DNA of 64,000 bases from positions 1 through 64,000 of the forward strand of contig NZ_JAHCST010000031.1 in the NCBI RefSeq assembly GCF_018476525.1, written 5' to 3'. The stretch is from Acrocarpospora catenulata (GTDB lineage: Bacteria > Actinomycetota > Actinomycetes > Streptosporangiales > Streptosporangiaceae). Shown piece by piece: positions 1 to 64,000 of the stretch. Under the pieces are notes generated by a model. It was not told where the DNA came from. It did no database searches and saw nothing but the letters and a program-made list of their open reading frames with translations. Made by a program: the position numbers and the translations under genes. Every line of letters begins with the position of its first letter. Position 1 is the stretch's first letter.

Positions 1-438
1 GGGGGAAGGGGTCGGGGTGGGGGTGGCGGTGGGGGTCGAGCCGGTGCAGGTCACCCCGTTGACGGTGAACGACGAGGGCTTCGGGTTGGAGCCGGTCCAG
101 GTCCCGTTGAAGCCGATGGAGGTGGACGCGCCGTTCCCGAGGGCGGCGTTGTAGTCCTGGTTGGTCGCGGTGACGTTGGCCCCCGACTGCGACCAGTTCG
201 CCGACCAGCCCTGGGTGACCGTCTGCCCCGCCGGGAACGTGAACCGCAGCGTCCAGCCGTTCCAGGCGTCGCCCAGATTCCTGACGGTGACGCTGGCGGT
301 GAACCCGCCGGTGTTGTTCCCCGAACTCCAGTCGTTCGTCGTGTACGTGACACCGCACGCGACCGCGGCCGCTGCCGACGTGGCCGTGGCGACCACGGTG
401 GTCGCGGCCAGCACGAAGATCGCCATAATCCATCTCAT
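1..438 (-). CDS. Secreted CBM2 protein, N-terminal part (runs off left edge)
   Basis: The visible 146 residues are a signal peptide (about 1-26, MRWIMAIFVLAATTVV start) followed by a family 2 carbohydrate-binding module (about 27-132) with the usual paired cysteines at its two ends and conserved aromatic positions (NDWSSG, WNGWTLRF, GWSANWSQ). A Thr/Pro linker (STPTATPTPTP) then leads out of the window, so a catalytic or second binding domain should follow to the left. CBM2 modules bind crystalline cellulose or xylan, so this is probably an extracellular polysaccharide-degrading enzyme with an N-terminal CBM. The start ATG is the first in frame and directly precedes the signal peptide. The enzyme class cannot be told from this fragment. 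Confidence 0.85.
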   Translation of the reverse strand, partial: MRWIMAIFVLAATTVVATATSAAAAVACGVTYTTNDWSSGNNTGGFTASVTVRNLGDAWNGWTLRFTFPAGQTVTQGWSANWSQSGANVTATNQDYNAALGNGASTSIGFNGTWTGSNPKPSSFTVNGVTCTGSTPTATPTPTPSP

Positions 439-457
439 GGCGGCAAGGTACGAGCGC

Positions 458-469
458 CGAAAACGTTTG
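458..469. promoter_or_regulatory. Possible sugar-regulator box before CBM2 gene
   Basis: CGAAAACGTTTG contains the palindrome AAACGTTT, 20 bp upstream of the CBM2 gene start. It loosely resembles the CGAAANTTTCG boxes found before the CE15 gene in this window, with one extra central base and one mismatch. This is only a resemblance. Confidence 0.25.
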
Positions 470-556
470 TATAGTCAACCAACTAGCGGCACATCCCCGC
501 ACCTGGGCGGACGCTAAAGGTTTTCTGTAACTTTCAGCCTGTGCAAGATCAGGCGG

Positions 557-886
557 TCACATCCGCCCGACCAGCGCGACGATCATGGCGGCGACACCGC
601 CCTGGACGATGGACAGGACGGCGTCCTTGGCCCCTCCGGCGATCGCCGCGCCCAGCGCCTTCAACCTGCCCGGCTGGGCTTCGACCGCCGCCACGACGGC
701 GCCGGGGTCGGCGATGCCGCCGTCGGCGGTGACCGCGCCGTCGCGGGTCAGCTGGGCGACGAAGGCGCGCAACTCGGTGACGGCGGCGTCCAGCTCGGCC
801 CGGTTCACCCCGCCCGACCTGTTGATGACCATGTTGCTGCTGGCGCCGGTCTGCTTGTACTGCTCGCCGTACACGATGTCACTCAT
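557..886 (-). CDS. Small protein with KQTG motif, partner of DUF6232-like gene
   Basis: A 109-residue protein of unknown function. Its first 22 residues (GEQYKQTGASSNMVIN) closely match the C-terminal tail of the protein encoded just upstream. A predicted amphipathic helix follows (about 28-48), then a Gly/Ala-rich C-terminal segment (about 75-109) that could be membrane-associated. I chose the ATG at 886, preceded by an AGGGG ribosome site and only 8 bp after the upstream stop; a longer reading frame exists but overlaps the upstream gene in another frame. The gene is transcribed as the second member of a two-gene operon. The shared motif suggests physical partnership with the upstream product. 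Confidence 0.7.
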   Translation of the reverse strand: MSDIVYGEQYKQTGASSNMVINRSGGVNRAELDAAVTELRAFVAQLTRDGAVTADGGIADPGAVVAAVEAQPGRLKALGAAIAGGAKDAVLSIVQGGVAAMIVALVGRM

Positions 887-894
887 CGGAACCC

Positions 895-1452
895 CTACTT
901 GTTGAAGACCATCTTGCTGTCGTTGCCGGTCTGCTTGTGCTGGTCGCCGAGGACCAGGTCGCCGTGCACCTCGATGGTCCGCTCGTACTCGGGCGGATCC
1001 TCGATGGCGCCGACGATCTCGTTCTTGATCCGGTGGATCTCGTGCTGGTCGGTGCCGGACAGTGCGGTGAACTGGGTTCCTGCGGTCTCCAGGACCAGCG
1101 CGTACTGCCGGCGCCGCAGCAGCATGCGGTACAGCAGGACCAGCAGCAGGTAGCAGACGCGCAGCCCGGAAACGGCGGCCACGACAGCGGCGACCTGCCT
1201 CGCTACCTCCTCGACGTCCCAACCGCCGCCGAGATCGAGGTTGGGAGCCACCGCCAGCAGCCCGCCGACAACCGCCCCCGCCAGCACCACGATCATGACG
1301 ATCTGCTGGAGCGGGTAGAAGGTCGCGAGCTTCCCGGCCCAGACCACCCGCAGGCTCTGCACCCGCGAGATGTTCGCCAGCGGATAAACCTGATGCCCTA
1401 TCTGGACGACCCGCTTGCTGATACGGATCTGACCGACCTTTTCCTTAGCCAT
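895..1452 (-). CDS. DUF6232-like membrane protein
   Basis: A 185-residue protein. The N-terminal region (VGQIRISKRVVQIGHQVYPLANISRV) fits the DUF6232 family of actinobacterial proteins. Two hydrophobic segments follow (about 47-68 and 85-110), then an Arg-rich patch and a cytoplasmic tail resembling a small beta domain. It ends in GDQHKQTGNDSKMVFNK, a motif repeated at the start of the next protein. I place the start at the ATG at 1452 because GGGGAGGA lies at ideal spacing before it; a second ATG seven codons earlier lacks such a site. First gene of a two-gene operon. Function is unknown. The motif at a terminus recalls short self-assembly motifs that link partner proteins, which is an inference. 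Confidence 0.7.
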   Translation of the reverse strand: MAKEKVGQIRISKRVVQIGHQVYPLANISRVQSLRVVWAGKLATFYPLQQIVMIVVLAGAVVGGLLAVAPNLDLGGGWDVEEVARQVAAVVAAVSGLRVCYLLLVLLYRMLLRRRQYALVLETAGTQFTALSGTDQHEIHRIKNEIVGAIEDPPEYERTIEVHGDLVLGDQHKQTGNDSKMVFNK

Positions 1453-1592
1453 GCCGTCCTCCCCTTCGGCCAAGGTGGTGGAACGGCTTCACAATCACAC
1501 TGTCGGGGTCGCCGCGAGAGAGTATCCCCCTACTCAAAAACGAGACCGGCCGGCCGGATTTACGACTTATTGCTCTGCACGGCGAGAAAGTG

Positions 1593-1621
1593 TTGACGGG
1601 GTGGAGGTGATCGCGAATTCT
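1593..1621 (+). promoter_or_regulatory. Weak candidate promoter for AhpD-like gene
   Basis: TTGACG at 1593-1598 and AATTCT at 1616-1621 are separated by 17 bp. The -35 half is good and the -10 half is poor, so the call is tentative. Confidence 0.25.
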
Positions 1622-1630
1622 GCGTCCGAG

Positions 1631-1663
1631 CGTTCGTGAGACGTTCGTGAGGCGTTCGCGAGA
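1631..1663 (+). repeat. Three 11-bp direct repeats before AhpD-like gene
   Basis: Three adjacent copies read CGTTCGTGAGA, CGTTCGTGAGG and CGTTCGCGAGA, with a weaker fourth half-copy just upstream. The 11-bp period is about one helical turn and the block ends 17 bp before the chosen start codon. This is a layout expected for a cooperative repressor or activator site. No regulator is identified. Confidence 0.5.
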
Positions 1664-1680
1664 TGAGGGAGGCAAGGCCC

Positions 1681-2241
1681 ATGCCGCACATCACGCTGGT
1701 GTCCGATGAGCCGGGAATCCGGGGACTTTTCAGGTTCCGTCCGGAGACGGCCTGGCCGTTGAACGAGCTGGTCGAGACGTTGCTGCGGTCGGACAACACG
1801 CTGACGCGCGGTGAGCGTGAGCTGATCGCGGCGTACGTGTCGGCACTCAACGACTGCCGTTACTGCTTCTCCTCGCACGCGGCGTACGCGGCGGCCCAAC
1901 TGGAGGGCGGCATGGCGCTGGTCGAGCAGGTCCGCGCGGACCTGGGCGGCGCGCCGATCTCCCCCAAGCTGCGGGCGCTGCTGGACATCGCGGCGGCCGT
2001 GCAGCAGAGCGGACAGCGGGTCACCGAGCGGCTCGTCGCGGCCGCCCGCGAGGCGGACGCGACCGACGTGGAGATTCACGACACCGTCCTGATCGCGGCG
2101 GCGTTCTGCATGTACAACCGGTACGTCGACGGCCTGGGCACGATCGCCCCCGACGACCCCGAGTCCTACGCGGCCCGCGCCAGGCGCATCGTCTCCGACG
2201 GCTACCTCGCGTTGCTGGCCGAATCACAGGGCAAGTCGTAA
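1681..2241 (+). CDS. AhpD/carboxymuconolactone-decarboxylase-like peroxidase-related protein
   Basis: A 186-residue all-helical protein of the AhpD-like family. The signature CxxCxxxH is visible at Cys59, Cys62 and His66 (LNDCRYCFSSH); in AhpD-type proteins the two cysteines form the redox-active pair that reduces peroxides. The arrangement fits the peroxidase-related subfamily. I chose the ATG at 1681 (MPHITL) because GGGAGG precedes it; an ATG six codons earlier is possible. The gene stands alone between the divergent DUF6232-type unit and the Mrp operon. The substrate is not predictable from sequence. Confidence 0.85.
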   Translation: MPHITLVSDEPGIRGLFRFRPETAWPLNELVETLLRSDNTLTRGERELIAAYVSALNDCRYCFSSHAAYAAAQLEGGMALVEQVRADLGGAPISPKLRALLDIAAAVQQSGQRVTERLVAAAREADATDVEIHDTVLIAAAFCMYNRYVDGLGTIAPDDPESYAARARRIVSDGYLALLAESQGKS

Positions 2242-2329
2242 CGACCGGTTAACGGTAGGTAGGCGTCCGGTCGGGTAGGTGACCCCCGTAGGTGATCGTT
2301 TATCGGGGGCGGTCGTGCGGGGATCGGTC

Positions 2330-2752
2330 GTGGAGTACGCCGTGTGGTGGGTCCTGTTGTTCGGCTGCTACCTGGCCCTCGTCAGTGACCATCCCCCCGT
2401 GGAGTTGGCGGTCGGGGCGGCGACGGCGGCCGGTTGCGCGTGGCTGGCGGTGCGGACCCGGCGAGCCGAGGGACTGTCCTACCGGCCGCGCGCCCGCTGG
2501 CTGCGCTGGCTGCCGTCGATGCTCGGACGGGTGCCCGCCGACCTGTGGACGCTGGCCCGGCTGCTGGCCCGCCGCGAGGTGCCCGAAGGCCTCGACCAGG
2601 TGCCGTCACCAGAGACCGGGGGCGAGGAACGCAGGGCCGCCTGGCGGGGGCTGGCCACTTTGGCGCTGTCGGTCTCGCCCGGCGCGTACGTCACCGGCGT
2701 CCGCACCGGGCGGCCGGACGTGCTGGTGGTGCACCGGGTGGGGCGCGGATGA
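2330..2752 (+). CDS. mrpE: Mrp antiporter subunit E
   Basis: About 140 residues with two N-terminal membrane segments (VEYAVWWVLLFGCYLALV onward) and the MnhE-type C-terminal domain ending in ALSVSPGAY and DVLVVHRV, which matches the family's conserved TPG...L..H pattern. MrpE is an accessory membrane subunit of the Mrp-type multi-subunit cation/proton antiporter. The start is uncertain: GTG codons at 2279, 2315 and 2330 are in frame. I use 2330, which has GGGGA upstream and puts the first helix at the N-terminus. First gene of a seven-gene operon; its stop overlaps the next ATG by 4 bp. Confidence 0.85.
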   Translation: MEYAVWWVLLFGCYLALVSDHPPVELAVGAATAAGCAWLAVRTRRAEGLSYRPRARWLRWLPSMLGRVPADLWTLARLLARREVPEGLDQVPSPETGGEERRAAWRGLATLALSVSPGAYVTGVRTGRPDVLVVHRVGRG

Positions 2753-2994
2753 TCGCCGCCACCCTGGTCATGCTGGCCGGGGCGCTGCTGCCGTGCCTGC
2801 TCGCCACGGTGCGCGGGAAGCCGGTCGACCGGTTGGTCGGCCTGGTGGCCGCGGGTCCCGTCGCCGCGCTGGTGCTGCTGCTCTTGGCGGCGGCGTACGG
2901 CAGGAGCGCCTACCTCGACGTGGCCCTGATCGCCGCGCTGCTGTCGTTCGCCGGATCGCTGGTGTACGCCCGTTTCCTTGGACGCACCCTGTGA
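2749..2994 (+). CDS. mrpF: Mrp antiporter subunit F
   Basis: An 81-residue protein with three membrane helices, the usual size and shape of MrpF/MnhF. The segment SAYLDVALIAALLSFAGS is typical of the third helix of this family. The ATG overlaps the mrpE stop (ATGA), which signals translational coupling. It is a small structural subunit of the Mrp antiporter complex in the cytoplasmic membrane. Confidence 0.85.
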   Translation: MIAATLVMLAGALLPCLLATVRGKPVDRLVGLVAAGPVAALVLLLLAAAYGRSAYLDVALIAALLSFAGSLVYARFLGRTL

Positions 2995-3263
2995 GCGTGC
3001 TGGGCCAGACGCTCGTGTGGGCGGGGACGGCCGTGATCGTGCCGGCCGCCGCCGGGCTGCTGACCACCTCCGGCGCCCGCCGCCTGCACTTCGTCGGCGC
3101 GGTCACCACGGTGGGGGTGCCGCTGGTCGTGGCCGGCCTCATGGTGGACGCGGCGGCGGTGTCGGACGCGCTCAAGCTCGCCGTCATCGGGCTGCTGCTC
3201 GTCGCGACCGGCCCGGCGACCGTGACCGCGGTGGCCAGGGCCATGGGACGGCCGGATGGGTGA
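2991..3263 (+). CDS. mrpG: Mrp antiporter subunit G
   Basis: A 90-residue protein with three membrane segments; the TTSGARRLHFVG region and the ALKLAVIGLLLVATGPATV segment fit MrpG/MnhG. It starts with GTG overlapping the mrpF stop (GTGA) and its end overlaps the following gene by 8 bp. Small subunit of the Mrp antiporter membrane complex. Confidence 0.85.
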   Translation: MSVLGQTLVWAGTAVIVPAAAGLLTTSGARRLHFVGAVTTVGVPLVVAGLMVDAAAVSDALKLAVIGLLLVATGPATVTAVARAMGRPDG

Positions 3264-3510
3264 GGTGCTGCTGGTGGCCGCCTTCGCGCTGACGGCGCTG
3301 ATGGCGACCGCCGTCGTGCTCACCCGCGACCCGGTGCGCCAGGCGATCGTGCTGTCCGGGTACGGCCTGAGCCTGGGTGTGCTCTTCGTGACCCTCCAGG
3401 CGCCCGACGTGGCGATGGCGCAGCTCGCGGTGGGCACGGTCATGGTGCCGCTGATGGTGATGCTCGCCGTCGCCGCCATCCGGCGGCACCAGCGGAAGGA
3501 CGGGCCGTGA
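3256..3510 (+). CDS. MbhD/DUF4040-type Mrp subunit
   Basis: An 84-residue, three-helix membrane protein of the DUF4040/MbhD type, which corresponds to part of the C-terminal extension of MrpA in other bacteria (AVVLTRDPVRQAIVLSGYGLSLG; APDVAMAQLAVG). Here it is a free-standing gene. It overlaps mrpG upstream and the next gene downstream (GTGA), so all are translated together. It takes the position where a full-length mrpA would be expected, and no NuoL-like MrpA half is seen. Confidence 0.8.
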   Translation: MGEVLLVAAFALTALMATAVVLTRDPVRQAIVLSGYGLSLGVLFVTLQAPDVAMAQLAVGTVMVPLMVMLAVAAIRRHQRKDGP

Positions 3511-4193
3511 ACGCCGTGCGAGGGCTGCGGCTCTGCCTGCTGGCCGCCGGATCCCTCGGCTTCGCGGTCCTGTTCACGCTGGCCGTGCTGGACCTGCCGC
3601 CGTTCGGCGGGAACTTCCACCCGTACGGCGACCGCGCCGTCCGGGCCTCGCTGCTGCGCGGCACCCCGAACACGGTGTCGTCGGTCAACTTCGACCAGCG
3701 GTCCCTGGACACGCTGGGCGAGGAACTCATCCTGGTGGCGTCCGCGCTCGGCGCCGTGGTGCTGCTGCGCGCGGTGCGGCGCGAGGAGGAGGACGAGCCG
3801 GCCCGCCACCACCTGGGCCCGGCCGACGTGTTCGACGCGCTGCGGGTCACCGGGTACCCGCTGCTGCCGGTCACCGTCCTGGTCGGCGTCTACATCGTGG
3901 CCCACGGGCAGCTCAGCCCCGGCGGGGGGTTCCAGGGCGGCGTCGTCCTCGGCACCGCGCTGCACCTGCTCTACCTCACCGGCGACTATCCGGCGCTGGC
4001 CCGGATCCGGCCGGTCCCGCTGTTCGAGGTCGGGGAGACCGCCGCGGCGGCGGTGTTCGTGGTGCTGGCGCTGGCGTTCGCGGGGCAGGTCATCGCGAGC
4101 AACGTGGCCGTCGGCGTCGAGGTCGGCTGCGCGTTCGTGCTGGTGCTCGCCAAGTTCTTCGAGCAGGCGCTGCTGATCCGGGTGCCCGCCTGA
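3507..4193 (+). CDS. mrpB: MnhB-domain subunit with MbhE-like N-terminus
   Basis: A 228-residue membrane protein. Residues about 1-100 match the MbhE-like part of the MrpA C-terminus (LPPFGGNFHPYGD, NFDQRSLDTLGEELILVASALGAVVLLR). Residues about 105-228 are an MnhB domain (GYPLLPVTVLVGVYIVAHG, SPGGGFQGG, VGVEVGCAFVL). Together with the preceding DUF4040 gene this rebuilds the MrpA tail plus MrpB of other Mrp systems. The GTG start overlaps the upstream stop. Confidence 0.85.
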   Translation: MNAVRGLRLCLLAAGSLGFAVLFTLAVLDLPPFGGNFHPYGDRAVRASLLRGTPNTVSSVNFDQRSLDTLGEELILVASALGAVVLLRAVRREEEDEPARHHLGPADVFDALRVTGYPLLPVTVLVGVYIVAHGQLSPGGGFQGGVVLGTALHLLYLTGDYPALARIRPVPLFEVGETAAAAVFVVLALAFAGQVIASNVAVGVEVGCAFVLVLAKFFEQALLIRVPA

Positions 4194-4537
4194 TGGCCTG
4201 GGCGGCGTACCTGGTGGCCGGGTGGATCCTGCTGGCCGGGATCTACGGCATCGTCACCAGCCGGAACCTGGTGCACGTGGTGGTGTGCCTGTCGGTGGCG
4301 CAGTCGGCGACGTACCTGCTGCTGCTCTCGGTGGGCTTCCGGCAGGGGGCGACGGCGCCGGTGTTCTCCGACATCCGGCCGGGGCGGCGGGTGGTCGATC
4401 CCGTCGTGCAGGCGATGACGCTCACCGACGTGGTGGTGGGGGCGACGGTCACGGCGCTGCTGCTGGCGCTCGCCGTCCAGGTGGCCAAGCGGCGCGGCAC
4501 CGTCGATCCGGACGCGCTGCGCACGCTGGAGCGGTGA
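4193..4537 (+). CDS. mrpC: Mrp antiporter subunit C (NuoK-like)
   Basis: A 114-residue, three-helix NuoK/MrpC homologue (IYGIVTSRNLVHVVVCLSVAQSA; MTLTDVVVGATVTALLLAL). The conserved DPVVQAMTLTDVVVG segment is the family hallmark. MrpC sits between the antiporter subunits in the membrane arm. The start overlaps the upstream stop by one base (TGATG). Confidence 0.9.
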   Translation: MAWAAYLVAGWILLAGIYGIVTSRNLVHVVVCLSVAQSATYLLLLSVGFRQGATAPVFSDIRPGRRVVDPVVQAMTLTDVVVGATVTALLLALAVQVAKRRGTVDPDALRTLER

Positions 4538-4541
4538 CCGG

Positions 4542-6311
4542 GTGCTCTCGCCGGTCGAACTGGCCATCGCGGTGCCGTTCCTGGCGGCGATGGTGCTCGC
4601 CGGGGCCGGCCGGTGGCTGCCCCGGGTGGTCGTGGACGCCGTCGCCATGGGCGCCACGCTCGCCGTGACGGGGCTGCTCGGCGCGGTCCTGTGGGAGGCA
4701 GTGCGGTACGGCACGGTCGTCGTCTGGGTCGGCGGCTGGCGTCCGCACGGTGGGGTGAGTACCGGCATCCCGCTGGTGGCCGACCCGTTCGCGACGGCCC
4801 TGGCCCTGGTGGTCGCCGTGCTGACGGTGGCGGCGCTGCTGTTCTCCTGGCGGTACTTCACCGAGGTGCAGGCCGTCTTCCACACCCTGATGCTGCTGTT
4901 CCTGGGCGCGATGTGCGCGTTCGCGCTGACCGGGGACCTGTTCGACGCCTTCGTGTTCTTCGAGCTGATGAGCGCCGTCGCGTACGTGCTGACGGGTTAC
5001 CGCGCCGACGAGGCGCGGAGCGTGCACGGCGGCCTGAACTTCGGCGTGGTGAACTCGCTGGCCGCCTATCTCTCGCTGACCGGCATCGCGCTGCTGTACG
5101 GGCGGACCGGCGAGCTGGGGTTCGCGGCCGTCGGCGAGCAGATCCGGGCGGCGGGCGGCCCGGACACGGGGGTGCGGGTGGCCTTCGCCCTGGTGTGCAC
5201 CGGGTTTCTGGTGAAGGCGGCCGCCGTGCCGTTCCACTTCTGGCTGGCCGACGCGCACGCGGTGGCGCCCACGCCGGTCTGCGTGCTCTTCTCGGGGATC
5301 ATGGTCGAACTGGGCGTGTACGCCGTCGCCCGGACGTACTGGACGGTCCTGGGCGGGGCCGAGGAGACGACCGCCCGGGCGCTGGCCGTCTTCGGCGGGA
5401 CCACCATGCTGCTGGGCGGGGTGATGTGCCTGCTGCAACGGCACATCAAGCGGCTGCTCGCGTACTCCACGGTCAGCCATGTCGGGCTGCTGGTCACCTG
5501 CGTGGCCCTGGCGCGGGCCGACGCGCTGGCGGGCGGCGCGTTCTACCTGATCGGCCATGCGGGGGTGAAGGGCGCCCTGTTCGTCGGGGCCGGCGCGCTC
5601 CTCAACCGCTTCGAGACGGTGGACGAGCACGAACTGCGCGGCCGTGGCCGGGACATGCGGGTCACCTCGTGCCTGTTCCTGCTCGGCGGTCTCGCGCTGG
5701 CGGGGCTGCCGCCCGGCGGCATGTGGCTGGGCAAGGTGCTCGCCGAGCATGCGGCTCCGCACGGGTGGTGGTGGCTCACCGTGCTGGGGGTGCTGGCCTC
5801 GGGGCTCACCGGCGGCGCGGTGCTGCGGGTGTGGCTGCGCGTCTTCCGCGGCGCCGGGCGGCGGCCGGCCGGTCAGGCGGGCGAGCGCGAGGCCGGCGAG
5901 ACGGCCGCGCCGACGCCTCGGGTCCCCTGGCTGATGCTCGCCCCGGGGCTGCTGCTGCTCGCCGGCGGCCTGCTCGTCGCCGTGCTGCTGTCCGGACCGG
6001 AGGTGCTGCGCGGCGCGCGGACGTTCACCACCGGGTACGCCGGAACCGTCCTGCACGGCCGGCCGTCATTGGCCCACGCGGGCCGCCTCCCCGAGCTCTG
6101 GACCGCGTCCGCCCTGGTCAAAGGGCTGGCGGGGGTGACCGCCGCGCTCGCCGTGGCCGCGCTCGCCGTCTGGGGCAGGCGGGTGCCCCCCGCGGCCCGG
6201 GCTCGGCCGGTGTGGTCGGCGCTGCACACCCTGCACTCGGGGCACGTCGGCGACTACGTGGCCTGGCTGCTCGCCGGGATCGTGCTGTTCACCCTGCTGG
6301 TGATCGTCTGA
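4542..6311 (+). CDS. mrpD: Mrp antiporter subunit D (NuoM/N-like)
   Basis: A 589-residue polytopic membrane protein of the NuoL/M/N proton-translocating family, with about 14 predicted helices. Visible family features are FDAFVFFELMSAVAYVLTGY, with the conserved glutamate of helix 5, the TGFLVKAAAVPFHFWLADAH lysine helix, and QRHIKRLLAYSTVSHVG. It is the only large antiporter subunit in the operon, so it probably carries the proton channel. The GTG start lies 4 bp after mrpC. The complex probably exports Na+ or other monovalent cations in exchange for protons. No terminator is obvious after it. Confidence 0.9.
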   Translation: MLSPVELAIAVPFLAAMVLAGAGRWLPRVVVDAVAMGATLAVTGLLGAVLWEAVRYGTVVVWVGGWRPHGGVSTGIPLVADPFATALALVVAVLTVAALLFSWRYFTEVQAVFHTLMLLFLGAMCAFALTGDLFDAFVFFELMSAVAYVLTGYRADEARSVHGGLNFGVVNSLAAYLSLTGIALLYGRTGELGFAAVGEQIRAAGGPDTGVRVAFALVCTGFLVKAAAVPFHFWLADAHAVAPTPVCVLFSGIMVELGVYAVARTYWTVLGGAEETTARALAVFGGTTMLLGGVMCLLQRHIKRLLAYSTVSHVGLLVTCVALARADALAGGAFYLIGHAGVKGALFVGAGALLNRFETVDEHELRGRGRDMRVTSCLFLLGGLALAGLPPGGMWLGKVLAEHAAPHGWWWLTVLGVLASGLTGGAVLRVWLRVFRGAGRRPAGQAGEREAGETAAPTPRVPWLMLAPGLLLLAGGLLVAVLLSGPEVLRGARTFTTGYAGTVLHGRPSLAHAGRLPELWTASALVKGLAGVTAALAVAALAVWGRRVPPAARARPVWSALHTLHSGHVGDYVAWLLAGIVLFTLLVIV

Positions 6312-6383
6312 GGTCCGGTGTTGGACGTGTGACATGATACGACTGCTCGTTCACCACACACTTGACCACCCGGGGGCCATTAC

Positions 6384-7130
6384 ATGGCGCCAGGCATGCG
6401 GACCAGGCCGTTGCTCGCCGATGTGGTGCGTGCGGAACTCCGTAAGGCGATCATGTCGGGCGAGTTTCCTGTCGGCTCGAAGCTGCCGAACGAGGAGTTG
6501 CTCCGCGAGCGGTTCTCGGTCAGCAGGGTCACCCTGCGGGAGGCCGTGCGCGGGCTGATCGAGGACGGCATGGTGGTCCGCCAGCACGGCTCCGGCACCT
6601 ACGTCACCCACCGCCCGGCGCTACGCAACTCGCTGGACACCAACTTCAGCTACACGGAGTACCTGGAGAGCAGCGGCGTCCGGGCCGGCAAGCAGGTCCT
6701 CAGCGCCCGCATCGTGGTCGCCGACGAGGCCACCGCGCAGGCGCTGCGGATCGAGGTGGAGTCCGACGTGGTGGAGATCCGCCGGGTACGCAACGCCGAC
6801 AGCCGCCCGGCCATCTACTCCGAGGACTACCTCCCGGCCAGCATCGTGGATCCCAAGGCGGACCGCGACGCCTTCCGTGACTCGCTCTACCGGCTGCTGG
6901 AGGAGCGCGGGCACGCGGTCGAGCACGGGGAGGCCATCCTCGTCCCCGTCGTGGCCGACCGGAGGCTGGCCCGGGTGCTCGACGTCGCGGTGGGCACTCC
7001 CCTCCAGTTTCTGGAGCAGGTGGACGTGGACGCGCAGGGGCGGCCGGTGATGCGGTCGCTGGAATGGCACGTGCCCTCGATGGTCGAGCTGCGCGTTTAC
7101 CGACGCGGGCCCGGCCCCAGCGCAACCTGA
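6384..7130 (+). CDS. GntR-family regulator, HutC subfamily (UTRA domain)
   Basis: A 248-residue transcription factor. Residues about 10-75 form the winged helix-turn-helix (KLPNEELLRERFSVSRVTLREAVRGL, then the wing QHGSGTYV). Residues about 95-240 are a UTRA ligand-binding domain (VEIRRVRNADSRPAIYSEDYLP; TPLQFLEQVDVDAQGRPVMRS). HutC-type regulators sense small sugars, amino acids or cofactors and usually repress. It stands alone and converges on the GtrA gene, so its target is not evident from context. The ATG start lacks a strong ribosome site. Confidence 0.9.
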   Translation: MAPGMRTRPLLADVVRAELRKAIMSGEFPVGSKLPNEELLRERFSVSRVTLREAVRGLIEDGMVVRQHGSGTYVTHRPALRNSLDTNFSYTEYLESSGVRAGKQVLSARIVVADEATAQALRIEVESDVVEIRRVRNADSRPAIYSEDYLPASIVDPKADRDAFRDSLYRLLEERGHAVEHGEAILVPVVADRRLARVLDVAVGTPLQFLEQVDVDAQGRPVMRSLEWHVPSMVELRVYRRGPGPSAT

Positions 7131-7142
7131 TCTATCAAGACA

Positions 7143-7154
7143 TAAGACGTCTTA
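7143..7154. promoter_or_regulatory. 12-bp perfect palindrome in convergent gap
   Basis: TAAGACGTCTTA lies between the ends of the GntR gene and the minus-strand GtrA gene. It has no poly-T tract, so it is not an obvious terminator. It could be a protein-binding site, but its position downstream of both genes argues against a classical operator. Confidence 0.3.
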
Positions 7155-7164
7155 CATCCCGTGT

Positions 7165-7683
7165 TCATGCCTCGCTCGTGGCGACGCCGTCCCGGTAGAT
7201 CAGCCGATCGGTGACAAGGAAGCGGACCAGGAACATAGCCCCGATCACGACCATCGATCCAGCTAGCGGGTTCACCCTGGCCACGGAGACCAGGACCATC
7301 AGGAACGGGACCCGTACCACCAGGTCGGCGTTGCCGGAGAGCATGAACCAGCCGTACCGCCGGAGCCGACGGTCGGGGCCGCGGTCGCGGAACACCAGCC
7401 GGTCGGTGAGGGCGAAGTTCCAGCTGTTGGCGACCTGGTGGGCGACGACCGCCGAGAGCGTGTAGTGCAGGCGCAGCAGATCGGTGCAGAGCCACATCAC
7501 CGCAAGGTTCGGCAGAAACCCGGACACGCCGACCATGCCGAAACCAAGGAACCGGCGGACCCCCGCCGCCCGCACCCGCGGGACCCGGATCCATGCGGCC
7601 CGGATCCACGGGGACGGGGTCTGTCCGGCGGGGGCCGGTAAGTGGTCTGCGAGGAGATCCTGCTCCCCCGTGGAGGCCGTCAT
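7165..7683 (-). CDS. GtrA-family membrane protein
   Basis: A 172-residue protein with a soluble N-terminus (1-40) and four membrane helices of the GtrA family (FLGFGMVGVSGFLPNLAVMWLC; VVAHQVANSWNFALTDRLVFRD). GtrA proteins are thought to flip polyprenyl-phosphate-linked sugars across the membrane for extracytoplasmic glycosylation. The ATG at 7683 has GGAG upstream and overlaps the stop of the preceding gene (ATGA). With the polyprenyl-phosphate-sugar synthase and GT-C transferase encoded upstream on the same strand, it probably belongs to one glycan pathway now split by an insertion element. Confidence 0.85.
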   Translation of the reverse strand: MTASTGEQDLLADHLPAPAGQTPSPWIRAAWIRVPRVRAAGVRRFLGFGMVGVSGFLPNLAVMWLCTDLLRLHYTLSAVVAHQVANSWNFALTDRLVFRDRGPDRRLRRYGWFMLSGNADLVVRVPFLMVLVSVARVNPLAGSMVVIGAMFLVRFLVTDRLIYRDGVATSEA

Positions 7684-8099
7684 TTCCGGTCTCCGGGGCC
7701 GCAGGCGACGCCGTCCTGGTTGGAATCCAGCTTCTGCCGGTCCTTGCCGTGTACGGCCAGCGGTGGGAAGCCGCGGGCGGCGAGCCACGCACACTTGCTC
7801 TCCCCCTTGGCCAGTTTGGGGAAGGAGACCGGCACGCACTGGGCGATCGTGCCGTAGGTACGGTCGCAGCCGTCGGCGAAGGCGGTCACCGCCACCTTCT
7901 CCGGCCGCTTGGCCACGCGCGCCTTCGAGGGGCCGGGCTTGGCGGCGAACGGCAGGATCCGGGGGGCGGGCTTGGGGCCCCTGGCCGCGCGGTCCGCCAC
8001 GGCGTCGGCAGGGACGCCCGTGGAGAGCGCGGTGAGCGCGGTCCCGGCCAGCACCGTCACCGTCGCCAGCGCGATGACCGCCGTCTTCCTGGGTTTCAT
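7680..8099 (-). CDS. Secreted excalibur-like protein
   Basis: A 139-residue secreted protein with an N-terminal signal peptide (about 1-33). Its C-terminus ends in a motif close to the calcium-binding excalibur signature (LDSNQDGVACG), preceded by a cysteine-containing region (DGCDRTYG, QCVPVSFP, KCAWLAARGFPP). An AAGGAGGG ribosome site sits 4 bp before the ATG. It is coupled to the GtrA gene by a 4-bp overlap. The gene lies immediately beside the left end of a TnpB element, so its native promoter may have been separated from it. Confidence 0.75.
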   Translation of the reverse strand: MKPRKTAVIALATVTVLAGTALTALSTGVPADAVADRAARGPKPAPRILPFAAKPGPSKARVAKRPEKVAVTAFADGCDRTYGTIAQCVPVSFPKLAKGESKCAWLAARGFPPLAVHGKDRQKLDSNQDGVACGPGDRK

Positions 8100-8206
8100 C
8101 GAACCCTCCTTGAAGGCTGGAGACCCCGGGCTTCAACCCTGGGAAGGAAAGCCGGAACGGCGCTTGTCGGCTTATGCAAAGCGGATAGCTTTGGTAAAGT
8201 CGATCT

Positions 8207-9406
8207 ATGCGGACGGCGTACAAGTGCCGGGCTTACCCGACACCGGAACAAGCCGCAGTGCTCAACCGCACCTTCGGCTGCGTCCGCTTCGTCTGGAACC
8301 ACACCCTGGCCTGGCGGCATGAGCGCTTCCACGGCGAACGAGTGAAGACGAACTTCGTCCAGGCCAACGCCCACCTGACGGCAATGAAAGCCGCTGACCA
8401 GACGGCATGGCTGAACGAGGTGTCCTCGGTCCCGCTTCAGCAGGCGATCCGCCACCAGCAGGTGGCCTTCACGAGCTTCTTCGCCGGACGAGCCCGCCAC
8501 CCGCGCTACAAGTCCCGGGCGGGACGGCAGAGCGCCGAATACACCCGCTCGGGATTCCGCTACCGCGACGGCCAACTTTGGCTGGCGAAGACGGACGCCA
8601 CGCTGGCGTTCGTATGGTCCTGGCCCGGCATCGACCCGGCGGCGATCGACCCGACCACGGTGACCGTGTCCCGTGACCCGTGCGGACGCTGGTATGTGTC
8701 CTTCGCCGTTGACGTGGACGACCCCGCCCAATTCCCGGCTACCGGTGCCGTCGTCGGCGTGGACGTGGGCGTCAAGGACTTCGCCGTCACCAGCGACGGG
8801 GAGAAGATCGCCAACCCGCGCCATCTGGCGCGCAGAGCGGCGAACCTGGCCCGCTACCAGCGTCGCATGGCCCGCAAGCAGCCCGGGTCTAGCAACCGCG
8901 CCAAGGCGAAGGCGAAGGTTGCGCGTGCGCACCGGAAGGTGAAGGCGGCCCGCGCCGACTTCCTGCACAAGACCAGTACCCGGCTGGTCCGCGACCACGA
9001 CGTGATCGTGATCGAAGACCTCAACGTCAAGGGCATGGTCCGCAACCGATCCCTGGCCAAGGCGATCTCCGACTGCGGATGGGGCACCTTCCGCCGCATG
9101 CTGGACTACAAGACCGCGAAATACGGCCGCCACCTGATCGTCATCGACCGCTGGTACCCCAGCTCGAAAACCTGCTCGGCGTGCGGGCGTCTGCTCGCCG
9201 GACTGAGCCTTTCCACCCGGCGCTGGACATGCCCGGGATGCGGCACCCTGCACGACAGGGACGTCAACGCCGCCAAGAACATCCTGGCGGCAGGTCTTGC
9301 CGTGACTGCCTGTGGAGGTGACGTCAGACACTCCGGGTCCTCCCGGGTGCAGTCGCCGGTGAAGCAGGAACCCCAGCCTGTGAAGGCTGGAATCCCCCGC
9401 CCTTAG
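8207..9406 (+). CDS. tnpB: TnpB RNA-guided nuclease (IS605 OrfB family)
   Basis: A full-length TnpB of 399 residues. The N-terminal OrfB helix-turn-helix region is clear (KCRAYPTPEQAAVLNRTFGCVRFVWNHTL). The RuvC-like active-site residues are intact: Asp186 (GVDVGVKDF), Glu270 (VIEDLNVKGM) and Asp352 (HDRDVNAAKN). The zinc ribbon CSAC...CPGC lies between the last two. TnpB proteins are RNA-guided DNA endonucleases that keep the element at its donor site; the guide comes from the element's 3' end. The stop codon lies inside the right-end hairpin. No tnpA is present, so movement would depend on a transposase elsewhere. Confidence 0.95.
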   Translation: MRTAYKCRAYPTPEQAAVLNRTFGCVRFVWNHTLAWRHERFHGERVKTNFVQANAHLTAMKAADQTAWLNEVSSVPLQQAIRHQQVAFTSFFAGRARHPRYKSRAGRQSAEYTRSGFRYRDGQLWLAKTDATLAFVWSWPGIDPAAIDPTTVTVSRDPCGRWYVSFAVDVDDPAQFPATGAVVGVDVGVKDFAVTSDGEKIANPRHLARRAANLARYQRRMARKQPGSSNRAKAKAKVARAHRKVKAARADFLHKTSTRLVRDHDVIVIEDLNVKGMVRNRSLAKAISDCGWGTFRRMLDYKTAKYGRHLIVIDRWYPSSKTCSACGRLLAGLSLSTRRWTCPGCGTLHDRDVNAAKNILAAGLAVTACGGDVRHSGSSRVQSPVKQEPQPVKAGIPRP

Positions 9407-9424
9407 GCGTGGGGAGGAAGTCAA
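9280..9424 (+). ncRNA. Candidate omega-RNA (reRNA) at tnpB 3' end
   Basis: The 3' end of tnpB and the element right end form two adjacent hairpins: CCAGCCT/AGGCTGG with a GTGA loop (9373-9390) and the terminal CCCC-CGCC/GGCG-T-GGGG hairpin (9394-9414). In studied TnpB systems this region is processed into the guide RNA, whose guide is the first 16-20 bases after the right end. Here that would be bases from 9425 onward, inside the oxidase gene. The 5' limit given is arbitrary. Confidence 0.4.
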
Positions 9425-11487
9425 GACAGATGCACCCACTTCGCGATCGAGGGCACGCCCGCCGCGTCCACCACGGTGAGCATGTACCAGCCCGGCGGGG
9501 CGAGGTTCGGGTTGGTCGTGACGTTGAGGTCGAGTTCGTTGCCGGGGAGCACCGAGAGCGGCAGGTCCACGTACCGCTGGTTGGGGTCGGAGGAGTGGGT
9601 CACGGCGGCGGGGCGGATGAGCGACGCCTTGACGACGGGCCCGCCGACGGTGATCCGCTGCGCCGCGCCGTACGTCCAGGAGGTGGAGGTCAGCGACACG
9701 ATCTCCGGGCGGGCGCCCTTGAACAGGTACGGCGGGGAGTAGAGAGAGATGCGCGGGTCGAAAGTGCCGTTGCCCGGGTTGTCGCCGACCGCCATCACCC
9801 GGCCGTCCGGCAGCAGCAGCGCGGAGGAGTGGTAGGTACGGGGGACGGGGTCGGTCGCCATGCCCGGGGTGTAGGTGTCGGTCTGCGGGTCGAACATCGA
9901 CGCCTCGTACACCGGGTCGGCGCGGTTGTGCAGGCCGCCGCCGGTCTCCAGTACCTTGCCGTCGGGCAGCAGGACCGCCGAGACGTACATCTTGCCCTGG
10001 TCGCCCGTCTGCGGGGTGTTGTCGTGGTTGTGCCCCTGGGGCAGGTCGGGGCCGGGGGTGTAGGCGGGGGTCGGCTCCTTCAGGTCGATGATGTCGGTGA
10101 GCCGGTGGGCGTCCACGTTGGTCTCGATGTTGCCGCCGCCGATGGTGATCACGCGCTGGTCCTGGGCGGGCGGCAGCAGCACGCTCATCGACTGGTCCCG
10201 CTCGTCCTTGCGGCGCAGCCCGGTCACGTCGGTGACGGTTCCGGTGGTCCAGTCGTAGAGGGACGCGCCCGTGCCGGGCGTGCCGTTCCCGAAGACGTGC
10301 GAGCCCGTGTAGAAGAGCCGCCCGTCCTGGAGCAGGATCATCGCCGGGTACAGGCCCCAGAACCGCCAGGTCTGCGGGACCTCCCACAGCGCCTTCCACC
10401 GGTTCTCGGCGGTGGACCAGAGCTCGGTGGCCACCGAGCCGCTGGAGTCCTCCTTCAGCCCGCCCACCGAGAAGACGTCCCCGTTGCCGAGGACGGTCGC
10501 CGACGGGTACCAGTGCCCGTCGTTCATGTCGTTGGTCGCCTGGTAGGTGTTGGTGGCCGGGTCGAACAGGTAGGAGACCTTCAGGCCCTTGTAGCCGTGA
10601 CTGCCGTCGGCGGCGGGATAGTCCTTGTTGCCGCCCATGACGAGCACCTTGCCGTCGGGCAGCTGGACGTGCCCGGCGCAGAACAGGTCGTCCGGCGTCG
10701 GCACGTCGGTGAACGTGCCGGTGGCGGGGTCGAACACGCTGGTGGTGAAGGTGCCGGCGGCGAAGGCGTCCGGGTCGTTGCCGGAGCCCGCGATCAGCAG
10801 GACCTTGCCGTTGTGCAGCAGCACGGTGTGGATCGCCCGGACCGGTGACGGGTAGGAGAGCACCTCCCACGAGCCGGTCTGGCACGGTCCGCTCGAACAG
10901 GGCGGCTCTGGTTCCGGAACCGTGGCGTCGACCATCGCGTAGTCGTCGGTGACCAGGGTGCCGACGCCGTAGACGGTCACTCCCCAGGTGATGCGGTCGG
11001 TGTCCGGTGGCACCTCCGGCGTCCGTACGGTGGCCTGCTGCCAGGTGGCGGTGACCGGGAGGGCCGACAGGTCGGTCCAGTAGTGCCAGCCGGCCGCGTC
11101 GTGGCGGAACATCGTGATCACGGTGTTGGGGGTGGAGGTCTTGTACCAGACCGACAGGTCGTACTGGTGTCCCGGCGTCACCGCCGGGGCGCAGGAGGAG
11201 GCCTCCAGCATCATCGTCTTGCGGTCGCCGCTCGCGATGCGGGTGATGTCGATGGCGACGGCCCTGCTGCCCGAGTGGGCGTCCGAGGTCACGGTGAAGG
11301 CGAAGTCGTTGTCGCCCCAGCCCGACTGCTCGAAGCAGGCCGGGAAGCCGCCGGCGTCCAGCGTCTCCAGGCTCGCGTTGAGCACCAGGTTGTCGGCCGC
11401 GGCCACCGGCAGGGCCCCGGGCAGGACGGCCAGCGTGGTCAGGGTCGCGGCCGCCAGCAGCGCGGCCGGGCGGGCGCGGCGCATCAC
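9421..11487 (-). CDS. GlxA-like secreted copper radical oxidase (galactose oxidase family)
   Basis: A 688-residue secreted protein: signal peptide (about 1-31), N-terminal carbohydrate-binding-like beta domain (about 33-190), kelch propeller (about 205-575) and the galactose-oxidase early-set domain (about 590-688). All metal and cofactor residues of the family can be matched: Cys270 (DLFCAGH) for the Cys-Tyr cross-link with Tyr327 (HWYPSA), Tyr552-His553 (RTYHSSALLLPDG) and His631 (VTHSSDPNQR). Such enzymes oxidise a primary alcohol to an aldehyde with release of H2O2; in Streptomyces GlxA acts on a hyphal-tip glycan made by CslA. It is coupled by ATGA overlap to the glycosyltransferase upstream. 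Its stop codon lies in the right end of the TnpB element. Confidence 0.9.
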   Translation of the reverse strand: MMRRARPAALLAAATLTTLAVLPGALPVAAADNLVLNASLETLDAGGFPACFEQSGWGDNDFAFTVTSDAHSGSRAVAIDITRIASGDRKTMMLEASSCAPAVTPGHQYDLSVWYKTSTPNTVITMFRHDAAGWHYWTDLSALPVTATWQQATVRTPEVPPDTDRITWGVTVYGVGTLVTDDYAMVDATVPEPEPPCSSGPCQTGSWEVLSYPSPVRAIHTVLLHNGKVLLIAGSGNDPDAFAAGTFTTSVFDPATGTFTDVPTPDDLFCAGHVQLPDGKVLVMGGNKDYPAADGSHGYKGLKVSYLFDPATNTYQATNDMNDGHWYPSATVLGNGDVFSVGGLKEDSSGSVATELWSTAENRWKALWEVPQTWRFWGLYPAMILLQDGRLFYTGSHVFGNGTPGTGASLYDWTTGTVTDVTGLRRKDERDQSMSVLLPPAQDQRVITIGGGNIETNVDAHRLTDIIDLKEPTPAYTPGPDLPQGHNHDNTPQTGDQGKMYVSAVLLPDGKVLETGGGLHNRADPVYEASMFDPQTDTYTPGMATDPVPRTYHSSALLLPDGRVMAVGDNPGNGTFDPRISLYSPPYLFKGARPEIVSLTSTSWTYGAAQRITVGGPVVKASLIRPAAVTHSSDPNQRYVDLPLSVLPGNELDLNVTTNPNLAPPGWYMLTVVDAAGVPSIAKWVHLS

Positions 11488-12224
11488 TCTTCGCCCAGCG
11501 CGAGTACGGGAGGCCGCCGGTCGACGCCGCTGAACCGGAGCCTGCCCAGGTGCCGGACGAAGCGCAGGCCCTCCCTCACCGAGGACTTGGACTCGCCCGC
11601 GAACCGGCGGCCGAACCGGTACGGCACCTCGGCGACCGTACGGGGACGGCAGCGCACCACCAGCTCAAGAAGGATCTTGTAGCCCAGCGGCCGCAGGTCG
11701 TTCGGCCGAAGCACCGCCCTATTTATCGCGAAAAATCCGGACATGGGGTCGGTGATGCCTTGGAGTTCGCGGAAGAACAGCAGTTTCGCGGTCAGGGTCG
11801 AGTACCGGGAGACCATCAGGCGGTAGTTGCCGTCCAGGCCGTCGCCGTTGCCGCCCCGCGCGTACCGGCTGGCCACCACGAGGTCGGCCCGCTCCGCCGC
11901 GGCGATCAGCGCGGGCACCGTCCCCGGCGGGTGCTGCAGGTCGGCGTCCATGACGACGATCAGGCCGCCCCTGGCCAGGCGCATGCCCTCGACCACCGCG
12001 CCGCCCAGGCCACCCTGGGGAGCGTCCCGATGGTGCAGCCGGACCGGGAGGCGCGAGGTCTCGGCGGCGCGGGCGACGGCCCCGGGAGTGTCGTCGCTGC
12101 TGTCGTCCACGAAGATGATCTCCGCTGCGTCGGCTTCGAGGGTCTTGTTGAGCAGCTCGACGAGCTCTGCGATGTTGTCCGCTTCGTTGAAGGTGGGGAT
12201 GACGATCGACACGGGCGGGGTCAT
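11484..12224 (-). CDS. GT2 polyprenyl-phosphate sugar synthase (DPM1-like)
   Basis: A 246-residue soluble family 2 glycosyltransferase with the architecture of dolichol/polyprenol-phosphate mannose synthases. Motifs: VSIVIPTFNEADNI at the start, FVDDSSDD (39-45) for nucleotide binding, and the metal-binding DAD at 93-95 (VVMDADLQHPPG), then the family's MSGFFAINR segment. It probably transfers a sugar from a nucleotide donor to polyprenyl phosphate at the inner membrane face. GGAGG stands 6 bp before the ATG at 12224, which lies 2 bp after the upstream gene. Its product would feed the GT-C enzyme encoded just upstream. Which sugar is used is unknown. Confidence 0.85.
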   Translation of the reverse strand: MTPPVSIVIPTFNEADNIAELVELLNKTLEADAAEIIFVDDSSDDTPGAVARAAETSRLPVRLHHRDAPQGGLGGAVVEGMRLARGGLIVVMDADLQHPPGTVPALIAAAERADLVVASRYARGGNGDGLDGNYRLMVSRYSTLTAKLLFFRELQGITDPMSGFFAINRAVLRPNDLRPLGYKILLELVVRCRPRTVAEVPYRFGRRFAGESKSSVREGLRFVRHLGRLRFSGVDRRPPVLALGEE

Positions 12225-12226
12225 GA

Positions 12227-13801
12227 TCAGCCTCCGTAAACGCGGCGAATCTCGATCCGGGCGTAGCCCTCGCCGAAACCGGTGAGCGGTGTTGAGTGGG
12301 TGAGCGTGTCGCGGACGGTGGGCAGGCGGGCGGCGTCCTGGCGCATGATGCCGCTGGAGATCACGTAGTCGAAGTCGCGCCAGCCGCCCGGCAGCTCCTT
12401 CCGTACCGCGCTGTCCAGGTCCGCCTTGTAGAACCAGACGGGATCGAAGCCGGAGTTCCGCAGGTCGAGCCAGAGAGCGTCGTCCACCAGGACCTTCACG
12501 CCCTGCGGCTCGGCCACCGCGCCGCGGAAGAACTCCAGCGCGGCGCGGCGGTCGGCGTTGGCGTCCACGGTGAGCACCCTGGCCTGGCCGGGGAGCCAGA
12601 CCGCGAGCACGGCGCCGGCCGCGGCCACCACCGTGGCGGCGAGGAACCAGGGCCGCAGCCGCCGCAGCCGCAGGACCAGCGGCAGCGCCCGCAGGGGCAG
12701 CGGCAGCCGGCCGAGCGCCCGCGCCGCCGTCCGGAGCAGGGTCTCGGCGATGCCCGCCGCGCAGATCGCGAAGAACGGCAGCAGCCCGATGATGTACATG
12801 GCGGGCAGGTAGCCGGAGGGCCGCATCCCGACGACCATGAGGATCATCCCGCCGAGCGCCACCGGACGCAGCCGGCTGAAGGCCATCCCGGCCACCACCG
12901 ACAGCGCGCCGCCGACCACGATGACCGGATCGGTCGCCAGCCACGCGGTGAGCAGCTCGTTGGCCCCCGTACCGGAGACGAACATGTTCCCCGACGGCGG
13001 CCGGTCGCTGAGCTGGAACCTGACGGCATCCCAGAGGGAGACGTGGTCGGGACCTGGCAGCAGCTCGCCCTTGAGCAGCGCGTAGAGGGGATAAAGAGCC
13101 CCGGTGAGCACCAGGCCGCTGCCGAGCCCCGCCAGCGAGAACGTCCGGGTGTGCGGGTCGGCCGTCCGCCACATCGTGTACGCCACCGGCAGCACCGCCA
13201 GCAGCATCGTCTCCTTGGTCAGTACGGCGATCGCCGCGCACACGCCGCTGGCCACGTGGTGCCCGAGGTGGCGGCTCGGCGACAGCGCCAGCGCGTACGC
13301 GCCGAGCACCCAGGGCACCGCGATGTTGTCCAGGTAGAGCTGCCGCTGGAGGGTCAGCGCGATGGGCGACAGCGTGAACAGCAGCACCGCCGCGCCCGCG
13401 GCCAGGGGCGAGAACCGGAGCCGCCTGGCGATGATCCACAGCAGCAGCGCGCTGATCCCCGTGACCAGCGGCATGATGAACCGCCCGGCCGCCACCGCCA
13501 GGCCGTCCCGGAACAGCAGCTCGGGGATCCACGAGAACGCGCCGATCTGCAGCCAGCCGACCGGCGGATGGTCGTACCAGTAGGTGTAGTGCGCCAGGGA
13601 ACCCTGCCGCAGGGCCCACGCCTGCGCGAGGTAGGTTCCCTCGTCGTCGTCGATCGCCGGGTAACCGGTGACGTTGACCAGTTGCACGGCGACCACCACG
13701 GTGATCAGCAACGCGGGCGCGTAGGTCAGCAGGCGGCGGGGCGGGGCGACGGCCTGCCCTGGCGCGGCCTGCGGGAGGTGTAATCGTTCGAGTACGGCCA
13801 T
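12227..13801 (-). CDS. GT-C membrane glycosyltransferase (PMT/ArnT-like)
   Basis: A 524-residue protein with about ten membrane helices and a C-terminal extracytoplasmic domain (about 400-524). The acidic motif of GT-C enzymes lies in the first external loop (AIDDDEGTYLAQAWALRQG, residues 51-54 DDDE), followed by HPPVGWLQIG, as in the GT39/GT83 class. These enzymes use lipid-linked sugars outside the membrane, which fits the polyprenyl-phosphate-sugar synthase encoded next. I use the ATG at 13801, 4 bp after the upstream stop; a longer in-frame start would overlap the neighbouring gene by about 60 bp. Confidence 0.8.
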   Translation of the reverse strand: MAVLERLHLPQAAPGQAVAPPRRLLTYAPALLITVVVAVQLVNVTGYPAIDDDEGTYLAQAWALRQGSLAHYTYWYDHPPVGWLQIGAFSWIPELLFRDGLAVAAGRFIMPLVTGISALLLWIIARRLRFSPLAAGAAVLLFTLSPIALTLQRQLYLDNIAVPWVLGAYALALSPSRHLGHHVASGVCAAIAVLTKETMLLAVLPVAYTMWRTADPHTRTFSLAGLGSGLVLTGALYPLYALLKGELLPGPDHVSLWDAVRFQLSDRPPSGNMFVSGTGANELLTAWLATDPVIVVGGALSVVAGMAFSRLRPVALGGMILMVVGMRPSGYLPAMYIIGLLPFFAICAAGIAETLLRTAARALGRLPLPLRALPLVLRLRRLRPWFLAATVVAAAGAVLAVWLPGQARVLTVDANADRRAALEFFRGAVAEPQGVKVLVDDALWLDLRNSGFDPVWFYKADLDSAVRKELPGGWRDFDYVISSGIMRQDAARLPTVRDTLTHSTPLTGFGEGYARIEIRRVYGG

Positions 13802-13805
13802 CGGA

Positions 13806-15071
13806 TCAGTCCCCCTCGTGGGCGGCCTTGAGATGCACGCCCAGGTGCTTGGTGAGCTCCCACTCACGCCGTCCGGTGTATTCGCGCAGCACCGCCCGCG
13901 CCGCCGCCAGCGCCAGCACGACGTTGTAGAGCGGCATCCCGGCGAGCAGCCGCAGATAATGGAGCGTTCCGATACGTACGCGGTACTGCTTGCCGAAGTC
14001 GTGCAGTCCGGCCACCTCGAAGGCCAGCGTGGCCAGGGTGGGGATGACCGGCAGGAACGAGATGAACGCGACCCCGACGGGGACGTCGGCGAACAGGCCC
14101 ACCGCGAGGCCGACCGGGATGACCGCCCCCGAGAACGCCTGCACCAGCGGCGAGATGAGCGTGTACCGCGCGAGCGCGCGCTGCCCGAAGGTGGGCAGCC
14201 GCCGCCAGTCCCCCTTGCGCAGCACCTGGAGGAAGCCCTGGTTCCAGCGGGTGCGCTGCTTGAGCAGGGCCGTGATGGAGTGCGGCGTCTCCTCCCTCGT
14301 CACCAGCACCGCGTCGTAGGCGACCGCGATCTTCTTGCCAGCGGTGCTCAGGCGGACGCCCAGGTCGCAGTCCTCGGCCAGGCAGTTCTCGTCCCATCCC
14401 CCCGCCTCGCGGATCACCTCGGTCCGGACGAAGACCGTGTTGCCGCCCAGCGGGATGAACCCCTTTTGGGCCTGCAGGTGCAGCCGGCTGCGGAACCAGA
14501 AGAAGTACTCCATGCAGTTCCGCACGCTGTACCAGCTCGAATCGAAATTGATGAGCTGGACGCCGCCCTGGACAACGTCGGCCGCGGTGGTGCGGAACTC
14601 GTGGTCGATGTGCTCCAGCAGCAGCGGGTGCACCTGGTCCTCGGCGTCGAACACCCCGACCACCTCGCCGGTGCAGTGGGGCAGCGCGGTGTTCAGCGCC
14701 TTCGGCTTGTTCTTTCGCTCGTTGGTGTCCACCACCACGGATACTCGTGTGGCGTATTGTGCTTCGAGTTGCCGTGCGATAGCGGTGGTGTCCGGGTCGT
14801 CGTGGCCGACGATAATGATGATCTCGTAATTCTGGTGGGTCGACTCGAGGAGTCGCTCGACCGTCGCGTGCAGCACGTTCTCCTCGTGTCTTGCGGGCAC
14901 GAGGAGGGAGAAGGAGAGGTGGTGTTGTCCGTCCGGCGGGGAGAATCGAGTGGCCTTGAGATTCTCCGGGGTACCCCATGCGTGCAGCATCCACGTTAGG
15001 GTGGATACCGCAGATGCGGTAAGGATCAGTGAGACTAGAATAACCAGGACCCAGATCCACATACCGATCAC
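13806..15071 (-). CDS. Membrane GT2 glycan synthase (BcsA/CslA-like)
   Basis: A 421-residue processive-type family 2 glycosyltransferase. One N-terminal helix (1-28) precedes the catalytic domain and three or so helices follow (about 285-390). The canonical synthase motifs are present: DAED at 142-145 (GVFDAEDQ), ED at 233-234 (LAEDCDLG) and QRTRW at 272-276. These are the D, DxD, ED and QxxRW signatures of cellulose/chitin/hyaluronan-type synthases. It heads a four-gene minus-strand operon that ends with a GlxA-like oxidase, recalling the Streptomyces cslA-glxA pair. It is shorter than CslA and lacks a PilZ domain. Product polymer unknown. Confidence 0.85.
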   Translation of the reverse strand: MIGMWIWVLVILVSLILTASAVSTLTWMLHAWGTPENLKATRFSPPDGQHHLSFSLLVPARHEENVLHATVERLLESTHQNYEIIIIVGHDDPDTTAIARQLEAQYATRVSVVVDTNERKNKPKALNTALPHCTGEVVGVFDAEDQVHPLLLEHIDHEFRTTAADVVQGGVQLINFDSSWYSVRNCMEYFFWFRSRLHLQAQKGFIPLGGNTVFVRTEVIREAGGWDENCLAEDCDLGVRLSTAGKKIAVAYDAVLVTREETPHSITALLKQRTRWNQGFLQVLRKGDWRRLPTFGQRALARYTLISPLVQAFSGAVIPVGLAVGLFADVPVGVAFISFLPVIPTLATLAFEVAGLHDFGKQYRVRIGTLHYLRLLAGMPLYNVVLALAAARAVLREYTGRREWELTKHLGVHLKAAHEGD

Positions 15072-15308
15072 GTTATATGCCGGATGTTATCGGTGAGTTA
15101 ATCCCGATAGAGCTGGCACGCGACAACGGAATTTCTTTTTCGCTCCAGTGAATTCGGTGTGACGCACACGTTTCCAGGTCCAGACGTTTCAATATCTGGG
15201 AAATGATTTCGGAACCGAATTTTATTCCATGCGACGCCTTGGTGTCGCGGCTCGACGGCCAGGTACGGGACGACACCTGCCCACACACCGGAACCGCGTC
15301 CCGCGAGT

Positions 15309-15321
15309 CCGAAACTTTCGG
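15309..15321. promoter_or_regulatory. CGAAANTTTCG operator box 1
   Basis: CCGAAACTTTCGG is a perfect 13-bp palindrome with a one-base centre. It matches the CGAAANTTTCG element known upstream of xylanase and related hemicellulase genes in Streptomyces. It lies about 190 bp before the CE15 start and its centre is 50 bp from box 2, close to five helical turns. Confidence 0.65.
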
Positions 15322-15359
15322 GTGTCGAAGTGGAACGCGCCTACAATTCAGCTAGTTTC

Positions 15360-15370
15360 CGAAAGTTTCG
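15360..15370. promoter_or_regulatory. CGAAANTTTCG operator box 2
   Basis: CGAAAGTTTCG is a second perfect copy of the xylan-type box. A degenerate third copy (GAAACCTTTCG) follows at about 15424-15434 next to the candidate promoter. The set suggests repression by a LacI-type xylan or oligosaccharide regulator encoded elsewhere. Confidence 0.6.
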
Positions 15371-15443
15371 ACATCAGCATGCCCATACTGCCAGTTCAAA
15401 GGTAGGGCGATAAGTAGATCTTAGAAACCTTTCGATATCTGCG

Positions 15444-15472
15444 TTGACGTGTTTCGAGCGGATTCCCAGACT
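15444..15472 (+). promoter_or_regulatory. Candidate promoter of CE15 gene
   Basis: TTGACG (15444-15449) and CAGACT (15467-15472) are 17 bp apart, close to the actinomycete TTGACN/TAGRNT pattern. The start of transcription would be near 15480, leaving a short leader with GGAAGGGAG just before the GTG start. Confidence 0.45.
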
Positions 15473-15507
15473 GAGCGCCAATACCCCACCCGGAAGGGAG
15501 AGCCCTA

Positions 15508-17391
15508 GTGATCATCAGCTCGGGCCGCTCAAGGATCCGTTCGAGGGTTGTCGCGCTGGCGGTCGCGGCGTCGCTCACGGTCGTCGGAGCGGTAACGGTA
15601 GCGTCCACCGAGGCCGCCGCGGCCGTTGGAGTTGAAAACGAGGGTGCCGACTGCGTAGTGAACGGCCTGCCCACCGAGGGATCCTTGACCACCAACACCA
15701 GGCTTCCGGATCCCTTCAGGAAGTTGGACAACACACGCATCTCCACCAAGTCCGATTGGCGGTGCCGGCGGGAAGAGATCAAGAGGCTGGCGGAGCGGTT
15801 CGTCTACGGCGAGAAGCCCGGAAAGCCGACGAGTGTGACGGGCACGGTCTCCAGTAGCACCATCACGGTGAACGTGAGTCACAACGGCAGGACCTCCAGC
15901 TTCTCCGCGAGCGTCTCGCTGCCGAGCGGTACCGGACCTTTCCCCGCCGTCATTGTCTATGGAGGATTCGGCGCGGACACGGCCACCATCCGAGCGGCCG
16001 GTGCCGCCGTCATCAACTACGACCCCTACGTGGTCGGGCGAGAGGGCACACCGCGGAACAACAAGCAGGGCGCTTTCTACACCATCTACGGCGCCACAAG
16101 CAGCACCGGACTGCTGGCCGCCTGGGGCTGGGGGGTGAGCCGGATCATCGACGTCATCGAGCAGTCGGGCGGCAACATCCTCAAGGCGGACGCGACCGGC
16201 GTCACGGGCTGCTCGCGGTTCGGCAAGGGCGCCTTCGTGGCCGGTGCGTTCGACCAGCGCATCGCGTTGACCATGCCGATCGAGTCGGGCAGCGCCGGTG
16301 TGCCCATCTTCCGCGGGATTCCCGGGGAAGGCGCGCAGAGCCTGAGCAGTGCCTACGGTGAGCAGCCGTGGCTGGGCGACGCGTTCGGCTCCTTCACGGG
16401 CAGCCCGACCCGGCTGCCGGTGGACACGCACGAAACGGTGGCCATGATCGCACCGCGCGGGCTGTTCATCATGGACAACCCGCACATCGCCAACCTGGGT
16501 CCGCGGTCCGCGAGCGTGGCGGCCCTGGGCGGAGCCGAGGTCTACAAGGCGCTCGGCGCCGGGGACAACATCACCTACTGGTCCGACGTCGCGGACGGCA
16601 CGCACTGCGCCAACCGGGCCGAATGGCGGACCCCGTTGCAGCAGAACATCCAGAAGTTCCTGCTGAAGACGGGCAACGCGGCCGGCACGATGCGGATCTC
16701 GTCCAGGGCGCAGGGCAACCTGGCCGACTGGCGGGACTGGACGACCCCGGTCCTCACCGACAGCAGCCCGCCCCCCACCGACACCACCCCGCCCAGCACC
16801 CCCGGCACCCCCACCGCGTCCAACGTGACCGCCAACGGCGCCACGCTGACCTGGGCCGCGTCCACCGACACGGGCGGCTCTGGCCTGGCGGGTTACAACG
16901 TCTACCGCGAGCAGGGCGCCACCGACCCGCAGCTCGGCACGACCACCACCAACTCGATCACGCTCACCGGCCTGACCCCGAACACCCAGTACCAGGTGTA
17001 CGTGCGGGCGCGGGACGGCGCGGGCAACCTCTCGGCGGTCTCCAACACCGTCCAGATCACCACCCAGCCCGGGACGTCCACCGGAGGCTGCTCGGCCGTC
17101 GCGACCGTGCAGACCCAGTGGAACAACGGGTACGTGATCCAGCCGCTGACCATCACCAACACCGGCACCTCCACGATCACCGGCTGGACGGTCACCTTCA
17201 CGCTCCCGGCCGGCCACACCCTGACCGGCTCTTGGAACGGCACCGTCACCGTCAGCGGTCAGACCGTAACCGTCAGAAACGTCAGCCACAACGGCACCCT
17301 CGCACCCGGGGCCAGCACCACCAGCTTCGGCTTCCAGGCAAGCCGCCCGAACGGCGACACCGCGCTGCCGTCCGGATACACCTGCGCCTGA
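15508..17391 (+). CDS. Secreted CE15 glucuronoyl esterase with FN3 and CBM2
   Basis: A 627-residue secreted enzyme: signal peptide (about 1-39), CE15 catalytic domain (about 45-400), fibronectin type III domain (about 425-512) and a C-terminal CBM2 (about 516-627). The CE15 signature GCSRFGK places the nucleophile at Ser236; Glu259 (PIESGSAG) and His366 (DGTHCA) complete the triad, with spacings of 23 and 130 residues that match characterised family members. CE15 enzymes cleave ester bonds between 4-O-methyl-glucuronic acid of xylan and lignin alcohols outside the cell. GTG start with GGAAGGGAG upstream. The paired xylan-type boxes in its promoter region agree with the role. The gene ends at a strong hairpin terminator. 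Confidence 0.92.
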   Translation: MIISSGRSRIRSRVVALAVAASLTVVGAVTVASTEAAAAVGVENEGADCVVNGLPTEGSLTTNTRLPDPFRKLDNTRISTKSDWRCRREEIKRLAERFVYGEKPGKPTSVTGTVSSSTITVNVSHNGRTSSFSASVSLPSGTGPFPAVIVYGGFGADTATIRAAGAAVINYDPYVVGREGTPRNNKQGAFYTIYGATSSTGLLAAWGWGVSRIIDVIEQSGGNILKADATGVTGCSRFGKGAFVAGAFDQRIALTMPIESGSAGVPIFRGIPGEGAQSLSSAYGEQPWLGDAFGSFTGSPTRLPVDTHETVAMIAPRGLFIMDNPHIANLGPRSASVAALGGAEVYKALGAGDNITYWSDVADGTHCANRAEWRTPLQQNIQKFLLKTGNAAGTMRISSRAQGNLADWRDWTTPVLTDSSPPPTDTTPPSTPGTPTASNVTANGATLTWAASTDTGGSGLAGYNVYREQGATDPQLGTTTTNSITLTGLTPNTQYQVYVRARDGAGNLSAVSNTVQITTQPGTSTGGCSAVATVQTQWNNGYVIQPLTITNTGTSTITGWTVTFTLPAGHTLTGSWNGTVTVSGQTVTVRNVSHNGTLAPGASTTSFGFQASRPNGDTALPSGYTCA

Positions 17392-17395
17392 ACTC

Positions 17396-17429
17396 GATGG
17401 CCACCCACTGCAGTGGGTGGCCATCACCT
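17396..17429 (+). terminator. Terminator with perfect 30-bp palindrome
   Basis: GATGGCCACCCACTG and its exact complement form a continuous 15-bp inverted repeat with no spacer (17396-17425), five bases after the CE15 stop codon and followed by ACCTTTT. The hairpin would have to open a few central pairs to make a loop. Confidence 0.8.
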
Positions 17430-17534
17430 TTTACGGCTGTCGCCTTCCCCCACCGACCACCGTCCCCCTCCCCCGTTGCCCGGCGCTCCTCACCGCTCCC
17501 GGCCGACCGCCGTCACGGCCCCAGGTCATGAGGT

Positions 17535-17894
17535 TCAGTCCACAAGGGCGGCCAGGCGTTTGGGGGCGATCAGGCGGTAGCTGTCTCTGATCAGTTCGTC
17601 GAGTTCGGTCCAGTCCTGGTCGGTGTCGAGGCGGGCGCCGACCCAGCCCTTGGCGCCCACGTAGGCGGGGACGAAGAAGCGCTGAGGGTCGGAGCCGACG
17701 AGGGCCGCCTGAACGCCCGGGCCGGCCTTGAACATCATCTTCAGGCCGTCCTCGCTGGTCATCAGGAACAGCTTCTCGCGGATGCGGAACGACGGGGCAC
17801 TGTGGCCGCCGAAGGGCTTCTCGACCACTTCGGGGAGAGCCAGGCAGATCTCGCGCACCCGCGCCAGCACCTCGTCCTCGACTTCGTCAGCCAT
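17535..17894 (-). CDS. MmcQ/YjbR-family protein
   Basis: A 119-residue protein of the MmcQ/YjbR (CyaY-fold) family. The family pattern is visible: VREICLALPEVVEKPFGGHSAPSFRI near the N-terminus, then KLFLMTSEDGLKMMFK, and the C-terminal WVGARLDTDQDWTELDELIRDSYRLIAPKRL. The family is described as DNA-binding-like, but its function is not settled. I start at the ATG at 17894. It is a single gene facing the CE15 gene and diverging from the RCC1 gene. Confidence 0.85.
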   Translation of the reverse strand: MADEVEDEVLARVREICLALPEVVEKPFGGHSAPSFRIREKLFLMTSEDGLKMMFKAGPGVQAALVGSDPQRFFVPAYVGAKGWVGARLDTDQDWTELDELIRDSYRLIAPKRLAALVD

Positions 17895-18021
17895 GTACGC
17901 CCTCCCGGTCGCCGCCTGCGATGCGCGACTCACAGTACCCCCGGGGCGTGGACAGCCGATGGAACGGAATGTCACGCCTTCCCGAGGTAGGTCCATTCGT
18001 ACTGCATGGGGGCATCTGATC

Positions 18022-19503
18022 ATGAAAATAATCCGGCGTTCCGGATCCGTCGTGGTGACGGTGACGGCGTTTCTGTTAGCAGGGGTGACGGGGGCGAGCG
18101 GCCAGGCGGTCGCGTCCTCGCACGCGGTGGCCTGGGGCTGGAACAAGCACGGCCAGCTCGGCAACGGCGCGACCGCGATCGCGCAGCCCACCTTCGTGGA
18201 GGTGGGCGCGCTACCCCAGAGATTCACCAGAGCCGCCGCGGGCCAGACGCACAGCCTGGCGGTCGCCGCGGATCGTACGGTGTGGAGCTGGGGACGCAAC
18301 GGCTCCGGCCAGCTCGGCGACGGCACGACGACCTCGCGGCTGAGCCCGGGACCGGTGCCGGGCCTGTCCGACGTCGTCGACGTCGAGGCGGGCGCCGGCT
18401 ACAGCCTGGCGCTGCGCGCCGACGGCTCGGTCTGGGCCTGGGGCGCCAACGACCGGGGACAGCTGGGCCAGCACGATGTGGTCGACCGGCCGGCGCCGGT
18501 CAAGGTGCTCGGGCTGACGAATGTCGTGGACATCGAGGCCGGGGTGGCGCACAACCTGGCGGTCAAGTCGGACGGCACGTTGTGGGTCTGGGGCGACGAC
18601 ACCTTCGGCCAGCTCGGTTACGGCTCCTACGGCGACTACCTGCCCTATCCCCGGCAGGTGGCCGAGCTGAAAGGAGTGATCGGCGCGGCGGCCGGCGAAG
18701 GGCACAGCCTCGCGCTGCGCTCCGACGGCGTCATCTGGGCCTGGGGGAACAACAGCTCCGGGCAGCTCGGCGACCACACCGTGACCAGGCGCGTTCGGCC
18801 GGTGCTGGTCCCGGGCTCCAGCGGATTCACCCAGGTCGCCGCGGGCTCCGCGCACAGTCTCGCGCTGCGCTGGGACGGCTCGGTGTGGTCCTGGGGAGGC
18901 AACTGGGCCGGGCAGCTCGGAACCGGCGACTTCGCCGACCGCCCCTACCTGGACCGCGCGCACGTCGGCGGCGCCACCCGGATCGACGCCGGCGCCCACT
19001 TCAGCCTCGCCCGGCAGCAGCCCGGTACGGCCTGGGCCTGGGGCGCCAACGGCCTCGGCCAGCTGGGCGACGGCACCCAGACCGACCGCGCCATCCCGGT
19101 CCGGGTCACCGGACTGGACGGCGTCCAGGCCGCGACCGCCTGCGCCGCGTCCAGCCACGCGCTGGCCATCCGGGAGGTGGCGCCCCCGGCCCCGCCCCAG
19201 GTCCAGCTCGACCTCGACGCGGAGGGCGGCAGCCTGCCCGCCGGCGGCTCGCTGACCGTCAACGTGGGCACCACCGCGATCAACAGCTCCACCAAGATCC
19301 AGATGTCGGTGACCGGCCTGCCGTACGGCGTGACCGGAACGTTCAACCCGGCGGTGCTGATGACCGGCAACGCCACCACGCTGACCCTCACGGCCGCCCC
19401 GCAGGCCCCGACCGGCTGGTTCACGATCACCATCACCGCCACCTCGGCCGCGCACACGACGTCGGCCACGTACGAGCTGAACGTCACCGACCCCATCGAG
19501 TGA
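18022..19503 (+). CDS. Secreted RCC1-repeat beta-propeller protein
   Basis: A 493-residue protein with a signal peptide (about 1-30), seven RCC1-type repeats (about 33-395, each with a WGxNxxGQLGxG core such as WAWGANDRGQLG and WSWGRNGSGQLG) and a C-terminal beta-sandwich (about 400-490) resembling bacterial Ig-like domains. Seven repeats make one closed propeller. Secreted RCC1 proteins are common in actinomycetes; their ligands are mostly unknown, so this is probably an extracellular binding protein. The ATG at 18022 follows a GGGGG ribosome site. A hairpin follows the stop codon. Confidence 0.85.
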   Translation: MKIIRRSGSVVVTVTAFLLAGVTGASGQAVASSHAVAWGWNKHGQLGNGATAIAQPTFVEVGALPQRFTRAAAGQTHSLAVAADRTVWSWGRNGSGQLGDGTTTSRLSPGPVPGLSDVVDVEAGAGYSLALRADGSVWAWGANDRGQLGQHDVVDRPAPVKVLGLTNVVDIEAGVAHNLAVKSDGTLWVWGDDTFGQLGYGSYGDYLPYPRQVAELKGVIGAAAGEGHSLALRSDGVIWAWGNNSSGQLGDHTVTRRVRPVLVPGSSGFTQVAAGSAHSLALRWDGSVWSWGGNWAGQLGTGDFADRPYLDRAHVGGATRIDAGAHFSLARQQPGTAWAWGANGLGQLGDGTQTDRAIPVRVTGLDGVQAATACAASSHALAIREVAPPAPPQVQLDLDAEGGSLPAGGSLTVNVGTTAINSSTKIQMSVTGLPYGVTGTFNPAVLMTGNATTLTLTAAPQAPTGWFTITITATSAAHTTSATYELNVTDPIE

Positions 19504-19520
19504 CGCGTTCCCGCCGCACC

Positions 19521-19556
19521 GACGACCGCCGCCTCGGGTACCGACCGGCGGTCGTC
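19521..19556 (+). terminator. Hairpin after RCC1 gene
   Basis: GACGACCGCCG and CGGCGGTCGTC form an 11-bp stem with a 14-base loop, 18 bp after the stop codon. There is no T-run, as is common for actinomycete terminators. Confidence 0.55.
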
Positions 19557-19632
19557 ATGCCGGGACGCACTCCCGCCCCGCGGACGGCGTAACGACAGGT
19601 TTTCGGCACGGGCCTGGTTTCGCGTCGGGAAC

Positions 19633-19654
19633 ATTACGGACATTTATGCGTAAT
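19633..19654. promoter_or_regulatory. Inverted repeat upstream of tandem amidase gene
   Basis: ATTACG and CGTAAT are separated by 10 bases, about 47 bp before the amidase start, and TATATA follows at 19661-19666. This AT-rich block is a plausible promoter/operator region. Confidence 0.4.
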
Positions 19655-19700
19655 AGGTCGTATATACGGTCACAGGCATCATTCGTTCCTCAAGGAGCAC

Positions 19701-22700
19701 GTGGTGCACAAAGTACGCTCCGTCCTCTCCCTCTTAGCGCTCGCTCTGAGCGCCACCCTCGTCCCGACAGCCGCGCAGGCCACCGCGCCGAACCGGCCAC
19801 CCCACCTCGACCTGGAGACCCTCACCGGCGCCGAGGCCATGGCGCTGATGGCCAAGGGGAAACTCACCTCCGTCGAACTCACCAAGGCATACCTGGAGCG
19901 GATCGACGCGCTCAACAAGCGCGGCCCCGGACTCAACGCCGTCACCCAGCTCAACCCTGACGTGCTCAAGGAGGCGGCGGCGGCCGACAAGCTGCGCGCC
20001 AAGGGCCAGTTGCTCGGGCCCGCGCACGGTCTGCCGGTGCTCCTCAAGGACCTCATCGACGTCACCGGCATGTACACCTCGGCCGGCAACTACTCGCTGC
20101 GGAAGTCCTACCCGGCGACCGACGCGGGGATCACCAAGAAGCTGCGCGAGCGCGGCGTGGTGATCCTCGGCAAGGTGGGGCTTTCGGAGTTCGCGAACAG
20201 TTTCGGCAGCCAGCCGTCAGGTTTCAGCAACCTCACCGGACAGGTGCTGCACGCGCTTGACGCCGACCAGAACCCCAGCGGCTCGTCGTCCGGAACCGGC
20301 ACGGCCATGGCGGCGGCGCTGTCCACGCTCGGCATCGGCACGGAAACCTCCGGGTCCATCATCAGCCCGTCCAACGCGCAGAGCCTGGTCGGCCTGCGGC
20401 CGACCGTCGGCCTGGTCCCCGGGTACGGCATCGCCCCGATCAGCGCGTCCCAGGACATCGCCGGGCCGATGGTCCGGAACGTGTCGGACGCGGCGCTGAC
20501 CCTCGCCTCGATCGCCGGCCCCGACCCGGAGGGCGACGCGGCGTACGCGGCCATGTTCGGCCCCGACTACATCGCCAGCGGCATCATCCCCGCGCTCCCG
20601 GCGGAGCTGCCGGACTACACCAAGGCCCTGGACCTCGACTTCGTCCGGGGCAAGAAGATCGGCTACAACGGCACCCTCACCGAGGGCACCCCGCTCAAGA
20701 TCGCCTACGACGCGCTGACGGCCGCCGGAGCGATCATGGTGTCCCGGCCGAGCGTGTCGGTCGGCACGCTGCCGAGCCTGCCCAGCGGGTACGAGCAGCA
20801 CAAGAGCATTGACGAGTACTACAAGCGCCTCGGCCCGCAGGCGCCGATCAAGTCGCTCGTCGAGGAGGTGGCCGACAACCAGGCCAACGCCCACCAGGCC
20901 CTGAAGTTCGGCAACAACAACCACCTCAACTCCTCGCAGTCCGACGTCACCCCGGGTGGCGCCAACGAGACCGCGTACCGGACCAACCTGGTCATCCGTA
21001 AGGCGGCCTGGCACAAGGCCATCAACGACATGGTGACCTACCCCAACTCCGACCCGACCCAGCCCGCCGACCCGGTGATCGCCATCCTCGGCAGCGTCCC
21101 CAACGGCCCGCAGGCCGGATACCCCACGATCACCATCCCCATGGGGTACTCCGCCACGCACCGCCGCGCGGTCGCCGTCCAGGTGCACGGCAACGCCTAC
21201 AGCGAGTACAACCTGCTCGGCGTCGGGTACGTGATCGAGCAGGCCACCCGCCTGCGCCAGCCCGCCTCGGCGGTCAACCCGAGCATGTACCGCTGCGCCC
21301 AGACCGACCCGCCCGGCCCGTACGCCAAGCGCGGCCACTGCAACCCCGACTACGACACGGTACTGAAAATGATCGGCGGCGTGCCGAAGGCGTTGCCGTT
21401 CTCCCTGGAGACCGAGTCGGTGCAGAGCCTGTCCGCGCGGCTCGCCGCCGGCACCCTGACCTCGGAGGATCTGGTCAAGGCCTACCTCTACCGGATCGCG
21501 CTGACCAACGCCGAGGGCCCGGCCACCCAGGCGGTGCGCCTGATCAACCCGGACGCGCTCAAGGAGGCCCGCGAGATCGACCGGGAACGCCGCGACAAGG
21601 ACAAGGACTTCAAGGACGAGAAGGTCAAGTACAAGGACGACGTACTCAAGGGCAAGGACAAGACGCCACAGGCGCCGAAGCCGCTGTACGGCATCCCCGT
21701 CCTGCTCAACGACGGCTTCGACGTCGCGAAGCTGGCGACCACCGGCGGTTCGATCGCGCTCCAGGACTTCGAGCCGGACCGTGACTCGACCGTGGTGGCC
21801 AAGCTCAAGGAGGCCGGGGCGATCATCCTCGGCAAGACCAACATCACCGAGCTGAACGGCGTCTTCGACGCGAACATGCCGAAGGGGTACTCCTCGCTCG
21901 CCGGGCAGGTGCTGCTGCCCTCCGACACCGACAAGACCCCGGCCGGTTCGTCCAGCGGTTCCGCGGCGGCGACCGCCTCCGGTCTGGCGGCGTTCACCGT
22001 CGGCATGGAGACCTCCGCCGACTCGGCCCAGCTGGTGGCGCCCGCCGAGGCGGCCGGCGTCGTCGGCCTCAAGCCGACGGTCGGCCTGGTCAGCCGCACG
22101 GGTGTGCTGCCCGTCGCCCGCTCCCAGGACGCGCCCGGGCCGATCACCCGGACCGTGTCCGACGCGGCGAGCGCACTCAACGTCATCGCCGGTCCCGACT
22201 CGGCCGACCCGGCGACGGCGGGCGCGCCCGTCAAGGACTACACGGCCGGGCTGTCCCCCACCGCCCTCCAGGGCAAGAAGATCGCCGTGGTGGCGAGTTC
22301 GGCCGAGCCGTACCTGACCATGGTGGCCGCCCTGCAGTCCCTTGGGGCGACGACCACCCAGGTCACCGTCGGCACTCCCGACCCCAACCCGGCGAGCATC
22401 GTCCAGAGCGAGTTCAAGCGTGACCTCAACGCCTACCTCGCCGGGGCCCGGCGCGGCCCCCGCCCGCCGACCCTCCAGTCCATCATCGACTACAACAACG
22501 CCAACTCCGTGGAGGGCCTCAAGTACCAGCAGGGCCAGCTCCTCACCGCCCAGTCCGTCAACCTGGCCGACCCCGCCACCAGCGCCGCGTACCAGGCCGA
22601 CCTGGAATCCGGTAAGGCAGCCACCCGCGCCCTGATCGACAAGATCCTCACCAACGGAACCGCCGACCCCGCCGACGACTTCGACGCCATCATGGTCCCC

Positions 22701-23006
22701 AGCGGCAACGCCCTCCTCGGCCACGCCGCCCGCGCGGGCTACCCGGCCCTGACCATCCCCGCCGGCTACGGCGCGATGGCCAGCTCCGCCGGCCGCAACC
22801 CCATCGGCGTCACCTTCATCGGCACGGGCTACAGCGAGGCCACCCTCCTCGCCGACGCCTACGCCCTCGAACAGGCGACCAACATCCGCCAGGCGCCCAG
22901 CTACACCAACCCCAGCATGTGGCGCTGCGTCCCCGGCAGCACCTTCTTCACCGCAGAACTCTGCCACCCCGGCGACCGCCTCCTGCAGTCCCCATCCCGC
23001 AACTGA
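19701..23006 (+). CDS. Secreted tandem amidase (two amidase-signature domains)
   Basis: A 1101-residue secreted protein holding two copies of the amidase-signature fold (about 36-565 and 570-1090), roughly twice the usual length. Signal peptide about 1-28. Domain 1 has the full Ser-cisSer-Lys triad: Lys116 (PVLLKDLID), Ser196 (NPSGSSSGTG) and Ser219 (GTETSGSI). Domain 2 keeps the two serines (Ser751 in AGSSSG, Ser775 in ETSADS) but has Asn670 where the lysine should be (PVLLNDGFD). So only the first half looks catalytically complete. A charged Lys/Asp-rich insert lies at about 628-655. Two adjacent GTG codons compete as start behind AAGGAG. Substrate unknown; extracellular amide or peptide hydrolysis is inferred. 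Confidence 0.88.
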   Translation: MVHKVRSVLSLLALALSATLVPTAAQATAPNRPPHLDLETLTGAEAMALMAKGKLTSVELTKAYLERIDALNKRGPGLNAVTQLNPDVLKEAAAADKLRAKGQLLGPAHGLPVLLKDLIDVTGMYTSAGNYSLRKSYPATDAGITKKLRERGVVILGKVGLSEFANSFGSQPSGFSNLTGQVLHALDADQNPSGSSSGTGTAMAAALSTLGIGTETSGSIISPSNAQSLVGLRPTVGLVPGYGIAPISASQDIAGPMVRNVSDAALTLASIAGPDPEGDAAYAAMFGPDYIASGIIPALPAELPDYTKALDLDFVRGKKIGYNGTLTEGTPLKIAYDALTAAGAIMVSRPSVSVGTLPSLPSGYEQHKSIDEYYKRLGPQAPIKSLVEEVADNQANAHQALKFGNNNHLNSSQSDVTPGGANETAYRTNLVIRKAAWHKAINDMVTYPNSDPTQPADPVIAILGSVPNGPQAGYPTITIPMGYSATHRRAVAVQVHGNAYSEYNLLGVGYVIEQATRLRQPASAVNPSMYRCAQTDPPGPYAKRGHCNPDYDTVLKMIGGVPKALPFSLETESVQSLSARLAAGTLTSEDLVKAYLYRIALTNAEGPATQAVRLINPDALKEAREIDRERRDKDKDFKDEKVKYKDDVLKGKDKTPQAPKPLYGIPVLLNDGFDVAKLATTGGSIALQDFEPDRDSTVVAKLKEAGAIILGKTNITELNGVFDANMPKGYSSLAGQVLLPSDTDKTPAGSSSGSAAATASGLAAFTVGMETSADSAQLVAPAEAAGVVGLKPTVGLVSRTGVLPVARSQDAPGPITRTVSDAASALNVIAGPDSADPATAGAPVKDYTAGLSPTALQGKKIAVVASSAEPYLTMVAALQSLGATTTQVTVGTPDPNPASIVQSEFKRDLNAYLAGARRGPRPPTLQSIIDYNNANSVEGLKYQQGQLLTAQSVNLADPATSAAYQADLESGKAATRALIDKILTNGTADPADDFDAIMVPSGNALLGHAARAGYPALTIPAGYGAMASSAGRNPIGVTFIGTGYSEATLLADAYALEQATNIRQAPSYTNPSMWRCVPGSTFFTAELCHPGDRLLQSPSRN

Positions 23007-23019
23007 AACCCCTTAACAG

Positions 23020-23049
23020 AGGCCCGCGCCGATCATCCGGCGCGGGCCT
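23020..23049 (+). terminator. Terminator after amidase gene
   Basis: AGGCCCGCGCC and GGCGCGGGCCT form an 11-bp stem with an 8-base loop, 14 bp after the stop codon. Confidence 0.75.
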
Positions 23050-23076
23050 CCGCGCGCCTGACGTCGCCCGTGAAAC

Positions 23077-23093
23077 GCGGGACAATGTCCCGC
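23077..23093. promoter_or_regulatory. 17-bp palindrome abutting start of PIN-like gene
   Basis: GCGGGACAATGTCCCGC has 8-bp arms around one base and ends directly against the ATG at 23094. Such placement suits an autoregulatory operator or a hairpin that masks translation. Confidence 0.5.
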
Positions 23094-23364
23094 ATGGCTC
23101 ACTCCGCGCGTGAATACCCTGGCGATTCGGGCTTACGGTTGGCGCCGGGGGCGCGGGAACGATTGCTGGCCGTCGTGCTGGATGCCAATGCCTATGGGCG
23201 GGGCAGACCGGACCTGGGGGATCTGGAGCGTACGGCGCTGCGGTTGCGGGGCATCGGAATCGAGACCTGGGTTCCGGAGCCCGTGGTGTGGGAATGGGCG
23301 GAGCATCTGGCCGAGGACTGGCATTTGATAGTGAACCCTTTTCATCCCCTGTGGCAGGTGGGCT
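23094..23364 (+). pseudogene. PIN-like nuclease gene, 5' fragment (interrupted by IS)
   Basis: About 90 residues of the front half of a PIN-like protein: a first acidic position in VVLDANAYGRG and a second in VPEPVVWEWAEHL, the pattern of large actinobacterial PIN (DUF4935-like) proteins. The reading frame continues into the insertion element and stops at 23406. The missing remainder of the domain is found after the element in the 3' fragment. PIN domains are RNases, and such proteins often act in toxin or defence settings; that role is inferred. The ATG at 23094 sits directly after a 17-bp palindrome; a GTG eight codons upstream is also in frame. Confidence 0.7.
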
Positions 23365-24258
23365 GGTCACAGCATGATCGCGATGCCCGAGTTTGCCCCA
23401 TGACATAGCGAAGCCCCTGGTAGACGGGTTGATCACCACAATCCATCCGCCACCACCAGGAGCTTCGGATGCTGTTCTATCGCGCTTCCGTCGATTTGTC
23501 GTCTTCAACGCTCAACTACGTGGCAGGGCTGATCCGCAGGCGACGCAAGGCGATCGGCTCGTCCTGGCGGCGGCTCAACCCCGGCCGGCAGGCCCTCCTG
23601 GTCCTGGTCCACTTGCGTAAAGGTGAGACGTTCACTGAGGTCGGGGCAGGTTTCGGAGTGTCGGCGGCCACCGCGTGGCGATATGTGACCGAGACCATTG
23701 CGCTGCTGTCGGCGCGCTCGCCCAAGCTGACGGCGGCGTTACGCAAGGCCAAGAAGGACGGACTGCATCTGCTGGTGCTGGACGGCACCCTCATCCGGAC
23801 CGACCGGGTGCGTGCCGACCGCCCGTACTTCTCCGGCAAACATCGGGTGCACGGCATGAACATCCAGGTCATCGCCGGTCCGGACGGCACCATCGTGTGG
23901 ACGTCGGGGGCGTTGCCGGGCAAGACACACGATCTGACCGCCGCCCGGATCTGGGGCATCCTGCGCGAACTGGACCAGGCCGGGATCATCACCCTGGCGG
24001 ACAAGGCCTATCAGGGGGCGGAAGCCGAGACGGTGATCACCCCGTACAGAGGCAAGAACAAACCCGAATCACAGAAGCGGGCCAACCGGTCCCACGCCAA
24101 GCTCCGCGGCCCCGGCGAACGCGCAAACGCCCAGCTCAAGAGTTGGCGCATCCTCCGGAAACTACGGTGCAGCCCCAGCAAGGCCGGCCATCTGGTCAAG
24201 GCCATCGCCGTACTTCAAAACCACCGAGCCACCTGGGGATGAAAAAGGTTCAGTGACC
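23365..24258 (+). mobile_element. IS5-family insertion sequence
   Basis: An element of about 0.9 kb with one transposase gene. Candidate ends are GGTCACAG on the left and the complement of CAGTGACC on the right, with partial similarity continuing inward for about 25 bp. No clean target-site duplication is visible, so the borders may be off by several bases. It sits inside a PIN-like gene. Confidence 0.7.
23469..24242 (+). CDS. IS5-family DDE transposase
   Basis: A complete 257-residue transposase. An N-terminal helix-turn-helix (FTEVGAGFGVSAATAWRYV) precedes a DDE domain with Asp105 (VLDGTLI), Asp178 (LADKAYQG) and Glu217 (GERANAQLKSWRIL). It cuts and joins the element ends. All three catalytic residues are intact and no frameshift is seen, so the element may still be mobile. 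Confidence 0.92.
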   Translation: MLFYRASVDLSSSTLNYVAGLIRRRRKAIGSSWRRLNPGRQALLVLVHLRKGETFTEVGAGFGVSAATAWRYVTETIALLSARSPKLTAALRKAKKDGLHLLVLDGTLIRTDRVRADRPYFSGKHRVHGMNIQVIAGPDGTIVWTSGALPGKTHDLTAARIWGILRELDQAGIITLADKAYQGAEAETVITPYRGKNKPESQKRANRSHAKLRGPGERANAQLKSWRILRKLRCSPSKAGHLVKAIAVLQNHRATWG

Positions 24259-25539
24259 GCCTTCACGGAGCAGCGCAAGAATCTCGCGCGGGGGCGAATT
24301 CCGATGCCGAAGCAGTCGCACGCGAACACCGGTGAGGTCATCGAGAATTTCGTCCGGGCGATCGGAGAGATCGAGCACGTACGTGTGATCGCGGCCACGC
24401 CGGAGAGTGCGCTGGCCGGGTTGAAGGATCAGGTGCTGCAGCGTTCGCCCGGCCGGAAGAAGGATGGCGTGAAGACCGGTGCCAGCGACAGCACATGGTT
24501 GCGTGACGTGCTGGCCGCCGCCGACGGCTCAGCGGAGCAGTTGCTGTTCCTCACCCAGGACAAGGACATCAGAGACGCCTGCCAGGCTTGGGGAATCGCG
24601 GCCCCGCTGACGCGCACCAGGAGACAACTCCGTTCCACCCTCTTCGAGGTCACCATCGACGACGGGCATGCGACACGGGCAGTGGTGCGATATCTCCTGG
24701 AACAGCTGCCGATCGGTCTGAGCCCGGGTGACCAGGTCACCCGGTTCGACATCGGTAACACGCCCAGCCTGGACCGGGCGGTGCAGTCCAGCGACCTGGT
24801 CGACGCGCTGGACGCGCATGTTCTCGGGGCGAGCGTGACCCGGCTGACCGCCCTGGCCGGACTGGACAGGGTCACCGTCGAATCCGACCCAGCCGATACG
24901 GAGGAAGCGGCGGATACACCGCGTGGACCCGGCGATCTCGGATCGGCCTGCCACCATCAGGTGTCGGCGACGGTGTTCTTTCTCGCCGACGCGCAGGCCA
25001 CGATAGACGAGCCGTTCCAGGGCGTGGATTTTCCGCCGACCAGGACTCTGGAATACCAGGATGCGTTCGTCCGGGCGGATTTGATATTCCATCTGACCGA
25101 CGGCGTGATAACAGGAGTGTCATCCCAAGGGGACGCCTATGTGAGCCTGCCGGACCTCACGTACGCCGAGCCCGAGGACGCCCTGCAGGATATTCGCGAA
25201 GCCCTTTCCTGCGTGCCGGGTCTCACCGTACCGGACGATCTGGAATCGCGGAGGGGCGAGCACCTCCTGAAGGTCAAGGACAGTGACGCCGGCCTCACCC
25301 TGACCTGGCGGTCACACGATAACTGGGCCTTTACCCTGGAGCTCAGGAACGGCGACGAATACGACTATTTCGAAGTCTCCTGTGAATACAACGTGGACGC
25401 CTGGGTGGGCGGCAAAGATGGATTTCACATGGCAGATCCTTACTACCTTGTCGTAGAAGAAGGAGACCTTTCGCCGCACAATCCCCTCTGGTCGATGCCG
25501 GCCTGGATTATCCAACGTCTCGACTGGTCCACGGAGTAA
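24259..25539 (+). pseudogene. PIN-like gene, 3' fragment
   Basis: About 427 residues that continue the PIN-like protein after the insertion. The C-terminal PIN acidic residues are visible in TGASDSTWLRDVL and FLTQDKDIRDAC (about residues 75-115 of this fragment). A longer C-terminal region (about 125-425) of no known family follows, rich in acidic residues. A reading frame opens at the GTG at 24253, which belongs to the end of the insertion element, so a truncated protein could still be made. Removing the element would join both fragments without a stop codon. With the N-terminal acidic residues missing, nuclease activity of this part alone is unlikely. Confidence 0.7.
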
Positions 25540-25543
25540 ACCG

Positions 25544-26236
25544 TCAGGCCCTCGTGAGCAGGATCTGGGCCAGTTCGTGGGGCTGGGAGAACATGGGCCA
25601 GTGGCCGGTGTTCATTTTGAGTAGGCGCCAGTTGTCGTTTTTCAGTAGGGCGGTGACGTCGTCGGCGGGGTGTTCGCCGTCGAGGAGGCATTTGATGTAG
25701 GTGGCGGGGAGGTCGGCGAGGGGGCGGGGCAGGATGGCGGCTTCGGTCAGGGTGGGGCCGGGGTGAGGGGTTGAACCGGTGACTATGCAGTCGATCTGGG
25801 TGGGGGTCAGGCCCTGGCCCGCGTAGTCGGCTGCGGTGAGGGGGGACCAGAAGCCGCCGGTTTCGGCGATGGAGGCTTCCACGATGGGGCGGCCGTAGGG
25901 CCAGGCGGAGACGAAGGACTCGCCGTCGGCGGGGACGTTGGCGTCGACGAAGACCACGTGGGAGAGGCGGTCGCCGATGTGTTCGGCGGCCTGGCCGACG
26001 GGGATGCCGGAGTAGCTGTGGCCGACCAGGATGACGTCGTGGAGGTCGCGGTGGTGGACTTCTTGGACGATGTCCTGGACGTGAGTCTGCTGGCCGGCCG
26101 GGAGGTGGCGTTTCTCCGCGAGGCCGGACAGGGTCAACGGGTGGGCACCGTGGCCGGCGGCGCGTAGTTCCGGGACCACCTCGTCCCATGCCCATGCACC
26201 CAGCCACGCCCCCGCTACCAGCACGAATTCACTCAT
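25544..26236 (-). CDS. Alpha/beta-hydrolase (esterase-like)
   Basis: A 230-residue alpha/beta-hydrolase of the plant-esterase-like group. The oxyanion loop lies near GAWLGAWAW, the nucleophile is Ser74 in VGHSYSG, and the C-terminal histidine is in NTGHWPMFSQP. It converges on the broken PIN-like gene with a gap of only 4 bp. Substrate is unknown. No signal peptide is seen, so it should be cytoplasmic. Confidence 0.85.
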   Translation of the reverse strand: MSEFVLVAGAWLGAWAWDEVVPELRAAGHGAHPLTLSGLAEKRHLPAGQQTHVQDIVQEVHHRDLHDVILVGHSYSGIPVGQAAEHIGDRLSHVVFVDANVPADGESFVSAWPYGRPIVEASIAETGGFWSPLTAADYAGQGLTPTQIDCIVTGSTPHPGPTLTEAAILPRPLADLPATYIKCLLDGEHPADDVTALLKNDNWRLLKMNTGHWPMFSQPHELAQILLTRA

Positions 26237-26407
26237 GAAGGCAACGTAGCGGAGGGCTCCGACAGAACTCGCCCTCGGTCAGGCGGTCACCACAGGGCTC
26301 GGCGTTCCTGGTCCAGGCCCACTCCACAGCAGACCTGCCGCTGAGCGGCCGTGATCTGAAGGCGGGTCAGCCAGGGAACGAACTCCAAAGGCTGAGCGAC
26401 CGGTGCC

Positions 26408-27265
26408 TCAGCGGTCGAGGAACGCGCGCATCAGCCGGATGACCTTGTCGAGGGCGCTCTCCAGCAGGAAGTGGCCGCCCTCCAGCAGGTGGACCTGGGC
26501 GTCCGGCAGATCCTGGGCGAACGCCCGCGCCCCCTCCGGACCGAACACCGGGTCGTCCTTGCCCCAGACGGCGAGCAGGGGCGGCCGGTGCGCACGGAAA
26601 TACTCATGCAGTCGGCCATAGAGCGGGATATTGCTGGCGTAGTCCCGGAAGAGCGCCAGTTGCACCCGGTCGTTCCCTGGACGGGAGATCAGCGCGTAGT
26701 CGTGGTGCCAGGTGTCCGGGCTGACCAGGGTCTCGTCGGGCACCCCGGTCAGGTACTGCCACCTGATCGCCTCCGGCGTGAACGCCTGCCGCACGACCTT
26801 CTCGGTCTCCGGGTTCTGCTCGCGGTGGTAGGCCCAGATCGGCTCCCAGAATTCCGGTACGAACCCGGCCTCGTAGCCGTTGCCGTTCTGGCTGATGATC
26901 GCGGTGACCGCGCCCGGGTCGCGCAGGGCCAGCCGCCAGCCGATGGGCGCGCCGTAGTCCTGGACATACATCGTGTAGTGCGTGACACGCAGGTGCTCCA
27001 GCAGGGCCGCCGTGAGGCCGGCCAGCGCGTCGAAGGTGTAGTCGAACTCCTCCACCGGGGGCGCGTCGGACAGGCCGAACCCCAGATGGTCGGGGGCGAT
27101 CACCCGGTAGTCGCGGGCCAGATCCGGGATGAGGTGCCGGAACATGAACGAACTGGTCGGATAACCGTGCAGCAGCACCAGCGTCGGCGCGTTCGGCGGC
27201 CCCGCCTCCCGGTAGAACAACCGCCGCCCGTGCACCATGGCATAACGGTGATGAACATCGACCAT
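26408..27265 (-). CDS. Alpha/beta-hydrolase with Asp nucleophile (epoxide hydrolase/dehalogenase-like)
   Basis: A 285-residue enzyme. The oxyanion motif HGYPTSSFMF, the nucleophile motif VQDYGAPIGW with Asp in place of Ser, the acid in GKDDPVFG and His in EGGHFLLES match epoxide hydrolases and haloalkane dehalogenases. The next Asp-Tyr-Gly-Ala-Pro stretch is shared by both groups, so the reaction cannot be decided. I start at MVDVHHRYAM (27265), behind GAGAGGGGG; a start 23 codons upstream is less likely. Single gene. Confidence 0.85.
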   Translation of the reverse strand: MVDVHHRYAMVHGRRLFYREAGPPNAPTLVLLHGYPTSSFMFRHLIPDLARDYRVIAPDHLGFGLSDAPPVEEFDYTFDALAGLTAALLEHLRVTHYTMYVQDYGAPIGWRLALRDPGAVTAIISQNGNGYEAGFVPEFWEPIWAYHREQNPETEKVVRQAFTPEAIRWQYLTGVPDETLVSPDTWHHDYALISRPGNDRVQLALFRDYASNIPLYGRLHEYFRAHRPPLLAVWGKDDPVFGPEGARAFAQDLPDAQVHLLEGGHFLLESALDKVIRLMRAFLDR

Positions 27266-27394
27266 GACCCAACCCCCTCTCCGCCCGATCAAATCAAATC
27301 GTGACGTATCGGACAAATGTTTAGACGAGTTCATAGGGGTTAGAGGGGAAGAAAAACACCTGCCATTGAATCTCTGCCACGGGAACGATTAACG

Positions 27395-27976
27395 ATGCCT
27401 TTCACCATTCCCCCAATTACCGCGGCCTGGCGGCACCTGGGCGACCGCTCCGGCTTCGAGGTCGTCTACTTCTCCACGTACGACAACGGCTGGCGGGCCG
27501 AAGGCTGCACCACGGCCGCGGAGAACGACCAAACCTGGATGGTCCGCTACGACATCCGCCTGGACGCCACCTGGACCACCCGCACCGCCCAGATCTGGGG
27601 CCGCTCCTCCACCGGCCCGTGGTCCACCCTCCTGGAATCAGACGGCCAGGGAAACTGGCTGGTCAACGGCGAACCCGCCCCCCACCTGACCGGCTGCCAC
27701 GACGTCGACCTGGAATCCTCGGCGATGACCAACACCTTCCCCATCCACCGCATGGACCCACCCGCCAACACCAAGACCCCCGCCCCAGCCGCATACGTCC
27801 GCATCGGCGACCGCCCCGTAGACCGCCTCGACCAGACCTACCTCCGCCTCCCCGACGACGGCCCCCACCTCCGCTACGACTACGCCTCCCCCGCCTTCGA
27901 CTTCACCTGCGTCCTGATCTTCGACGAATCCGGCCTCGTCCTCGACTACCCAGAAATCGCAATCCGCACCCAATAA
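27395..27976 (+). CDS. Putative glycolipid-binding (DUF1089) protein
   Basis: A 193-residue protein matching the putative glycolipid-binding family. Typical positions are GFEVVYFSTYDNGWRAEGCTTA at the start, WLVNGEPAPHLTGCHDVDLESSAMTNTFPI in the middle and FDESGLVLDYP near the end. The family is widespread in actinobacteria and proteobacteria and is functionally uncharacterised; lipid binding is a database-level inference. No signal peptide or membrane segment. Confidence 0.85.
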   Translation: MPFTIPPITAAWRHLGDRSGFEVVYFSTYDNGWRAEGCTTAAENDQTWMVRYDIRLDATWTTRTAQIWGRSSTGPWSTLLESDGQGNWLVNGEPAPHLTGCHDVDLESSAMTNTFPIHRMDPPANTKTPAPAAYVRIGDRPVDRLDQTYLRLPDDGPHLRYDYASPAFDFTCVLIFDESGLVLDYPEIAIRTQ

Positions 27977-28017
27977 CCCCCAACCGGAAATCACCTCGAA
28001 CTCGCTGTGCGGGATGG

Positions 28018-28353
28018 CTAGTCCAGGCGGTTGTGGGTGTTGTGGTCGTTCTCGGGGAAGGCGATGACGTCGTCGGTGATGCGGATGGCGTGGCCGATGG
28101 GGAGGGCGGCTACCAGGAGGGCGGCGCAGACCCAGAACATCACCCAGTTGTTCAGGATGAGGGCGAGGCCGCCGCAGGTGAAGACCAGGAGGACGGCGGA
28201 GACGAAGATCCAGGAGATGGGGCGGCCGTGTTGCTGGGCGTTCTCGGCGATGGGCCGTTGTCGGTGCCGGGGGATCTCGACCCGGTGCTTGGGTGGTTCG
28301 CGTCGCGGGTCTTGGTGCCGACCTGGGTCACGGGGCCTGTGCGGATCGCTCAC
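28018..28353 (-). CDS. Small two-helix membrane protein
   Basis: A 111-residue protein with a charged N-terminal 45 residues rich in Arg, His and Pro, then two membrane segments (about 47-66 and 69-88) and a short acidic tail. The core HGRPISWIFVSAVLL resembles the small actinobacterial proteins named for an HGxxPAAW motif, but the motif itself is not intact. GTG start with AGGAAG upstream. It diverges from the phosphatase gene. Function unknown. Confidence 0.65.
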   Translation of the reverse strand: MSDPHRPRDPGRHQDPRREPPKHRVEIPRHRQRPIAENAQQHGRPISWIFVSAVLLVFTCGGLALILNNWVMFWVCAALLVAALPIGHAIRITDDVIAFPENDHNTHNRLD

Positions 28354-28501
28354 AACGCTTCCTGGTTACCCACTCCTTCCCTACCCCCACACACCATTTG
28401 TCGGGATTTTTCCTGAAAAAGGGCTGTGACCTGCTGTTATGCAGTCATTCTCGGGATTGGGGGTAGGTGATGGGAGAACTGCGCACGGTGAGGGAGACGT
28501 C

Positions 28502-29668
28502 ATGGACGGCGACCTGAGCTCGGGAGAACAGGTCCTGCACGACCTGCTCGACGCCGCGCACCTCGCGCCACCCGACGCCATCCCGGACACGGTCGCCCGC
28601 TTCGCCACCCGGCTGGGCATCCTCGGCCTGGCCGTCTACCTCTGCGACGTACGCCAGGAGCTGCTGGTCCCCCTCGGCACCGGCGACGAGCCGCTCTCCG
28701 TGGACGGCACCCTGGCCGGGCTCTGCTACCGCACGATCCGCGCCCAGCACAGCGTGGCCGAGGGCAGGGTACGCCTCTGGCTGCCACTGATCGACGGCAT
28801 CGACCGACTCGGCGTGATCGAGCTGACCATGGACTCCTGCGACTCGGCCATGCGCCGCCGGTGCGAGACGCTGGCCTCCGTCACCGCGCTCCTGCTGATC
28901 AGCAAGACCGCCTACAGCGACACCTTCCCGCGGACCCGGCGCCGGGAGCGCATGTCGCTGGCCTCCGAGATGGAGTGGGCGTTCATGCCGCCGCTCACCT
29001 TCGGCACCGACCGGTTCACCATCAGCGGGGTGATCGAACCGGCGTACGAGGTGGGGGGTGACGCGTTCGACTACAGCCTGCTCGGCGACCGGCTCCAGGT
29101 CTCGGTCTTCGACTCCATCGGCCACGACCTGGAGTCCGGCCTAATCGCCAGCGTCTGCCTGGCCAGTTGCCGCAACGCCCGCAGGTCCGGCGGCACACTG
29201 ACCGACATCGTGGAGCTGGCCGACTGCGCGGTGCACGAGCGGTTCGGCAGCTCCCGCTTCGTCACCGGCGTGCTGGCCGAGCTGGACGTCACCTCCGGCC
29301 TGCTGACCTGGATCAACTGCGGCCATCCCGTGCCGCTGCTGATCCGCGGCGGCAGGGTCATCAAGCAGCTGGACCGGCCGCCGCGCCTGCCGCTCGGCCT
29401 GGGCGGGTCGATCGCCACCCAGGTCTACGAGGAGCGGCTGGAGGAGGGCGACCAGGTGCTCTTCTACACCGACGGCGTGCTGGAGGCCCGCTCGCCGGAC
29501 GGGGAGCTCTTCGGCATGGAGCGCCTCACCGACCTGGTCACCCGGAGCGACACCACCGCCCTCCCGGTCGCGGAGTCCCTCCGCCGCCTGGCCCGTACGC
29601 TGGTCGAGTACCAGAACGGAAGGCTCCGCGACGACGCCACCGCGGTCCTCCTCCAGTGGCGGCCGTGA
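28502..29668 (+). CDS. SpoIIE-type PP2C phosphatase with GAF-like sensor
   Basis: A 388-residue regulator: a GAF-like domain (about 10-150) followed by a PP2C-type SpoIIE phosphatase domain (about 180-388). The phosphatase motifs include EVGGDAFDYSLLGDRLQVSVFDSIGHDLESG, INCGHPVPLLI, LFYTDGVLEARSPDGELFG and the terminal RDDATAVLLQW. In actinomycetes such proteins dephosphorylate anti-sigma antagonists and so control alternative sigma factors. I choose the ATG at 28502, preceded by GGGAG; a start 21 codons earlier is weaker. No kinase or antagonist gene is adjacent. Confidence 0.88.
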   Translation: MDGDLSSGEQVLHDLLDAAHLAPPDAIPDTVARFATRLGILGLAVYLCDVRQELLVPLGTGDEPLSVDGTLAGLCYRTIRAQHSVAEGRVRLWLPLIDGIDRLGVIELTMDSCDSAMRRRCETLASVTALLLISKTAYSDTFPRTRRRERMSLASEMEWAFMPPLTFGTDRFTISGVIEPAYEVGGDAFDYSLLGDRLQVSVFDSIGHDLESGLIASVCLASCRNARRSGGTLTDIVELADCAVHERFGSSRFVTGVLAELDVTSGLLTWINCGHPVPLLIRGGRVIKQLDRPPRLPLGLGGSIATQVYEERLEEGDQVLFYTDGVLEARSPDGELFGMERLTDLVTRSDTTALPVAESLRRLARTLVEYQNGRLRDDATAVLLQWRP

Positions 29669-29720
29669 GCTCCAAGTTCGGCGCAGGTCAACGGCAAGTC
29701 GGTTTCCGCACACTGGCCGC

Positions 29721-30257
29721 ATGACGGAATTCCTCGACGCCTTCAACCATGTCACCCCCACCCGCGGCCCCGGTCCCGGCCTGCTTGGGAAGGTCATCCT
29801 GGTGGCCCTCTGGCTGGCCGTCTGCGTGCTCCCCATGGTGTTCTCGGTGACCGCCATCCAGCTGGCCACCGGCCGGATCGGCACCCCCGGCACCCTCACG
29901 GTCACCTCCTGCCAGGACCTCGGCCGGGGCCGGTACGACTGCAAGGGCACCTTCACCCCCGACTCCGGCGGCCAGGCGGTACCGGTGGCGGCCTCTCCCG
30001 ACTCCGACGCGGGCGACGTCGTCCGCGCCCAGCTCACCCCGGAGGGGGACCGCGCCGTGCCCGCCGGCACTGCGGGCCTGCTCGCCGCCCTCGCCCTCCC
30101 GGCCGTCGGCGTCGGCGGCCTGGGTTTCCTCCCGTACGTGCTGCTCTACTGGAGCGGCGTCCGCCGGGGGCGGCGAGCGGCGGTGATCGCCGGGACGGCG
30201 GTGACCGGGGCCGGTCTGCTGATGGCGATCGTGGGAGTGGCGGCCGCCGTCGTGTAA
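29721..30257 (+). CDS. Membrane protein of unknown function
   Basis: A 178-residue protein with an N-terminal helix (about 21-48), an extracytoplasmic stretch of about 70 residues with a Cys pair (TSCQDLGRGRYDCKG), and two C-terminal helices (about 117-140 and 153-178). I do not recognise the family. The layout resembles small actinobacterial DUF membrane proteins. It lies upstream of the TetR/ABC operon but is separated from it by a palindromic operator candidate. Confidence 0.6.
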   Translation: MTEFLDAFNHVTPTRGPGPGLLGKVILVALWLAVCVLPMVFSVTAIQLATGRIGTPGTLTVTSCQDLGRGRYDCKGTFTPDSGGQAVPVAASPDSDAGDVVRAQLTPEGDRAVPAGTAGLLAALALPAVGVGGLGFLPYVLLYWSGVRRGRRAAVIAGTAVTGAGLLMAIVGVAAAVV

Positions 30258-30260
30258 AGG

Positions 30261-30276
30261 CTATACGTACGTATAG
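30261..30276. promoter_or_regulatory. 16-bp perfect palindrome, likely TetR operator
   Basis: CTATACGTACGTATAG is perfectly symmetric and lies 33 bp before the TetR gene start, the usual position for self-repression of a TetR/ABC exporter operon. A second, looser inverted repeat (CGTTGT, 8 bases, ACAACG) spans 30299-30318 across the start codon. Confidence 0.7.
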
Positions 30277-30308
30277 CGGGCGATTCAAGCGAGTAGTACG
30301 TTGTTTGT

Positions 30309-30968
30309 GTGTACAACGACCCAGAAGACCTGACCGCGCGAGCTCGGATCCGAGACGCGGCGATGGCACAGTTCGGGGAGCACGGCTTCGAACGCGCCAC
30401 CATCCGGGCCATCGCGGAGCAGGCAGGCGTGTCCCCCGGCCTGGTGCGGCACCACTTCGGGTCCAAGCAGGGCCTGCGGGACGCCTGCGACGACCATCTG
30501 GTCAAGCTCGTCCGCCGGTTGAACGCCGACGTCCGCGGGGCCGACCTGGCCAAGCTTGAGACGAACCCCGTGGCGGCGAGCCGGGCGGCCATGAAGCCGT
30601 ACCAGCGGTATGTCGGGCGGGCGCTCGCCGAGGGCGCGGCGGCGAAGCTCTTCGACGAGATGGTCAAGCTCAGCGAGGAATGGCAGACCGACGCCGACCG
30701 GGCCCGCTCCGAACGCTCCGACGTCCCCCCGCGGGTCAGAGCCGCGATCGGGACCGCGATGGCGCTCTCCGTCGCAGTGCTGCACGAGCACCTCACCCGC
30801 GTCCTGGGCGTGGAGCTGGACAGCCCGGAGGGCGACCTGCTGCTGGCCAGAGCCCTGCTCGACATCTACTCGCACCCGATCATGAGCGTCGAGGACGCCG
30901 CGGCCGCCCGGGCCGCGATCGACCGGGTGTCCACTCCCCACCGAGTCCAGGAGGCTCGCGATGAATGA
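30309..30968 (+). CDS. TetR-family repressor
   Basis: A 219-residue regulator. The N-terminal helix-turn-helix (about 12-58; [41 protein letters not shown] pattern, in parts) is typical of TetR. The C-terminal two thirds form the ligand-binding helices. It begins with GTG and its end overlaps the ABC ATPase gene by 8 bp, so the three genes form one operon. It probably represses the exporter until a hydrophobic compound is bound, acting at the 16-bp palindrome upstream. Confidence 0.9.
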
Positions 30969-31854
30969 CGCCATCTCGGTTACCGGGCTGATCAAGACCT
31001 TCGGCTCCACCAAGGCGCTGAACGGTCTCACCCTGTCCGTACGCACCGGGGAGGTGCACGGCTTTCTCGGCCCCAACGGCGCGGGGAAGACCACCACGAT
31101 CCGGGTGCTGCTCGGGCTGCTCCGGGCCGACTCCGGCACCGTCTCCCTGCTCGGCGGCGACCCCTGGCGGGACGCGGTGCGCCTGCACCGCCGCCTGGCG
31201 TACGTGCCAGGGGACGTGAACCTGTGGCCCAACCTGACCGGCGGGGAGGCCATCGACCTCTTCGGCGACCTGCGCGGCGGGCTTGACCTGGCCCGGCGGG
31301 CCGAGCTGGTGGACCGATTCCAGCTGGATCCCACCAAGCGGTGCCGTACCTACTCCAAGGGGAACCGGCAGAAGGTGGCGCTGGTGGCGGCGTTCGCGTC
31401 CGACGTCGAGCTGTTCGTGCTGGACGAGCCCACCTCGGGGCTGGACCCGCTGATGGAGGCGGCCTTCCAGCAGACCGTGCGCGAGGTGCGCGGCCAGGGC
31501 GCCACCGTACTGCTGAGCAGCCACATCTTCGCCGAGGTCGAGGCGCTCTGCGACCGGGTGAGCATCATCAGGGAGGGCGCCACCGTCGAGTCGGGCACCC
31601 TCGCCGAGCTGCGCCACCTGACCCGCACCTCGGTGGCCGTGGAGGCGAACGGGCCGATCACCGGCCTGGCCGGGCTGCCCGGCGTGCACGATCTGGTGGC
31701 CGACGGCAGCCGGACCCGGTTCGACGTGGACGCGGCGGAACTCCCCTCGGTGCTGCGGCATCTGGGCAAGTTCGAGGTCCGGGCGATGACCAGCCATCCC
31801 CCCACGCTGGAGGAGCTGTTCATGCGCCACTACGGCCAGAAGGCCGCGTCATGA
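30961..31854 (+). CDS. ABC exporter ATPase
   Basis: A 297-residue ABC-2-type ATPase. Walker A is GPNGAGKTT, the Q-loop region is followed by an altered signature YSKGNRQKV instead of LSGGQ, Walker B is [13 protein letters not shown], and the H-loop is in LLSSHIF. The C-terminal 70 residues form the small regulatory domain common in drug exporters. Overlaps the permease gene by 4 bp (ATGA). It powers export of a lipophilic compound together with the permease. Confidence 0.92.
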
Positions 31855-33458
31855 CCGCGGGCGCCTGGCGCCTGGTCCGGCTGGCCCTGCGCCGGGACCG
31901 GGTGCGCCTGCCGATCTGGATCCTGGTCGCCATGGCGGTGACGGCGGCCGGCGTCGCCGCCGTAGTGGACGAGTTCCCCGACGAGGCGAGCCGGGCCGAG
32001 GCGCTCCAGGGCGCCGCGACCAGCCCGGCGGTGCTGCTCATGCGGGGCGTGCCCGTCGGCACCAGCCTGGGCGCGGTGGTGAACTTCCGCAACCTGGCGT
32101 CCCTGCTGGTGCTGGCCGCGCTGCTGAGCACCTTCGCGGTGGTCCGGCACACCCGGCAGAACGAGGAGACCGGGCGGGCCGAACTGGTCGGCGCGGGCAG
32201 CGTCGGCCGGTACGCCGGGCTCATCGCCGCCCTGGTGGTGGCCTGCGGCGCCAGCCTGGTGCTCGGCCTGGCGATCACCCTCACGCTGCTGGGCTCGGGG
32301 CTGCCGGCGGCCGGGTCGCTGGCCTTCGGCACCGCGTGCGCGCTCACCGGGATGGCGTTCGCGGGCATCGCCGCCGTTTCCGCGCAGCTGTTCACCGGCG
32401 CCCGCGCCGCCAACGCCTGCGCCGCCGCGCTGGTCGGCGTCGCCTATCTGGTACGCGGGATCGGCGACGCGCTGGGCGAGGTCACCCCCGACGGGGTCAC
32501 CACCGCCTGGCCGTCCTGGTTGTCGCCGATCGGCTGGGGCATGCTGGCCCGCCCGTACGGCGAGGAGCGCTGGTGGGTGCTCGTCCTGCCGGTGCTGCTG
32601 CTGGCCGCCTGCGTGGCGGGCGCGTTCGCGCTGGCCGGGCGGCGGGACCTGGGCGGCGGCCTGATCCCCGACCGGCCGGGTCCCGCCACCGGGTCGCTGC
32701 ACGGGCCGCTCGGGCTGGCCTGGCGGCTGAACCGGGGACTGGTGTACGGCTGGGTGATCGGGGCGGCGGTGGCCGGGGCCGGGATCGGCTCGCTCGGCGC
32801 CACCGTACGGGACGCGATGACGGCCAACGCGGGCGCCGTCAAGGTGATCAACCAGCTCGCCGGCGGGGCGGGCGGGCAGCTGGTGGACGTCTTCTTCGCG
32901 GCGATGATGAACGTGTTCGGGGTGCTGGCGGCGAGCTTCGCCGTACAGGCCCTGCTGCGGTTGCGGGCGGAGGAGGCGGGCGGGCCCGGTGAGGCGGTGC
33001 TGGCCACGGCCGTCGGCAGGAGCCGGTGGGTGGCCGCCCATCTGGCCTGCGCGGCCGGGGGCGCGGCGGCCGTGCTGCTGGCCGCCGGGGTCGCGATGGG
33101 GCTCGCCGACGCCGCCGCCGGAGGCGAGGAGGGCGTGCTGACGATGGCCGGGGCCGGGCTGGCGCAGTTGCCCGCCGCGCTCACGCTGGCCGGGTTCGTG
33201 GTGCTGGTCTTCGGGGCGTTGCCGAGGTTCGCGGTGGCGCTGGCCTGGGCGGGGCTGGTGGCCACCATCGTGTGGGGGATGTTCGGGGACATGCTCGGGC
33301 TGCCCGACGCGGTCCGGGACCTGTCGCCGTTCAGCCACGTCCCTGCCGTACCGGCGGTGGCCGCCACTCCTGGGCCGATCCTGGCGCTGGTCGGGGTGGC
33401 GGCGGCGCTGGCGGTCGGCGGGATGGCGCTGTTCCGCCATCGGGACCTGGCGCCCTGA
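31851..33458 (+). CDS. ABC-2 exporter permease (polyketide-exporter type)
   Basis: A 535-residue permease with about 12 membrane helices, twice the size of a simple ABC-2 permease and so a fused two-half form. The layout and the segments [13 protein letters not shown] and [17 protein letters not shown] match the group annotated as exporters of polyketide antibiotics (tetronasin-type). ATG overlaps the ATPase stop. It lies about 3.7 kb before the polyketide synthase, which makes a functional link possible but not proven. Confidence 0.85.
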
Positions 33459-33463
33459 CCCCT

Positions 33464-33498
33464 GGACCGGCCCGGCGCCTCACGCGCCGGGCTGGTCC
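33464..33498. terminator. Bidirectional terminator hairpin
   Basis: GGACCGGCCCGGCGC pairs with GCGCCGGGCTGGTCC over 15 positions with one mismatch and a 5-base loop. It serves the convergent permease and GtrA genes; the GtrA stop codon (33480-33482) sits at the loop. Confidence 0.75.
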
Positions 33499-33962
33499 AC
33501 CTGGGCGTCCGAGCGCACCACGCGCAGTTCGGGCTTGCCGCGCACGACCACCGGCAGGAACACCCAGCGACGGTAGGCCCAGAAGCGGAACACCGTGCCG
33601 ATGATCACGCCCAGCAGGTTGGCGGCGTTGAGGGCGACGGGGTTGCTCAGCTGGAGGGTGTACTCGGTGAAGCCCACGCAGAGCACCTGGATCAGCAGGC
33701 CGATGCCGTTGAAGACCGCGAACAGCGCGAACTCCTGGGCCTGGGCGACGTTGCCGGGGCGGCGCCAGGTCCAGTACCGGTGGGCGAGGTAGGTGAACGC
33801 GCAGGCCGTGACGGTGGCCAGCACGACCGAGGTCAGCGGTCCCAGGCCGATGCCGTAGCGGAGCAGGTTCGCTCCGGGGACGCTGATCACGAAGCCGATC
33901 GCGCCGATCATGCCGAACTTCGCGACTTCTTGCACCATGGGGGACAGCCGGGCCAGACGCAT
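33480..33962 (-). CDS. GtrA-family membrane protein (second copy in window)
   Basis: A protein of about 160 residues with four membrane helices (VAKFGMIGAIGFVISVPGANLL; LTSVVLATVTACAFTYLAHRYWTW; FALFAVFNGIGLLIQVLC; NAANLLGVIIGTVFRFWAYRRWVF), a complete GtrA domain. I use the ATG at 33962 because a LacI-type palindrome at 34007-34024 lies inside the longer reading frame that starts at 34049. It is divergent from the GH3 gene. A role in flipping lipid-linked sugars is the family expectation. Confidence 0.8.
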   Translation of the reverse strand: MRLARLSPMVQEVAKFGMIGAIGFVISVPGANLLRYGIGLGPLTSVVLATVTACAFTYLAHRYWTWRRPGNVAQAQEFALFAVFNGIGLLIQVLCVGFTEYTLQLSNPVALNAANLLGVIIGTVFRFWAYRRWVFLPVVVRGKPELRVVRSDAQVDQPGA

Positions 33963-34006
33963 GCGCTCGATGGTAGCCAGCCCCAGGTAAAGGCCCGCCA
34001 GACCCT

Positions 34007-34024
34007 TGGGAGAACGCTCTCCCA
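34007..34024. promoter_or_regulatory. LacI-family box 1 (CebR-like), GtrA side
   Basis: TGGGAGAACGCTCTCCCA has perfect 7-bp arms around ACGC and closely resembles the cellobiose-regulator (CebR) operator TGGGAGCGCTCCCA of Streptomyces. It lies 45 bp upstream of the chosen GtrA start. Confidence 0.65.
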
Positions 34025-34136
34025 CGTTCAAGTCACCTCTCTCGATCATCAGTTATCGACATGTAATAAATCGAAAAATAAGCCACCGGCATGCGGATTT
34101 GGAAGAACTTCCCTGGCCAAGGGAGGTCTCTTCAGT

Positions 34137-34152
34137 CAAGAGAGCGCTCTTG
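34137..34152. promoter_or_regulatory. LacI-family box 2, GH3 side
   Basis: CAAGAGAGCGCTCTTG has perfect 6-bp arms around AGCG and shares the core GAGARCGCTCT with box 1. It lies about 90 bp before the GH3 start, where it could block transcription of the beta-glucosidase gene in the absence of cello-oligosaccharides. Confidence 0.65.
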
Positions 34153-34240
34153 TGAGGATATTGACTCGGAACCGTTACACGGTCAGGATTCGGCGTGGTG
34201 GCCGCCATGACCGTTTCGCGATACGAGAACGGACCCTCGC

Positions 34241-36934
<2,694 letters not shown>

Positions 36935-36950
36935 CGACAGCACCACACCA

Positions 36951-36994
36951 CCCGACCGGCTACGGCGATGTCCGCGTAGCCGGTCGGGATTTTT
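36951..36994 (+). terminator. Strong terminator after GH3 gene
   Basis: CCCGACCGGCTACG and CGTAGCCGGTCGGG form a perfect 14-bp stem with a 10-base loop, followed by ATTTTTCC. It insulates the polyketide synthase operon from the GH3 gene. Confidence 0.9.
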
Positions 36995-37143
36995 CCGTTG
37001 TGCCCTAGTTCGGGCGGCTTATCCATTGTTGAGGTGACTCGGCATTCATGACCGAATGAGAACTAGGTAATGCTCTAGGCACACCCCACCTACGCTCCCC
37101 GGGAGGCACATCACGAACTAAGGCCGCTCTTGGAGAGATCCCC

Positions 37144-39900
37144 GTGAGCAAACGCACGAGTTCGTCGAAGGTAGCCGTTGTGGGCCTTGCCTGTCGGCTA
37201 CCTCAGGCCGATGGTCCGCCGGCGTTCTGGGACTTGTTGACCGGCGGAGTCGACGCGATCACCGAAAGGACCGGTGACGGAGGGCCGAAGTGGGCGGGAC
37301 GATTAGCGGACAAAGTGGCTTTTGACGCGACTTTCTTCGGACTCTCCCCACGAGAGGCCCGGTACACCGATCCCCAGCAGCGGATCATGCTCGAACTCGG
37401 CTGGGCGGCGCTGGAAGACGCCGGAATCGTCCCGGGTGCCCTTAAGGGGACGCCGACCGGCGTTTTCGTCGGTGCGATGGCCGACGACTACGCCTATCTG
37501 AGCCACCGCGCCGGGCACATCGGCCACCACTCGCTCACCGGAATCGGCCGCGGGATCATCGCCAACCGCCTCTCGTACTTCCTGGGCGTCAACGGGCCGA
37601 GTCTGACCGTCGACACCGGGCAGTCCTCATCGTTGACCGCCTTACACCTGGCATGCGAAAGCCTGCGGCGCGGTGAGAGCGAGATCGCCCTGGTGGGTGG
37701 GGTGAACCTCATCATGGCCGAGGAGAGCACCAGGATCGCCGAGGAGTTCGGCGGGCTGTCGGCCGACGGGCGATGCTTCACCTTCGACGCCCGCGCCAAC
37801 GGTTACGTGCGCGGTGAGGGCGGCGTCTGCGTCGTGCTCAAACGGTGGGAGGACGGCGACGACGCCTACGCCGTCATCAGCGGGACGGCGCTGAACAACG
37901 ACGGTGGCGGCGACTCGCTCACGGTGCCGCGCGGCGAAGCGCAGCAGGCGGTGATCCGGGCCGCTTGTCGTCGGGCCAGGGTGCGGCCGGCTGATGTGCA
38001 CTATGTGGAAGTGCACGGCACCGGCACGGCGGTCGGTGACCCGATCGAGGCGGCGGCGTTGGGGGCGGTGTTCGGCCCGGGCCGGGATTCGCCGTTGCTG
38101 GTGGGGTCGGTCAAGACGAACATCGGTCACCTGGAGGGCGCGGCCGGGCTGGCGGGTTTCCTGAAGGCGGTGCTTTCGCTGCGGCACCGGGTGGTTCCGC
38201 CGAGCCTGAACTTCGCCGAGCCCAACCCTGAGATCGACTTCGACGCCTGGCGCCTGCGGGTCGTCCAGGACAACACCACGCTGCCGGAGGGTGCGGTGGC
38301 GGGGGTCTCGTCGTTCGGAGTCGGCGGGACCAACTGTCATGTCGTGCTTTCCTCGGTCGAGCGAAGGGGCGACGCACCGCAGAACCCCCTTGAGGGACCG
38401 GTGCTGTGGCCGTTGTCGGGTAAGACGCCGGGGGCGGTCGGCGACCAGGCCCGGGTCCTGCGCGCGGAGCTTGTGGCCCGTCCCGAGCTCAGTCCCGCCG
38501 ACGTCGGCTTGTCGTTGGCGACGACCCGCACCGCCTTCCCCTATCGGACGGTGATCCGCGCGACCGGCCGGGCCGGGTTCCTGGAGGCTCTGGACACCCT
38601 CACCGGTCCGAACGTGGTCAGTGGCAAGGCCCGTGCCGAGGTGAAACCGGTCTTCGTGTTCCCTGGGCAAGGGACGCAATGGGTCGGCATGGGGACCGAA
38701 CTCCTTGGCACCTCACCGGTCTTCCGCGGACAGTACATCGCCTGCGCAGCGGCGTTGCGATCGCAGGTGACCTGGGATCCGTACAGCGTGCTCAACGATG
38801 AGGCCGCGCTCGCCCGCGTGGACGTCGTGCAGCCGGTGCTGTGGGCGTTCATGGTCTCGGCCGCCGCGCTTTGGCGTTCCTACGGTGTCGAGCCCGCGGC
38901 GGTCGTCGGTCACTCCCAGGGCGAGATCGCCGCGGCCACTGTGGCCGGCGCGTTGTCCATCGAGGATGGCGCGCGGGTCGTCGCCCTGCGCAGCAAGGTC
39001 ATCGCTACGAGGCTCGCCGGTCGCGGGAAGATGGCATCGGTCGCGATGTCCCTGGCGGAGCTGCGACCGTTGCTCCGGCCAGGAGTCTCGGTCGCTGCGG
39101 TGAACGGCCCCAAATCCGTCGTCGTGGCAGGTGAACCTGATCCGGTACGGCAGCTCGTGGACGAACTTTCGCGAGCCGGTGTCAGGGTCAAACTGATTGA
39201 TGTCGACTACGCCTCCCACACGGCACAGGTCGAACCGGTCATGGCGGAACTGGCCGAACTGCTCGCGCCGATACGACCACAGCGCCCTCGGATTCCCCTC
39301 CAGTCCACGGTGGACGGCGGCCAGGTGCTCGACGGCGACTACTGGGTGCGCAACCTGCGCCGGACCGTGGAGTTCGAGGCGGCGACGGACGCGCTGAAGG
39401 CCGCCGGGCACGAGGTCTTCCTGGAGATGAGCCCACATCCGGTGCTGACGCCCTCGATCGAGGGTGATGTCTCGGCGGTGGGCACGTTACGCCGTGACGA
39501 CGGAGGACTCGACAGGTTCCTGTTGTCGTTGGGGACCGCCTACGCCCATGGCGTCAGCGTGGACTGGCAGGCGGTGTTCGGTGCCGCGCGCCGCGTCCGG
39601 TTGCCGGGCTATGTCTTCCAGCGCCGGCGGTACTGGCTTGACGAGCCGGATGAAGCCGAGCGGCCGGCCGCCGTGGACATGGCAGGCATCGTCGCCGCCG
39701 AGATCGGCGCCGTGCTCGGCCATACCGACCTCGACCCCACCGCCACGTTCAAAGAACTCGGCGTCGACTCGGTCACCGCGACCGACCTGCGGGCCAGACT
39801 CGTCGCCGCGACCGGGCTTCCGCTGTCCGCCACGGTGATCTACAACCATCCGACTCCGGCGGCGTTGACGTCTCATCTGGACTCTCTGGCCGGCGAGTCG
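37144..39900 (+). other. PKS loading module: KSQ-AT-ACP
   Basis: The ketosynthase active site reads VDTGQSSS with Gln160 for Cys, the KSQ type that decarboxylates an extender on the ACP to make the starter. The AT has GHSQGE (Ser591) and YASH (689-692), both methylmalonyl-type, so the starter should be propionyl. The ACP phosphopantetheine site is Ser876 in ELGVDSVT. Confidence 0.9.
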
Positions 39901-42900
39901 CCGGAGTCGGCCCGGGTGAACCAGCGGCGGGTGGCCGGCGATGACGATCCCGTGGTGATCGTGGGAATGGCGTGCCGTCTGCCGGGTGGGGTGGACTCGC
40001 CGGCCGCGCTGTGGCGTCTCATGGACTCCGGTGCCGACGCGATCTCCGCGTTCCCGGCCGACCGTGGCTGGGATGTCGACGCGTTGTCGGCGTTGCCGCG
40101 GCGAGGCGGCTTCCTGGACGACGCGGCCGGGTTCGACAACGACTTCTTCGGGATCAGCCCACGTGAGGCGCTGGCCATGGACCCGCAGCAGCGAGTGCTG
40201 CTCGAGGTCGTCTGGGAGGCGATGGAGCAGGCAGGGATTCCGCCGTCGTCGCTGCGTGGCACCCGGACCGGTGTCTATCTCGGCGCGATGGCGCAGGACT
40301 ACGGCGCCCGGATGCACGAGGCGTCCGGCGATGCCGAAGGGTACACGCTGACGGGTACCTCGCCCAGCGTGCTGTCCGGCCGGGTCGCGTACACGCTGGG
40401 TCTGGAAGGACCCGCGATCACGGTGGACACCGCGTGTTCGTCGTCGCTGGTAGGCATGCACCTGGCCGTACAGGGGCTGCGGTCGGGGGAATGCTCGCTG
40501 GCGCTGGCGGGTGGTGTCACCGTCATGTCGACGCCGGGCATCTTCCAGGAGTTCGCCAAGCAGGGCGGCCTGTCCCCGGACGGGCGATGCAAGGCGTTCG
40601 CCGACGCCGCCGACGGCACGGGCTGGGCCGAGGGCGTCGGCGTGCTGGTCCTGGAACGGCTTTCCGACGCCCGCCGCAACGGCCATCAGGTGCTGGCGAT
40701 CCTGCGTGGCTCGGCCGTCAACTCCGACGGCGCGTCCAACGGGCTGACCGCACCGAACGGCCTCGCCCAGCAGCGGGTCATCGAACAGGCCCTGGACGAT
40801 GCCGGCCTGCGCGCCGCAGACATCGACGCGGTCGAGGCGCATGGCACCGGAACCCGTCTGGGCGACCCGATCGAAGCCGACGCCATCCTCGCGACCTACG
40901 GCCAGAACCGGACCACACCACTTCTCCTGGGATCACTGAAATCCGTCATCGGCCATGCCCAAGCGGCGGCCGGAGTCGCCGGCGTGATCAAGATGGTGCT
41001 GGCGATGCGACAGCAGACCCTGCCGCGCACCCTGCACATCGACGAGCCGTCCTCCCGAGTGGACTGGAGAAGTGGTCAGGTCGAGTTGCTGACCAGCAGC
41101 CGGCCATGGCCCGACAACGGTCACCCGATGCGGGCCGGCGTGTCGTCGTTCGGGATCAGCGGCACCAACGCGCACGTGATCATCGAGCAGGCTCCGCCAT
41201 CCGAGCCGACCGCTTCACCGGCCCCGGGCGAGCCCGGTTCGCCATCAGGTCCGGGCGAGCCCGGTTCGCCATCAGGTCCGGGCGAGCCCGGTTCGCCATC
41301 GAGTACGGCATCCGGGGCGGCACCGGCGGTGGTGCCTTGGGTGGTGTCCGGCAAGACCGAGGTTGCGCTCGGTGCCCAGATCGATCGGCTGGTGTCCTTC
41401 GTGGCCGAGACCGGTGCGGATCCGGTCGATGTCGGCTGTTCGCTGGTGACGGCGCGCTCGGAGTTCGCTCATCGGGCAGTGCTGCTGGCCACCGGCGACG
41501 GTGTGGCCGAGGCGGCACGTGGTGTCGCCGGGCCGCCGGGCGCGCTGGCGGTGCTGTTCGCGGGGCAGGGCGCGCAGCGGATCGGGATGGGCCGCGAGCT
41601 CGCCGCCCGGTTCCCCGTCTTCGCCCGCGCGTTGGACGAGGTTTTCGCGGGGCTGGAGCAGTCACCGCGTGAGGTGATGTTCGGTGCCGACTCGGGACTG
41701 CTGGACCGCACCGAGTTCGCCCAGTCGGCGCTTTTCGCGATCGAGGTCGCACTCTTCCGCCTGCTGGAGTCGTGGGGTGTGACGCCGGACCTGCTGGTGG
41801 GGCACTCGATCGGTGAGATCGCCGCCGCGCATGTAGCCGGTGTGCTGTCGCTGGATGATGCCTGCACGCTGGTCGCGGCCCGGGGCCGGTTGATGCAGCG
41901 TCTGCCCGAGGGCGGGGCGATGGTGTCGGTCCTGGCCGGTGCGGCGGAGGTCGAGCCGCTGCTGGAGGACGGAGCCGTCATCGCCGCGGTGAACGGGCCG
42001 TCCTCCGTCGTGATCGCCGGGGACGAGGACGCTATCCTGCGCACCGCCGCGCACTTCGGCAAGGCCACCCGCCTGCGGGTGAGCCACGCGTTCCACTCGC
42101 CGCTGATGGAGCCGATGCTGGCGGAGTTCCGGGAGGTCGTCGAGGGGCTGACCTTCGGCGAGCCGAGGACGACGATCATCTCTACCGTGACCGGCGAGGT
42201 GGTCGACGCCGCGTACCTGTGTTCAGCGGAGTACTGGGTGGACCATGTGGTGCGTCCGGTGCGTTTCGCCGCGGCGGTGCAGGCTGCGGGCTCGGCAGGG
42301 GCCAGGGTGTTTCTGGAGCTGGGGCCGGACGGCGGGTTGTCGGCGCTCGTTCACCAGAACCTTTCGGTTCGCCAGGACCCGCACGAGCCGACGGCTGCCT
42401 TTCCCGTTCTGCGAAAGGACCGCGGTGAGGAGGCGGCGGCGCTGACCGCGGCCGCCCGGTTGTACGTGCACGGCGTGCCGGTGCGGTGGCGGGAGCTGTT
42501 CCCGGCCGCTCGCCGGGTGGATCTGCCGACCTACGCGTTCCAGCGGGTGCGGTACTGGCCCAAGCTCTCGCCGACCGCGGGCGACGTCACCTCCGCCGGG
42601 CTGGACCGGCCGCGTCACCCGCTGCTCGCCGCGGGCACGGAGTTGCCCGACACCGGCGGATTCCTGTTCACCGGTCTGGTCTCGACCGCCGCCCATCCCT
42701 GGCTGTCCGATCATGTGGTGGCCGGACAGGTTCTGTTCCCCGGCACTGCCTTCGTCGAACTGGCCGTCCAGGCCGGCGGCGAGGTCGGCTGCGGCCTGCT
42801 GGAGGAGCTCACGCTCACCTCTCCGCTCGTACTGCCCGAGCGGGGAGGCGTTCAGTTGCGGGTGGCGCTCGGCGCCCCCGGCGAGGGCGGCAGCCGGACG

Positions 42901-45900
42901 GTCGGCGTGTACTCCCGTCCGGAGGGTGAACCGGACGCGCCGTGGGTTCAGCACGCCACCGGTGTGCTCGCCTCCGCCACACCGACGAGCGTCCCTGACG
43001 CCGGCCTGCGGGAGTGGCCCCCCGCGGACGCCGTCCCGGTGGACCTCGACGGCTTCTACGACCGGCGGGCGGTGGCGGGATTCTCCTACGGCCCCGCGTT
43101 CCAGGGAGTGCGCGCCGTCTGGCGTACCGAACGGGAGGTGTTCGCCGAAGTCGCCCTGCCCGAAGCCGTCGCCGCCGACGCGGGCTCCTACGGACTGCAT
43201 CCGGCCCTGCTCGACGCCGCGCTGCAGGTGGCATCACTGGCCGGGCTCGACGAGGCCGAGGGCGGACTGCTGCCCTTCGCCTGGACCGGGGTGTCCCTGC
43301 ACGCATCCGGCGCGGCCGCGCTCCGGGTCCGCATCAGCAGGGTCGGCCCGGAGGCGATCACGCTGGTCGTGGCCGATGCCGGGGGCGTGGTGGCCGCGGT
43401 GCGCTCCCTCACGCTCCGCGCCGCGCGGCCTGCGGCACGCACCGGCGGTGGACCGCTGCTGCGGCTGGACTGGCCGCCGGCGGCGGCATCCGGGAACGGA
43501 GACCATCCGGCCAGGCGGTGGTCGGTGCTCGGCTCCGACGGATGGGGTCTCGTCGCGGCCCTACGCGAAGCCGGGCAGGTGGCGGACATCGCGTGGGAGA
43601 TGGAGCCGACCGCGGACGTGACCCTCGTGCATGGGGCGGACGTGACCTTGGTGCCGGTCCCGGTCCCCACTGGGGACGACGTTCCGGCCGAGGTGCGGTC
43701 GGTGACCTCGGCGGTGCTGGCTCGGCTGCGGGAGGCCGGGCGCGACGAGCACGCCAACCGCTTGGTGGTTTTCGTGACTTCAGGCGCGGTCGCGGTGGCC
43801 ACCGAAACCGCGGCCGACCCTGTCGCGGCGGCGGTATGGGGTCTGGTGCGTTCGGCACAGGTGGAGCACCCGGGGCGGTTCGTCCTGGTGGACCTTGATC
43901 GTGATCAGGTGGATGCCGGTCGGGTGGACGGCCGGATGCTGGTCGCGGCGCTGGATTCCGGCGAGCCGCAGTCGGCGGTGCGTGACGGGCTGCTGCGGGT
44001 GCCGCGCCTGGTCAGGCTCGACGACGACCGCTCTCAGACCGGGCCGGCTGCTGGCACCGTCCCGGGTGCCGGCAGGACGACGTGGCATGCCGACGGCACG
44101 GTGCTGGTCACCGGTGGCCTGAGCGGGGTGGGCGCGCTGGTCGCGCGTCATCTGGTGGCCGAGCATGGCGTGTCTCACCTGGCTTTGGTGTGTCGTCGTG
44201 GCCTGGATACCGAGGGCGCCGCGGAGCTGGTGTCGGAGCTGAGGGCCCTGGGTGCCGAGGTCATGGTCGAGGCTTGCGATGTGGCCGATCGTGACCGCCT
44301 GGCCGGGCTGATCGCGGCGATCCCACCGGAGCACCCGCTCACCGGGGTGGTGCATGCCGCGGGGGTGCTCGATGACGGCCTGATCGAAACGCTGACACCC
44401 GAGCGGATCGAGGCCGTGCTGCGGCCGAAGGTGGACGGCGCCTGGCACCTGCACGAGCTCACCCGCGACCTGGGCCTGACCGCGTTCGTGGTGTTCTCCT
44501 CGGTGTCGGCGACGCTCGGCAACGGCGGCCAGGCGAGTTACACCACGGCGAACGCCTTCCTCGACGCTCTCGTACGGCAGCGCGCCGTCCAGGGGCTGGC
44601 GGGCCTGTCGGTCGCGTGGGGCCCGTGGCAGCAGGACACCGGGATGACCAGCGCCCTCACCGAGACGGACATGCGGCGCATGGCCCGCGCCGGGCTGCGA
44701 CCGATCTCCGCCGAGCAGGGACTCGCCTGGTTCGACGCCGCGACGGTCAGCCCGGAACCGGTGGTCGTGGCGGCACGGCTGGACCTGGCCGCGCTGCGGG
44801 CGCAGGGCCGTGTCCCCGCGGTCTTCCAGGCACTGGTCCCCGCTGCCATGCGCCAAGCCGCCGCCACCCCCGCCGCCTCCGACGCCCTGGGCGGCCTGTC
44901 GGGACAGGCGCTGGGTGAGGCGGTGTCCCAGCTGGTGCTCACTCAGGTGGCCGCCGTACTGGGGCACGCCTCGGCGAACGCGATTTCGCCGGACCTGACC
45001 TTCCAGGACCTCGGCCTGGACTCCCTCACCTCGGTGGAGCTGCGCAACCGGTTGATCGAGGCAGCACGGTTGCGCCTGCCCGCCACGCTGGTGTTCGATC
45101 ACCCCACCCCGGCGGCGGTCGTCCGTTTCATCCGCGGGCAACTCGAGGGCGTCGAGGCCGCGGCGCCGGTGCGGGTCACGGCTCCGGTCACCGGCGACCC
45201 GATTGTCATCGTCGGCATGGCCTGCCGCTATCCGGGCGGGGTCACCTCACCGGAGCAGCTGTGGGAGCTGGTCACCGAGGGCAGAGACGCCATTTCCGGT
45301 TTTCCGGCCGACCGTGGCTGGGAGGTCGCGGACGCGTCTTTCGCTCGGGCGGGCGGATTCCTGTACGACGCGGCCGAGTTCGACGCGCAGTTCTTCGGGA
45401 TCTCGCCCCGCGAGGCGCTCGCGATCGACGCCCAGCAGCGACTGCTGCTGGAGGTCTCCTGGGAGGCCGTCGAACGGGCAGGCATCGACCCGCTCACCCT
45501 GAAAGGCAGCCCGACCGGCGTCTTCGCCGGGATGATGTACCACGACTACCCGTCAACGGGCGACGGAGTACCGGACGCGCTGCGCGGGATCGTCGTCAAC
45601 GGGAGCACGGGCAGCATCACCTCCGGCCGGGTGTCGTACACCCTCGGCCTGGAGGGTCCGGCGGTGACGGTGGACACGGCGTGTTCGTCGTCGCTGGTGG
45701 CGTTGCATCTGGCGGCGCAGGCGCTGCGCTCGGGCGAGTGCTCGCTGGCGCTTGCCGGTGGTGTGACGGTGATGGCCACACCCAACACCTTTATCGACTT
45801 CTCCCGCCAGGGCGGTCTGAGCTCTGACGGCCGGTGCAAGGCGTTCTCCGACAGCGCCGACGGGGTGGGCTGGTCGGAGGGCGTGGGTGTGCTGGTGCTG

Positions 45901-48900
45901 GAGCGGTTGTCGGACGCTCAGCGCAACGGGCATCAGGTGCTGGCGGTCGTGCGCGGGTCGGCGATCAACCAGGACGGGGCGTCCAACGGATTGACGGCGC
46001 CGAACGGTCCGTCCCAGCAGCGGGTGATCCGGCAGGCGCTGTCCGGGGCCGGGTTGTCCTACGCGGATGTCGACGTGGTCGAGGCGCACGGTACCGGCAC
46101 GACCCTGGGCGACCCGATCGAAGCGCAGGCCCTGCTGGCCACCTACGGGCAGGACCGGCCGCAGGACCGGCCCGTGCTGCTGGGGTCGATCAAGTCGAAC
46201 ATCGGTCACAGCCAGGCCGCGGCGGGTGTCGCCGGTGTGATCAAGATGGTCATGGCGATGCGCGCGGGTGTGGTGCCGCGCACGTTGCACATGAACGCAC
46301 CGTCCTCGCACGTGAACTGGAACGAGGGCGCGGTCGAACTGGTGACCGCGCCGGTGGAGTGGCCGCAGACCGACCATTCGCGCCGGGCCGCTGTGTCGTC
46401 GTTCGGGATCAGCGGCACCAACGCCCACGTGATCATCGAGCAGGGGCCGGAGGTTCCGGAAAGTCGGACTGAGGCTCGTGCTGGGGACTGGGCACCGGGT
46501 ACTGGGGCTCGTGCTGAGGACCGGGCTGTTGACCGGGATCCGGGTGCGGAGCTGGTGCCGGGTGCCGGGATGGCGCCGGGTGCCGGGATGGTGCCGGTGG
46601 CGGGTGTCGCGGTGGAGCCAGCGGTGGATCCGGGGCTGGTTCCGGGGCTGGTTCCGGGGCTGGTTCCGGGGCTGGTTCCGGGGCTGGTTCCGGTGGTGGT
46701 GTCGGGTCGGTCGGCTGGGGCGTTGCGGGCGCAGGCCGGGCGGCTGGTCGCCCATCTGGAGGGTGCTGCTGGTCTGGGTCTGGCCGATGTGGGGTTCTCG
46801 CTGGCCACGACGCGGTCGGTGTTTGAGCATCGGGCGGTGGTGCTGGCCGGGGACCGTGATGGTCTGCTGGCCGGGCTGGGCGCGTTGGCGGAGGACCGGC
46901 CGGGTGCGGGTGTGGTGCGGGCGGTGGCCGGGGCGGAGCCGCAGCTGGCGGTGCTGTTCACCGGTCAGGGCAGTCAGCGGGCGGGGATGGGCCGGGAGCT
47001 GTATGACCGGTTCCCGGTGTTCGCGCGGGCATTGGATGAGGTGATCGCCGGGCTTGATCCGCTGCTGGATGAGTCGCTGCGGGAGGTGCTGTTCGCCGAG
47101 CCGGATTCGGCCGGGGCGGAGGCGCTGGATCAGACCGGATGGGCACAGCCGGCGCTGTTCGCGGTGGAGACCGCGCTGTTCCGGCTGGTCGAGTCCTGGG
47201 GGGTGCGCCCGGATGTACTGGCCGGCCACTCGATCGGGGAGATCACGGCGGCGCATGTGGCCGGGGTGCTGTCGCTGGGCGATGCGTGTGCGCTGGTGGC
47301 GGCGCGGGCGCGGTTGATGCAGGCGCTTCCCGCCGGTGGGGCGATGGTGGCAGTGGCGGCGTCCGAGGATGCGGTCGCCGAGCTGCTGGCCGGGCGTGAG
47401 GACGAGGTGTCGGTCGCGGCGGTCAACGGTCCGGCCTCGGTGGTGCTCTCCGGGGTGGAGGGGCCGGTCCTTGAGGTGGCGGCGGTGCTTTCTGAGCGCG
47501 GGGTGCGGACGCGGCGGTTGCGGGTGTCGCACGCGTTCCATTCACCGTTGATGGATCCGATGCTGGCCGACTTCCGCGCGATCGCCGGGACACTCACCTA
47601 CAACCCGCCGCGAATCCCGATCGTGTCCACTTTGACCGGGGAGCAGGCCACGGCCGAGCGGTTGTGCTCGCCGGACTACTGGGTGGACCAGGTGCGTGGC
47701 GCGGTCCGCTTCGCCGACGGTGTCCGTACGCTGCACGCGCAGGGCGTGCGCGCGTATCTGGAGCTGGGCCCCGACGGGGTACTGAGCGCGATGGCCCAGG
47801 ACACCCTCGCCACGGAGACCGATACGAACGTGTTGGTGCCGGTGCTGCGCGGGGACCGGGACGAGCAGAGCGCGGTGATGACGGCGCTGGCCGGACTGCA
47901 CGTGCACGGGGTCCCGCTCGATTGGCGTGCGATGTTCCCCGGTGCCCGGCGGGTGGAGCTGCCCACGTATGCCTTCCAGAAGGAGCGGTTCTGGCCAAGC
48001 GGTCGGCGGGGCGGGGACGCGCGAGGTCTGGGGCTGGGCGCGGTGCTCCACCCGTTGCTCGGGGCCGTGGTGGTGTCGCCGGAGTCAGGCGGAGTGGTCC
48101 TGACCGGACGGCTGTCGGCGTCGGAGCAGCCGTGGATGGGTGATTACGAGGTTCTGGGGCGGGCGCTGCTGCCGGGGGCGGCGTTGGTGGAGTTGGTGGT
48201 GCGTGCGGGTGATGAGGTCGGCTGCGCGGTGGTGGAGGAGCTGGCGTCGCAGGCGCCGTTGGTGCTGCCGGAGTCCGGTGGGGTTCAGGTCCAGGTGGTG
48301 GTCGATGGCGTGGATGAGGCCGGCGGGCGCGCGGTCCGGGTGTACTCCCGGGCGGACGAGCACGATGGCGGCGACTGGATGCTGCACGCCCGGGGAGTGC
48401 TGGCGGAGCGGTCGGTGGAGCCGGGGTTCGATCTGGCGCAGTGGCCGCCGGCGGGGGCGAGCGAGCTGGAGGTGGCGGGGGCCTACGAGTGGCTGGCCGA
48501 GGCCGGTTACGGTTACGGACCGGCGTTTCAGGCGTTACGCGCGGCGTGGCGGGGTGCGGGCGGGGACCTGTACGCCGAGGTCGTCCTGGATGACCGGGCG
48601 GCTGCGGAGGCGGGCCGGTTTGGGGTGCATCCGGCGCTGCTGGACGCGGCGATGCAGGTGTCACTGATCGATCCTTCGGGCGTGGCCGATGGCGGGCGGG
48701 CGGTGTTGCCGTCGATGTGGCGGCAGGTGGCGCTGCACGCGGCCGGTGCTTCGATGCTGCGGGTACGGGTGCGGCGTTCGGGCGAGCACACACTGACCTT
48801 GGAGGCGGCCGATGAGAACGGCCGGCCGGTGTTGTCGGCGGAGTCGGTGGTGACAGGCCCGGTGCCGACGGGGCAGCTGGGCGTGGCGTGGGAGCAGTCC

Positions 48901-51900
48901 CTGTTCCAGGTGGCGTGGAACCCGATCGAGATGCCCGCGGCCGCCGCTGCGGCACCGGTGAGGGAATGGCTCGCTGACGCGGCTGTCGGCGATGCCGAGT
49001 CGGTCGTGGTGCTGGAGTGTGCGGGACGGCCGGCCGGTGAGGTGCCGGAGGCGATGCGTTCGGTGGTCGGCGGCGTGCTTGAGGCGTTGCAGGCGTGGCT
49101 GGAGCGGGAGGATCCGGGTTCGCCGCCTTTGGTGGTGGTGACCAGAGGCGCGGTGGCGGTGGGTGCGGGTGCGGGGGTGGATGTGGTGGTCGCGCCGGTG
49201 TGGGGGCTGGTGCGGGCGGCGCAGGCTGAGCATCCGGGACGGTTCGTGCTGCTGGATCTGGAGGAGGGCCAGGAACGGGACGCGGCGGTGGCTGTGGCGG
49301 TGGCCTGCGGCGAACCGGAGCTGGCGATGCGCTCGGGGGCGTTCCTGGTGCCCCGGCTGGTCAGGATGGCACGGTCTGAGTCGTCTGCCGGCGTGGTCGC
49401 CGACGGCTCGGGGCCGGATCTGGGCTCCGCTGAGCGGTCCGGCGGCTCGGTTGAGCCGGCCGCGGGGACGGTGCTGGTGACGGGTGGCACGGGCGGGTTG
49501 GGGGCGTTGCTGGCGCGGCATTTGGTGGCCGAGCATGGGGTGCGCCATCTGCTGCTGGTCAGCCGGCGCGGCCTGGGCGCTCCGGGTGCGCTGGAGCTGC
49601 GGGCGGAGCTGATCGCACACGGGGCCGAGGTCACGATCGCCGCGTGTGACGTAGGGAATCGGGATCAGGTGGCGGCGTTGCTGGCGCGGGTTCCGGCCGA
49701 GCGTCCATTGACCGCGGTGGTTCATGCGGCGGGTGTGCTGGATGACGGGACGATCACGTCGCTGTCGAAGGAGCGGCTGGACGCCGTGCTGCGGCCCAAG
49801 GCGGATGCGGCGTGGCATTTGCACGAGCTGACGCGGGATCTGCCGTTGGCGATGTTCGTGCTGGTGTCGTCGGCCAGTGGCCTGGTGCTGGCGGCGGGCC
49901 AGGGCAACTATGTGGCGGCCAATGGGTTCTTGGACGCGCTGGCGGCCTATCGGCGGTCGCAAGGGCTGGTGGCGACGTCGCTGGCGTACGGGCTGTGGGA
50001 TGTGGACACCGGGATGGGCTCGGAGTTGTCCGACGCCGGCCGGGACCGGCTGGCCCGGCAGGGGCTGTCGGGGTTGTCCGTGGCCGAAGGGCTGCGGCTG
50101 TTCGATCTGAGCCTGCGCACGGATGCGGCGATGACCGTGCCGCTGCGCGTGGACCTGGAAGTGCTGCGGGGCCGCGGCGATCAGGTGCCGACGTTGTTGC
50201 GGGCGTTGGTGCCGGCGGCGCGGGTCCGTGCGGGCGCCGGTGGGGGTGAACGCCGGCCCCCGCGAAGCAAGGAGGCCTTGGCTGAGTTGGTACGCCACCA
50301 GATCGCGGCCGTCCTCGGCCATGCGGACGGTGCCGCCATCCGTGGTGACCGCGCCTTCAAGGACCTGGGCTTCACCTCACTCACCACTGTGGAGTTGCGC
50401 AACGTCCTGGCGAAACGCATCGGTCTGGCGCTACCCGCGACCATGGTGTTCGACCATCCGACGGCTGATGAGCTGATCACCTATCTCTGGTCGCGGATCG
50501 AAGGCGCCGCTCCGGAGGTAAGTCGGCCTCAGGCGCCTCAGATAGGGGCCGACCACGACGACCCGGTCGCGATTGTCGGTATGGCGTGCCGTTTTCCCGG
50601 TGGGATCGACACTCCTGAACAACTGTGGCGGTTGCTCGCCGATGGAGGTGAGGCGCTGTCCTCTTTCCCGGAGGACCGCGGCTGGGATCTGGCGACCTTG
50701 GTGAGCCGCAGTGCCACCGCATCCGGCGGGTTCCTCGACGGAGTCGCCGACTTCGACCCGGGATTCTTCGGGATCAACCACCGCGAGGCCCTGGCGATGG
50801 ACCCCCAGCAGCGACTGCTGCTGGAGACCTCGTGGGAGGCACTCGAACGAGCCGGGATCGTGCCCTCGACCTTGCGTGGCGCCGACACGGGCGTGTTCAT
50901 CGGCACCAACGGCCAGGACTACCCGGCACTGTTGGCCCAGTCCGCAGACGACTTCGGTGGCTACGCCGCCATCGGCAGCGCGGCGAGCGTGGCGTCCGGG
51001 CGGCTCTCCTACATCTACGGCTTCACCGGTCCGGCGCTCACCGTGGACACCGCGTGTTCCTCGTCGCTGGTCGCCCTGCATCTGGCCGCCCGGTCACTCC
51101 GGTCGGGAGAGTGCTCGCTCGCCCTGGTCGGCGGTATCACCGTGATGACGACGCCAGGCTTGTTCGTCGAGTTCAGCCGGCAGGGAGGGCTGTCCGGCGA
51201 CGGACGTTGCAAGGCTTTCGCCGACGCGGCCGACGGCACAGGGTGGGCCGAAGGCGCGGGCATGCTGGTCGTCGAGCGGCTGTCGGACGCGCGCGCGAAC
51301 GGCCATGAGGTGTTGGCGGTGCTCCGGGGCAGTGCCGTCAACCAGGACGGCGCCTCCAACGGGCTCACCGCACCGAACGGCGTCGCGCAGCAACGTGTCA
51401 TTCGCCAGGCGTTGGCCGCCGGCGGCCTGTCGGTGGCCGATGTGGACGTTGTGGAGGCACACGGCACCGGAACCAGGCTGGGCGACCCGATCGAGGCCGG
51501 CGCGTTGCTGGCGACCTACGGGCAGGAGCGGGACCGGCCGTTGTGGCTCGGTTCGGTGAAGTCGAACCTGGGGCACACCCAGGCGGCCGCGGGTGTGGCA
51601 GGCGTGGTGAAGCTGATCCTCGCCATGCGGCACGGGCTTGTTCCGCGCACGCTCCATGTGGACAAGCCTTCGTCTCAGGTGGACTGGTCGGCTGGTTCGG
51701 TCAGGCTGGCGACCGATGCGGTGCCGTGGGTGGGTAGCGGGCGTCCGCGACGCGGCGCGGTCTCCGGCTTCGGAGTCAGTGGGACCAACGCACACGTCAT
51801 TCTTGAAGAAGGCGACCAGTCCATCGAAGGCGAACAGCCCGGAAATCCGTCAGGTCCGGGGATGCCGCCTTGGTTGTTGTCCGGGCGCACCGCCGATGCC

Positions 51901-54741
51901 CTTGCCGCGCAGGCGGAACGCCTCCTGGCGGCCGCCCCCGACGCGCGTGTGGCTCGACCGCTCGCGGTTTCCCGCACGCACTTCGAGCACCGCGCGGCGG
52001 TACTGGACGGCGACCTCGACGCCCTCGCCGCTCTCGCGAGGGGCGAAGACCATGAGTCGGTCGTCCGTGGTGTGGTCTCGAAGCCGGTGGTGCCGACGAT
52101 CGTGTTCGCCGGCGCGGCCGCGCGTACCGAACTGGCCCGTGAGCTGGACCGGTTCCCGGTGTTCGCGGCGGCGCTGGCCGAGATCGGCGGCCGGTTCGGG
52201 GAGGAGAGCGGTTTCGCGTTCGAGGTGGCGTTGTTCAGGTTGCTGGCGTCCTGGGGAGTGCGGGCGGACGTCCGCGGCCATTCGGGGGGCGAGGTCGCCG
52301 CCGCGCATGTGGCCGGGGTGTTGTCGCTGGACGACGCGTACGAACTGGTCACCGCCAAGGCCGGGGAGCATGGTCTCGACGACTACCGGGTCCGGCCGTT
52401 CGGGCAGGACGAGGTCGTCGTCGAACCGGGCACCTGCGGTTCACTGTCCGGCCTGGTCAACGCACTGGCAGGACTCCATGTGCGCGGCGTCGCGGTGGAC
52501 TGGGCAGCCGTGATCCCGGGCGGGCGGTACGCCGTGCCCACATATGCCTTCCAACGGCAGCGGTTCTGGCCGCAGGTGGCCCACGCCCTGCCTCCCGGCC
52601 CCAGCACGGCCGATGCCCCGGCCGAGCCGCTGTCGGCGGTGGATCTCGTCCGGACCGAGGTGGCCAGGGCCCTCGGCCTGCCTGATATGCAGGCGGTGGC
52701 GCCGGATCGTGAGTTCTCCCAGCTCGGCCTGGACTCGTTGGCCCTGATCGACCTGCGTGCCAGGCTGCGTGCCCGCACCGGCAAGAAGATCGAAGCGAGC
52801 GCGGTGTTCCGGCACCCGACCTCCGCGGCTCTCGCCCGCTATCTGGACGAACTCGACGAGGGGCCGCAGGCCCAGCCGGGCGTGGACGGCCGGATGGTGT
52901 GGGTGTTCCCGGGTCAGGGGGCGCAGTGGCCGGGCATGGGGGCGCAACTGCTGCAGGAGTCGCCGGTGTTCGCCCGCCGGATGGCGGAGTGCGCGGCGGC
53001 GTTGGAGCCGTTGGTGGGCTGGTCGCTGCTGGATGTGGTCCGCCAGGTGGAGGGTGCTCCGGGGCTGGATCGGGTGGATGTGGTCCAGCCGGTGTCGTTC
53101 GCGGTGATGGTGTCGTTGGCAGCCGTATGGGAATCGCTCGGCCTGCGCCCGGACGCGGTGGTGGGCCATTCCCAGGGCGAGATCGCCGCCGCGGTCGTGG
53201 CAGGCGGGCTGTCGTTGCCCGATGGCGCCCGGGTGGTGGCCCTGCGCAGCCGCCTGATCGCCGAGCGGTTGTCCGGGCGGGGAATGATGCTGTCGGTGCT
53301 GGCTCCGGCGGAGCAGATTCGCGGGCTGATCGCCGATGCCGGTCTGCTGGATCGGATCTCGATCGCGGCGGTCAACGGGCCCAGGGTGGTGACGGTGGCC
53401 GGTGATCCGGAGGCCTTGCGGGTGCTGGAGCGGCGGTTGTCGGCCGATGGGGTGATGCGCTGGCAGCTGGCCGGAGCGGACTTCGCCGCGCACTCGCCGC
53501 AGGTCGAGGGGCTCCGGGACGAGCTGTTGGCCGATCTGGCCGAGATGGCGCCGCGTACGGCGCGGGTGCCGATGTTGTCGACGGCGACCGGGCAATGGCT
53601 GGACGGCTCCGAGCTGGACTCCGGCTACTGGTACGAGAACGTACGGCGGACGGTGGAGTTCGCGCCGGCGATCGAGCGGTTGCTGGACGAGCGATACCGG
53701 GCGTTCGTCGAGGTCGGCCCGCATCCGTTGCTGACGCTGGGGATCGAGCAGGCGGTGGAGGAGGCGGGGGTCGTCGCCGTGGTGGCCGGGACGTTGCGTT
53801 CCGGCGAGGGCGGGCTTGATCGGGTGCTGGCCGCGGCGGCCGAGCTGTTCGTCCGCGGGGTCGCGGTGGACACCGCGCCTAGCGCGCCACAGAGCCCGCC
53901 GGACGTCATCGCGCGCCTGCACCGGCAGTCGGTCGACGCCGGCAGGTTGGACCAGGCGGACGCATTGCTGCGCGGGGTGGCCGAAGTGCGCGAGAAGTCG
54001 GCCGAGCCGCCGGCCCTCCCGCTGACACCGTTGCGGGACAGCGGAACCGGGCGCCGGCTGGTCTGCGTCGCGCCCATCGTTCCCACCACCGGCGAGCATG
54101 TCTACCATGGCCTGGCCACCGCCCTTGGCGGACAGTGGGATGTCAGCGTGGTCACGCCTGGCGGGTTCACCGCCGGCGAGCCGTTGCCCAGCTCCCGGAC
54201 CGCGTTGATCGAGCAACTGGCGGCCGCGGTCGGGGACCGCACCGCGGCGGGCCCGCTTGTCCTGCTCGGGATATCTTCCGGCGGGTTGCTCGCCCACGAG
54301 GTCGCCGCCTGGCTTGACGACCGCGGCCTTGCCGTCGACGCAGTCGTCCTGCTGGATACCCACCTGCTCGACTCGAGATCCACTGAGGTGTTGCGGCCCA
54401 GGCTGTGGCCGGCGTTGCATGCCCGGGAAGCGGTGGTCGACGGGCTCGACTGGATCCGGTTGTCGGCCACCTCCTGGTATCTGGACCTGTTGTCGTCGTG
54501 GCGTCCTCGGCCGACGCGAGTGCCTTCGCTGCTGGTGCGCGCGTCCGCGCCGTTGGGCACCGTGCACGACGACGACTGGCGGCCGACGCTGCCCGGGATG
54601 ACCGATGTCATCGACGGCCCCGGCGACCATCTGTCGATGGTCGAGCAGCACGTCATGGAGACCGGTGGCCGGGTGGCGGACTGGCTCGAACGCACGATGT
54701 CGGACAAGAACCCGCGTGAGGGAGAACGAGATGCACTATGA
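37144..54741 (+). CDS. Modular type I polyketide synthase, complete assembly line (loading module, three extension modules, TE)
   Basis: A 5865-residue synthase. Domain order by active-site reading: KSQ (Gln160), AT (Ser591, YASH), ACP (Ser876); KS (Cys1098), AT (Ser1555, HAFH), DH (His1857, Asp2024), KR (Tyr2466, LDD), ACP (Ser2627); KS (Cys2847), AT (Ser3363, HAFH), DH with Tyr3668 instead of His, KR (Tyr4256, LDD), ACP (Ser4412); KS (Cys4638), truncated AT (Ser5047), ACP (Ser5198), second AT (Ser5343, FAAH), TE (Ser5711, Asp5738, His5829). A KSQ start, no N-terminal docking region and a C-terminal TE make it self-contained. GTG start with GGAGAG upstream. Predicted to build a tetraketide from one methylmalonyl-derived propionyl starter. 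The gene overlaps the next one by 11 bp. The pathway is not one I can name. Confidence 0.95.
39946..45190 (+). other. PKS module 1: KS-AT-DH-KR-ACP
   Basis: KS about 935-1345 (Cys1098), AT about 1468-1770 with GHSIGE (Ser1555) and HAFH (1648-1651), malonyl-type. DH about 1825-2090 with an intact HxxxGxxxxP motif (His1857) and Asp2024. KR about 2120-2500 with LDD (2409-2411), B-type, and Tyr2466. ACP Ser2627. Expected outcome: malonyl extension reduced to an alpha,beta-alkene. Confidence 0.88.
41227..41301 (+). repeat. 27-bp tandem repeat in KS1-AT1 linker
   Basis: A 27-bp unit coding GEPGSPSGP occurs two full times plus a 21-bp partial copy, in frame. It lengthens a flexible Pro/Gly/Ser linker between ketosynthase and acyltransferase of module 1. 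Copies are almost identical at DNA level, so length may vary between strains or be misassembled. Confidence 0.9.
45196..50520 (+). other. PKS module 2: KS-AT-DH(inactive)-KR-ACP
   Basis: KS about 2685-3100 (Cys2847), AT about 3269-3580 with GHSIGE (Ser3363) and HAFH (3463-3466), malonyl-type. The DH fold is present (about 3636-3900, Asp3834 kept) but the catalytic His is replaced by Tyr3668 ([13 protein letters not shown]). KR about 4108-4290 is B-type with Tyr4256. ACP Ser4412. Expected outcome: a beta-hydroxyl is kept. Confidence 0.88.
46630..46689 (+). repeat. 12-bp tandem repeat in KS2-AT2 linker
   Basis: Five identical copies of CCGGGGCTGGTT code PGLV five times (residues 3163-3182). 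Upstream lies a looser PGAGM repeat. The repeats are in frame and lie in the linker between the module 2 KS and AT. Confidence 0.9.
50560..54741 (+). other. PKS module 3: KS-AT(truncated)-ACP-AT-TE
   Basis: KS about 4473-4890 (Cys4638) is intact. The AT after it covers only about 4983-5085: it keeps RGHSGGE (Ser5047) but lacks the part that carries the HAFH/YASH specificity region, then passes straight into the post-AT linker. ACP Ser5198 follows. A full AT comes next (about 5251-5560; GHSQGE with Ser5343; FAAH at 5447-5450), then a pre-TE linker and TE (about 5635-5850; GISSGG with Ser5711). No reductive domain, so a beta-keto group is expected. Confidence 0.88.
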
Positions 54742-56272
54742 GCGCCTGAGTGAGTCCGTGTGGATCGCCGGTGACGGAACCTCCCGCAACGCGGCGTACG
54801 TTCGGGGTGACATGAGCGGAGGGATGCTCGTCGGCACTCTCGACAGCGCGGACGAACTGCTCGATTACGGCGAGGGCGCGGCGCAGGTGGTGGTGCTCAC
54901 CGACACCGACTCCGGGCAGCACATCCCGAACAGGGCCACGACACTCACCTCGGTGGCGACGGCGACCGCGCTCGCCCGTTGCCCGCTACTCGAGGGCGTC
55001 GAGGTGCAGCGGGGCTCTCCCCTCCACGCCTATCTCGGGAGATCCCGGCGCACGCACGGGATCGCGGCGCGGAGACTGAGACCTGATCACACCTTCAGCG
55101 GTGAGATCGACCTCAAACTCGGCGACACCCGTGTCGAGGTGCTGGACATCGGGCGCGCCTACAGCGCCGCCGACACGGTCGTCTGGCTTCCTGACGAGGC
55201 GGTGCTGATCACCGGCGCCGTCGTCGTCAACGGTGTGCATCCCGCGTCGTGGTCGGGTTCGATCGAGCGATGGCGTGCGGCTTGCACCGAGCTCGCGGCG
55301 CTCCGGCCGGCTCTGGTGGTTCCCGGGTACGGGCAGGTCACCGACATCACCGGGATCATCGATCTGCGGGACTATCTCGAGCACCTCCACAGCGAGGCGG
55401 AAGTGCGCTACCGCAAGGGGATGCCGGTCGAGGAAGCCGCGACCGAACTACCACTCGGCCGCTGGGCGGGGTGGGCCTGCCGGGAGAACCTCGCGATCAC
55501 CTTGGCCACCGTCTACAAGTCCCTGGGAGACAGCACCGACCGCACGGTCACCGGCGTGCTGACCACCGCCGCCGAAATCGCCGAGGGCATCCGCCGACGG
55601 CCTCGGATCGCCCCCATCGCCCCCGGTGAGCGTGACCAGGAAACACTGGACGCGTTAAGCCTCACCAAAGGGGAGAACTCGATCTTCGAGCTGCACAGCG
55701 CGAACATACCGAACGTCATCACCACGCTCGTGCGGCACACCAAGCTGTTTCACGAGTCCGTGCCCATCGCCCGTGGCGTGATCACCGGCGTCCTGCCGCC
55801 ACGCCACCGCGAACTGGCGATCCTGCGCGGCGCGTGGGCGTGTTCGGCGATCTACCAGTGGAATCACCACTACCAGGTCGCCCTCGGCGTCGGCCTCACC
55901 CCAGGAGAGATCGACCTCGTCTCCCGGGACGTCTCCCTCGGGCCATGGACCCGGCACGAGCGGGCGGTGCTGACGGCTGTGGACGAACTGCACACCGAGT
56001 CAGTGGTTTCCGACCACACCTGGGAGACCCTGTCGGAAACCTACGACGAACGTGAACTGATCGAACTCATCACCCTGATCGGGGAGTACCACAAGATCTC
56101 CTTCCAGCTCAACAGCTGGGGTGTCCCCCTCGAACCGTGGATGGGCCCTTACCGCATCCCCTCCGGCTGGCACACCGCCCACCACAGCCGACCCGCTCTT
56201 GGCGCGGGTCAGCGCGGCGAAGAGGTCGAGGAAGGCGAGGAAGTGGCCGCCCTCGCGGCGCAGGAGCACTGA
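54731..56272 (+). CDS. Degenerate metallo-beta-lactamase-fold/carboxymuconolactone-decarboxylase-like fusion protein
   Basis: A 513-residue two-domain protein. Residues about 1-225 follow the metallo-beta-lactamase fold, but every metal position is altered: the HxHxDH region reads TDTDSG (57-62), GPAHT-type reads GRAYS (141-145), TGD reads TGA (161-163) and PGHG reads PGYG (198-201). Residues about 320-505 are an AhpD/CMD-like helical domain ([21 protein letters not shown]), in which the usual EWxxH reads QWNHH (376-380). The gene starts 11 bp inside the end of the synthase gene behind GGAG, so the two are translationally coupled. It probably shapes or releases the polyketide without metal hydrolysis; this is inference. 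A Glu-rich tail ends the protein. Confidence 0.8.
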
Positions 56273-56284
56273 GCGCGTCAGTGG

Positions 56285-56779
56285 TCAGCGTGTCGATCGG
56301 TGTTCGGTGAAGTGGCGGTGATGGAGGGCGCGGATCTGGTCGGTGAGTTCGGGGACCGGGCCTTCGACGCGGACGCGTGGGGCGATCTGCTGGATGGGGA
56401 GCGGGTTGACCGGGGCCGGTGCGGCGCCGAGTTCGGTCAGCCATTCCACCAGTTGGGCGGAGGAGGCGACGTAGACGATACGGTTGAGGCCGACCCAGCC
56501 GTGGGCGGCGGCGCACATGGGGCAGTGCTCGCCGGAGGTGTAGACGGTGGCGGCGGCCCGTTCCGCCGGGGTGAGGTGGGCCGCGGCCCAGCGGGCCAGG
56601 GCGAATTCCGGGTGGAGGGTCTGGTCGCGACCGGTGGTCTCCCGGTTGTGGTCCTCGGCGAGGACGGCGCCGTCGCCGCCGACGAGCACCGAGCCGAAGG
56701 GCTCGTCGCCACCCGCGAGTGCCTGTCCGGCCAGTTCGACGCAGCGCCGGAGGTGCGTGAGATCAGTTTCGTTCCACAT
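56285..56779 (-). CDS. Nucleoside/guanine deaminase family protein
   Basis: A 164-residue zinc-dependent deaminase of the cytidine deaminase superfamily. The active-site motifs are HPE (LHPEFALARW, the usual HAE) and CPMC (GEHCPMCAAAHGW), with the preceding GGDEPFGSVLVGGDG strand typical of guanine and tRNA-adenosine deaminases. The residue after His being Pro is unusual but seen in guanine-deaminase-like proteins. I start at the ATG at 56779, behind GGGGG. It converges on the synthase operon with only 12 bp between stops. Confidence 0.85.
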   Translation of the reverse strand: MWNETDLTHLRRCVELAGQALAGGDEPFGSVLVGGDGAVLAEDHNRETTGRDQTLHPEFALARWAAAHLTPAERAAATVYTSGEHCPMCAAAHGWVGLNRIVYVASSAQLVEWLTELGAAPAPVNPLPIQQIAPRVRVEGPVPELTDQIRALHHRHFTEHRSTR

Positions 56780-56825
56780 GGCGCCCCCACCGTGCCACAC
56801 GGGGACGGCCGATGGCGAGCCGCGT

Positions 56826-58054
<1,229 letters not shown>

Positions 58055-58058
<4 letters not shown>

Positions 58059-58459
58059 AGTTCCTCGGGGGCGCCGCTCATCACCTGACGCACCTGGATC
58101 GGCATGTTCAGCGGCCGCCCACCCGGCCCGGGCGCGGCCGACACGGACGCGGCGAACTCGAGGACCCGCTCCTCGCTCTCCACGTCCACGATCCAGTACC
58201 CGACCAGGAACTCCTTGGTCTCCGGGAACGGCCCGTCGGTGATCACCGGCACGCCGCCCTCCCCCGCCCGGACGATCTTCGCCTGCTCCGGCATGGCCAG
58301 CCCCTGCGCCTCCACGAACTCCCCGGAGGCGACCAGCTTCTCGTTGGTGGTGTGCATGAACTCGATGTGCGCCCGCACCTCTTCGGGCGCCCAGGTGGTG
58401 ATCGGCGGAAACTCCTCCGCCGCCGCCGCCGCAAACTGCATCAACACCATGTACTTCAT
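58055..58459 (-). CDS. DGPF/YCII-domain protein
   Basis: A 134-residue YCII-related protein with the defining DGPF motif (VITDGPFPETKEFLVGYWIVDV) and the N-terminal KYMVLMQF strand. Proteins of this type are encoded beside ECF42 sigma factors and are thought to belong to their regulatory circuit, though their biochemical role is unclear. Coupled to the sigma gene by 4-bp overlap. Confidence 0.92.
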
Positions 58460-58695
58460 CTCCGGCTCCCTCCGGCCCCGCGCCCTTCCCGGACGCTCTC
58501 ACCCGTAGGTAGAAGCACGCCTCCCTGTTCTCTACATGCTCCCGAGAACTCGTCCAAAAAAATATCGCGCCCGACCGGGCCCTGGCCGGGCCGCGCGCAC
58601 CGACCGCAGTCAGGGAGTGCGGCCGGCGCGAAGCGGCTCACCCACGTACTCCCTGACGAAGGCCCACGTGATCGTGGAAGCCTTACCCTAGGGGG
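58460..58695. other. 236-bp divergent intergenic region
   Basis: Between the DGPF and ATPase genes. It must hold promoters in both directions. I see no clear promoter, operator or RNA in it. Confidence 0.4.
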
Positions 58696-59820
58696 ATGAC
58701 GCGCAAGGTCCGGAGCATCGGCGTGGAGGGATACACCTCCATCCGGAAGGCCGATGTTCAACTGGGGGACGTCACGGTGCTGATCGGAGCCAACGGCGCG
58801 GGCAAGAGCAACTTCATCGCGGCGGTGGAACTCCTGGGCAGAATCGTCGACCGTGAGCTGGGTCTGGAGGTCGGGCTCCGGGGGGGCGCGCAATCCTTGC
58901 TGCATGCCGGGGCCAAGGGAACAAGCAGCATCGTTCTCCAGATTCAGGCCGCCACCAACAATGATTTGACGAATGGCTATGCGGCGGTGCTGGTTCCCGC
59001 AGCGGACGACAGGTTGATCTTCGAAGCCGAACAAATATCTTTTCAGGCCCCCAAACATCAGCATCCATGGACCGCCATGCTGGGGAGCGGCCATGCAGAA
59101 TCCCTGTTGCACAAGACCCAGGGTGACGCCAAGAAGGTGGCCAGGCACGTTATCGACATCCTGGAAGGGTGCAGGGTCTTCCATTTCCAGGACACCAGCA
59201 GGAACGCTCCGGTAAAACAACTGGGCTACGCCTCGGGTCAGGATAGGCTCCGGCCGGACGCGGGGAACCTGGCCGCGTTTCTCCTATATCTGCGCGAGAA
59301 TCACCCGCACCACTATGAGCAGATCAGACGAACCGTCCAGGGCATGGCCCCGTTCTTCCGGGATTTCGTCCTGGCCGAGAACGCCACCGGCCGGATCAGC
59401 CTACGCTGGAGCCAGCAGAACGTGGACGCGGTGTTTCCCGCGGAGGCACTCTCGGACGGAACACTCCGCTACATCTGCCTGACCACGTTGCTCCTGCAAC
59501 CCAATCCCCCGGCCTTGCTCGCCCTGGATGAGCCTGAGCTCGGGCTGCACCCATTCGCCATCGTGCAACTGGCCGAGATGATCAGATCCGCCGCCACCCG
59601 CTGCCAGGTCGTCATCGCCACCCAGTCCGTAACCCTGCTCAACCAGTTCGAGCTAAACGATGTCGTGATCGCCGAGCGCGAAGAGGGGGCAACGGTGCTG
59701 CGCAGGCCCGACCACGATCATCTACAGGAGTGGCTGGACCACTACTCGTTGGCCGACCTGTGGGAGAAGAACGTGCTGGGCGGCCGCCCCACGCCGGAAC
59801 GGAACATTCATCCGAGGTGA
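58696..59820 (+). CDS. OLD-like AAA ATPase of a putative defence pair
   Basis: A 374-residue AAA_21-type ATPase related to the ATPase part of OLD/RecF-like proteins. Walker A is IGANGAGKSN (Lys37), an ABC-like signature region is PAEALSDGTLRYI and Walker B is LLALDEPELGLHP, followed by VIATQSVTLLNQF. It lacks the C-terminal TOPRIM nuclease of OLD; the following gene encodes a TOPRIM-like protein instead. Overlaps that gene by 4 bp (GTGA). The pair resembles two-gene anti-phage systems of ATPase plus TOPRIM design such as PARIS. Codon use is less GC-biased than in neighbouring genes. Confidence 0.88.
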   Translation: MTRKVRSIGVEGYTSIRKADVQLGDVTVLIGANGAGKSNFIAAVELLGRIVDRELGLEVGLRGGAQSLLHAGAKGTSSIVLQIQAATNNDLTNGYAAVLVPAADDRLIFEAEQISFQAPKHQHPWTAMLGSGHAESLLHKTQGDAKKVARHVIDILEGCRVFHFQDTSRNAPVKQLGYASGQDRLRPDAGNLAAFLLYLRENHPHHYEQIRRTVQGMAPFFRDFVLAENATGRISLRWSQQNVDAVFPAEALSDGTLRYICLTTLLLQPNPPALLALDEPELGLHPFAIVQLAEMIRSAATRCQVVIATQSVTLLNQFELNDVVIAEREEGATVLRRPDHDHLQEWLDHYSLADLWEKNVLGGRPTPERNIHPR

Positions 59821-60485
59821 CCTACACGCGAATCGTCTGCGTTCTGGTCGAGGGCCAGACCGAGGAGGTCATCGTCCGTGACGTGATTCAGCCAGAGATC
59901 GGCGGCGGTATATGGCTGCAGCCGGTCATCTTGAAAACATCGCGTCCGGCCGGCAAAGTCCCTGGCCGGGGTGGCGTTTCCCTATGGAAGAAGATCGAGA
60001 ATGATCTGAAACTCCTCCTCCGCAATCCGGCATTCGATCTTGTCACCACACTCATTGACTATTATGCGTTGCCCGGCGATACTCCCGGCATGGCAACCCG
60101 CCCGTCCGGGTCACCATATGATCGCGTACGCCATGTCGAAGCGGCCATTCACGAGGCAATGGGCCGTAATCCCCGACTACTTCCCCATCTGGCACTACAT
60201 GAGACCGAGGCCTGGGTGCTGGCCGCGGCCGAACGACTCGCCACCCTTACCGACGTGCCGGAACTCGCGAAAGAACTCGCCGCCGTGGTCGCAGCCGCCG
60301 GCGGACCCGAGCTGGTTAACGACGGAATTTCGACTGCGCCGTCCAAGCGGATAATCAAACTGTATCCCGCCTATCGAAAGACGGTGGACGGGCCGCTGGC
60401 CATAGCTGATCATGGCCTCAGCGCCATTCGCCAGGTTTGTCCCCATATGGATAAGTGGCTCACGCGAATCTTGGAAGTGGGGTAG
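59817..60485 (+). CDS. DUF4276 protein (TOPRIM-like effector candidate)
   Basis: A 222-residue DUF4276-family protein. It begins with VLVEGQTEE (Glu12, Glu16), the pattern of a TOPRIM-like acidic site, followed by TTLIDYYALPGD, which may supply the second acidic residues, and HETEAW near residue 122. It starts with GTG coupled to the ATPase stop. In systems of this design the ATPase senses a phage trigger and the TOPRIM-like protein acts as nuclease. The defence role is inferred from the gene pairing. Confidence 0.85.
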   Translation: MTYTRIVCVLVEGQTEEVIVRDVIQPEIGGGIWLQPVILKTSRPAGKVPGRGGVSLWKKIENDLKLLLRNPAFDLVTTLIDYYALPGDTPGMATRPSGSPYDRVRHVEAAIHEAMGRNPRLLPHLALHETEAWVLAAAERLATLTDVPELAKELAAVVAAAGGPELVNDGISTAPSKRIIKLYPAYRKTVDGPLAIADHGLSAIRQVCPHMDKWLTRILEVG

Positions 60486-60572
60486 GCGCTGACGAAGTTG
60501 AGTCGAACCCATGGTGCTTCCCGCGCGTACCCCTAGGCAACCGGCGGAGAGCACAGGGAGAAGGCGGGCGCG

Positions 60573-61880
60573 GTGGCTGGGGTTAAGGATCTTGTGTTGT
60601 CGCGCGGTGGGGCGCACAGTCCGTCGTTGTTCGCGGTTCGGCGGGGGGTCGCGGGCGGGCGTGAGGATCTGGTGGACTTCTGTATTCCGTGCAATCCGTA
60701 CTTTCCGACAGGGGAGATGTTCGAGGGGCTGCAGCGGAATCTGGTGGATCTGCTGAAGTACTATCCGAGCGACGCGGAGACGGTGACCAGGGAGTTGTGC
60801 GCGACACTGGGGCTCAACCCGGCGACCGTGGCGATGGGGAACGGGTCGACGGAGCTGATCACCTGGATCGATCATCTGCTGGTGCGGGAGAGCCTGGCGG
60901 TGCCGGTGCCGACGTTCGGGCGGTGGACGGACCAGCCGCTGGAGACCGGGAAGCGGGTGGACATGTATCCGTTGCTGGAGACCCAGGGGTTCCGGCTGGA
61001 TGTGGAGAGTTACATCCGGTTCATCAGGGATCGCGGGTCGAAGGTGGCGGTGATCTGTAATCCGAACAACCCGGATGGGGGGTACCTCGCGCGGCACGAG
61101 GTGATCCGGATGCTGGATCGGCTCACCGATCTCGATCTGGTGGTGGTGGACGAGTCGTTCATCGAGTTCGTGGACGCGGAGCCGTACGCGAGCGTGGCGG
61201 ACCAGGCGGCCATCCGGCCGAACGTGATCGTGCTCAAGAGTCTCGGGAAGAACTTTGGGCTGCACGGCATCCGGTTCGGCTACATGGTTGCGAATCCCGC
61301 CATAGCCGGAAAAATCCGGAAGGCGCTGCCCAAGTGGAACCTCAACTCGTTCGCGGAAATTGTCGTGTTCATGTTGAAGGAGTACACGCAGGAGTACCAG
61401 CACAGCCTGCGACTGCTGGCGCACGACCGGGAGACCATGATCCGCCAGCTCAGGTCGCTGACCGGCCTGACCGTCTACCCGTCCCAGGGGAACTTCATCC
61501 TGGTCAAGCTGCCCCCGGGCAAGGACGGCGTGGAACTCTGCGACTACCTGCTGCGGGAGCACGGCGTCTACGCCAGGGAGTGCGGCAACAAGCTGGGCAC
61601 CACCAGCCAGTTCGTCCGACTGGTGGTCCGCCCCCATGCCGATGTACAGCGCCTGCTGATCGGCCTGTACAACTACATCTGCGCCCCGGCCATGGCATCG
61701 GCCAGGTCGTCCGCGGTGTCCTCAGCCGGGTCCACGCCGGCCTTACCGCAGGCCAGAGCCGAGGTGGTCACCTCCACCCGGCCGCCGGGTCCCCGGCACG
61801 GGCGGCGCCGCCCTGACCTGCAGCCGGTACGGACCGGAGAGGTCCCGATCTACCACCTGCCGGGCGGACATGTGGCCTGA
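60573..61880 (+). CDS. PLP-dependent aminotransferase (HisC-like)
   Basis: A 435-residue fold-type I aminotransferase related to histidinol-phosphate aminotransferases. Visible features are GNGSTELITWI for phosphate binding, CNPNNPDGGYL, VVDESFIEF and the PLP-binding lysine in LKSLGKNFGLHGIRFGY. Residues after about 370 form a basic, Pro/Arg-rich tail not found in HisC. GTG start with GGAGAAGG upstream. No histidine-pathway neighbours are present, so the true substrate is open; a role in a secondary pathway is possible. Confidence 0.85.
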   Translation: MAGVKDLVLSRGGAHSPSLFAVRRGVAGGREDLVDFCIPCNPYFPTGEMFEGLQRNLVDLLKYYPSDAETVTRELCATLGLNPATVAMGNGSTELITWIDHLLVRESLAVPVPTFGRWTDQPLETGKRVDMYPLLETQGFRLDVESYIRFIRDRGSKVAVICNPNNPDGGYLARHEVIRMLDRLTDLDLVVVDESFIEFVDAEPYASVADQAAIRPNVIVLKSLGKNFGLHGIRFGYMVANPAIAGKIRKALPKWNLNSFAEIVVFMLKEYTQEYQHSLRLLAHDRETMIRQLRSLTGLTVYPSQGNFILVKLPPGKDGVELCDYLLREHGVYARECGNKLGTTSQFVRLVVRPHADVQRLLIGLYNYICAPAMASARSSAVSSAGSTPALPQARAEVVTSTRPPGPRHGRRRPDLQPVRTGEVPIYHLPGGHVA

Positions 61881-61912
61881 CACCACCTTGATCCGACTGC
61901 CAGGATGAGGGG

Positions 61913-62350
61913 ATGTCGCTCCAGAACGCGATAGTCCTCCCGGATGGCGCCCAGATCCGCGGCCGGGGCCTGCGCCACCCCCTCCCGGCCGGGGATCTCC
62001 CGGAACGCGGCCTCTACCTGGGCAGCGCCCGCCTGCGGCAACAGCACGACCCCACCCTGGACTGGGACCACGAGTGGCTCGACTGGCCCGACTTCCGGCT
62101 CCCCCGCGACCCTGACCAGGCCGTCCGCGCCATCGGCGACCTCCACCGCCGGGCCAGGCAGGGCCACCGCGTCGAGGTCGCCTGCGGAGGCGGCGTCGGC
62201 AGGACCGGGACGGTGCTGGCCTGTCTGGCGGTGCTGGCCGGGGTCCCGGCAGCGGACGCGGTCGGCTGGGTCAGGGCCAACTACCACCCACGGGCCGTCG
62301 AGACACCCTGGCAGCGACGGTGGGTGACGCGTTTCCCGCTCAGAACGTGA
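61913..62350 (+). CDS. Small protein-tyrosine phosphatase
   Basis: A 145-residue phosphatase with the CX5R loop at Cys91-Arg97 (ACGGGVGRTGT). A short N-terminal beta region and the WPDFRLP loop, with an aspartate that could act as general acid, complete the active site. The shape fits compact dual-specificity or PTP-like enzymes of actinomycetes. Its last 11 bp overlap the end of the convergent Ser/Thr kinase gene. A regulatory pair is possible but unproven. Confidence 0.85.
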   Translation: MSLQNAIVLPDGAQIRGRGLRHPLPAGDLPERGLYLGSARLRQQHDPTLDWDHEWLDWPDFRLPRDPDQAVRAIGDLHRRARQGHRVEVACGGGVGRTGTVLACLAVLAGVPAADAVGWVRANYHPRAVETPWQRRWVTRFPLRT

Positions 62351-63794
62351 TCTGTACCAAATTATCGGCGAGCAGCACCGCGGCGGGGGTGACGTTCTCG
62401 GTGACGTCGAACACCAGGGTTCCGTAGATCGGATCCCCCGGCTCCAGCCAGTCGGGCACCGAGTCGGACAGCTCGCTGGGGCCGTGTTCGAGGCCGTCGG
62501 CGTCCACCAGCGCGGCGCCGCTCTCGCCGACCTCCGTACCCTCCTCGCCGGTGTTCTGCAGCGCCCATTTGACCAGGCAGAACTTGCCCTGGGTGGTGTC
62601 GGTGTCGTTGAAGTTGGTGTAGCTGCAGTCGGGAGGCTCGGTCACCTGTACCTGGAGCGACGAACCCGCGATCTCCGCCCATTCGCCGACGCCGACCGCA
62701 GTCCCGGAGGATTCCGCGGGCGTCTCCTCGGAGCTCTGCGCGGTCTCGGCCGACTCCGAAGGCGTGGGGGCCGACCCGCCGCCGCCACGGGGAACCATCA
62801 CCAGCACGCCGGCGGTGACCCCCACCGCCAGCACCGCCAGCACCGCCGCGAGAATCCACCGCCGAGGACGGGATGGGGCCGGCCGGGGAACATCGGCCAG
62901 TTCGGTCGATGCGGCGTCTTCGGCGGGCAGCACCGCCGTCGGCGAGCGCTCCGGTGTGATCACCGTCGTGGCGGCGCCCCCGCCCACCAGCGCGAGCATC
63001 AGATCCTGGGCGCCGGGCCGCTGGGCGGGATCGCGCGAGGTGGCCCGCCGGACCAGATCGTCCAGCGGGGCGGGCAGGTCGCCCAGGTCAGGGGAGCCGC
63101 TGAGCACCCGGGCCGCCATCAGCCCGGCGTCCCCCATCCCGTACGGATGCCGCCCGTTCCCGGCGTAGGCCACCAGGCAGCCCCAGGCGAAGATGTCCGT
63201 CCACGGCCCCAGCTCACCCCCGCTGACCTGCTCGGGAGCCCACCACCCCGGGCTGCCGACGACTTCCCCGGCCTGGGTCGGCCCCTGCGTGGCGTCCAGG
63301 GCCCGCGCGATCCCGAAGTCGATCACGCGCGGCCCCGACATGGACAGGATCACGTTGGCCGGTTTGAGGTCCCGGTGCACCAGACCGGCCACGTGAATGG
63401 CGGCGAGCGCGGTCGCCACCCCGATGGCCACGCCGTGCAGTTGCCCGGGCTCCAGCGCCCCGTGCCGGCTGATCTGCTCCGACAGCGGCGTGCCCGCGAT
63501 GTACTCGGTCACCATGTACGGCCGGCCGTCCGCCGTGGTCCCGTCCTCCAGCACCTGGGCGGTGCAGAACGACGCGACCCGGCGGGCGTTGCCGACCTCG
63601 GCGTGGAACCGGGCGGCGAAGCTCCCGGAGGCGTACCCGCTCCGGATGACCTTGATGGCGACCAGCCGTCCCTCGGCGGAGGAGCCCAGGTACACGGTGC
63701 CCATGCCGCCCTCACCGAGCCGCCCCAGCAGGCGATAGGGCCCGAGCTCAGGTGGATCTTCCGGCTGAAGGGGAATCGTGCCGGTTGGCTGCAT
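62340..63794 (-). CDS. Membrane Ser/Thr protein kinase (PknB-like)
   Basis: A 484-residue receptor-type kinase. The kinase domain (about 18-270) has GEGGMGTVYLG, the VAIK lysine (Lys48), HRDLKPAN (Asp142), DFG (Asp159) and an APE motif (WWAPEQ). A linker follows, then one membrane helix (about 317-340), a Ser/Glu/Thr-rich stretch and an extracytoplasmic beta domain (about 370-484; WAEIAGSSLQVQV, CSYTN, KFCLVKWALQNTG) resembling DUF4352/telomeric-repeat-factor-like sensor domains rather than PASTA repeats. Two cysteines there could form a disulfide. The signal it senses is unknown. Confidence 0.92.
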   Translation of the reverse strand: MQPTGTIPLQPEDPPELGPYRLLGRLGEGGMGTVYLGSSAEGRLVAIKVIRSGYASGSFAARFHAEVGNARRVASFCTAQVLEDGTTADGRPYMVTEYIAGTPLSEQISRHGALEPGQLHGVAIGVATALAAIHVAGLVHRDLKPANVILSMSGPRVIDFGIARALDATQGPTQAGEVVGSPGWWAPEQVSGGELGPWTDIFAWGCLVAYAGNGRHPYGMGDAGLMAARVLSGSPDLGDLPAPLDDLVRRATSRDPAQRPGAQDLMLALVGGGAATTVITPERSPTAVLPAEDAASTELADVPRPAPSRPRRWILAAVLAVLAVGVTAGVLVMVPRGGGGSAPTPSESAETAQSSEETPAESSGTAVGVGEWAEIAGSSLQVQVTEPPDCSYTNFNDTDTTQGKFCLVKWALQNTGEEGTEVGESGAALVDADGLEHGPSELSDSVPDWLEPGDPIYGTLVFDVTENVTPAAVLLADNLVQITF

Positions 63795-63864
63795 TTGGGA
63801 GACCTCTCACGTGACCTCCCCATTTACTACACCCCAACACCTCAGCCGGGGAAGGAAAAGCCGG

Positions 63865-64000
63865 TCAGCGCGCGGCGTCCTCGTCCGCGAAGGGACGGCC
63901 GTAGGTGACCGCGTCCAGCACCACCCGCGGCGCGTACGTCCGGTACTCCGAGTCGGGCGGCACCCCGAGCGCGTCGTTGACCGTGGCGAACGCGATGCGC
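63865..64000 (-). CDS. C-terminal end of an unidentified gene (cut by right edge)
   Basis: The last 44 residues of a protein that enters from the right edge, ending at a TGA at 63865-63867. The visible part includes FATVNDALGVPPDSEYRTY and VVLDAVTYGRPFADED. This is too short to assign to a family. It is transcribed toward the kinase gene, whose start is 70 bp further on. Confidence 0.6.
   Translation of the reverse strand, partial: RIAFATVNDALGVPPDSEYRTYAPRVVLDAVTYGRPFADEDAAR

Follow-up and report, generated by a model that had tools for sequence, protein, structure and literature searches.

Which AT loads the last ACP of a PKS whose terminal module has only a fragment of an AT in the normal place and a whole AT behind the ACP? 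This question is raised by a modular type I PKS gene of Acrocarpospora catenulata, located in the window (the whole stretch of 64,000 nucleotides analysed here) and consisting of a single uninterrupted open frame of 5865 codons (Table 1). We estimate at about 75% the probability that its last module is a cis-AT terminal module whose choice of extender was changed by displacement of the AT, the displaced AT probably loading the ACP that precedes it.

Domain organization of the PKS

Pfam matches place the domains of the protein in the order KSQ-AT-ACP / KS-AT-DH-KR-ACP / KS-AT-DH-KR-ACP / KS-AT remnant-ACP-AT-TE. The loading KS carries DTGQSSS, which we take to be the mark of KSQ, and is therefore called so here. 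In the terminal module (translation of 50560-54738), KS matches cover residues 2-244 and 252-367 and the ACP match covers residues 696-762, followed by the one complete Acyl_transf_1 match at 780-1102 (profile positions 1-318 of 319) and by Thioesterase at 1166-1366; in the numbering of the protein, the displaced AT spans 5252-5574 and the TE 5638-5838. Acyl_transf_1 matches two stretches of this module, and the coordinates given are those of the best stretch. No full AT was detected ahead of the ACP when the domain profiles were run over the terminal module, in agreement with the first-pass annotation, which had described a KS-AT(fragment)-ACP-AT-TE order with a complete AT (nucleophile Ser5343) between ACP and TE. 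The gap between the Pfam matches of ACP3 and of the displaced AT is 17 residues in the window. ATs of the other three units are near-complete (profile positions 1-317, 3-317 and 3-317 of 319) and lie between KS and ACP, whereas a catalytically stripped remnant is all that occupies this position in the terminal module. The order KS-AT remnant-ACP-AT-TE also ends the orthologous PKS in a genome of another genus, assembled as a single contig (G359).

KS3, ACP3 and the TE retain the motifs that we take to be catalytic, with the roles presumed for them. The TE (PF00975, E 1.4e-15) is a C-terminal alpha/beta hydrolase domain with GISSGG, DTH and GDH, presumably the Ser-Asp-His motifs of a type I PKS thioesterase. 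Pfam finds no reductive domain, and no KR, in the terminal module. With KS, AT and ACP covalently joined in each module, and a complete AT on the chain in every one, the PKS belongs to the cis-AT type, and not to the trans-AT type, which has no complete AT on the chain.

Table 1. Positions in the window of the PKS gene and of the parts of its terminal module.
Feature	Position	Strand	Basis
Modular type I PKS gene, 5865 aa	37144..54741	+	ORF list, Pfam
KS, terminal module, catalytic motifs intact	50563..51660	+	Pfam PF00109 + PF02801; motif roles presumed
KS-AT linker of terminal module, kept	51841..52044	+	alignment, omega; limits by eye
AT remnant, keeps GHSGGE (52276-52293, Ser5047)	52045..52428	+	motifs, alignment, omega; limits by eye
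Post-AT linker including [12 protein letters not shown] (52534-52569), kept	52429..52617	+	limits by eye
ACP, terminal module	52645..52845	+	Pfam PF00550
Displaced complete AT; GHSQGE 53164-53181 (Ser5343)	52897..53865	+	Pfam PF00698 1-318/319
[13 protein letters not shown], within displaced AT	53455-53493	+	motif position
VRGVAVD, last residues common to donor module	53851..53871	+	blastn, motif position
Thioesterase domain, GISSGG within 54265-54285	54055..54657	+	Pfam PF00975

The remnant was aligned with 11 other KS-AT regions (two from the window, seven from Acrocarpospora and two from Streptomyces). Its GQGxQ strand is replaced by FAGAAA, a gap of 29 alignment columns precedes the nucleophile region, and nothing remains of the part that runs from the conserved Arg to the end of HAFH/YASH (the catalytic His region). 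Both the loss of the HAFH/YASH region and the survival of the nucleophile motif, GHSGGE, at Ser5047 had been noticed in the first reading of the sequence. The remnant is preserved on both flanks, with the KS-AT linker on one side and, on the other, [12 protein letters not shown] as the post-AT motif. Among the ATs compared, the remnant is closest in sequence to malonyl-type ones. An AlphaFold2 model of the KS-linker-remnant-post-AT region (12 alignment rows) had a mean pLDDT of 46, with the KS poor too, and was unusable.

Probable source of the displaced AT

A giant PKS cluster in this genome contains one AT (G000:C149:5681-6670) with 86% identity to the displaced AT, and the counterparts of that AT in two genomes of the same genus (G001 and G003) reach 87%; among the matches listed, identity to other ATs is 70% or less. 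The giant-cluster copy in G359 shows 85% identity. A tree built from 34 ATs pairs the two displaced ATs with each other (100/95) and places the giant-cluster AT of G359 beside them (99/88); the two displaced and four giant-cluster ATs form a six-member clade (100/100) characterized by FAAH. At the DNA level, homology to the donor in G359 covers linker and AT (1249 bp at 83%) and starts just after the ACP, while homology of the window to the donor module ends at 53871 (blastn). Of the 13 ATs read from C149:1-73000, one belongs to the FAAH type, and the donor AT is part of a canonical KS-AT-DH-KR-ACP module, unlike the displaced AT. These relationships suggest that the displaced AT originated from a single AT in the giant PKS cluster of this lineage, and we infer the direction and order of events. 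Meijiemycin-related polyene-polyol clusters of Acrocarpospora are named in the accessible part of PMC8944477; the giant-cluster contigs presumably represent such a cluster, whose PKS would be the probable donor given the 86-87% identity.

Substrate of the displaced AT

The displaced AT has FAAH in place of YASH/HAFH and MRW in place of RXR, with six residues between them (MRW(X)6FAAH), and retains GHSQGE and RVDVVQ. FAAH and MRW occur together in 6 of 64 AT rows (a scan in which at least one place is counted twice), and these six are exactly the clade of displaced and giant-cluster ATs. M-x-W at the RXR position was found in none of the 58 other rows, seven of which give no usable reading (two remnants, three without a pattern match and two caught at the wrong place).

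In the part of PMC4207774 available to us, MXW(X)5YASH marks methoxymalonyl-ACP ATs, and MXW is proposed for ACP-bound extenders generally. Like the concanamycin-type methoxymalonyl-ACP ATs and ZmaA-AT treated there, the displaced AT has a hydrophobic MXW where RXR would be expected and xAAH instead of YASH (ZmaA-AT having GAAH), and its genome contains fkb-type genes; it differs from ATs for ACP-bound extenders by having six residues instead of five between MXW and FAAH, by motif residues unlike the published ones, and by keeping the Q of GHSQG, and its own substrate is a predicted one. That Q is listed in the same text for methylmalonyl-CoA ATs, FkbA methoxymalonyl ATs having a bulky hydrophobic residue there.

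Genes for an ACP-bound extender are available in both genomes. An fkbG-K-like set (FkbH, acyl-CoA dehydrogenase, ACP and 3-hydroxyacyl-CoA dehydrogenase (3HCDH) genes) lies beside the giant PKS in the genome of the window (L091 3664-7713, G000:C149) and in G359 (L092); an O-methyltransferase gene adjoins the former on the other strand, and the set in G359 is the same. A search of the window's contig found no FkbH, therefore an ACP-bound extender would need another cluster. Crotonyl-CoA carboxylase/reductase was not found above the cut-off in the genome of the window or in a more distant one (G031), and was found once each in G001, G003 and G359; ethylmalonyl as extender is weakly disfavoured by the result for the window's genome.

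The main alternative to the preferred reading is that the displaced AT works with methylmalonyl-CoA, or some other CoA-bound unit, as its substrate, in which case no cross-cluster precursor is needed and the two readings differ in substrate only. This is favoured by the kept GHSQGE and RVDVVQ, by the YASH-type AT in the loading module of the same PKS, and by antiSMASH predictions of methylmalonate for two of the three FAAH ATs of Amycolatopsis lexingtonensis described in the portion of PMC8944477 available. In that text methoxymalonate is predicted for one of the three, which favours the preferred reading. Conversely, the presence of FAAH and MRW, not YASH and RXR, in all six clade members and the fkbG-K-like genes adjoining the donor cluster argue against it. 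Motifs of methoxymalonyl ATs are poorly defined, according to the available text of PMC7489565. Considering this, the six-residue spacing and the two kept motifs, we therefore give about even odds to methoxymalonyl or hydroxymalonyl, bound to a separate ACP and made by the giant-cluster fkbG-K-like genes, as the substrate of the displaced AT, and chances somewhat short of even to methylmalonyl-CoA. We propose, tentatively, that an AT suited to an ACP-bound extender was copied from a second assembly line and functions behind the ACP, with the old AT decaying, and that this PKS depends on methoxymalonyl-ACP from the other cluster.

Proposed arrival of the AT between ACP and TE

Identity between the terminal modules of the window and of G359 ranges by domain from 84% in the AT part of the remnant to 94% in the ACP. 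G359 has about 92 more residues of KS-AT linker ahead of its displaced AT, which are missing from the window, and a short repeat is seen by eye at the junction. A distant homologue in G031 (TE 46% identical) ends in KS-AT-ACP-TE with a full AT, an order that we take as the older state.

The present arrangement might instead be the stump of an extra terminal module, i.e., a former KS-AT-ACP-KS-AT-ACP-TE from which the last KS and ACP were lost. Only the origin would change, present function being the same as in the preferred reading. The KS-AT linker of the transferred segment retained in G359, which starts where a KS would have ended, fits such a history, but the linker ahead of the TE resembles, by eye, the linker directly after the ACP in the canonical homologue of G031, and therefore nothing shows a former second ACP or KS. 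We regard this origin as rather doubtful.

Selection on the terminal module

Nei-Gojobori omega values, computed pairwise between the window and G359, are 0.30 for KS3, 0.19 for ACP3, 0.32 for the TE and 0.23 for the linker ahead of it, 0.29 for the KS-AT linker (bootstrap 0.10-0.78), 0.32 for the post-AT linker (0.09-0.97) and 0.38 for the displaced AT (0.24-0.59). Domains outside the terminal module range from 0.17 to 0.42. The AT part of the remnant has an omega of 0.79 (0.38-1.91), a value with a wide interval that is based on 34 changes. Its 24:10 changes differ from the 138:155 of the pooled rest of the module (omega 0.31; Fisher p 0.011), while the comparison with the displaced AT alone gives p 0.065, with overlapping bootstrap intervals. 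This contrast suggests that the remnant evolves almost neutrally and that the displaced AT is under constraint.

Each of the remaining ACPs is paired with a near-full-length AT (3 of 3 in the window and 6 of 6 in G359), and the displaced AT is therefore the only complete AT left for the last ACP. Domain searches, the G359 orthologue, the selection contrast and the AT and ACP counts thus all support a dead AT in the normal place and a complete one after the ACP. They also bear on the hypothesis that the module is decaying or that the displaced AT plays a different role, for example in supplying other modules, in editing, or in release alongside the TE. An odd position adjoining the TE, and a window copy without the KS-AT linker that G359 keeps, would be in line with this; however, the omega values of KS, ACP, displaced AT and TE (0.19-0.38 between the two genera), the preserved catalytic motifs, and the ATs that the other ACPs have of their own make it improbable.

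Authenticity and distribution of the rearrangement

The genome of the window is a draft of 181 contigs, and therefore the question of an artefact mattered. PKS repeats are prone to mis-joins in assemblies, but an assembly or sequencing artefact can be dismissed, as the same order is found in the single-contig G359 (which also contradicts the sequencing error that the first-pass annotation had named as a possible refutation) and as the displaced AT differs by 14% from the nearest copy found in the genome and is therefore too different for a simple collapse. The order of the terminal module is not an assembly artefact, and the rearrangement is real and common to two genera.

Searches with the TE, which detect this TE type only and from which KS-ACP-AT-TE modules with another TE would escape, gave matches in 3 of 341 genomes of the family at E 1e-40 (the window's genome, G359 and G031). 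In the genus of G359, matches at 1e-20 were found in 6 of 16 genomes, G359 itself at 88% and the next at 38%. An even draw of 394 genomes of the class, searched at 1e-45, returned a single match, the window itself, and evidently missed G359 and G031. At five mapped loci (L009-L013) out of six from a scan of genome contigs, both the ACP-AT-TE order and the TE match are absent. Among plasmids, 754 records match, six of them with one place covering 80% or more; those matches listed that reach the TE have spans longer than an ACP-AT-TE order needs, as expected for AT-ACP-TE.

The assembly line is longer in G359, where two abutting frames encode a loading unit and five full modules before the terminal one, vs two full modules in the window. 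This difference in extension modules (37144-50560 vs G359 C1:7358655-7394771) could be accounted for by natural module loss or by collapse of the draft assembly; close homology resumes at 46667. The AT of module 1 (41536-42483) forms a long branch in the AT tree, with at most 61% identity to any other row, and the KS preceding it is 92% identical to G359. The gene directly downstream of the PKS (54605-56272) encodes a carboxymuconolactone-decarboxylase domain; its matches to metallo-beta-lactamase-fold hydrolases are weak and fall below the cut-off, and the 90% DNA alignment with G359 extends to 56191. Further downstream, an AAA ATPase and DUF4276 pair (58696-60482) matches HEC-01, a candidate defence system of PADLOC (A, E 3e-139; B, E 4.7e-67).

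A proposed mechanism, and its place among known modules

Under the preferred reading, in which displacement changed the extender, a module of the giant cluster would have supplied an AT, together with its KS-AT linker, that ended up between ACP and TE. The resident malonyl-type AT would have lost its catalytic parts and drifted, the flanking linkers, KS, ACP and TE staying constrained (a constraint seen for two genomes). We consider it highly likely that the displaced AT loads the ACP lying N-terminal to it, either in cis or between the two chains of the homodimer. Condensation by KS3 would join the incoming chain to the loaded unit, and release by the TE would give a product that is beta-keto, because no KR was found in the terminal module, and probably alpha-substituted. 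Methoxymalonyl supplied from the giant cluster would mean that the two clusters share a precursor.

Canonical cis-AT terminal modules include those of the DEBS and pikromycin type. With the canonical KS-AT-ACP-TE of G031, the module of the window shares intact motifs and the order of KS, linkers, ACP and TE; it differs in that the resident AT is a remnant and a complete AT follows the ACP. Trans-AT (AT-less) modules have a KS, a linker remnant and an ACP loaded by an AT from elsewhere. The terminal module likewise has a KS, a linker remnant and an ACP that would be loaded by an AT lying elsewhere, and the displaced AT in the window is without KS-AT linker, like a discrete AT. In contrast to trans-AT systems, however, this AT is on the same polypeptide and groups with cis-AT domains, and the other modules are cis-AT.

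The first-pass annotation knew of no characterised synthase with this order, and its statement holds to the extent that an AT between ACP and TE is undescribed in the titles and abstract openings that a phrase search of the open-access literature found. If our reading is true, KS-ACP-AT-TE would be a working module order, not found in the open-access literature searched.

Swapping ATs is a main way of altering polyketides, and in engineering the new AT is usually put at the site of the old one. Nature seems here to change extender choice in another way, by adding an AT at another site and letting the old one rot while the linkers are kept. The two diverged copies, with and without the KS-AT linker, offer a ready comparison for finding which features an AT requires to function behind an ACP. 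If the methoxymalonyl reading is true, one cluster would supply a building block to another.
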